Part shown: piece after piece, positions 1 through 32,266 of the stretch | Position numbering within the stretch: position 1 is the first letter of the stretch | How the letters are laid out: every line of letters begins with the position of its first letter | From: a virus | IMG/VR virus record: IMGVR_UViG_3300020478_000035 | Location: 1 to 32,266 of that record | Length of the DNA stretch: 32,266 bases | Reading direction: 5' to 3' (one strand) | The notes under the pieces: model-generated | What the model saw: the letters and a program-made list of their open reading frames with translations, nothing else | Databases searched by the model: none | What the model was told of the DNA's origin: nothing | Made by a program: the position numbers and the translations under genes

Positions 1-663
1 TGAAGGATAAAGAACAACCGACCCCGGTAAAATTTTCTTAGTCAAATTTGCATTTGGGTAAAACAACTCACCGCCTTCACATTCATCAATGAGTGTAAGA
101 CCGGATGTCACTACCGTATGAACAGGAAATTCTGTAACTGGAGCATCGTGGCGTCCTGCATTTATGCCCATGTTCCACTCATCGTCACCTCGCTCATACG
201 TCTGATCAGAATGTGGTCCAAGATCCTGACCCTCTTCATAGAGGCAACAATGACTTGGTGTTCTCCACCAAATAGATGGTCTAACTTGAGGATAAATTCT
301 CATATACACGCGTAAGCACTCTGCTACTACGGCATCCATTCTGTTTACAAATTCAAGATCTTCTGCATTTGCCCCATGTTTCAATCCCACCAACCGTCCG
401 GGCGCCTGCTTGAACTGTTCAGGAGTAAATTTGTAACCACCACGATTGATATAATTTCCATCTTCATCTATGACATAATCCTGTTGCATGTCTGTTTTTA
501 TTCGACGGTCATACCATGTTCTAGCGCGTTGTTCTTGTCTTCGGCGAACCCAACCTTTTACCCAATCTGGATCTAATTCTGGTTGTACTGCATCAGGGAA
601 AACAACTACTCCGCAATCATACTTTTCAGGATCAAGCAAGTGGGGACTAATCGGAGTGCGCAT
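1..663 (-). CDS. Fe(II)/2-oxoglutarate dioxygenase, partial (C-terminus beyond window)
   Basis: The frame starts at an ATG at 663 and stays open for 221 codons to the window edge, so the C-terminus is missing. It is a double-stranded beta-helix oxygenase. The first two iron ligands are visible as H151 and D153 in LGPHSDQT, followed by a GGELFYP strand and a PGSVVLYPS strand typical of prolyl-4-hydroxylase-type enzymes. The distal His and the 2-oxoglutarate-binding basic residue would lie just past the edge. It is a clear paralogue of the gene at 1308-2144: both have an INRxGY segment, an IWW segment and the HSDQ motif at the same spacing. The start overlaps the end of the preceding dehydrogenase-like gene by 17 bases, so the two are probably co-translated. 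Substrate unknown. Confidence 0.85.
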   Translation of the reverse strand, partial: MRTPISPHLLDPEKYDCGVVVFPDAVQPELDPDWVKGWVRRRQEQRARTWYDRRIKTDMQQDYVIDEDGNYINRGGYKFTPEQFKQAPGRLVGLKHGANAEDLEFVNRMDAVVAECLRVYMRIYPQVRPSIWWRTPSHCCLYEEGQDLGPHSDQTYERGDDEWNMGINAGRHDAPVTEFPVHTVVTSGLTLIDECEGGELFYPNANLTKKILPGSVVLYPS

Positions 664-1315
664 TGGTCCATACCTCATCTGTTCGCGAATATAATTCTGG
701 ATTAGGTGGTTCATTTTCTTCAATAAGCCGCCTCTTGTAATCCTTAGCATCTTCTGGTGGTATCTCACCCACTAAAGGAAAATCATTAGAATCTAATATG
801 TCTACAATTGTTTGAGCCTTTTCCCCAGATACAAACAAGAAGCGCACATGCTGTGACTTGTTATGCTTTTCACCTTGTGCGGGCGGATAACCATAAATCG
901 CAGCAGAAACATAAGAAGCCCCATTATTGTTAACGTATTCTTCTAGAGCCTTTTCCCAACGACTTTCAACTGGATCATGGATAATGGTGTTGCAATCAAG
1001 ATATATACCCTTAAACCCCGCTTCCATTACTTCCCTCGCAACTGGAAAATGAACCTCCTCGTCGGGTCTATCTTTTTGATACACAGCAAAAACACCTCTA
1101 CCATCACAAATGGACGCGATTACATCAGCCTGTTCAACCATGTTTGCAATAGTTCCAACATCTTTATAGTTTGCCGTTTCAACTCGATCAACTGTTCTTT
1201 CAGAGCGCCCTTCCGTGGCGCACAATATCTCACAACCACTAGCATTGAAGGCTTTCGCAATAGTCAACCCCATAGAACCGGGATGCAATACGCCTACTTT
1301 CAAATTATTACTCAT
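647..1315 (-). CDS. NAD(P)-binding oxidoreductase domain, 6PGDH/DUF1932-type, short form
   Basis: This 222-residue protein begins with a Rossmann dinucleotide-binding motif (VGVLHPGSMG, residues 7-16), followed by a GRS segment and alternating beta/alpha pattern. That pattern and the later AAIYGYPP and FLFVSG segments resemble the N-terminal domain of 6-phosphogluconate/3-hydroxyisobutyrate dehydrogenase relatives that carry a DUF1932 C-terminal domain. Those family members are usually near 260-300 residues. Here the sequence ends in a charged Pro/Glu-rich tail just where the helical domain with the catalytic lysine should begin. It may therefore bind a nucleotide without being a complete dehydrogenase, or may pair with another subunit. 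It overlaps the oxygenase genes on both sides (8 and 17 bases), which places it in the same operon. The family call is from motif memory; the reaction is unknown. Confidence 0.72.
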   Translation of the reverse strand: MSNNLKVGVLHPGSMGLTIAKAFNASGCEILCATEGRSERTVDRVETANYKDVGTIANMVEQADVIASICDGRGVFAVYQKDRPDEEVHFPVAREVMEAGFKGIYLDCNTIIHDPVESRWEKALEEYVNNNGASYVSAAIYGYPPAQGEKHNKSQHVRFLFVSGEKAQTIVDILDSNDFPLVGEIPPEDAKDYKRRLIEENEPPNPELYSRTDEVWTNAHSD

Positions 1316-2144
1316 AATACGTATTATACCCTTCTGTCATATACACGTTACTTGCTTCTCTAGCCAGTTCTGGTTGAGTCGCAGGGTCTGCAACTGCTTC
1401 ACGAAACTCTTTATTAGGACTTCCATGACAATACCATCCAATATGAGAGTACCGTGTGCCCTTCTCCACTCTACTGACTCCATGGGCAGCAATATAGTTA
1501 GAAGGAAAAAATATAATATCTCCCTTTCGGGGCCTGTAGTCAATTTCTAAATATCCGAACTGAACCAATCCGCCCACATAATTAGTTCCATCTAACTCTT
1601 CCTCTGTAGAAACACTGTCATTGAAAAAAGTTGAATGTGAAACTGTTGTGCGTGTTGCTATTTGATCAGGAGGATGAGGCAAACCATATTTATAATCAAC
1701 ACTTTGATCTGAATGCATACCCAAATAAGAACCTTCTGGATAAAGCAAGATATGACTTCTAATTTTCCACCAGATACATTTACCCGCCAATGGAAATAAC
1801 TTCAAATAATCTAAAAGACATTCATCGGTTCTTTTTTCTATATTTAAAAGTATCTTTTTAAATTCTGGAGATCCATCTCTTTGAACGTATGCACAATGTT
1901 GCGGCATCGTATACACAGAATGGGCTGGAAAAAAATAACCATTCCTATTTATGAATCCATCTTCCCCAGTAATAGGATCCTTTCCGGGTTCATACATGAC
2001 TTCACGTTCTTTTGCCGCGGACTCCTCTGCAAAACCTGCGAGAGCCTCCCAGTCGGCTTCTATGGCGCTCTCATAAAGAACCACGCCACCGCCTAAATGC
2101 TTACCTTCTGCTGGTCGTGGCTTCCAATTAGTTCCTTCCGTCAC
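1308..2144 (-). CDS. Fe(II)/2-oxoglutarate dioxygenase, prolyl-hydroxylase-like
   Basis: From the GTG at 2144 the protein has 278 residues. Iron ligands are H144 and D146 (MHSDQS) and H221 (AAHGVSRV), and the 2-oxoglutarate-binding arginine is probably R231, ten residues later as expected. A GGLVQFGYLEIDYRPRKGD core matches the beta-helix fold. The same frame stays open upstream to 2315, but that extension lies inside the TauD-like gene and looks like out-of-frame translation, so I prefer the GTG. It follows an A/G-rich stretch (AAAGAAGAAAAGC) and gives the same 17-base overlap seen between the two genes downstream. It is a paralogue of the partial gene at 1-663. The insert between the HxD motif and the distal His is longer than in the other oxygenases here. 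Substrate unknown. Confidence 0.82.
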   Translation of the reverse strand: MTEGTNWKPRPAEGKHLGGGVVLYESAIEADWEALAGFAEESAAKEREVMYEPGKDPITGEDGFINRNGYFFPAHSVYTMPQHCAYVQRDGSPEFKKILLNIEKRTDECLLDYLKLFPLAGKCIWWKIRSHILLYPEGSYLGMHSDQSVDYKYGLPHPPDQIATRTTVSHSTFFNDSVSTEEELDGTNYVGGLVQFGYLEIDYRPRKGDIIFFPSNYIAAHGVSRVEKGTRYSHIGWYCHGSPNKEFREAVADPATQPELAREASNVYMTEGYNTYYE

Positions 2145-3012
2145 GCTTTTCTTCTTTCTTTGGAACGAGTCTGAATAATTCTTCCTCATCTTCAAAAGTG
2201 TTATATGCAGGAACCAACCAAGCATCCTTGTTGCCTCCATGAAAAGCCGCCCGATCAAATATTCTCTGCCCCCTTTGGAAACCCAAACTGACCGCATGAG
2301 CATATCGAACACCACAAAATAAAATAAGATCGCCTTCTAACCACGAATACCACTGTTGATTTTCTTCTGTATACACAAAATCTTGAATCCATTGATTGAC
2401 ATTAGAAACATCTTCTTCAGAAAGAGCAGGACACGTATCAGGATTTATCTGATAAGGAGGCTCTGGAGTAGTGGTATGCCCTTGAGCAAACACCACAATT
2501 TTTCCAGAAATAGGATCTTCTTTAAATAATTTGTGAGGATAATGAAAAATTTCTGTTGGAAGAAATGAAACTTGTGCTTCTAACATGCACGCATCCTTCA
2601 ATGCTTCTTTCCAATCGTCAGGCATTGAGTTGTAACATTGATGCATGTCTACAAACCCCGTTTGACCTCCGGGTTGTTGATCTGATTCATGTGGCACTTG
2701 AAAAGTATGCATATTCAAAGCAATGATTTGAGGTAAATGCTCCTTGTATGTATCTTCAAGATGCCACGCTAAAAATAATCCACCATTTGTGGAACTGTAA
2801 TTTTGGGCAATGTGATCGAATCTAGTTTTGTGCTCAACATCTTGGGCTATAGGACTATCAACCATCCCCAAAGCATGAGTCACATTCTGAAACTCATCGC
2901 GTGTTAACCCTAATTGTCTAAATGCAATAACACCTTCCGCCTTTAAAGCCTCCGTATAAATCGTAGGGTTTTCAAGTATGTCTTCTTTAGTGACATTCTT
3001 ATACTCAATCAT
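2128..3012 (-). CDS. TauD/TfdA-like Fe(II)/2-oxoglutarate dioxygenase
   Basis: This 294-residue protein matches the TauD/TfdA/clavaminate-synthase branch of 2-oxoglutarate oxygenases, not the prolyl-hydroxylase branch. The N-terminus has the typical early segment (GVIAFRQLGLT). The facial triad is H84 and E86 in AWHLEDTY, with Glu in place of the usual Asp as in clavaminate-synthase-like members, plus H239 in RYAHAVSL. R250 lies eleven residues later, the same spacing as the TauD His255/Arg266 pair. PGGQTGFVDMHQ after the first motif corresponds to the family's GGDT segment. Known members hydroxylate taurine, alkyl sulphates, amino acids or antibiotic precursors; nothing here tells which. It overlaps the next gene upstream by 8 bases and the one downstream by 17. 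Confidence 0.87.
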   Translation of the reverse strand: MIEYKNVTKEDILENPTIYTEALKAEGVIAFRQLGLTRDEFQNVTHALGMVDSPIAQDVEHKTRFDHIAQNYSSTNGGLFLAWHLEDTYKEHLPQIIALNMHTFQVPHESDQQPGGQTGFVDMHQCYNSMPDDWKEALKDACMLEAQVSFLPTEIFHYPHKLFKEDPISGKIVVFAQGHTTTPEPPYQINPDTCPALSEEDVSNVNQWIQDFVYTEENQQWYSWLEGDLILFCGVRYAHAVSLGFQRGQRIFDRAAFHGGNKDAWLVPAYNTFEDEEELFRLVPKKEEKRDGRN

Positions 3013-3655
3013 CCCAATACCTTAAATGCTCTTCTCTGTCATACAGCATTTGTACGCTAGTTAATATGCTCGACACCAGTTCTTCCCTGTCATCGTCATC
3101 TTCCATGTGGTACATAGAAGCATGTATGACATCTAAAACCCCTTGCACTAATACCGATATGGAAGGAGGTTCATCCTCATTAAATTGATCCGCCATATAT
3201 AGATGTCCCCAATTTAATGGTCTGTTCTCTACGGAAGGGTAATCTCTCCAATCTGGATAATGCCAAGCATTCCCCACATGCCGTAATTCTTTCGGAGTTT
3301 TAACAACGCGTACGACCTCTTCTTCTCGGTCCGCCACATTCTCTCCGTTAAAGAACACCCATGTAAGAGTTCCATTCCGGCTAAATATGAAAGCCCTACT
3401 ATTTGGGTATTGTTTTTTGTAAGGAGCCAACTTACTTCCCATAACTGAAGCATCATCTATTGCAATGGCTTCAAAATCATCTAACGATTTTAATTTCTCA
3501 CACAGAGCGTTTAAATCTTCAGGCAACCCTCTTGCAAAACCGCCATTAAAAGCAACTAATAAAACTTTGCCCTTATAAGGCTGAAAAGAAAGATCACCAT
3601 ATATTCCTCTGGTATACACCCAAGGAATATGATCTCCTTCTTTCATGTGAATCAT
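3005..3655 (-). CDS. thioredoxin-fold protein, degenerate peroxidase-like
   Basis: This 216-residue protein starts at the ATG that shares an ATGA with the stop of the preceding DUF6065-like gene. Residues 17-45 (GIYGDLSFQPYKGKVLLVAF, then NGGFARG) resemble the first beta-strands of glutathione peroxidase and peroxiredoxin folds, and of the larger protein at 5763-6710. The position of that relative's catalytic Cys is occupied by Arg (about R42). The only cysteine is C52. A second half-fold (SRAFIFSRNGTLTWVFFNGE) fits the later strands. The C-terminal half is acidic with a DDDDREE run and matches nothing I recognise. I infer a non-catalytic sibling of the peroxidase-like protein. It might serve as a partner or iron/substrate-handling subunit, but that is speculation. 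Confidence 0.6.
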   Translation of the reverse strand: MIHMKEGDHIPWVYTRGIYGDLSFQPYKGKVLLVAFNGGFARGLPEDLNALCEKLKSLDDFEAIAIDDASVMGSKLAPYKKQYPNSRAFIFSRNGTLTWVFFNGENVADREEEVVRVVKTPKELRHVGNAWHYPDWRDYPSVENRPLNWGHLYMADQFNEDEPPSISVLVQGVLDVIHASMYHMEDDDDREELVSSILTSVQMLYDREEHLRYWDD

Positions 3656-4374
3656 TCGGGCACTTCCAAAATTTCTGAACGCTCTGCCTTTGGGCCAATG
3701 CGCTCACCTTTTTCATTCAAGCCTGTTCGTATACTCCCCATCCAAGTCCACGGTTCTTCCTCTAACTGTTTCATCTTGGCGTCACCATATTCTTGACGCT
3801 CCTTCATCAACTCAGGCTTATCCCAATAATTTTCTACTTCAAATTCAACTTCTGACAATAATGATTCTTCATAAAACTGAAAAAACATAAATGGCATTCC
3901 TTTAGGAAAAGTAATAGGAGTGTTTTCTTTTGTTATTCTCCAATTCATATTCCACTCATCAGGCCACCATGACGTAGGAATGTTCGCAGTCATAGGAACG
4001 GCACCATCAACAAAATAGTTAGGTGTACCCGAAACCCATGTGCAAATTCCGGGTGGAGTGTTCATAGACCACGAAGTAGCGAAAGAAATTGTTCCAATAA
4101 TGCTAGAAAAAACAATTGGTCTTGAATACTCCTGTCCATCAGTAGTATGAGTCATCATTTCTCCAGTCAAGATGCGTGGAGGTGTATTCCCCCCATCCCA
4201 CTGAACAACAACATCTTGTTGAAGTTGCATTTCCCAACCATGAATATTTGCCGATGTTACGGGATAACACTTATAAGCATGTTTTTTGTAAGTTTCATCC
4301 ATCCAATCGCGTCGTGGACGAGATTGTTTAATTGTTGGCGGGTTCTGATGAGTGCGGGTAAGTGTTACCTTCAT
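3652..4374 (-). CDS. DUF6065-like protein
   Basis: This 240-residue protein has the layout I associate with DUF6065. An N-terminal basic/aromatic segment leads to YPVTSANIHGWEM, then a QWDGG segment, a FSSIIGTISFATSW strand, TPPG (106-109), an IPTSWW segment (132-137), and NWRIT followed by PITFPKGMPF (144-162). It appears all-beta, with no transmembrane segment or signal peptide. The last third is charged and helical. DUF6065 proteins have no settled biochemical role that I know of, but they occur beside 2-oxoglutarate oxygenases, as here. The C-terminal layout also resembles the two proteins at 6714-7457 and 14710-15474. The gene shares ATGA overlaps with both neighbours, which argues for tight translational coupling with the oxygenase upstream. 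Confidence 0.68.
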   Translation of the reverse strand: MKVTLTRTHQNPPTIKQSRPRRDWMDETYKKHAYKCYPVTSANIHGWEMQLQQDVVVQWDGGNTPPRILTGEMMTHTTDGQEYSRPIVFSSIIGTISFATSWSMNTPPGICTWVSGTPNYFVDGAVPMTANIPTSWWPDEWNMNWRITKENTPITFPKGMPFMFFQFYEESLLSEVEFEVENYWDKPELMKERQEYGDAKMKQLEEEPWTWMGSIRTGLNEKGERIGPKAERSEILEVPE

Positions 4375-5066
4375 GTTCCAGCAGTAGTCACCTGTGGGTT
4401 TTCATCGTCCACAGAAGACGACTTAACCTCTGCATATGCTCCATGATTTTGATGATTGCGGTCATTGTAATCAAACATAGTTACACCAGAATATTTAATT
4501 CCCTCCGTGACAGGAAGTGATTGATGGGCGTATATAAAAGTAGATGGGAAAACAAGAAGGTCTCCCGCTTCAGGCAAAAATCTAATATCTAAATATGGAA
4601 ATTCTAATTCCCCACCTTCATAAGCATTATTCAAATAGCCCACTGTTGAAACGGTAGCGCTATAAGAAAACCCATGATCCGCATGAACGGAAAAATGTTG
4701 ACCTTCTGTGTACCTTACAAAATTTGTTGCCTCTTCATATTCCATTTCGATGTTGTAACGCCTCGTGTAATCTGCCACACAATGACGAACTTCTGTAATG
4801 TATTCTGAATAAACTTTGCCTGCATCTTCAAACTCTTCAGGAATGTTTTCTAAATCCGAATCCCGCAATTTAAAATCGTGACAATCTCTATAGTCCGGCA
4901 TTTCCTGCAAATCCCCCACAAGAGCCTTATGCCATGAATAGCAGACGTCCTCGCTGTCACCAATAGCATTTTCTAATCTTTCGGCAAGATTAGATTCCTC
5001 CGGCCATACCTTTTTATATAAACAAATCCCGAATCCGGGATGTCCACATGCTCCTGCAAATTCCAT
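4371..5066 (-). CDS. Fe(II)/2-oxoglutarate dioxygenase, prolyl 4-hydroxylase-like
   Basis: From the ATG at 5066 this is a 231-residue protein. It has the complete catalytic set: H128 and D130 (SVHADHG), H181 (YAHQSLPV) and a basic residue K191 ten residues on. The GGELEFPYLDIRF and PEAGDLLVFPS strands are typical of P4Hc-type enzymes. Lysine at the 2-oxoglutarate site is the state found in true prolyl 4-hydroxylases. An in-frame TTG at 5081 is possible, but the ATG has a good GGAGAAG site at the right spacing and does not overlap the preceding gene. The N-terminal GACGHPGFGICLY segment has two cysteines. The stop overlaps the DUF6065-like start as ATGA. Candidate substrates are peptidyl proline or another side chain; not decidable from sequence. 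Confidence 0.88.
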   Translation of the reverse strand: MEFAGACGHPGFGICLYKKVWPEESNLAERLENAIGDSEDVCYSWHKALVGDLQEMPDYRDCHDFKLRDSDLENIPEEFEDAGKVYSEYITEVRHCVADYTRRYNIEMEYEEATNFVRYTEGQHFSVHADHGFSYSATVSTVGYLNNAYEGGELEFPYLDIRFLPEAGDLLVFPSTFIYAHQSLPVTEGIKYSGVTMFDYNDRNHQNHGAYAEVKSSSVDDENPQVTTAGT

Positions 5067-5067
5067 A

Positions 5068-5721
5068 TTATTCTTCTCCAAACGCTGCTAATGAATATTG
5101 ATTAAATCCAGTAACAGTATAAAAAGATGGTGTCGTCCATCTTATTCCAGACTTTATTTCTTTAACTCCATGCAAATAATTAACATCACCTATATGAGCG
5201 ACTCCCATACCTGCTTTTATTTCTAATTCTATATCATGTTGAGGATAATATATTTGTCCACCCTCAAAATCGTCATTCCAATAAATAATAGAATTGAGAT
5301 CGTAGGTAGGGAACGGGTTCGGTGTCCCATCATTAAGTTGCTTGTCGGCATGAGGCAACTGTTCATTTCCGGGCAACCACCTCACAAGAACTGGTGGGCG
5401 AGCATATGTGCTAACTCCAAATTTATCTTCTATTGCCATCCCTATTTTTAAAATATATTTATTGATCATTTCAAATATAAATGGATTTATCCGCTGAAGG
5501 ATGTCTCCGCTACACATACGATCCCACCAATAAGAAGCATCATAAATACAAACACCTTCATCGTTGTATTCTGTTTCCCTAGGGTTGTCCCATTCTTTTA
5601 TATGTGGCATAAAGGCAGACATATTCTCTAAATCCACAGGACTTACCAAATCAGGAATAATTATAATATTGTCCGAAGAATCACCAAAATAACCCGGCGG
5701 CACCAGTGATTCCTCCATCAT
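5068..5721 (-). CDS. Fe(II)/2-oxoglutarate dioxygenase
   Basis: Starting at the ATG at 5721 the protein has 217 residues. A start at 5739 would add six residues but lacks a ribosome binding site, whereas 5721 follows AGAGGA. Iron ligands are H124 and D126 (LPHADKQ) and H184 (YLHGVKEI); R194 is the probable 2-oxoglutarate contact, ten residues later. GGQIYYPQHDIELEIKAG is the usual beta-helix strand pair. The Arg instead of Lys separates it from the P4H-like neighbour downstream. The N-terminus (residues 1-60) is hydrophobic/acidic and resembles the pre-core helix region of phage oxygenases. It ends one base before the next gene's ATG, so the two are almost certainly one transcript. Substrate unknown. 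Confidence 0.86.
   Translation of the reverse strand: MMEESLVPPGYFGDSSDNIIIIPDLVSPVDLENMSAFMPHIKEWDNPRETEYNDEGVCIYDASYWWDRMCSGDILQRINPFIFEMINKYILKIGMAIEDKFGVSTYARPPVLVRWLPGNEQLPHADKQLNDGTPNPFPTYDLNSIIYWNDDFEGGQIYYPQHDIELEIKAGMGVAHIGDVNYLHGVKEIKSGIRWTTPSFYTVTGFNQYSLAAFGEE
5073..5079 (-). promoter_or_regulatory. ribosome binding site deciding the start at 5066
   Basis: On the minus strand GGAGAAG lies six bases before the ATG at 5066. It supports this ATG over the in-frame TTG at 5081, which would overlap the upstream gene. Confidence 0.6.
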
Positions 5722-5728
5722 TAAAGAT

Positions 5729-5734
5729 TCCTCT
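5729..5734 (-). promoter_or_regulatory. ribosome binding site deciding the start at 5721
   Basis: On the minus strand AGAGGA lies seven bases before the ATG at 5721. The alternative ATG at 5739 is preceded by a T-rich stretch without a recognisable site. Two ATG codons follow each other at 5721 and 5718. Confidence 0.5.
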
Positions 5735-5762
5735 TTCATCTAAAAATACTACCAGATATTGT

Positions 5763-6710
5763 CTAGAGGAGAAGGTCTATGTCTTCTTTCAACTTTTGTA
5801 CAGCATCATCAATATTGGCTTTTTGTGTAGGAGTAGGCCACCCCTCATGCCACTCATTAAGAGTATCTATATAAGATTCTTTGTAATGTTTCCATTTTTC
5901 AGGTGGCATTAATTCAACATCATGCATACCGCGAGGCATGTCATATGGAGAACCATCAGGTTGCACCCTATTGAAAGACACCCCCACATCTGGATCAAAT
6001 ATGTCAAACGGAAGACCATGTTCATCTATTTCACCACTTAAAAACCCATTATGATAACGACGCACTTGGGTGCCCGTTCTATCTACAAGAAATTTTTCCA
6101 TGTGACCCGGAACTGGCCTCCAACCCGGCTTTGTCACATCGGGAACTTTCAACTTAGGATCGTCCGCCCAATCGTTAACTTCCCAATGGTGAGGCATGCC
6201 ATTTTCTTCTAATGGAAGTTTGTCTCCTTCTGTTATGAAAAACCAAAACGGATGAGGTTCTTGTTCTTTTACAGACCCTTTAAGTCTCTTTGGATCATAC
6301 ATATTCCAATCTTTGTCATACCGAGCATTGGTCAACTCGGAAAAAGTATAAGTAACACCAAATTCTTCACGACCATACCGTTCAGCAATTTGACCGGGAG
6401 TTAGTTCCTCTCCGGTTTCTTCCTTCAAATTGCAAGCATAAGTTTCTAATCCTTCTCCAAACTCTGGAAGATTATGTCTAGGGAAGTCATCTACAACTAT
6501 TATCGCAACATTAAAATCTTCATCTGGATAAGACTCATGCAATTCCTGCAAGGCAATATGTTGCGTTATGTTTCCACAACCAGCGGAACAATTGGCAAAC
6601 AAAGTAACTTTTCCTTTGAATTGTTGCAAATAACCGTCTGTTCCGTCAGCCGCTTTCATATCAAAATCATAAACTGATCTATCAAGTGTTAATGTTTCTA
6701 CAGTAGTCAT
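5763..6710 (-). CDS. glutathione peroxidase-like thioredoxin-fold protein with C-terminal extension
   Basis: This 315-residue protein carries glutathione peroxidase landmarks: VYDFDMKAADG (13-23), an FKGKVTLFANCSAGCGNIT region with the likely peroxidatic Cys at C45, QHIALQELHESY (50-61) matching the family's helix, and MEKFLVDRTG (204-213) matching the conserved FL(V/I)DRxG strand. The classical Gln and Trp-Asn partners are not clearly present. C93 could act as a resolving cysteine. The protein is far longer than ordinary GPx (about 160 residues), with a long insert between the Cys helix and the DRTG strand and an extra 100 residues at the C-terminus. In context it could remove peroxides or reduce disulphides around the oxygenases, which inactivate when their iron is oxidised; that role is inference. 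It lies 41 bases upstream of the next gene's start. Confidence 0.72.
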   Translation of the reverse strand: MTTVETLTLDRSVYDFDMKAADGTDGYLQQFKGKVTLFANCSAGCGNITQHIALQELHESYPDEDFNVAIIVVDDFPRHNLPEFGEGLETYACNLKEETGEELTPGQIAERYGREEFGVTYTFSELTNARYDKDWNMYDPKRLKGSVKEQEPHPFWFFITEGDKLPLEENGMPHHWEVNDWADDPKLKVPDVTKPGWRPVPGHMEKFLVDRTGTQVRRYHNGFLSGEIDEHGLPFDIFDPDVGVSFNRVQPDGSPYDMPRGMHDVELMPPEKWKHYKESYIDTLNEWHEGWPTPTQKANIDDAVQKLKEDIDLLL

Positions 6711-6713
6711 GCT

Positions 6714-7457
6714 CTAAATAATATCATCGTCGGCTTGTCGCTGATGCTTCCTATATGCACCCTTGCGCCGAAAAGTCTGAAAGCCTCCATGTCCAACACC
6801 CCTGTTAGTGGCATGTTTGTGCATGTATTCATCTCCCATAATAACTTTTTTAACTTGATCACTTCTCTTAAAAGGAATCAAATGATAAATAGGTGTGCCA
6901 GCAGGAATAATAAATTCTTCATCAGACAACACTCTTAAAGCCACATTTCCTCTATGAAAATAATCACTATTAATCACAGAAGGCAATACCTGATATCTGG
7001 AATCAGGTTCATAAAGAACAGGTAAACATAATAACGAATAACCGGGAGCAGTTTTATATAGAAACGGGGATCTCAAATCAGGACATCCAGCATGTTCCAC
7101 TGGGCGATCCTCCATAAAAGGACACCCTTTAGTCGTTTCTGCATCAAATTGTTCAGCAGAAAAAAAGGAATCCGCCATGGCCACTGCCGTACCGCCACCT
7201 TCTGTGGGGTGTATCTTCACATCCCCCCACAACGGCACAGTAATACCAAGAGATAAATAATCCTGAATACCCTTACAACGAGCAACCGCTACATTATCCT
7301 TGCCCGCTTTCTTAAACCAATCAGGCCAACCAGCAGAATTGCGAAAAGGTGGATGTTCCAACAAGCGATTATCTTTTGGCACTACCAATATCTCATTGGG
7401 TTTCACTTTAGGCCAGTCAGCATAAGACCGGAGATTACGCAACCTTCTAGAAAGCAT
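6714..7457 (-). CDS. DUF6065-like phage protein, paralogue 1
   Basis: This 247-residue protein is a clear paralogue of the one at 14710-15474. Both share RSYxDWPKVKP near the N-terminus, KGIQDYLS and GITVPLWGD (62-79), LYKTAPGYSLL (133-143), a VLPxxxNxDY segment, and an AGTPIYHLIPxKR segment followed by a basic RRKGxYRxHQRxAD tail. The TAPG and AGTPIYHLIP segments sit where the DUF6065-like protein at 3652-4374 has TPPG and KGMPFMFFQF, so I infer one beta-rich superfamily. The ATG at 7457 abuts a GGAGG with no spacer, which is odd, but the paralogue starts at the same alignment point (MLxxLxN), so I keep it. No enzyme motif recognised. It lies between the PASTA protein and the peroxidase-like gene. 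Confidence 0.72.
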   Translation of the reverse strand: MLSRRLRNLRSYADWPKVKPNEILVVPKDNRLLEHPPFRNSAGWPDWFKKAGKDNVAVARCKGIQDYLSLGITVPLWGDVKIHPTEGGGTAVAMADSFFSAEQFDAETTKGCPFMEDRPVEHAGCPDLRSPFLYKTAPGYSLLCLPVLYEPDSRYQVLPSVINSDYFHRGNVALRVLSDEEFIIPAGTPIYHLIPFKRSDQVKKVIMGDEYMHKHATNRGVGHGGFQTFRRKGAYRKHQRQADDDII

Positions 7458-7477
7458 CCTCCAAGTTTACACCCTTC

Positions 7478-7867
7478 TTAGATGAAGTGTGGCGGAAAGT
7501 GTGGCGGAAAGTGCGGTGGGAAGTGTGGTGGGAAATGAGGTGGAAAGAATGGTGGGAAATGAGGTGGGAAATGTGGTGGGAAAAATGGTGGGAAATGAGG
7601 AGGGAAATGAGGAGGAAAATGAGGAGGAAAATATGGACTGTAATAAGTGTAGTCAATGGTAAAACCTAACGGATATTCCGTATCAGCCGCTACCACCTGT
7701 GATTCTACAGTATTTAATACCTGTGAACCAGTAGCGTTAGTAGTCGATTTAGTTCCTACCGTGAATCCAGCCGACGTTATCTGTGAGTCAGCATTGGTCG
7801 TAGTTTCACCAACAATATCAGGAACGGTGTCTTTTCTAGGCCCCGTTCTACCCTCTGACTCAGCCAT
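7478..7867 (-). CDS. PASTA-domain protein with a tail of twelve FPPH-type repeats
   Basis: This 129-residue protein has two parts. Residues 15-76 (VPDIVGETT..., SAGFTVGTKS, EYPLGFTIDYTY) match the PASTA domain consensus, a small fold found in penicillin-binding proteins and Ser/Thr kinases, where it can bind peptidoglycan fragments, and occasionally in phage virion proteins. Residues 80-127 are twelve tandem four-residue units, FPPH in ten and FPPF in two, before a final Phe-Ile. There is no signal peptide. Its start shares TAATG with the stop of the long fibre gene, so it is translated with the fibres and is probably a virion or fibre accessory protein. The Pro-rich His-rich tail could be a metal-binding rod or a hydroxylation substrate; both are inference. 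Another minus frame through the repeat gives a His/Ser-rich translation that I regard as a shadow. Confidence 0.75.
   Translation of the reverse strand: MAESEGRTGPRKDTVPDIVGETTTNADSQITSAGFTVGTKSTTNATGSQVLNTVESQVVAADTEYPLGFTIDYTYYSPYFPPHFPPHFPPHFPPFFPPHFPPHFPPFFPPHFPPHFPPHFPPHFPPHFI
7487..7630 (-). repeat. tandem 12-bp repeat encoding FPPH units
   Basis: Twelve copies of a 12-base unit, almost pure pyrimidine on the coding strand and purine on the plus strand (GTGGGAAAT-like). Codon-level variation between copies shows it is not a simple recent slippage product, but copy number is likely to vary between relatives. Confidence 0.9.
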
Positions 7868-10800
7868 TATGCCTCAAGGTCTCCTACCAGTATCCACTCG
7901 TCTGTAGCGATCTTAATACAAGTTACAGATGAGTACTGGGCACGCAATTTCAAACCCGGTGTGTATCTCAAAGTCACACCAGAACCAGCCGCCATGGTTA
8001 CTTCACCAGAACCAAGACCAGCAACCTGAACTTGAGTTCCCACAGGGAACGCAACACTGCTATTAGGTGGAACTGTAATTGTCTGAGCGGAACCATTGCT
8101 AGTTGTAACTAACTTGCCTCGGTCCGCGAGTACGAAGGTGTAGGTGGTGCCCGACTGGGCATTCAAAGCAATATTGTCAATAACGTTTCCTGTTACATCA
8201 ACAGTGGAACCGTCCATGACAACAAATTCTGAACCAGCGACATCAAACCGGATTTTGTCCTCGTCTGAGGATTCCTCAACCTGAATCTTCGTGTCGTCAT
8301 CAGCGTCTGCGATTGAGTCGCTACTAAGAGCGCCCAACTCTGTCTGAACATAAGCCGTAGTAGCAATCTGAGTAGTATTCGTATCCGCCGCAGCAGTTGG
8401 AGCCGCTGGAGTACCCGTAAGGGTTGGAGAAGCCAAAGTAGCGTAATCACCCAACTCTGTCTGCACATAGGCGGTTGTGGCGATTTGGGTCGTATTTGTA
8501 TCCGCTGCCGCAGTTGGGGCAGCCGGAGTACCTGTCAAGGTTGGAGAAGCCAAAGGTGCATAATCACCAACTTCAGTCATTACGAACGCTGTAGTCGCAA
8601 CCTTTGTTGAACTATCATTAGCCGATTGAGTAGTAGCAGTAGTTCCATCTGTAAGAGCAGTGATTGCACTCAAGTTTCCTGTAGTTACAACTGTTCCAGT
8701 TACATCAGGAATAGTAATTGTTCTATCTGCCGTTGGATCGGTGATAGCCAATGTGGTTTCGTGGTCATCCGCTGTTGCACCTTCAAATATGAAAGGACTA
8801 GCGCCTGCGATTGTTCCACTAAATGTGGCAATACCTGAAACTGTTAAAGCAGTTAGTGTTCCAACACTTGTTAGTGAAGAAGTCGTAACTCCTGACCCAA
8901 GGGTTGAAGCATTTAGAACCGATGTGCCTGCGATATAGATGGCTTTTCCAGAAGCGAGGTCGATATGTTCTGAAGATGTCCAAGCGTCTGTCGAATTGAC
9001 CCAATTCCATGTTTTGTCAGTTGCACCCTTCAGGGTGATTCCACCGCCGTCAGCAGTAGTGTCGTCAGGAGAAGCAACAGAACCAAGTTCGATATTCTTA
9101 TCATCAACACTCAAAGTTGTGGAGTTGATCGTTGTTGTAGTTCCGTTAACCGTGAGATCGCCAACGATCGTTACAACACCAGTAGCGCCGATTGTCATTC
9201 TTTCAGTGCCAGCGGTGTCGAAGCGGATGATGTCTTCATCCGTACCTTCTTCTACCTGAATCTTTGTGTCGCCATCAGCATCAGTTATTGAATCGCTACT
9301 AAGAGCATTTAGACCAGTGTCCACGTAAGCGGTAGTAGCGACCTTTGTTGAGTTGTCGTCTGCCGACTGTGTAGTTGCCGTGGTGCCATCAAAGAGTGCT
9401 CCTGCATTCCCTGTGGTTATTACCGTACCCGTAGCATCAGGGAAAGTGATTGTTCTATCCCCAGTTGGGTCTGCAACAGTAAGAGTTGTTTCATGTGCAT
9501 CTGCTGTGGCACCTTCAAAACGAAGCGTGTTGCCGGTATTTAGAAAAAGACCGTCATTTTTAATTCTTGCAACAATTTCATTTGAACCAGCAGAAACAAC
9601 TGCAAACTCTATAAGTCCATCTTCAGCGCCAGCCGTTGGATCGTCAATCTTTCCAGTAATTTTTGCGTATGTGTGGCTTGCTCCACCAGAATCGTCACCT
9701 GTGAATTTTATTTGTCCAAGGTAATCCGCGGCAGCAGGGCTTGCACTGTCTCTTACTAGATCAATAATTGGTGCGGCTGCTGAACCAGCATCTGTACTGG
9801 TCGCTGTCAAATCCCCTGTAAAGGATGCATTTACTGCGCTCAGATCAGCGGTAACTGTTAAATCGTTTCCAATCGTCACATCGTCGGGCAGTCCAACTGT
9901 AACTGTTGCTGTTTCGGCACCTGAACCAGAAACTTCAACCTCATTAGAGGTTCCTGCAATCGTAGATATGTAACTACCAGTTGTATCTGTACCTAAAGCA
10001 ACTGAATCAGCGGCAACTGTTGCCGTAAGAGTTGCACTAGCCAAATCTGTGATTGTTACGTTACCTGTAAGGTCACCGCCCAATGTGATTGTGAAATCTG
10101 CGACATTAAGATCAATCGCCCCATCCCCATCGTCATCGTAAGTAGCGGCGATACCTGAGTGTGAACCATTTGTAACTAACTGCCCTGCAACAATGTCTTG
10201 AACATTTTCTGTTACTAGAGCCAAGTCAATAGCACCGTCTCCAGCATCATCGTAAGTAGCAGTGATGCCTGTATGAGAACCATTGGTCGCAAACTGTGCG
10301 CCCGTAATATCTTCAACGTTTTCGGTTATAAGTGCTAAATCAATAGCGCCATCACCAGCATCGTCATAAGTGGCAGTAATACCTGTATGGCTTCCGTTGG
10401 TTGCCAACTGAGCACCTGCAATGTCCTGAACATTTTCAGTAACAAGGGCTAAATCAATAGCACCGTCTCCATCATCGTCATACGTTGCAGTGATACCCGT
10501 GTGAGAACCGTTTGTTGCCAACTGAGCGCCAGCAACATCCTGAGTGGCTTCCGTAAAATCTGTAACAGCAGTGGAAGGAATAGCAATAGTCGTATTAGAA
10601 GCGGCAGTTAAACGACCATAAGCATCTACCGTGTATCCGGGAACCTGTGTAGCACTTCCATAAGAAGCGGCAGTAACAGCCGTAGTCGCCAAATCCAAAT
10701 CATCGGCATTGGTAACAATTCGTGCACTACTAGCAGTACCCACGTTTATCGTATTGCCTGTGATACTTACACCTGTACCAGCCGTAAATGCTTGCGTACC

Positions 10801-11526
10801 AGTGAACTGTGTGAAAGTAATACTATCTGAACCGATAGTGTGCGGATCACCAGTAGAAGTAACCACAAAACCTTGACCACTATTTGTACTTCCAGAAAGA
10901 GCATAAACAGAATCACCGGCTTTTACTTGACCAGCAGGAGTGCCATCAAAATCATCCGCACGGGTTAAAACCCAAGCGGCTGAACCAGAAGCACCCTGAG
11001 TGGTTACATCATAAATACCATTTTGCACTGCACTGGATTGATCTTGGACAAGAACACGATCACCCGCAGTAGCATTAACGCCATCCACAACAAGACGAAC
11101 ATTGGAATCAGAAGTAAGAGTTGCTCCTACACCAGAACTGCCATTGTCATATGTAGGAGAATTCGGCAAAGCGGCGGCAGAAGCAAGTTTTACTGCCTCA
11201 TGCCAATTTACAGTTGCATCACTTGAAGACCATTTAACACCTGTGGTAGTAGAAGAATCTGCAACCAACACTTGACCATTGGAACCAACTCCAAGTCGTG
11301 CAATTGTATTATCTGCTGTACCAAGGATCAAGTCACCCTTAGCATCAATAAAGTTTGTACCGAGTACACCGATACCATAACTAAGGCTTGACCAAGCAGT
11401 ACTACCGTCGCCAATCTTATACTGACCAGTGTCTGTTTCTATTCCAAGTTCTCCAGCCGCTAAGGTCGGGTCATTGGAAGTCCAGTTGGATGCTGTATCC
11501 CTTCTAAATTGAATTATTGATGCCAT
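7867..11526 (-). CDS. long repetitive phage tail fibre protein
   Basis: This 1219-residue protein starts with the fibre N-terminal motif IQFRRDTASNWTSNDP and GELGIETDTGQYKIGDG (5-41), widely seen in phage tail fibre adhesins. It then has a VDG...GDRVLVQDQ...QNGIYDVT module (about 111-242), four 38-residue repeats (326-477), duplicated HETTL...DRTITFPDATGTV blocks, a SIxDADxDTKIQVEE block present twice, a TTTTINSTTLSVDDKNIELG segment common in marine phage fibres, and two ASPTLTGTPAAPTAA repeats. The C-terminal 100 residues form a distinct non-repetitive cap, probably the trimer tip. A good AGGAAAG ribosome site precedes the ATG. It is expected to be a trimeric host-recognition fibre. The internal duplications are typical of genes that grow and shuffle by recombination. 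Confidence 0.9.
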   Translation of the reverse strand: MASIIQFRRDTASNWTSNDPTLAAGELGIETDTGQYKIGDGSTAWSSLSYGIGVLGTNFIDAKGDLILGTADNTIARLGVGSNGQVLVADSSTTTGVKWSSSDATVNWHEAVKLASAAALPNSPTYDNGSSGVGATLTSDSNVRLVVDGVNATAGDRVLVQDQSSAVQNGIYDVTTQGASGSAAWVLTRADDFDGTPAGQVKAGDSVYALSGSTNSGQGFVVTSTGDPHTIGSDSITFTQFTGTQAFTAGTGVSITGNTINVGTASSARIVTNADDLDLATTAVTAASYGSATQVPGYTVDAYGRLTAASNTTIAIPSTAVTDFTEATQDVAGAQLATNGSHTGITATYDDDGDGAIDLALVTENVQDIAGAQLATNGSHTGITATYDDAGDGAIDLALITENVEDITGAQFATNGSHTGITATYDDAGDGAIDLALVTENVQDIVAGQLVTNGSHSGIAATYDDDGDGAIDLNVADFTITLGGDLTGNVTITDLASATLTATVAADSVALGTDTTGSYISTIAGTSNEVEVSGSGAETATVTVGLPDDVTIGNDLTVTADLSAVNASFTGDLTATSTDAGSAAAPIIDLVRDSASPAAADYLGQIKFTGDDSGGASHTYAKITGKIDDPTAGAEDGLIEFAVVSAGSNEIVARIKNDGLFLNTGNTLRFEGATADAHETTLTVADPTGDRTITFPDATGTVITTGNAGALFDGTTATTQSADDNSTKVATTAYVDTGLNALSSDSITDADGDTKIQVEEGTDEDIIRFDTAGTERMTIGATGVVTIVGDLTVNGTTTTINSTTLSVDDKNIELGSVASPDDTTADGGGITLKGATDKTWNWVNSTDAWTSSEHIDLASGKAIYIAGTSVLNASTLGSGVTTSSLTSVGTLTALTVSGIATFSGTIAGASPFIFEGATADDHETTLAITDPTADRTITIPDVTGTVVTTGNLSAITALTDGTTATTQSANDSSTKVATTAFVMTEVGDYAPLASPTLTGTPAAPTAAADTNTTQIATTAYVQTELGDYATLASPTLTGTPAAPTAAADTNTTQIATTAYVQTELGALSSDSIADADDDTKIQVEESSDEDKIRFDVAGSEFVVMDGSTVDVTGNVIDNIALNAQSGTTYTFVLADRGKLVTTSNGSAQTITVPPNSSVAFPVGTQVQVAGLGSGEVTMAAGSGVTLRYTPGLKLRAQYSSVTCIKIATDEWILVGDLEA
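8333..8566 (-). repeat. two direct copies of a 117-bp fibre repeat
   Basis: Two adjacent 117-base copies inside the long fibre gene encode the ASPTLTGTPAAPTAA and TTQIATTAYVQTELG units. The copies differ mainly at third codon positions, so protein sequence is under selection. A third, partial unit precedes them in translation order. Confidence 0.85.
10096..10551 (-). repeat. four direct copies of a 114-bp fibre repeat
   Basis: Four 38-residue units each contain GAQLATNGSHTGITATYDD (with variants) followed by GDGAIDL. The DNA copies differ at many silent sites, and the last copy is the most divergent (VAGQLVTNGSHSGIAATY). The Asp-rich loop looks like a calcium-binding turn. Confidence 0.88.
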
Positions 11527-11539
11527 ATTTCTTTCCTAC

Positions 11540-12001
11540 CTATGCGTATGGATACGTCGAAGACGATCCACCATCTGCTGTAACGTAATATCGAACCCAA
11601 GCGGCAGAAGTTCCACCATCTGCTTTAGTGCTACTTACTTCTGAAGTGGCACCCGAACCACCTGCTAAAATCCATGAGCCTCCAGAGCGGAAATAGAGTT
11701 TGTCTCCACTTGTATCCACTGCCAGAGCACCATCTGAAAGAGATGCAGTGGGTGTATCGGCATCAGCCATTGTCACAAGACCTGCACTTGCTTCAAAAGT
11801 GTCATCTGTTTTCAAGGTATTTGCCGCAGAACGATAAAGAGTTGTATCGCCTGTTGCGGAACCACTACCCCAAGTCATCTTTCCATCAGCAGTAATAATG
11901 ATTCGTTCCGTGCTTTCAGCATCAAGTTTGACCGTAAACGCCTCAGTAGACGTAGCGGCAAGTTCTTCTATGTTGATTGGAGTTTTAAATGCTTGTGCCA
12001 T
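11540..12001 (-). CDS. phage tail fibre/virion structural protein
   Basis: This 153-residue protein, rich in Ala, Ser, Thr and Gly, sits between two fibre genes, 13 bases before the long fibre gene. Residues 20-40 (AFTVKLDAESTERIIITADG) and the SDGALAVDTSGDKLYFRSGG segment (about 88-107) are typical of short trimeric shaft modules in phage fibres; the latter resembles the DTSxxKLYFRSGGSW pattern used where a fibre carries a short beta-prism. There are no transmembrane segments or catalytic motifs. It ends in a Ser/Tyr-rich tail. A role as a short fibre, fibre connector or virion decoration is inferred from composition and position. Confidence 0.7.
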   Translation of the reverse strand: MAQAFKTPINIEELAATSTEAFTVKLDAESTERIIITADGKMTWGSGSATGDTTLYRSAANTLKTDDTFEASAGLVTMADADTPTASLSDGALAVDTSGDKLYFRSGGSWILAGGSGATSEVSSTKADGGTSAAWVRYYVTADGGSSSTYPYA

Positions 12002-12011
12002 TACCTCACCC

Positions 12012-13562
12012 CTAACCCGTTACCACTACTCGGTATGCATTGCTTGCAGGAGCCGTTGAAAAATCGATTGTTGCTGAATCATTATCCGTACGAACAACAT
12101 CAGAAATAACAGTGGCATAAGTAGTCGTGTCATAAACTTGAACACTTACATCACGAGTACCTAAACCGTGAGTAATTGTGTAAGAGGTATTAGAACCATC
12201 ACCTACATTCTGTGCAACAGTACGACTCAAAAGTGGATTACTTGTAGTTCTAGAACCTGAAGAAGAATCACCGGCTGCTAAATAACCATTTGCACGAGCA
12301 TTTGCTGCTGTTGTCGCTCCTGTACCACCATTTGCAACTGGAAGAGTTCCGGTTACGCCACCTGAACCACTAGCCGCAAGATTAGAAGCATCAGCACTTA
12401 AAACACCTGCGGTGAAAGTAATACCTGTACCAGCAATATTTGACTTAATAGCCAAACCGCTACTATCTGTTTCAAGACCAGAAACACCACTATTTAATTT
12501 AATCTGAACATTATCTCCAGAAGTTTCTAAACCTCCAGCAGCCGCAATATTGATAGAAAGAACACCACTTGCGATTCCTAAACCATCACCAGCCGCACTT
12601 GAAGAAATTGAAAGAACACCAGAAGTGAAAGTAATTCCATCACCTGCCGTGCTACTCGCTAAAGCAACATCGTTTGCATTGATTGTAATTCCGTCGCCTT
12701 GTCCAACATTTAATACATCACCGCTTTTTGTTAAACCAGCGCCTGCATCTATTTGCCCTGCGCCTGAGAACTGTGAAAAGACAAGAGTATCTGTATCTAT
12801 TGTGTAAGAACCGCCACCCGACTTCGACTGAAGAACGTAACCACGATTTGCATTTGCAGTACCTTGCTCCACGAAGAAGAAACATCCAGCAGTTGCCTCT
12901 GTGCCTGTGTCGAAATCTGTAGCACGAGTTGGCGCACCAGAAGCATTAACCGTGTAAACACCATTTTGAGAACCTGTTGTTTGATCTTTCAGTAAGATCC
13001 TGTCACCCGTAGAGAGTGTTACACCATCTAAAGTGTCTCCATTTTCAACAGCGCTTGCTAAAGTCACATTTGCTGTCGAAGCCGCAACAACTGATTCTTT
13101 TGGATCTAATCCAGCCGCACGAGCGTCTACGTAACCTTTTGTTGCAGCATCACTAGCATTAGTGGGTTCCGCTAATCCTGTTACTTTCGTAACATTCACA
13201 TGCCCACTAGCATCACGCTTCATAATTGTAGAAGCAGTATCTGATTCCGTAGCGTTATTTACAAGCGTATAATGCGCCGCCGCCATAAGTCCAGCAGTAG
13301 AACCATCTGCTTCCGCAATAGTCAACTGAGGACTTCCAGCCGTACCAGCCGTAACTGTCAAGGCAGTTGTATTAGAAGTGACATCAGTAAGAACTTGTTT
13401 CCAAGCACTACTATTGTAATACTTAATAATATTATTAGTAGTGTCGTATATTAAACGACCCTCAAACTCTCCAGAACCCGGATCTCCAGAAGAAAACTGG
13501 AACTTGGCATTCTGAAGTTCGTTTTGGTTGATGTTTAAATTGGTGACGAACTTCTGCGCCAT
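12012..13562 (-). CDS. phage tail fibre protein
   Basis: This 516-residue fibre starts with FVTNLNINQNELQNAKFQ (5-22) and GEFEGRLIYDTTNNIIKYYN, an N-terminal attachment pattern seen in marine T4-like and other phage fibres. A SDAATKGYVDARAAGLDPKE linker leads to a module (about 158-267) related to the VDGV...GDRILxKDQ...QNGIYxV modules in the long fibre and in baseplate J. The centre is repetitive (DGITF, VLSI, SAAGDG units), and the C-terminus (about 455-516) ends in YTITHGLGTRDVSVQVYD, a beta-sandwich tip also found at the C-terminus of the protein at 13576-14034. It probably forms a second host-binding fibre. Start ATG at 13562 is clear. Confidence 0.87.
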   Translation of the reverse strand: MAQKFVTNLNINQNELQNAKFQFSSGDPGSGEFEGRLIYDTTNNIIKYYNSSAWKQVLTDVTSNTTALTVTAGTAGSPQLTIAEADGSTAGLMAAAHYTLVNNATESDTASTIMKRDASGHVNVTKVTGLAEPTNASDAATKGYVDARAAGLDPKESVVAASTANVTLASAVENGDTLDGVTLSTGDRILLKDQTTGSQNGVYTVNASGAPTRATDFDTGTEATAGCFFFVEQGTANANRGYVLQSKSGGGSYTIDTDTLVFSQFSGAGQIDAGAGLTKSGDVLNVGQGDGITINANDVALASSTAGDGITFTSGVLSISSSAAGDGLGIASGVLSINIAAAGGLETSGDNVQIKLNSGVSGLETDSSGLAIKSNIAGTGITFTAGVLSADASNLAASGSGGVTGTLPVANGGTGATTAANARANGYLAAGDSSSGSRTTSNPLLSRTVAQNVGDGSNTSYTITHGLGTRDVSVQVYDTTTYATVISDVVRTDNDSATIDFSTAPASNAYRVVVTG

Positions 13563-13575
13563 ATGTACCTCTGAA

Positions 13576-14034
13576 CTACGTCAAATAAGCCGACCCTGAA
13601 AATGCCGCAGAAAATGTAATTGTAACCTGCGTATCCGAGTCATATTGTACATCACCTACCACCACTGTGCCGGTAGAATCTACAACTGTTACAGAAGGTC
13701 TACCTCCCAATGTATGTGTAATTACCCAACTCGTTGAAGCAGAACCTTGCGTATGCACATGACGCTCAGATCCTGTAAGCGTTATATATTCGGCAGGCCA
13801 TGCTCCTGAATCCTTCGGACCCCAAAGACGGGCTTCACCAGTACTCATTTTCTCTATATACCAATTCCCATCTGCCCCTGTAGCAGTAACAGGTGCAGTG
13901 GTTCCAGTCAACAAGGCAGCCCTAGTACCACCACTAGCACTAGCAATAATTTTTACATAAACCGTATTCGGTGTAGCAGCCGAAGTTGTAACAATATGCC
14001 TAAGTTCTTCTACGGTTACGTCATAAGTTGTCAT
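13576..14034 (-). CDS. phage structural protein with fibre-tip-like C-terminal domain
   Basis: This 152-residue protein begins with TTYDVTVEELRHIV and a short variable region. The C-terminal half (about 92-152) reads HVHTQGSASTSWVITHTLGG, RPSVTVVDSTGTVVVGDVQY, then a TITFSAAFSGSAYL ending. That is a beta-sandwich module found at the end of many phage fibres and as small independent virion proteins. A related form closes the fibre gene just downstream. It overlaps the stop of the preceding gene by 4 bases (ATGA), so the two are coupled. Probably a fibre tip or chaperone-like accessory; the exact place in the virion is unknown. Confidence 0.7.
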   Translation of the reverse strand: MTTYDVTVEELRHIVTTSAATPNTVYVKIIASASGGTRAALLTGTTAPVTATGADGNWYIEKMSTGEARLWGPKDSGAWPAEYITLTGSERHVHTQGSASTSWVITHTLGGRPSVTVVDSTGTVVVGDVQYDSDTQVTITFSAAFSGSAYLT

Positions 14035-14378
14035 GTCGTCACATTCAAATTGAGATTAAAATTACCCTGTAGAAGCCTTTCAACTGCACCCGTGGCGTCC
14101 ACTATCTCTAAATCATATACGCCACCCTGTGTCAGCGCCGCAGTATCTGCCGCTGAAATAGATAAAGTAACTGTCCCCAACGCTCCATCAATCGTTATGC
14201 GTCCATTTTCAGTAGTCAACTCTATTAAAGCCGTAGACGCTTCTAAATCTTTACGAACTTGCATTCTTGCCGTAAAAGAATCCAAATTACGAATGGTGTC
14301 ATCAAAATTAGTTACTTCAATAGAGCGATCAAAAGTTGAACCTTGTTCACAAGTGAAATTGTAGATACCGGCAGGCAT
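14031..14378 (-). CDS. small phage beta-sandwich structural protein
   Basis: This 115-residue protein has the pattern MPAGIYNFTCEQGSTFDRSI, NLDSFTARMQVRK, ALIELTTENGRITID, TLSISAADTAALTQGGVYDLEI and a VERLLQGNFNLN end. This arrangement is common among small proteins encoded next to phage fibre genes, and is compatible with an Ig-like or jelly-roll beta-sandwich, though I cannot name the Pfam family with certainty. The ATG follows AAGAGGTGAG, a strong ribosome site. It is probably a fibre-attachment or baseplate-decoration protein. Neighbours on both sides are structural or small unknown proteins. Confidence 0.65.
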   Translation of the reverse strand: MPAGIYNFTCEQGSTFDRSIEVTNFDDTIRNLDSFTARMQVRKDLEASTALIELTTENGRITIDGALGTVTLSISAADTAALTQGGVYDLEIVDATGAVERLLQGNFNLNLNVTT

Positions 14379-14381
14379 GTC

Positions 14382-14456
14382 TCACCTCTTGGATAGTTTG
14401 GAAAATTTAAGCACTTCTTTAATAGCCCCTTCCTTTAAAGAGCCTACATCATTCAC
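14382..14456 (-). CDS. possible micro-gene, 24 residues
   Basis: A GTG at 14456 overlaps the end of the preceding small gene (GTGAATGA) and opens a 24-codon frame ending in TGA within the ribosome site of the next gene. The translated peptide is Lys/Leu-rich (LKEGAIKEVLKFSKLSKR) and could form an amphipathic helix. No clear ribosome site precedes it. It fills nearly all of an otherwise empty 70-base gap. It may be a real coupled leader peptide, a remnant of a longer upstream protein reached by frameshift, or chance. Confidence 0.25.
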   Translation of the reverse strand: MNDVGSLKEGAIKEVLKFSKLSKR

Positions 14457-14700
14457 AGGCTTCGCCCGGATTAAAGTCAGAATTGTCCAACTGCTCGTCA
14501 AAAAATTTATGAGCATACTCTATTAACCCCAAAGTATTCCAAGGGGTCGTGGAAGGAGAGGTGGAAACAAGAAGAGATATCCCGTCATCTGTCACAACTT
14601 CAGCAATGACAACGAAATCTTTTACAACAACTGGCAAATCCCCGTATTTGTATTCTACTTCAGCATCTACGATTTTTTTGGCAGGATCGTTGTTTTCCAT
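14449..14700 (-). CDS. small conserved-looking phage protein of unknown function
   Basis: This is an 83-residue acidic protein. Residues 15-50 (EVEYKYGDLPVVVKDFVVIAE, then VVTDDGISLLVSTSPSTTPW) form an alternating beta pattern, followed by a helix (TLGLIEYAHKFFDEQL). Small proteins of this pattern occur in many tailed phages next to structural genes, but I do not recognise a named family. It starts nine bases after the stop of the DUF6065-like gene, with an AAGG ribosome site. No signal peptide, membrane segment or metal motif is visible. Confidence 0.62.
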   Translation of the reverse strand: MENNDPAKKIVDAEVEYKYGDLPVVVKDFVVIAEVVTDDGISLLVSTSPSTTPWNTLGLIEYAHKFFDEQLDNSDFNPGEACE

Positions 14701-14709
14701 GCCTTAATA

Positions 14710-15474
14710 CTAACCCATGGGACATTCACCAGCGTCAGCCTCACGCTGATGCCTACGGTAGAGACCTTTCCTGTTGCTGGGTCGAAATCCGAACTTGTCC
14801 ACACCGCGATTCTGGCCTTGTTCCCACATCTTTGAAAGTCCCATGATGATCTTGTTTACATTCTCTTTTCTTTTAATGGGAATTAAATGATATATAGGCG
14901 TTCCTGCCCGTATGGTAAATTCTCGATCCGACATGACTCGAACAACAACATGCAAATTATGGTAATAATCTGTGTTTACAATAGCCGGAAGAACCTCATA
15001 ATCAGGACTTGGCTCATAGGCAACTGGTAAAACCAACAATGAATAACCCGGAGCAGTCTTATACAACCAAGGGGATACAATTTTTATATAAGGAGCCTCT
15101 GCACGCTCTCGCCCTTCATTGATAGGCGCACCTTTACACGCCTCATAACGAAAGCGTTCAACTTTAAAGTTGGGATCTGATGGTGTCGCGGTTACATCTT
15201 TAAGACCTATTGGCTGAAAATCCATGTCACCCCAAAGAGGCACGGTAATACCATGAGAAAGATAGTCTTGTATACCCTTACATCCAAGAATTGAACCTGT
15301 TGCGTCTTTAGGCATCTCTTTCCACCAGTCAGGCCAATTTTCTTGATTGACAACAGGATCGGGAAGATCATACAGACGATCACCTTTAGGGATCATCATT
15401 ATTTCACCGGGTTTGACTTTCGGCCAATCCCGATAACTTCTAGGAGTTTTTGAGTTCTTTAAGTACTTCAGCAT
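14710..15474 (-). CDS. DUF6065-like phage protein, paralogue 2
   Basis: This 254-residue protein is the paralogue of 6714-7457 and sits directly after the halogenase, whose end it overlaps by 35 bases. Shared landmarks are RSYRDWPKVKPGE (12-24), CKGIQDYLSHGITVPLWGDM (65-84), SPWLYKTAPGYSLL (134-147), VLPAIVNTDYY (161-171), AGTPIYHLIPIKR (190-202) and a basic RRHQREAD tail. A GAGGGATC ribosome site precedes the ATG. TAPG and the AGTPIYHLIP strand correspond in position to segments of the protein at 3652-4374. No catalytic motif is recognised. Its pairing with oxygenases or the halogenase in both enzyme cassettes suggests it serves them, perhaps as a substrate-carrier or scaffold. That is inference from context only. 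Confidence 0.74.
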   Translation of the reverse strand: MLKYLKNSKTPRSYRDWPKVKPGEIMMIPKGDRLYDLPDPVVNQENWPDWWKEMPKDATGSILGCKGIQDYLSHGITVPLWGDMDFQPIGLKDVTATPSDPNFKVERFRYEACKGAPINEGRERAEAPYIKIVSPWLYKTAPGYSLLVLPVAYEPSPDYEVLPAIVNTDYYHNLHVVVRVMSDREFTIRAGTPIYHLIPIKRKENVNKIIMGLSKMWEQGQNRGVDKFGFRPSNRKGLYRRHQREADAGECPMG

Positions 15475-16927
15475 GATCCCTCATCGGTCTTGAATGTTTG
15501 GCTTCTTTTAAATCATATAAAAAATCTTCCACGCTGTCCACAACCCCATATGCTGCTATTGCATCAAGGGCAACACCTGCGTCAAGAAATCCTTGCCCTT
15601 GAGCCACATAACAAAAATGCAACATCCTGAACAATAACCCCGCTCCTTGCACATCCCCATTTTCTGGAACACGTTCCGACCAGACTCCTAAAAGATGTTC
15701 CAAACTGTCTGGAATGGGCATACTTTTTTGTTTGCACCAAAATTCTGTATCTTCACGGTCGCTCATGTAATGTAAACAAATCATATCTCTTATGTTCAAC
15801 ATCATATTTTTTATCGTTTGATTGTATTGATTTATACTGTATTCATTACCTTTACGAAACGAAGCCAAAAAACCCAACAAGGCAAAAGACTGATTAATAG
15901 TAGACCCGATAGAAGTAGCCTCTAACGGCTCAACAAAAGAACTCGCCAAACCAACGGCTACACAATTACCCACCCAAGGTTTTTCTAAATAGCCCGGATC
16001 GAAATTGAAATGTTTATAATCCGATATTGAAACATTCAACAATTCTTCCATCTCAGCAACTGCTTCTTCTTCGTTGCAAAAAGCCGAAGAATATACATAC
16101 CCATTACCACGTTCTTTTTGAGTCGGAATTTCCCATGCCCACCCATTCTTTAAAGCCCTAGCCCGCGTATAAGGACGTATCTCCCCGCTCACATCAGAAG
16201 GTGTCCGAAAGGCTATTGCTGAATCTGTCAATAAATAGTTGCTGAAAGAATTCCATTTCACATCCGACAAACGTGACATCAGCACCCTGTTAAAACCGGA
16301 AGCATCTATCCAAAAATCAGCCTTCAAAGTAAGTGCTCCTACTTTTACACTTTCCACCCAGTCCGAATCCGATACGTGCACATCTACAACTTCATCATCT
16401 AAAATCCGTATATTACGTTTTTTACATTTAAAAGTTAAAAAATTGTTTAAAGCGTTTGTATCGAAATGAAATTGATTAACCGTCTTATGCGGTTCTATTG
16501 CCGAAACAATATTTTTTCGCTGATCTCCAACAATTGTGTACTCAGAAAACAGCACCTTTTTTGCTTGCAATCCCGCATACATCGCATTAAATTCTCCAAC
16601 ATGAGGAGGATTGCGAAGGCTTCCAATACTATGAAAATAATCAGGTGTATGTTTTGTCCATCCTTCAAAACGAATACCTTTCTTATGAGTCCCCTCGACA
16701 GCGGGTAAAAGTTCTGAAGCCTTGATATTCGCAAAATCCATAAAGGTTCGCCAGTGCTCCGTAGAGCCTTCTCCTACACCTATGGTCCCAATTTTACTTG
16801 ACTTAATAATAGTTATTTGAAATTCAGGGAAAGCCTTCCGCAAGATCAACGCCGAGAGTAATCCTGCGTTTCCCCCACCAACTATTACGACTCTTCTGTC
16901 AATAATCCCTCGCGTGTCACGCATCAT
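15440..16927 (-). CDS. flavin-dependent halogenase, tryptophan-halogenase family
   Basis: This 495-residue protein has the complete hallmark set. The FAD-binding motif GGGNAG (17-22) is followed by GVGEGST (50-56), and an active-site lysine (K82, in EGTHKKGIRF) aligns with Lys79 of PrnA. The halogenase signature GWAWEIP (262-268, WxWxIP) runs into NGYVYSS, and EPLEATSI (333-340) contains E336, aligning with the catalytic Glu346 of PrnA. The family uses reduced flavin, oxygen and halide to form hypohalous acid, which is held on the lysine and delivered to an aromatic substrate. A related enzyme, VirX1 of cyanophage Syn10, is established as a marine viral halogenase with an iodide preference. 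Start ATG (two in tandem, 16927 and 16924) abuts the upstream stop. No flavin reductase gene is seen, so the host probably supplies reduced FAD. Substrate unknown. Confidence 0.93.
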   Translation of the reverse strand: MMRDTRGIIDRRVVIVGGGNAGLLSALILRKAFPEFQITIIKSSKIGTIGVGEGSTEHWRTFMDFANIKASELLPAVEGTHKKGIRFEGWTKHTPDYFHSIGSLRNPPHVGEFNAMYAGLQAKKVLFSEYTIVGDQRKNIVSAIEPHKTVNQFHFDTNALNNFLTFKCKKRNIRILDDEVVDVHVSDSDWVESVKVGALTLKADFWIDASGFNRVLMSRLSDVKWNSFSNYLLTDSAIAFRTPSDVSGEIRPYTRARALKNGWAWEIPTQKERGNGYVYSSAFCNEEEAVAEMEELLNVSISDYKHFNFDPGYLEKPWVGNCVAVGLASSFVEPLEATSIGSTINQSFALLGFLASFRKGNEYSINQYNQTIKNMMLNIRDMICLHYMSDREDTEFWCKQKSMPIPDSLEHLLGVWSERVPENGDVQGAGLLFRMLHFCYVAQGQGFLDAGVALDAIAAYGVVDSVEDFLYDLKEAKHSRPMRDHAEVLKELKNS

Positions 16928-17542
16928 TTATGAGTGCCAAGTCACAATTACATATTTAGTTCCTTCTTCCACAGGAAGTGCCGTATGTGAATAAGGAAAA
17001 CTAGAAGGCATTAAAATAATCGATCCAGCAGGAGGTTTTACTTTAACTTTAAACAACGGAATTTCTAATTCGCCTCCAGTGTAATCATCATTCAAATAAA
17101 TGAGTAACGTCACTTGGCGCATGTTTAACGAATCGGCATCAGCATGCAACTGAAACTCTGTTTTATTCGTATACTTTAAACAACTCATCATCTCGCTTTT
17201 TTTCAAATTAAGCCTGAAAGCACTTTTATAATTCTGAAGAAGAGCGTTAACTTGTTGATTCAACTCTACTAAATGGTCTCTTAAAGCAAGAGCATCTGGA
17301 TCATCAAGACGTTTAGCATTCTTCCCTATAAAAGGTTCAAAATTCATTTCAACGCTAGTACGTTTTTCACTCTCTATAGTGCCACGCGTTTTATTGGTAT
17401 CAGCCATGCCATAAACCACAGATCGCCTCCACGGGGAATATGACGGGTCTTTATCGCCAACCAATTTTATTTTATCGAGCAAGGCTTCCGCCTCTGAATA
17501 ATACTCATTCCACATACAAACTGCTGGTGCCAACTCTTCCAT
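16928..17542 (-). CDS. Fe(II)/2-oxoglutarate dioxygenase, prolyl 4-hydroxylase-like
   Basis: This 204-residue protein carries a full double-stranded beta-helix motif set: H133 and D135 (LHADADS), H186 (YSHTALPV), and K196 in EEGTKYVIV at the expected ten-residue spacing. GGELEIPLFKVKV and PPAGSIILMPS are the matching strands. Lys at the 2-oxoglutarate site is as in prolyl 4-hydroxylases. It resembles the enzyme at 4371-5066 in the HAD, TALPV/SLPV, EGTKY/EGIKY core, so these two may be close paralogues. Its stop is directly followed by the halogenase ATG, and its own start directly follows the stop of the next oxygenase, making a gapless three-gene enzyme cassette. Confidence 0.9.
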   Translation of the reverse strand: MEELAPAVCMWNEYYSEAEALLDKIKLVGDKDPSYSPWRRSVVYGMADTNKTRGTIESEKRTSVEMNFEPFIGKNAKRLDDPDALALRDHLVELNQQVNALLQNYKSAFRLNLKKSEMMSCLKYTNKTEFQLHADADSLNMRQVTLLIYLNDDYTGGELEIPLFKVKVKPPAGSIILMPSSFPYSHTALPVEEGTKYVIVTWHS

Positions 17543-18211
17543 CTAATCACACGCCTGAGCCAAAATATAAATTTTATCACCATCGGTATTTGCAAGTGAT
17601 CGATGTTCCGTCCACCATGACGTTGGCATCAAAAGCACCTCACCTTTCTTAGGCTTATAAGAAGCCCTGTTTCCTTCTGAATCTTTAATGTTTAAAAATT
17701 CCAACTCTCCACCTGTATAATTATCATTAACATAGAATAAATATGTGCCAGTTCTTTCCCCCTTGCGCACATCTTGATGAAAATCAAAAAAACCGTAACC
17801 GTCTGGATACACAAGCAATTCTTGTTGCTGCAATCTTTGAAAATTATACTTAATCCCTAAATCTTCCTTCAAAATCACTTGCAACTCGCGTGCCGAATCT
17901 ATGACCAACTCAGACAAAATATCGTAGCCGTCTGGTAAGTTGTACAGCCGTCGTGCTGTGTAGCAGACACGTTTTTCTATATCTATATACGGCTCCACCG
18001 GCCCTTGGTTGCTGCCGCGATACATTTTAGATAATCGAAAAAAGTCATTTTCTGACAAATCTTCCACTAATGACTTGTCGTAATAATCATCGACAAATTT
18101 TTGCGCTACCTTACAAATAGCGTTAGCGGCAGTTACTTTAAAAACATATACGCTAGGAAGAACCTCTTCGACTCTTTCACTCTGACTTAGAGTCAATGTG
18201 ATTTGTGACAT
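17543..18211 (-). CDS. Fe(II)/2-oxoglutarate dioxygenase, prolyl 4-hydroxylase-like
   Basis: In this 222-residue protein the iron ligands are H145 and D147 (FDFHQDVRKG) and H203 (TEHRSLAN), with K213 in the 2-oxoglutarate position. YVNDNYTGGELEF and PKKGEVLLMPTSWW are the core strands. The N-terminal 110 residues are helix-rich with a CYTARRLYNLPDGYDI segment, as in P4H-like phage enzymes. It is the first gene of enzyme cassette II, beginning two bases after the stop of the Gly-rich fibre gene, and its stop abuts the next oxygenase's ATG. The NDNYTGGELEF / NDDYTGGELEI identity with that neighbour suggests tandem duplication. Substrate unknown. Confidence 0.89.
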   Translation of the reverse strand: MSQITLTLSQSERVEEVLPSVYVFKVTAANAICKVAQKFVDDYYDKSLVEDLSENDFFRLSKMYRGSNQGPVEPYIDIEKRVCYTARRLYNLPDGYDILSELVIDSARELQVILKEDLGIKYNFQRLQQQELLVYPDGYGFFDFHQDVRKGERTGTYLFYVNDNYTGGELEFLNIKDSEGNRASYKPKKGEVLLMPTSWWTEHRSLANTDGDKIYILAQACD

Positions 18212-18213
18212 GT

Positions 18214-19497
18214 CTAAATATTAGCAGTATCCAAGGCTATGACTCGTCCATTGACACCAGTATTAAAAGTGTAAGCAGGTGTACCTGCATCTCTAGTCAC
18301 AACGATTAGAACCCCACCACCACCACGGCCTCCTCGTTGTCCTGTGTATCCTGTTCCTCCTGCTCCCCCCGGATAAAGTGTCGCGGGCACATGGGTTTGC
18401 ACAGGAGCACCTTCGGCAGTCCAAGCCTCGCCTTCTTCAAAGAAATCAACTAGAACATCAGGATTCTCCACCTGTATAGGTTGACCTTCTTCATGTTCTT
18501 CAACGGGATCCCATTCACTTGCATGACCCGGCAACAATGTGCCGTATAACCACATAGGCTCACCCGTCCACGTTAGTACGTGGTGAAAAGAGTCGTGAGG
18601 GGGACCAGTACCGGGAGAGAATTGAGGAACGGCTTCCGTGTGATGTTCACCACCTGTATCTGCATACACTCCACTTACAGGCGGACCCTCTGCATGGCTT
18701 GTAGACGCAGGACTAGTATACGATGGTGCGGGTGTGCCATCAGTACCAGCAGTACCTGCCACCCCTGAACCACCCTCTGAATAAAGACCACCTGTACCAG
18801 TAATCACACGAGCGGCAAGCATCACCACTCCACCTCCGCGACCTCCACCGCCACCAGATCCACCAGTTCCTGCCGAACCTTTTCCTCCCGGCGATCCAAC
18901 ACTTGTTGCATTGGGAGGCCATGAACCATCTGCCCCTGCTCCATCAACCCCTTCAGCACCTGTACCTCCACCTGCTCCACCTTTAAGGCGAACAAAATCA
19001 GAACCACGCCGTTGATAACCGTTAATAGCAGCACGTAAATCATAAAAATCAGATTCAGTAACACCAACAGAACTAGTTACAGAACCAGAACCACTAAACG
19101 TATAACCGGGAACATACCCGTCCGGCTCACCGGCGCCACCCAAACCATCTACAACATTCTGACCTGCGGCAACTGTTCCTGCTAAAGAACCGGCTGTAAC
19201 ACTGCCAACAGATTCTTTAATTCCTAAATCCCCATTTAATGTCAATGTGTTCTTTACAAACACCCGCCAACCATTCGGATTTAAAGTTTTACCAGCATCA
19301 ATAGTTAAATTGTTGTAATACATGTCTTCTGTGAGACTTGTATCAGCGGAGATGGTTACATCACCATCTTCTCCATTCCCAAAAACCAACTCACCATCAA
19401 ACTGAACATCCCCAAATTCTCGTTGTGGCATAGCATCTATTACATACGGAATTAAATCTTTGTCTCGCCGAACGTCTTGGTAGCGTGCCTCTGCCAT
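18214..19497 (-). CDS. Gly-rich fibre/adhesin protein
   Basis: This 427-residue protein has an N-terminal beta-domain (about 39-92: FGNGEDGDVTISADTSLTED, then LTIDAGKTL, WRVFVKNTLTLNG) shared with the next protein upstream (19497-20153). Two long Gly-rich stretches follow, with GGAGGGTGAEG, GGSGGGGGRGGG and VVMLAARVITGTGG segments, like the polyglycine sandwich arms of T4-group adhesins and other fibre proteins. A variable, His/Pro/Glu-containing insert (about 265-375) interrupts the Gly arms and could be the specificity part. It shares a one-base TAATG overlap with the upstream paralogue. It probably mediates receptor contact. Low-complexity makes exact homology uncertain. Confidence 0.75.
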   Translation of the reverse strand: MAEARYQDVRRDKDLIPYVIDAMPQREFGDVQFDGELVFGNGEDGDVTISADTSLTEDMYYNNLTIDAGKTLNPNGWRVFVKNTLTLNGDLGIKESVGSVTAGSLAGTVAAGQNVVDGLGGAGEPDGYVPGYTFSGSGSVTSSVGVTESDFYDLRAAINGYQRRGSDFVRLKGGAGGGTGAEGVDGAGADGSWPPNATSVGSPGGKGSAGTGGSGGGGGRGGGVVMLAARVITGTGGLYSEGGSGVAGTAGTDGTPAPSYTSPASTSHAEGPPVSGVYADTGGEHHTEAVPQFSPGTGPPHDSFHHVLTWTGEPMWLYGTLLPGHASEWDPVEEHEEGQPIQVENPDVLVDFFEEGEAWTAEGAPVQTHVPATLYPGGAGGTGYTGQRGGRGGGGVLIVVTRDAGTPAYTFNTGVNGRVIALDTANI

Positions 19498-20153
19498 TAG
19501 TCAGCCTCTAAGAAAGAAGTTGTCCCCGCAGACCCTGTTCCAGCGCCAGCGGCACTAAGCGTATATGAATGACTTTTATCAGATGAAATCAATATCACTA
19601 CCCCTCCACCAGCATTACCTGAAGCCGTAGCGACCACACTCCCGCCACCAAACAAATAACGTGCGGCAACAATTACTACACCGCCGCCATAATTCGTACC
19701 GTCACCAGCGCCACCTTTCAACAGGTTAATACTTCCATCACCGGGATTAAAAGAATAACCATCAACAGCGTTCAATGGATTTCGATACCACTTAGAACCA
19801 CCCAAAGCGGCAGTCGGAGCCGTTGCTGTATGACTTGCCGATGCTCCACCTAAAGAATTAGTCACCGCGGCATTTTGAGTTCCAATACCTAAAGAACCTT
19901 GAGCAGACGGTCCAGCCGCCATTCCTAATGTTCCATTCAAATAAAGATTCCTTTGAACAAACACTCTGTATCCAGCCGTTGTCAAAGTTATACCTGAATC
20001 AACTGTTAAATCCAAATAGTACATATCTGAAGTTAACGTAGTGTTGGTACTGATCGTCACGGAACCATCTTCACCGCTTCCAAAAATATGCGACGGAGAA
20101 TCATAAAAATCCGCTAAAGCATCAGGAGCGCCTATTCGGACAAGCCGCCCCAT
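19497..20153 (-). CDS. Gly-rich fibre-associated protein, paralogue of 18214-19497
   Basis: This 218-residue protein shares its N-terminal domain (residues 23-77, FGSGEDGSVTISTNTTLTSD, YRVFVQRNLYLNGTLG) with the following gene, then has a shorter Gly/Ala-rich part (GGAGDGTNYGGGVVIVAARY, NAGGGVVILISSDKS). It looks like a minimal version of the same adhesin architecture without the long insert. The pair probably arose by tandem duplication, one copy then gaining the specificity region, or the other losing it. It is coupled by TAATG. A structural/virion role is inferred. Confidence 0.72.
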   Translation of the reverse strand: MGRLVRIGAPDALADFYDSPSHIFGSGEDGSVTISTNTTLTSDMYYLDLTVDSGITLTTAGYRVFVQRNLYLNGTLGMAAGPSAQGSLGIGTQNAAVTNSLGGASASHTATAPTAALGGSKWYRNPLNAVDGYSFNPGDGSINLLKGGAGDGTNYGGGVVIVAARYLFGGGSVVATASGNAGGGVVILISSDKSHSYTLSAAGAGTGSAGTTSFLEAD

Positions 20154-20155
20154 TA

Positions 20156-20488
20156 TTAAGTCTCCTGTATGCCGAAGGAATGAACTGTTACAGAAGTGCC
20201 CACACTTGCTGAACCTTGTAGAAAATCTCCTGTAGCCATAACCGCAGACAAGTTCACAAAAGTTGTGGACTTGGCGTCTACAGAAACATCGTATAACACG
20301 GCATTCCCCACGCCTGCGGTTCCACCACTAGGAACCAAATACAGCGATATTGTTCGGTTATTAGTTGTTGTATTGCAAAGTGCTACCTGTTTCAGAATCG
20401 TTGTTGTTGATCCCGGAACTGTATATAAAGTGCTAGGTGATGTACCCAACACTGTTGGAGCATGCAATTTTGTTTGTGCCATTGCCAT
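20156..20488 (-). CDS. small phage virion protein
   Basis: This 110-residue protein has the pattern TLYTVPGSTTTILKQVALCN, TTNNRTISLYLVPSGGTAG, NAVLYDVSV and a DFLQGSASVGTSVTVHSFGI ending. Small proteins of this type, a single beta-sandwich, are frequent next to fibre genes in marine phage genomes and are usually annotated as structural. No catalytic motif or signal peptide. It begins at an ATG that overlaps the stop of the preceding fibre-like protein by one base. Likely a fibre or baseplate decoration subunit. Confidence 0.68.
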   Translation of the reverse strand: MAMAQTKLHAPTVLGTSPSTLYTVPGSTTTILKQVALCNTTTNNRTISLYLVPSGGTAGVGNAVLYDVSVDAKSTTFVNLSAVMATGDFLQGSASVGTSVTVHSFGIQET

Positions 20489-21180
20489 TAGACCACAACC
20501 TCCATATGGAACATAGTCTCTAGATCATCTAGAGTACCACTAGTAGTCGTCAAACTAGTATCAGTGGCGTAACTATACGATAAAATCTTGTCCTCAATAG
20601 CAGCAGAAGTCATAATCGAAGTGTCGTTATTGGCAAACGATTCACCCGATGATTGAACAGCCGCTATACCAACACTGTCCAAAGTTAAAGTTCCTGCAAT
20701 TGTTACATCATTAGGAAGACCCACAGTTGCCGTACCCGAACCAGTTGATACTTCAATTTCGTTAGAAGTCCCTGCGACAGCAAGAACCACATCAGCCCAC
20801 GCTAAACCTGTGCCCGCTGAGGAATTAGCAGTAAGCGCCTGCCCATTAGTTCCGACTGCCAGTCTCGTAGCCGTACTTGCAGCCGAAGCAGCAAAAATAT
20901 CCCCCTTGGCTGTCAAGGTGGTTTGACGAACTTCATTTCCGTCTACCACCAAAACCCATGCCGTTTCATCGCTGGAGTAAACTTTTAAAGAATTATCACT
21001 AGAATTGTAATGAAAAAATCCTGACTTAGTTCCTGAAGCCGCACCACTACTTTCAGACCATCCAGCCGCATTTGTATTTATATTCGCAAAAGCGTCATTG
21101 AACTGAACACGCGTAAACGCATCTAAACTGGATGACCAGTTTGGTAATGAAGTAAATCTGCTTCCATAAGTGATAGTCAT
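20488..21180 (-). CDS. phage tail fibre-like protein
   Basis: This is a 230-residue protein. Its centre (about 90-135: TAKGDIFAASAASTATRLAV, NGQALTANSSAGTGLAWADV) is the short fibre module also found near the N-terminus of the long fibre (DAKGDLILGTAD, GQVLVADSSTTTG). It is followed by NEIEVSTGSGTATVGLPNDV, again repeated in the long fibre. The N-terminus (SRFTSLPNWSSSLDAFTRVQ) is distinct and may be its attachment domain. No catalytic residues. It is probably a short fibre or a connector between baseplate proteins and the larger fibres. Sharing of modules shows internal recombination among the fibre genes. Confidence 0.76.
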   Translation of the reverse strand: MTITYGSRFTSLPNWSSSLDAFTRVQFNDAFANINTNAAGWSESSGAASGTKSGFFHYNSSDNSLKVYSSDETAWVLVVDGNEVRQTTLTAKGDIFAASAASTATRLAVGTNGQALTANSSAGTGLAWADVVLAVAGTSNEIEVSTGSGTATVGLPNDVTIAGTLTLDSVGIAAVQSSGESFANNDTSIMTSAAIEDKILSYSYATDTSLTTTSGTLDDLETMFHMEVVV

Positions 21181-21208
21181 ATTGTTGCTCCTGTGTAGAT
21201 ACTACACT

Positions 21209-22237
21209 TTAAGTAGGTAGTGTTATCCGCACTCTTTCTATATCTGCCGCAGATAATGCTTCTTTATACAAGGCAAAGTGATTGAATTGCCAACCCGGTT
21301 CATTGTCTGTATGAAAAACAATATCAGCATCTGCATTCCCTGTGCGAGAAGATAAACCTTTTGCTGTGGTATCAGTCGCATCTTGAATTTTTGTTCCATT
21401 TGCATAAATAATAATCTTTTCATTCGGCACATCTCGAACACAGCCAATATGATTCCATTGTCCCACACGGGAAGAATCATCCCACTGCACAGACACTGTA
21501 GACGTAGCAGTTGCAGAGGAATCATATTTATCTGTAACAGTAAAAATCACATCATCTCCATTGAATCTTAAATTACAATTCGGATGGTAGAAGACGTAAT
21601 CATTGTTTCCTGAATCCATTTTAAATCGCCGATAATTCAAAGAAATACTCAAATCAGTCTCTCTGCCAACAATTAAATTCGGAGCCATTCGACCTCCTTC
21701 ACGATTTTGTTGAAATAAATTTCGATCAACAACCGTAGAGAACTCGTAAGCGTCTGCCGCTTCCCAAGCCCGTGTTAGAGTCCATGTTCCACTTTCCGTA
21801 TCAGTTCCCGTACTACTAGTAGTGGTGTGAGTAGTAAGAATACTAGGAAGAAATGTGTAAGTTTTAGTCCCCGCTACTACAATCTTCCAAATTTGTTTAC
21901 CTCCATAAGTTGCAGCATTCCAAGTAAAAGTAGTAGCCGTTCCACTTCCTGTAGCCGTAGTCGAATTTGTGTAATACACCGTCCAATTGTAAGAATCACT
22001 GTCCATTCCAGAGACAACAAGAGTGTCGCCAGAACTGCTTTGAGTTCCCATATATAAATAGTCTGTACCCGTATGAGGTAAACCAATCCAATTAGAAACA
22101 GGCAATGGAGAAGCCTCATAAATAAGACTAAGACCCACATCAGTATTCTGATCTGAACTTTTTGTAAAAGTGTCTATACCCTCGTAAAGAGTGCTCCCCA
22201 TTTCCAAATCAATAACAGTTGTCATCGGATTAGCCAT
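21209..22237 (-). CDS. LamG-like carbohydrate-binding virion protein
   Basis: This is a 342-residue protein. The C-terminal 110 residues (about 230-342) read VGQWNHIGCVRDVPNEKIII, YANGTKIQDATDTT, FNHFALYKEALSAADIERV. That is the concanavalin/LamG jelly-roll signature (W-N-H...Y.NG...Y..ALS..DI). Such domains bind glycans in phage tip proteins. The N-terminal 200 residues are Thr/Ser/Tyr-rich beta structure with SSSGDTLVVSGMDSDSYNWT. It follows the gpI-like protein by three bases and precedes the fibre genes, so it is probably the adhesin carried on, or near, the baseplate. No signal peptide. Confidence 0.74.
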   Translation of the reverse strand: MANPMTTVIDLEMGSTLYEGIDTFTKSSDQNTDVGLSLIYEASPLPVSNWIGLPHTGTDYLYMGTQSSSGDTLVVSGMDSDSYNWTVYYTNSTTATGSGTATTFTWNAATYGGKQIWKIVVAGTKTYTFLPSILTTHTTTSSTGTDTESGTWTLTRAWEAADAYEFSTVVDRNLFQQNREGGRMAPNLIVGRETDLSISLNYRRFKMDSGNNDYVFYHPNCNLRFNGDDVIFTVTDKYDSSATATSTVSVQWDDSSRVGQWNHIGCVRDVPNEKIIIYANGTKIQDATDTTAKGLSSRTGNADADIVFHTDNEPGWQFNHFALYKEALSAADIERVRITLPT

Positions 22238-22240
22238 AGA

Positions 22241-24370
22241 TTAACCCCACGATCCCGTGTAAGAACTATCAAGAGTGCCATCATTCACAATGGCTCGGTA
22301 TCCAATAATTCCATTATCAGCATGATTTACTTGAAAGAAGTCAGCCGTTAACGTCTTGTCATAAACATTTGGACTAGACAAAGAAACAGAATTGATTAAA
22401 TAATTTGTTGGATGACACACATCCGGCAAAGAAGGAGCCACGAAAAATTTTGTAGTAGATCCTGTCACAGAAATTCGTATCCACCGTGTTCCCAATGTGG
22501 TGAAATCATACAATTGTGTATGCGTTGCAGAACTATATGCTGTCGAAGCCGCTGATCCTGATGTTCCAGTCAAATATTTTAAAACTCCTGTTTCATCTAT
22601 AACACATGCCCGATAATTAGAAGTACCAGAAGTTCCTTGCTGGAATAAAATGATGTCAGATGAATTTCCATAATTAATGTCACTGACAAGAAAAACATAA
22701 TCGGCATCTGTTTCCCCACCCGACAAACCTGTGGAGACTGTTGCAGCCCTCATATAAACCTTAGAGCCACTAACTCCACATGGATAAAAAGCAAAATTCT
22801 CGTTATATCGTGCACTGGAAATAATCCCATAACGAGAATCTTTAGGATCAATCGCAGTTGTCGCTGATGTTAACGAAATGTGCCTACCTGAACCCGTCAA
22901 ATCTGGCACTGCCGCACAAGCATCATTTCCAAACTTAAACACAGTGTCATCATTCGCCGCTGCTCCCGCACCCGGAACATTCACAGATAAAAAATCTTGT
23001 GCCTCAAAAGCAAATGCAGCAGCATCTCTCGGCTTGTTTGACTGTGTTGCCGAAACACCCATAGCAAGCGTTGGTTCCATTTCTGAAGAAACACGATTGC
23101 CATCTGGATCTGGATCAACCTCTGTGTCATAAACATACTTAACCAAAAACGGAGATTCTCGATCATGTCTTTTAATCCTATGAAAATAAGAATCAGGTGT
23201 GGTTGTGTCTAGCAATGTTTTTAAATATCCCCGCATTGAAACAGGGCGACCTGCATGCAATCCATTAAAACCATATTCAATTTGATCACGATAAGACTGT
23301 AAATCTTCATAAGAAGATGATCTAACTTTTGCCCATGACGTTGAATCGGCAGCCTCGTCCGTATCATCTGACAAATCCAACTCCTGCCACGTTGTAGAGT
23401 CACTCGCTTCCGCCCAACCCGGAAGAGACAGCCACATACTCAGACCTGTAAAAGGATTAACTAAAGTAACCCCCACCAACTGTGCAAGCCAAGTTAAATA
23501 GGCTTCTTTCGTTTGTTGTGGATCAGTTAATGCAGACTTTTCTTCTATTCCTGTATCAGAATCTGTAGGTCTCACATACCGCCAACTTGCTAATTCATCT
23601 CCAATAGTTACGCCAGTGGAATACAAGGAAGACAAGAATCTTTTAACCATGCGCAAATGTCCCTGCGTTTCATTGTCTTCATTTGCGTCTTCACTTATAA
23701 TAAAATCAGGCAACAATCTGTAAGTACTATTTATAGTTACACCATGCATGAGCAGAGACATGTCAACAGCAAAAACATCAGACAATATAAACGATGTTTT
23801 TGCCGCAAGGGGAGCATCAACTGTAAAAACTAATCTTGCGTAATTTGCTGCAAGAGGAACCCAAAATCGTGCTGCCCCTGCTACCGGACCACCCTTGTCA
23901 AAACCATTCCTATTAACATGAACCGACAAGGGCGAACCTAAAGGATAAGTTGAAGTTGCGTCCGCAGGAAGTTTTATAAGATTTATATGATTATCCGTAC
24001 TCGCTACCCACTCCCCGTTTGTTACCTTTTGCCCCGAAGGAGTTATAACAGTACCTCCACCGCCAGCCGTAACGGTAAAATATTCAACCTTTAACTCCGC
24101 CTCTTTTTCTGCATAAGCAGAACCTATAGTAATAATGCCACTTGCTGAATAATCTTTAGTTGGTGAAACAGCAAACAAAGGAGATGTCACTGTCACCTCT
24201 CCAACAGAATCAGCAGTAACAAGTAAAGCATCTTTACCGACACCACTGCCTAAACTCGTTTCCTGAAACCCTAAAGCAGCAGCAACTCGTATGGAAGAAT
24301 TAGTAGACGACCACTTAGTAGCATTAAATACAATGCCATTCGACTCCAATAAATTAACTGGATCTGCCAT
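22241..24370 (-). CDS. baseplate protein, tail protein I-like, with flanking lectin-like domains
   Basis: This 709-residue protein sits immediately after baseplate J, where P2/PBSX-type phages encode tail protein I. Residues about 218-310 (YRLLPDFIISEDAN, HLRMVKRFLSSLYS, KEAYLTWLAQLVGV) resemble the gpI core. Residues 1-200 look like a carbohydrate-binding beta-sandwich (WSSTNSSIRVAAALGF, VNRNGFDKG). The C-terminal 230 residues (from about 480) are a LamG-like jelly roll (WIRISVTGSTTKFFVAP, NGIIGYRAIVND). P2 gpI is only about 180 residues, so this is a greatly enlarged version that may itself touch the host. Starts one base after the stop of the J gene. Confidence 0.68.
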   Translation of the reverse strand: MADPVNLLESNGIVFNATKWSSTNSSIRVAAALGFQETSLGSGVGKDALLVTADSVGEVTVTSPLFAVSPTKDYSASGIITIGSAYAEKEAELKVEYFTVTAGGGGTVITPSGQKVTNGEWVASTDNHINLIKLPADATSTYPLGSPLSVHVNRNGFDKGGPVAGAARFWVPLAANYARLVFTVDAPLAAKTSFILSDVFAVDMSLLMHGVTINSTYRLLPDFIISEDANEDNETQGHLRMVKRFLSSLYSTGVTIGDELASWRYVRPTDSDTGIEEKSALTDPQQTKEAYLTWLAQLVGVTLVNPFTGLSMWLSLPGWAEASDSTTWQELDLSDDTDEAADSTSWAKVRSSSYEDLQSYRDQIEYGFNGLHAGRPVSMRGYLKTLLDTTTPDSYFHRIKRHDRESPFLVKYVYDTEVDPDPDGNRVSSEMEPTLAMGVSATQSNKPRDAAAFAFEAQDFLSVNVPGAGAAANDDTVFKFGNDACAAVPDLTGSGRHISLTSATTAIDPKDSRYGIISSARYNENFAFYPCGVSGSKVYMRAATVSTGLSGGETDADYVFLVSDINYGNSSDIILFQQGTSGTSNYRACVIDETGVLKYLTGTSGSAASTAYSSATHTQLYDFTTLGTRWIRISVTGSTTKFFVAPSLPDVCHPTNYLINSVSLSSPNVYDKTLTADFFQVNHADNGIIGYRAIVNDGTLDSSYTGSWG

Positions 24371-24371
24371 T

Positions 24372-25988
24372 TTAAGAAACCGTAACAGTTAATGTGCTTG
24401 GATAGGTCAACATTCCCAAACGGTTCATACGAATATCACCTGTTAAGCCACCCGTACCATCCGTAACGGCGCCCGATAAAACTTCTGCACGAACAGCAGT
24501 TGAAGTTTGAGTAAATGTAACAGCGTCAGTTCCAATGGTTCCTGCCGTGCTACATGAAAAACCTTTACTTCCATTTGTAGACCCAGCAGTCACCCAAACA
24601 AACTTATCAACCACCAATTCATTGGTAGTGTCAGCATCAGTTGTTCTGGTCAACACCCAATTTGAAGAACCGTCGCCAACGGTTGTGACTTCATAAATAC
24701 CATTTTGAAGTCCAGCAGTTTGATCTTTTATCAAAATTCGATCTCCAGCAGAAGGAGTTACACCATCTACACTGAAAGCCGCTTGTGTCGAACTATTAGT
24801 TAAAGTAGCCCCTACACCTGATGTCCCATTAGCGTAAGTCGCTGTCAAGTTTGCCGTAGATGCCGCTCCAACAGTTTCTTCTGGCAATGTCAAAGTAACT
24901 GATTTAACATAATCAACTCCAGTTACGGCATCCAACAAACTAATAATTTCATTTTTCCTAACAACCCTGCCCCAATCCCATGCATCTGAATCAAGATATC
25001 CCTGCAATGCAGCCTCTATAGCAGTAGTTACCGTTCCAGAAGCAGCAGTACTGGTTTTATAAACCTCACAAGTAACGCCCACTCCTACAAGTTCAGCATT
25101 ATGAATTTCAATTGTCAAACCTGTTGCAGACTTTCCATCAACATCAGCAGAAATAGTAGAAATATTAGCGGCAGATACTGTTGCGTCTTCTACAGACCTC
25201 GTATAACCATTTACATTTTCTCCAGCGACAGACAATAAAACATATCCATTATGCGTTCCTCCACCTGTCACCATGTCCCTATCGGAAAATCGACGCGTAT
25301 TGTAGGCTTTAGCACGAAAAACTGTTCCCACATAATTAGTCAACACATGACTTCGCAGTTGTTCTTCAGTCGCTATAACCGACGAATGTGACTTTAATAT
25401 TGTTATAACACGATTAAAAAATTCTGTATCCGTTTCTGCATTTAATCCACCTGATGGTTTTACAGAAAGAGTTATTGTTTTAACATACGGCAACGTAGCC
25501 AAGGATTGCAGCGCCGCCCCATTAGAAGGAGTGTTGTAATCTACTCCAACTGTTTGAGCAGTGACCGCCACATTAGATAATGTTGTACTACCTGCCGCTA
25601 TAGTCGCCACCTCATCTGTCAAAAACACATAAGCAGAACCGTCTGTTCCAAAATACCCAAATGGAGTTGACTTAGGAATATCGTGACCATAGTTATCTGT
25701 AAAAACAAGATCAATTTTTGCTGTGGCTTTTGCACCATTTGACCGCGTGACACCATGCAATTTCAAAAGTGTTTCCACTGCGGCACCGGGAAGCCTATTA
25801 GCAGCATTGGCTAAATTAGCAGTTTGAAAAGCAGTTGCCTCTAAAAGTGTAGTTTCTATTTGCCCTACACGCGGTGTCCATTCTGGAAGCAACGCTTTAG
25901 CGCGTGTAATACTGTCTTCTAAAATGTTTGCAACTGTTGCATCATATGGAGTTAAATCAACATACGATGACCAATCTGGAGAAACCAT
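24372..25988 (-). CDS. baseplate wedge protein, baseplate J family, with inserted fibre module
   Basis: This 538-residue protein matches the baseplate J/gp47-like family: the N-terminal SYVDLTPYDATVANILED helix start, ETTLLEATAFQTANLANAAN, LLKLHGVTRSNGAKA, GYFGTDGSAYVFLTDE, GVDYNTPSNGAA and DTEFFNRVITILKSHSSVI segments in order. Residues about 376-497 (ASTANLTATYANGTSGVGAT, VDGVTPSAGDRILIKDQTAG, QNGIYEVT) are instead a module shared with the two fibre genes downstream, inserted just before the protein's last strand (LGMLTYPSTLTVTVS). J forms the wedge ring that contacts gp25/W and carries fibres. An AAGGA ribosome site precedes the ATG. Module insertion in J is unusual. Confidence 0.9.
   Translation of the reverse strand: MVSPDWSSYVDLTPYDATVANILEDSITRAKALLPEWTPRVGQIETTLLEATAFQTANLANAANRLPGAAVETLLKLHGVTRSNGAKATAKIDLVFTDNYGHDIPKSTPFGYFGTDGSAYVFLTDEVATIAAGSTTLSNVAVTAQTVGVDYNTPSNGAALQSLATLPYVKTITLSVKPSGGLNAETDTEFFNRVITILKSHSSVIATEEQLRSHVLTNYVGTVFRAKAYNTRRFSDRDMVTGGGTHNGYVLLSVAGENVNGYTRSVEDATVSAANISTISADVDGKSATGLTIEIHNAELVGVGVTCEVYKTSTAASGTVTTAIEAALQGYLDSDAWDWGRVVRKNEIISLLDAVTGVDYVKSVTLTLPEETVGAASTANLTATYANGTSGVGATLTNSSTQAAFSVDGVTPSAGDRILIKDQTAGLQNGIYEVTTVGDGSSNWVLTRTTDADTTNELVVDKFVWVTAGSTNGSKGFSCSTAGTIGTDAVTFTQTSTAVRAEVLSGAVTDGTGGLTGDIRMNRLGMLTYPSTLTVTVS
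24498..24863 (-). repeat. fibre module inserted in baseplate J (protein-level repeat)
   Basis: It encodes the VDGV...GDRILIKDQ...QNGIYEVT module that also occurs at about 10801-11196 and 12762-13091 in the two fibre genes. Similarity is at protein level; the DNA copies are diverged. Confidence 0.8.
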
Positions 25989-25996
25989 AATAATCC

Positions 25997-26293
25997 TTAA
26001 CGTCCAAAGTTGACTTCGATAGTGTCTATTGCGCCTTGCGTTTTAATAACTCGAATATCCGTAATGCCTAATGTTGCACCATAAAAATGACCCATAGCAT
26101 CTATCATTTCAAGCGGGTGAAAACGATCAAAAGTAGGATCCGTAACTCCAAAACTCGGAAAAAGTGGTCGTTCCCCAACATGCGTAGAAATAAATGCTTT
26201 AATTTGTTCTGCCTTATACTCATCTGAAGTATCAGAAACTTTAAAAAATTCACCCCTATTGTTAATCTTTAGGGGAAATGATAGTACATCCAT
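25997..26293 (-). CDS. baseplate wedge protein gp25/W-like
   Basis: This 98-residue protein carries the gp25/W signature: LSFPLKINNRGEF near the N-terminus, QIKAFISTHVGERPLFPSFG with the near-invariant E-R-P-x-x-P-x-F-G (about 41-49), and a C-terminal VIKTQGAIDTIEVNF strand. T4 gp25 and P2 gpW are lysozyme-like-folded wedge components that start sheath assembly. Length (about 100-130) and position before J are as expected. It follows the M15 peptidase gene after a 68-base gap with no recognised element, and has an AGTAGGA ribosome site. Confidence 0.92.
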   Translation of the reverse strand: MDVLSFPLKINNRGEFFKVSDTSDEYKAEQIKAFISTHVGERPLFPSFGVTDPTFDRFHPLEMIDAMGHFYGATLGITDIRVIKTQGAIDTIEVNFGR

Positions 26294-26361
26294 ATATTCC
26301 TACTTTAATATCTACAACTACAGGATTTTACCGCGTCGCTCGCCTCTGGACAGAAACAAAA

Positions 26362-27111
26362 TCAGGACAATGGTTCATCACCCCACATCTCACTCCACGT
26401 TCCCGGACCGACGATCCCATCACGAGGGAGACGATTGATGCTTTGGAACTGAAGAACCTTCCACCAAGTTTTCCATCCAAACACACCATCTGGAATACCA
26501 CAATCAATACCTAAAGCACCCAAACGTCGTTGCATGACCTTGACACGATCCGAACGCTCCTTCCGCCTTATAGGATTTGTTTGAATTTGAGCAGTCAATT
26601 CTGCAAAATATTTAGCCAAAGCCGCCCAATCCATTACAGGCTCTTTAGTTTCTTCTTTAATTCCCGCTTCCGTCATAGCAGGAGCATCAAACCAATCAAC
26701 TGACTGTCTAGGTTGATGATGCCACCACTCTGAAGGAACAGTTGCATGCAACCCGTATGACTTAGCGATATTTTGAACTTCCCATTTCTTAATCCCGCTG
26801 CCACAAAGCCCGAAGTCGATCGCATAGCAGTACCCATCTTCTTGCTCCATATGCCAAGACCCTCGCCATATCCCTTTGCCGTCTAAACCTTTAGGTCCAA
26901 ACCTTCTATCAGGATCAGCGGCTAAATTAAAACCAGCCTTACGAGCCTTATAGCCATCATAATAATATTTCTGTTTTGCGTACGTTCGACATCCACTTGT
27001 GACTCTCACACGCCCTTTTATGCGTGGATCTTCAAAAAATGCTTCCAGTCGCTTCACTAAACGTGGGTGTAGTAGTGAAAGGTCAACACCTTTTTTTGTT
27101 GGGATATTCAT
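26362..27111 (-). CDS. M15-type peptidase with C-terminal peptidoglycan-binding domain
   Basis: This 249-residue protein combines a D-Ala-D-Ala carboxypeptidase/VanY-type (peptidase M15) domain with a PG_binding_1 domain. Zinc-binding residues are H87 in GSWHMEQ, D99 in YAIDFG and H131 in SEWWHHQ, with E128 as the likely catalytic base (ExWH). The spacing between H87 and D99 is longer than the usual SxHxxGxAxD, and a VTSGCRTYAKQ substrate segment precedes. Residues 190-240 (KVMQRRLGALGIDCGIPDGV, FGWKTWW, DGIVGPGTWSEM) are the peptidoglycan-binding fold. No signal peptide. Its place between spike and gp25 suggests a tail-associated cell-wall hydrolase for infection; an endolysin is the alternative. 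Confidence 0.88.
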   Translation of the reverse strand: MNIPTKKGVDLSLLHPRLVKRLEAFFEDPRIKGRVRVTSGCRTYAKQKYYYDGYKARKAGFNLAADPDRRFGPKGLDGKGIWRGSWHMEQEDGYCYAIDFGLCGSGIKKWEVQNIAKSYGLHATVPSEWWHHQPRQSVDWFDAPAMTEAGIKEETKEPVMDWAALAKYFAELTAQIQTNPIRRKERSDRVKVMQRRLGALGIDCGIPDGVFGWKTWWKVLQFQSINRLPRDGIVGPGTWSEMWGDEPLS

Positions 27112-27113
27112 CG

Positions 27114-28499
27114 TTATGCCTCCAATGCAGCAACGCGTGTTTTCAAATCTTCTATATCAGCATCACGCTGATCAACAGCAGGCTGTTTAGCCAACATTTT
27201 TTCATCGAAGTCCGCTATGTAATCAACAGCAGACTGTGATTGAAATTTAATACCTTCTAATTGTGCTTCTATTTCTTGAATTGCTTTGATCGCAGGTGCT
27301 ATAAGTTCGCCGTATCTTAACCCTTGACGGGTTTCTTCGTCTCTTGCTGGTCGAACAGGACCATCCATATACGTCGTTCCGTCTGGAGCGGCTACTTCTG
27401 TTTGTTTGAGTTCTTCTTCTGCTGGGGCGATAGTTTTTGTCCAAATAGCAGTTACTGATGCTTTGTCTCCTAAAGCAGTTTCAACTTCTTGTCCTATGAA
27501 ACCGTAATGCTTTCTTGTGCCCGGTTCGCCTTTTGTTTCTTTCCATTTGTATGAAACAGGACGGAGACTTTTAATAAAATCTAAACCTAAATCTGAATCT
27601 TCTATATCTTTTTTAAGATTCACGTCAGATGTTTGGATAGAACTATTCGTGGCGTAAATATCGTCCCAACGATAACTCGACCAACCAAGATCAAAAGTGT
27701 CATCAATAGTCGGATGAAATGAACCGCCCCAATAACCATATTTTCCGAGTTGAATCCAGTAATAACTATCTCCATTCATGGAAGGAGCAGTTCCACCGCT
27801 AGTATCATTCCAATTCATAAAGAAAATTTCGGTGCCAGTACCAGAACCACCATTGTAACTAGGATAAACCACCCACGAACGGTAAAAATCACCGCTTGGA
27901 AGTCCATGCTTGTTGCCTGCACGAAATGAAATGTAAGTATTATTCCAGTTCGCTAAAGAACTTCTAGCAACACCACCGTATGTGCTAGTCGAATATCCGC
28001 CCCAAGCACCTGACTGATACATTGTCCACTGGCCAGTCTGATAATCGTACATCCCAAAATCGCCTCGTGTAGAGCCATGAAGTCCGCCGGTACCCCCACC
28101 ACCCGCAAGCAGGGTCTTGTCTAACCTTAAACCAGCACGGTTAGAATCCGCATGACTTGTAGGTTCAACATGAACCGTTGTTCCAAACTCTTCCGTTGCG
28201 CCACCAAAACGGTAAACACCCTCACTAATCCAATCACCATCTTGATGACCTGCATTAAAAACCAACAACTCATCAGGACGCGCCTCCTGAAAACTCACCC
28301 ACACCGCATCACCAACCGCAGGAGGAGGACCGACATAAGGAAACGGACCAGCATCCATATGACCCAACCGCGGAACATCCACATGAATTCCATAAGGATC
28401 CTGATCAGCAGTAATAACCTGAGTCACTGTTCCCTGATAGAAACCTGAATTGCCTATCTTCTTATTTGAATAGGCTTTTGTTCTACTTGGATACGGCAT
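27114..28499 (-). CDS. baseplate spike protein (gpV-like) fused to S74 intramolecular chaperone
   Basis: In this 461-residue protein, residues about 20-85 (YQGTVTQVITADQDPYGIHV, DVPRLGH, GPPPAVGDAVWVSF) form the OB-fold of phage spike proteins such as P2 gpV and T4 gp5. The middle (about 100-280) is a Gly/Tyr-rich fibre-like region. Residues about 284-345 (SDVNLKKDI with S291 and K296 as the likely Ser/Lys dyad, LRPVSYKWK, HYGFIGQEV) are the peptidase S74 chaperone of endosialidase. It assists trimer folding and then cuts itself off. The C-terminus from about 400 is a coiled coil (IKAIQEIEAQL, DIEDLKTRVAALEA) typical after S74. A spike with a self-cleaving chaperone is unusual. It lies between hub and M15 genes. 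Confidence 0.82.
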   Translation of the reverse strand: MPYPSRTKAYSNKKIGNSGFYQGTVTQVITADQDPYGIHVDVPRLGHMDAGPFPYVGPPPAVGDAVWVSFQEARPDELLVFNAGHQDGDWISEGVYRFGGATEEFGTTVHVEPTSHADSNRAGLRLDKTLLAGGGGTGGLHGSTRGDFGMYDYQTGQWTMYQSGAWGGYSTSTYGGVARSSLANWNNTYISFRAGNKHGLPSGDFYRSWVVYPSYNGGSGTGTEIFFMNWNDTSGGTAPSMNGDSYYWIQLGKYGYWGGSFHPTIDDTFDLGWSSYRWDDIYATNSSIQTSDVNLKKDIEDSDLGLDFIKSLRPVSYKWKETKGEPGTRKHYGFIGQEVETALGDKASVTAIWTKTIAPAEEELKQTEVAAPDGTTYMDGPVRPARDEETRQGLRYGELIAPAIKAIQEIEAQLEGIKFQSQSAVDYIADFDEKMLAKQPAVDQRDADIEDLKTRVAALEA

Positions 28500-28528
28500 T
28501 ACTTACACACCTTAATGTCTCACACTGT

Positions 28529-29857
28529 CTAATGTCTAACATTGCTATTTACGTTTGGATTCAAATCGTCTATCACTAACGCCCCTTCTGTGCTTGTATC
28601 GGCAGGAGGATTAGAAATGTTCACAGGAAGACCCTCTTGCTCAAAATCCCCATGAGGAACGCGCCCCGGCATAAGCACATACCAATCATCGTCATCAATT
28701 ATCCCATCACCTATATATTTCACATAAGTTTCTGCTGTCCCATATTCTGCACGCTCACGATGGGTAAGCAGATCAGACACATACCCTTCTTCTTTTACGA
28801 TATTTGTCAACTTTTCCCCATTTGCTTTTTGCCACTCGATTACCGCCGCCTTAGTTTTAGCATCAAAAATACCTGATTGTAAAATACCTAATTGAAGTTG
28901 CAAACGTTTAACATCCCCTTGAGGAAACTCTCTTGATCCAATTCCTTCTTTTAATGTTCGCGTCCCATAAGGAATAACACCACGCCCTGCTGTAACATCT
29001 GCCGCCGTATCTTTAGTTTCCTTCAAAGTCCTTCCTTGAATAGCAACAGGACTTGGATCACCTTCTGCCCAAGTGATGGAAGTAATCAAATGTTTTCTAT
29101 CATCACTAAAAGGACCACAATTTTTAAAAGTAACCGTCATCCCCGGACGAAGTTTCATACCATTATCTCGTGGAACTTGTGCTGTAAATGTCGAACCCGC
29201 CCAATCGTCATCACTCTGTGTCAAACTAAGCGAAAATGGATACCAAGCATCCTGTGTATCAGCAAGCCTGTCAATAACAATCCCCGGTTGGTGTTCTATA
29301 AGAAAATCTTCACTAGAAAAATACAACACACCGTAAGATTCAAAAACTACAAATTGATTATCAGCAGCAAGTCTCTGTAAAACATCCCACGTTGATTCAT
29401 CAATCTCATTATTCTGTTGACGAGTAATAGAAGTATTCTCCGCCGACTCTTGAATAAACATTTTTAATCCATATTTTTGAGCCTTTTGCTTTGCATACTC
29501 TGCCGCAGAAACAGCGTCATTCTTCTCAGGACCCGTTTCTCGTCTCATCTGTTGAATTGGTCTAGCACGACAAGCAATGTCAACCGTGTCAAACATGCCC
29601 GCAGTCATATTCATGTCACAACGAGCAATTTCATATTCATAGCCTTTATAAGTAACAGGACGACGAACTTGAAAATAGTTATTTCTCAACATCTTAAAAT
29701 CAGGATCAAAAACGCTAAATGTCATTTCTGTTGTCATATCGAGTGTCATATCAACACCCATTTCTATGATCGACTCTGCTATTTCTTCCGATTTTGTGCT
29801 ACCCACCTCATGTATAACAAGAGATTGAATAGCCATCCTTTCTAAAAAAGCAACCAT
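28529..29857 (-). CDS. baseplate hub protein (gpD/gp27-like) with peptidoglycan-binding domain
   Basis: This is a 442-residue protein. The core (about 25-280) follows the hub pattern: SFSVF-type FDPDFKMLRNNYFQVRRPVT, a YEYEIARCDM strand, TWDVLQRLAADNQFVVFESY (156-175), GVLYFSSEDF and RPGMTVTFKNCGPFSDD. Residues about 312-347 (QGDVKRLQLQLGILQSGIF, DAKTKAAVIEWQKANG) are a PG_binding_1 domain, and the last 95 residues are acidic. In P2/PBSX-type phages the hub (D/XkdQ) plugs the tube and holds the spike, as the gene order here predicts. The start ATG shares TAATG with the upstream stop. The extra peptidoglycan-binding domain suggests the hub reads the cell wall during injection. Confidence 0.82.
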   Translation of the reverse strand: MVAFLERMAIQSLVIHEVGSTKSEEIAESIIEMGVDMTLDMTTEMTFSVFDPDFKMLRNNYFQVRRPVTYKGYEYEIARCDMNMTAGMFDTVDIACRARPIQQMRRETGPEKNDAVSAAEYAKQKAQKYGLKMFIQESAENTSITRQQNNEIDESTWDVLQRLAADNQFVVFESYGVLYFSSEDFLIEHQPGIVIDRLADTQDAWYPFSLSLTQSDDDWAGSTFTAQVPRDNGMKLRPGMTVTFKNCGPFSDDRKHLITSITWAEGDPSPVAIQGRTLKETKDTAADVTAGRGVIPYGTRTLKEGIGSREFPQGDVKRLQLQLGILQSGIFDAKTKAAVIEWQKANGEKLTNIVKEEGYVSDLLTHRERAEYGTAETYVKYIGDGIIDDDDWYVLMPGRVPHGDFEQEGLPVNISNPPADTSTEGALVIDDLNPNVNSNVRH

Positions 29858-30729
29858 TACTCGTCTTCTTCATAATCCATATTAAAAGAGTCATAATTAT
29901 TAAACCCATCAGTACCAGCGGCGTTATTTCCCGGACTTATCCTCGCAGGAAGTGATGGAATCGTAGGTATCTGTGACATTTGTGTGTTCCATTCCGAGTC
30001 TTTTGAACCCACATTGGTATACGCACCAATATAAAAACTGCTACTATATCCTGCAATCTGCTGCAACCACTCTGGTTCGCCTTCCAAGCCCGCCATTGTT
30101 GCGGCTTCTTGTGCTTTCCTCGCCGCCTCATTAGCAGACCCGCCTTCCCTCTCCTCTGGATTCCCGTCACCAGTTGACGCTGTTGTATTCGGAGTAATGG
30201 CATCACTTGAAATTGCTTTAATGTTTGACACCGTTGCATTAACTTTATTAACTTCTTGAAGACTTATTGCAGCGGTCGCACGAGTTATTGCACCCGAAAG
30301 GTCACGCATTTTAGAAGTAATACTAAGTTGAACTATGCGAACATGGAATCCTAATTGTTCTCCCCCGTGTGTAAATGTAAGATCCCTATCCTCAGAAGCA
30401 AGCGTCTCTAAAGCCTCAATCTGATTCGCAATAGACGCTGTACCCCCACTTGGTCGATCCGCCAAAACAGCATTCATTCTCACTTTTCGGTTTTTTGGGT
30501 TCGTGGCCTCCAATAATGGCACCCTCCCCGGACGTTGAACTTCTCGATACTCTAAAGCCGAACCCTCATAAGTTATATTTTTAGGGCCGAAAGGAAATTC
30601 AAACGACTTAGAACCGCCCACTCCACCCCTGTCAACCTGCTTGAGCACTACACGTCCAACTCCCTTAATCCGCTCGATAAGGTCTTCGGTATCGAAAACT
30701 GCTATTTGAAAACTAATTTTTGTAGCCAT
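29857..30729 (-). CDS. tube/baseplate adaptor, CIS-tube-like
   Basis: In this 290-residue protein, residues about 43-110 (SFEFPFGPKNITYEGSALEY, REVQRPGRVPLLEATNPKNR, KVRMNAVLAD) fit the contractile injection system tube-protein/adaptor pattern (F.P...Y.....W/Y......G...P...). It lies between tape measure and hub, the position of XkdP in PBSX or gpU/gpX in P2-like phages. No LysM motif is visible. Residues about 175-290 are Gly/Ser/Asn/Glu-rich and probably disordered, ending in acidic DMDYEEDE. It probably connects the tail tube to the baseplate hub. Family assignment is from position and pattern, so moderate. Confidence 0.62.
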   Translation of the reverse strand: MATKISFQIAVFDTEDLIERIKGVGRVVLKQVDRGGVGGSKSFEFPFGPKNITYEGSALEYREVQRPGRVPLLEATNPKNRKVRMNAVLADRPSGGTASIANQIEALETLASEDRDLTFTHGGEQLGFHVRIVQLSITSKMRDLSGAITRATAAISLQEVNKVNATVSNIKAISSDAITPNTTASTGDGNPEEREGGSANEAARKAQEAATMAGLEGEPEWLQQIAGYSSSFYIGAYTNVGSKDSEWNTQMSQIPTIPSLPARISPGNNAAGTDGFNNYDSFNMDYEEDE

Positions 30730-32266
30730 TTAGTTTGAACCCCCACCATATGGGTCCCAAAGCGCAAAGCCATCTAAACCTGCTGTTGTTATTGCTTTCA
30801 TTGCCTTTGCTGTCCGCTCTACCTTTGTATCCCCCTGAGCGGGCCTGAAGTCCTTCAATACAGCACGTTCGGATGCGTGTTGATCACTCAAACCAAGCGC
30901 CTCACCCATCGATTGCTTTTGCTCCTCGGTTAATGAACTATCTAGCAATAGATCAAAAGCATATGCCAATTTCAAAGAGGCACTTTCTACTTCGCCTAAT
31001 GCTACTGCGGTTTTCTTCGCTTGTTCACTATGCATCGCTTTAGTTAGACCCTCTAAAGCCTTTTCAGGATCGTTGGACATTAAAGCCTTTTTCATCAACT
31101 CGTGTGACTGGCCTTTGGTATATAAACCAGTACCAGTCATCATCTCAAACATTGATTGACCTTCAGCAGTTTTCAAAAATTCTGGTAAAAGATTATTAGG
31201 ATTAGCCGCCGCCATACCCACGCGTGTCAACTTCTGAATTCGCGAATCTGAAATATTGTAACCTCGTCCCCGCATCATCTCGCCCCACCCCTGCATGGAC
31301 AAACCGAACCAACCCAACAATTCAGCACCCTTGAGACCTAACGCCTGACCCTCTGCCATTGTTGTCACAAGAACATCCTGCGCAAGAGCGTCATCAAAAC
31401 CACCCGCTTGCATCACATTGCCCAAAGCAGTATTAGCAGCCATCGTATTTTGCGCTGCCTGCAATCTTTGCTGTTGTGGTGTTCCAACAGCAAAAACACT
31501 ATTTGCTATTCTGCTGGACAATATCCCCGTCAAACTAGTTCTATACTCTGGCGCTCCATAAGTCTTATACCTCTCATTCCGCCTATGATAAAACTCAACA
31601 AGATCGGCAGTCTTATGTAACGCAAGCCCATATCGTTCAGCCTGTGCTTCAATATCTAAAGCGGCTTCACCTGTGATGTCGGCAATGCTCGTCAAAGCAG
31701 ATTCCAATCTGGTAAGCATTCCAGCACCTTCGAGACCTATACCCGACTTGTTTCTATACATTTGATCTCGATAACTTTTATACGAAACGCCTTGTTGTTC
31801 GGCATTAATCCTCAATTGATCAGTATCACGTAACAGTAATTCGTAAGATTCCAAAGCATCTCTTATTCCCTGACGGGTTGATAGATTGCCCATGTCTGTA
31901 ACAAAGTTGCGTTTAGATTTATTAGCGAACTCTACGCCTAGCCTTTCATATTTTCTCTGGTTCTTCCAGCCGCTGACCCCACCCCAAATACCTCCGCCTA
32001 TCAATGCCGCAAGACCCGCCGGCGTTGCCCCAAGCGCCATAGCCGCAGGCAGTCCAGCCAGAAGCCCAGCGCCCACGCCTGTTCCTGTCCCACGCGTTTT
32101 ACTAGCCGCTATTAAGCCCATTATTGCAGCCGCTCCACCGGCCATCTTCATGCCGCTGATAGGCACCCCTTTTATCACACGCTCGCCCGCCATCATTAAG
32201 GGTGCTGCCATGCTCATCTGTTGCATCATTGACGTCACCTGATTGTCGCCACCGATCATTCCTGCC
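30730..32266 (-). CDS. tape measure protein, C-terminal part (5' end probably outside window)
   Basis: At least 509 residues are in the window. The frame stays open to the right edge beyond an ATG at 32259, so this is probably the C-terminal part of a longer gene, although that ATG could be a start. The first 120 residues contain repeated hydrophobic Gly/Ala-rich segments (GGAAAIMGLIAAS, GLLAGLPAAMALG, ATPAGLAALIGGGIWGGV), like the membrane-interacting part of tape measures. The rest is long amphipathic helix with Gln/Ala/Lys heptads. Tape measure sets tail length and is released first into the cell. It is followed directly by the adaptor and hub genes, as in P2/PBSX-type tails. No lytic transglycosylase motif seen. 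Confidence 0.75.
   Translation of the reverse strand, partial: AGMIGGDNQVTSMMQQMSMAAPLMMAGERVIKGVPISGMKMAGGAAAIMGLIAASKTRGTGTGVGAGLLAGLPAAMALGATPAGLAALIGGGIWGGVSGWKNQRKYERLGVEFANKSKRNFVTDMGNLSTRQGIRDALESYELLLRDTDQLRINAEQQGVSYKSYRDQMYRNKSGIGLEGAGMLTRLESALTSIADITGEAALDIEAQAERYGLALHKTADLVEFYHRRNERYKTYGAPEYRTSLTGILSSRIANSVFAVGTPQQQRLQAAQNTMAANTALGNVMQAGGFDDALAQDVLVTTMAEGQALGLKGAELLGWFGLSMQGWGEMMRGRGYNISDSRIQKLTRVGMAAANPNNLLPEFLKTAEGQSMFEMMTGTGLYTKGQSHELMKKALMSNDPEKALEGLTKAMHSEQAKKTAVALGEVESASLKLAYAFDLLLDSSLTEEQKQSMGEALGLSDQHASERAVLKDFRPAQGDTKVERTAKAMKAITTAGLDGFALWDPYGGGSN

Follow-up and report, generated by a model that had tools for sequence, protein, structure and literature searches.

The best explanation of the region, held with moderate confidence, is that a halogenase gene, two 2OG-Fe(II) oxygenase genes and a gene termed P4 form one conserved viral cassette in a tail-fibre module and act in virion-protein modification, a fibre or repeat protein being the putative substrate. 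The window, i.e., the whole viral DNA stretch of 32,266 nucleotides that was analysed (IMGVR_UViG_3300020478_000035), carries the cassette genes in one transcription direction, overlapping or abutting and with intact catalytic sites. The linkage of halogenase, P4 and oxygenase is conserved beside fibre genes of Gly-rich or collagen-like type, a pattern suggesting that phages in aquatic habitats modify the proteins of their own fibres chemically. All genes given below with coordinates lie on the minus strand.

The flavin-dependent halogenase (FDH; 495 aa, 15440..16927) matched Trp_halogenase PF04820 (E 4.6e-102) and phrog_2928, and all the catalytic motifs that the preliminary description had read in it were located intact. 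The GxGxxG FAD-binding motif corresponds to G17, G19 and G22, the glycines being invariant among 21 aligned relatives; the catalytic Lys K82 (PrnA K79) and Glu E336 (PrnA E346), also aligned to PyrH, are invariant in the 21 aligned rows, and WxWxIP is W263-A-W265-E-I267-P268. At the loci examined (best 80 of 588+ per scan), GxGxxG and the Lys were kept in 113/114 halogenases. The AlphaFold2 model (mean pLDDT 91.9) shows an intact two-domain FDH fold and superposes on PyrH with Z 45 and 2.1 Å over 478 residues. By sequence and model, the window protein is a member of the flavin-dependent (tryptophan-type) halogenase family, and halogenating activity is predicted. The whole fold (Z 40-45), GxGxxG, the catalytic Lys and Glu and WxWxIP are common to it and PyrH, SttH, Tar14, PrnA and RebH, but the viral protein has EPLEATS where these tryptophan halogenases have EPLESTG. 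Their Trp-anchor segment also appears not to be conserved in the viral enzyme: the PyrH segment YYHGFE, which we take to carry the Trp-anchoring tyrosines, faces a dissimilar segment in the viral halogenase profile alignment. The viral cassette further differs in having no biosynthetic pathway close by in the window genes scanned, which also yielded no flavin reductase.

2OG-Fe(II) oxygenase A (204 aa, 16928..17542; HAD...H...K intact) borders directly on the start codon of the halogenase, and 2OG-Fe(II) oxygenase B (222 aa, 17543..18211; HQD...H...K intact) abuts oxygenase A. Both junctions were read (TCA TAA directly followed by ATG ATG CGT, and GAT TAG by ATG GAA), and neither holds an intergenic base, as had been described; since the spacing varies between -22 and +9 bases among close relatives that share this gene order, gaplessness by itself means little. 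Both proteins matched 2OG-FeII_Oxy_3 (PF13640) above the cut-off (E 7.5e-14 and 4.4e-10 for A and B, respectively), with the iron triad (H133-A-D in A, H145-Q-D in B, and the distal H) and the 2OG-binding K present in both. HxD..H..K/R was kept in 137/140 oxygenases near halogenases (best 80 of 588+ loci per scan). The earlier label "prolyl-hydroxylase-like" stands as PF13640 membership with an intact HxD...H...K; its prolyl part is tentative, drawing on that membership and on weak PDB matches, the best of which was a P4H (E 0.005), with the PKHD-type PiuC also matched (0.05).

The P4 gene (254 aa, 14710..15474; phrog_7084), which overlaps the halogenase end by 35 bases and was left uncounted in the preliminary description, is the most constant partner of the halogenase; behind it lies P5 (83 aa, 14449..14700), conserved chiefly in the branch of the window itself. 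The P4 model was of moderate confidence (pLDDT 71.9), and its top Foldseek matches (E from 6e-5 upwards) were dUTPase/dCTP deaminase throughout. Judged by model and alignment, P4 is a dUTPase-fold (beta-clip) protein that appears to have lost the catalytic Asp: in the motif alignment AIVHTDFY falls on GVIDSDYR, and the residue at the motif III catalytic Asp was His in 63, Asn in 36 and Lys in 1 of 108 P4s (8 unread), the window P4 having Asn. P4 as an active dUTPase was rejected because the catalytic Asp is absent (His/Asn in 99/108 P4s). The fold and motifs III-IV are common to the P4 model and trimeric dUTPase / dCTP deaminase, but P4 is unlike these in the His/Asn replacement and in extra N- and C-terminal parts. 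A distant sequence relation to DUF6065 (PF19541) was indicated by hhalign (probability 82, E 1e-5), and a true DUF6065 member lies among the oxygenases of the window at 3652-4374. Unlike DUF6065 members, P4 proteins stay below the Pfam cut-off: PF19541 gave no Pfam match in the window P4, and the P4 of locus L018 reached 14.4 bits against a cut-off of 26.6 (best E 0.027). In the literature, the term DUF6065 had no match, and dUTPase together with halogenase in phages returned only a jumbo-phage survey (PMC7824862).

A Gly-rich fibre-like protein (427 aa, 20% Gly, 18214..19497) is encoded 2 bases upstream of oxygenase B and is a candidate substrate, and a second Gly-rich fibre-like protein (218 aa, 19497..20153) corresponds to the N-terminal region of the same family. 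A Gly-rich fibre homologue was found within 3 kb of 59/84 halogenases (best 80 of 588+ per scan), a matching that may be inflated by composition. Because collagen-like GXY runs (at least 10 repeats) stood upstream of only 30/77 halogenases (best 80 of 588+ per scan), "collagen" is too narrow a term and Gly-rich is the wider feature. Phage fibre genes adjoin many genes, and therefore the neighbourhood alone cannot name the substrate.

Similar surroundings were seen in cultured phages. The S-CREM1 locus runs from a collagen-like protein through a stress-response protein to the halogenase, and on through P4 (annotated as "triphosphate nucleotidohydrolase"), a hypothetical protein and four 2OG genes to JmjC. 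Halogenases of P-RSM6, P-TIM40, S-WAM1 and S-SRM01 lie beside or close behind tail-fibre / fibre-assembly genes, and collagen-like genes are upstream of the halogenase in DSL-LC01. Against the proposed explanation, many cyanophage halogenases (S-MbCM25, S-SSM7, Sf-CH3, S-B64 and P-SSM2) are distant from fibre genes and without P4. In Syn10, the gene of VirX1 (the one viral halogenase that has been characterised) matches 6QGM over its whole length, likewise overlaps a P4 gene and lies downstream of tail-fibre-region genes. The viral FDH fold and motifs are shared, but the analogy drawn earlier between VirX1 and the window halogenase is loose: the window enzyme is structurally nearer to PyrH than to VirX1 (Z 45 vs 37.7, the latter at 23% identity), and the tree places it in a 55-row viral clade (node value 99) and VirX1 in another group, of 10 cyanophage rows (node value 100). 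VirX1 also differs from the window in standing in tandem with a second halogenase, and a 2OG gene can be recognised only some 3.5 kb farther along.

The genes might instead be auxiliary metabolic genes, with halogenase and oxygenases making or decorating a small molecule or a host cell-surface glycan during infection. This is the light in which cyanophage halogenases have been seen, with free Trp converted to chlorotryptophan (PMC9964418) or host metabolites as targets (PMC10452541), and VirX1 accepts many small aromatics in vitro (PMC8407142). The jumbo-phage survey described a cyanophage cluster of carbamoyltransferase, halogenase and several 2OG oxygenases in S-SSM6a and interpreted it as decorating the capsule or a secondary metabolite (PMC7824862); a similar cluster was seen in S-SSM7. 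Given this phage cluster and a peptide precedent (PMC12615548), the earlier statement that joint halogenation and hydroxylation had not been described was too strong. The S-SSM6a/S-SSM7 cluster resembles the window in its FDH and several 2OG oxygenases but differs in its carbamoyltransferase, heptose and sugar genes and in having no P4. In the 32-kb fragment that makes up the record, the genes scanned included no carbamoyltransferase or sugar/HAD gene beside the halogenase and no pathway gene near the cassette. In the clade of the window, the cassette accompanies fibre genes and P4, not sugar or amino-acid genes. The dissimilar segment at the presumed Trp anchor also argues against a metabolic role, which we regard as possible but rather unlikely.

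The frequencies of neighbouring genes come from the loci most similar to the query (best 80 of 588+ per scan) and therefore describe the kin of the window. P4 was adjacent in 64/84 distinct viral halogenases, against 3.2 expected from other genes at the same loci, and a halogenase lay within 100 bases of 45/50 distinct P4s; a 2OG oxygenase was adjacent in 41/84 halogenases (12.6 expected) and within 3 kb in 71/84. Halogenase and 2OG oxygenases thus do co-occur. This co-occurrence and the intact FDH fold of the model both go in favour of the preliminary description at the two points where it could have been refuted, and with the conserved order they partly support the coupling of halogenation to hydroxylation that it proposed, but the tightest partner is P4, not the oxygenases. 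The order GLY-GLY-OX-OX-HAL-P4-P5 was found in L003, L031-L034, L111 and L192, with a third oxygenase in L193, and its OX-OX-HAL-P4-P5 part in L203, where the locus starts with the first oxygenase. Within the branch of the window, OX-OX-HAL persists down to ~53% halogenase identity, and the halogenase-P4-oxygenase trio stays together while the order permutes: some viruses have the oxygenase upstream, others downstream. With at least seven 2OG-type oxygenases in the 32 kb window, gaplessness explicable as ordinary packing and half of the relatives (same scans) lacking a directly adjacent oxygenase, the genes could be chance neighbours whose adjacency to the halogenase is incidental. Against this stand the excess of both oxygenase and P4 over expectation, the order kept within the branch and a linkage that survives order changes; chance as the whole explanation is improbable, and chance adjacency of P4 to the halogenase is unlikely.

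Acquisition of the trio as a whole from bacteria was rejected for now: 78 bacterial loci had other neighbours, i.e., tandem halogenases and TonB-receptor-like, cupin-like and SapC-like proteins (the last three named by reading sequences), and P4 occurred there in only two MAG contigs, both phage-looking. Megablast of the structural half of the window against phage records gave no match.

Nucleotide or DNA modification, in which P4 would still bind nucleotides and the target of halogenase and oxygenases would be a pyrimidine or some other nucleic-acid component, would suit the dUTPase fold of P4, the automatic annotation of P4 in S-CREM1 and a weak Tet_JBP match of oxygenase A (E 0.012), but is very improbable given the replaced catalytic Asp, the far better fit of the oxygenases to PF13640 and the position of the cassette in the structural module, not among replication/nucleotide genes.

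A second enzyme cluster was found in the window. It includes a 129-aa protein with a PASTA domain and a C-terminal (FPP[H/F])n repeat (7478..7867), a candidate substrate of this second oxygenase cluster; a second P4 paralogue (247 aa, 6714..7457), 51% identical to the first; a thioredoxin-fold / glutathione-peroxidase-like protein (5763..6710; PF00255 E 8.7e-8); a 2OG oxygenase assigned by family HMM, with no Pfam match above threshold (5068..5739); a 2OG-Fe(II) oxygenase (4371..5081; PF13640 E 1.6e-11); the DUF6065 protein, a distant P4 relative (3652..4374; PF19541 E 4.1e-39); a conserved protein of no family (3005..3655); a TauD-type 2OG dioxygenase (2128..3012; PF02668 E 2.9e-20); and a further 2OG-Fe(II) oxygenase (1308..2315; PF13640 E 9.8e-9). 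The (FPPx)n-repeat protein recurs beside such enzymes in other viruses, and when (FPPx)n proteins were fetched by DNA pattern alone, 27 of the 37 usable loci had a 2OG oxygenase no more than 3 kb downstream; (FPP)n strings had no match in the literature. As a halogenase substrate, the (FPPx)n protein is unsupported because it is absent near halogenases, with 1/73 within 8 kb. The second cluster (P4 paralogue, DUF6065 protein, oxygenases and (FPPx)n protein) may be a sister cassette acting on another repeat substrate without halogenation.

For virion-protein modification, the closest chemical precedent is MibH (NAI-107), which has the FDH fold (Z 39.3) in a system that halogenates and hydroxylates one ribosomal peptide; unlike the window, it belongs to a bacterial lanthipeptide pathway with no P4. 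MibO, the proline hydroxylase of the NAI-107 pathway, is a P450, not a 2OG enzyme. MibH requires proline hydroxylation of its peptide substrate, and hydroxylation-dependent halogenation on one peptide is described for both MibH/NAI-107 and VhaA/vancomycin (PMC12615548). In the proposed mechanism, a fibre or repeat polypeptide freshly synthesised late in infection would first be hydroxylated by the oxygenases on side chains of proline or some other residue; the halogenase would next act on its aromatic side chains, using a halide that may be bromide or iodide where the host is aquatic. P4 would bind the substrate or the enzymes and not hydrolyse dUTP, reduced FAD would be supplied by a host flavin reductase, and the product might tune fibre stability, stickiness or receptor binding.

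More broadly, and tentatively, aquatic phages may carry dedicated PTM cassettes that combine a halogenase, 2OG oxygenases and a repurposed dUTPase-fold partner and modify fibre or aromatic-proline repeat proteins of the phage itself; viral halogenases, perhaps including VirX1, may have this as their native role. The obligate-looking partner P4 and the fibre-module context give a short list of testable substrates for VirX1 and other viral halogenases. The cassette also suggests that many phage 2OG oxygenases labelled as metabolic or DNA-repair are protein-modifying enzymes. If the proposal is true, viral cassettes would offer, from a natural source, halogenases that act on proteins and come with a partner that might guide them, and phages would add halogen and hydroxyl groups to proteins of their own virions, a new chemical layer in the interaction of phage and host.

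Oxygenase B (17543-18211), oxygenase A (16928-17542) and the halogenase (15440-16927) were encoded by genuine ORFs on the minus strand with 0 bases between neighbours, confirming the gapless order noted in the preliminary description. Both 2OG oxygenases matched PF13640, and the halogenase matched PF04820 (E 4.6e-102) and phrog_2928. Its 3' end overlapped by 35 bases the gene for P4 (14710-15474, 254 aa; phrog_7084, function unassigned), directly followed by P5 (14449-14700, 83 aa). Two Gly-rich fibre-like genes were located upstream of the three enzymes, and the stretch as a whole forms a tail-fibre, baseplate and endolysin module. The N-terminal domain of a 1219-aa tail fibre (7867-11526) is of the Mtd type (PF18454, E 1.7e-15). 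No near relative of this 32,266-base virus record was found among GenBank phages.

The halogenase motifs recognised earlier were borne out, since the GxGxxG glycines, catalytic Lys82, Glu336 and the WxWxIP residues W263, I267 and P268 were invariant in an alignment with 21 relatives. The fold was also intact in an AlphaFold2 model (pLDDT 91.9), which matched PyrH (Z 45, 2.1 Å over 478 residues), MibH (Z 39.3) and VirX1 (Z 37.7), and the iron triad and the Lys for 2OG were present in both oxygenases. PyrH has EPLESTG where the viral family has EPLEATS, and the PyrH segment YYHGFE, which we take to anchor the amino-acid part of tryptophan, has no counterpart in the viral family; judged from these motifs, free tryptophan is therefore not the obvious substrate.

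In IMG/VR, the halogenase profile detected at least 588 relatives, of which the best 80 per scan were analysed; since the scan retains the most similar matches, the frequencies apply to kin of the window. Among the 84 distinct best-scoring relatives, P4 was the adjacent gene in 64 (3.2 expected, judging by the remaining genes of these loci), a 2OG oxygenase was adjacent in 41 (12.6 expected likewise), and a Gly-rich fibre homologue lay within 3 kb of 59. Starting from P4, 45 of 50 distinct members had a halogenase within 100 bases. The order GLY-GLY-OX-OX-HAL-P4-P5 (fibre-like, oxygenase and halogenase genes, P4, P5) was conserved in the window's own branch (loci L003, L031-L034, L111, L192), with a third oxygenase in L193, and within the covered part of L203. 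The oxygenase stood ahead of the halogenase or behind P4 depending on the virus, so the linkage outlasts rearrangement. The proposed halogenase-oxygenase coupling is partly supported; the unit is larger than claimed and P4 had been missed.

L111 and L112, which contain the cassette together with fibre genes, are contigs binned as Gammaproteobacteria and Actinomycetota MAGs, probably phage sequence inside MAGs. Viral contig L105 contained four halogenases in 10 kb (3741-13297), and three families without clear Pfam match recurred within six genes of viral halogenases: ~353 aa (L043 4940-6001; 50 loci), ~139 aa (L035 3935-4354; 63 loci) and ~77 aa (L001 5681-5914; 69 loci).

The P4 model (pLDDT 71.9) had only dUTPases and dCTP deaminases as top structural matches, indicating a dUTPase-like predicted fold, and the P4 profile reached dUTPases at E 0.0014 across motifs III-IV, with GVIDSDYRGEV opposite AIVHTDFYHTLNV. 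The Asp at this site is the general base of dUTPase. In 108 P4s the position held His (63), Asn (36) or Lys (1) and was unreadable in 8; with the catalytic residue replaced, P4 is very unlikely to act as a dUTPase. P4 also shares a distant relationship with DUF6065 (hhalign probability 82, E 1e-5), and 3652-4374 encodes a genuine member of that family.

In cyanophage Syn10, where the VirX1 gene matches PDB 6QGM along its full length and is preceded by tail-fibre-region genes, a P4 gene overlaps it by 17 bases (E 1.7e-16, profile built without isolates). P4 also follows the halogenase in P-TIM40 and S-CREM1; in the latter a collagen-like gene is followed closely by the halogenase, P4 (annotated as triphosphate nucleotidohydrolase) and a row of 2OG genes. 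The halogenases of P-SSM2, S-MbCM25, S-SSM7, S-B64 and Sf-CH3 have other locations without P4, so not all phage halogenases are of the P4-linked kind. In a 100-row tree, the window halogenase fell in a viral clade apart from the VirX1 group, and P4 occurs in both; the association is either ancient with several losses or was formed twice. In S-RIM4 the P4 homologue (L028 7815-8609) has genes for ribonucleotide reductase and transaldolase beside it and no halogenase in the 8 kb around it, so P4 can occur without one nearby.

A second cluster lies at 1-7867. Its PASTA-domain protein of 129 aa (7478-7867) has an (FPPH/FPPF)n tail, and the genes directly downstream encode a P4 paralogue (6714-7457), DUF6065, a thioredoxin-fold protein, a TauD-type dioxygenase and several 2OG oxygenases. 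Such PASTA-(FPPx)n proteins, x mainly F, Y or H, were also found in L199-L202, L270-L323 and L325-L404, and in viral contigs they repeatedly adjoin 2OG oxygenases, DUF6065 and P4. Among viral contigs retrieved solely by a DNA pattern for (PPxF)4, 27 of the 37 usable loci had a 2OG oxygenase at most 3 kb downstream, and 17 of 25 had P4 or DUF6065 at a distance of up to 5 kb. Given the prolyl-hydroxylase-like enzymes next to it, a repeat so rich in proline and aromatic residues suggests itself as a candidate substrate, and repeat and enzymes may form a separate substrate-enzyme system. As a halogenase substrate the (FPPx)n protein was rejected, because relatives do not have it beside the halogenase cassette; it is a parallel case.

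Both enzyme types are common in cyanophages: of 153 genomes, halogenases were reported in 20 and 2OG oxygenases in 76 (PMC10452541). Both have been interpreted as metabolic genes (PMC9964418, PMC3037559), and a cyanophage cluster of halogenase, 2OG oxygenases and carbamoyltransferases was read as metabolite synthesis or polysaccharide decoration (PMC7824862). In the literature searched, neither the P4 partner, its connection with VirX1 nor the association of (FPPx)n proteins with oxygenases and DUF6065 is described, which does not by itself prove novelty. In PHROGs and phage records, 2OG oxygenases of this cassette kind carry the labels 'DNA endonuclease V' or 'ferrochelatase' (phrog_2297, phrog_274, phrog_3531; L025, L450, L451, L453), which appear to be mislabelling.

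The intact enzymes, the conserved linkage, the fibre-module site, and the modelled fold and catalytic Asp loss of P4 were taken as established. In the proposed mechanism, the oxygenases would hydroxylate and the halogenase would halogenate side chains of a fibre polypeptide, with P4 as a putative binding partner or adaptor and FADH2 presumably supplied by the host. This chemistry has precedent in MibH, which halogenates its peptide only after proline hydroxylation, and in VhaA, which requires beta-hydroxytyrosine (PMC12615548). The earlier view of a shared substrate or pathway stands in part: the true unit exceeds the halogenase and two oxygenases, P4 is its most telling member, and modification of fibre proteins is the best-supported reading, with chances that we put at about even.
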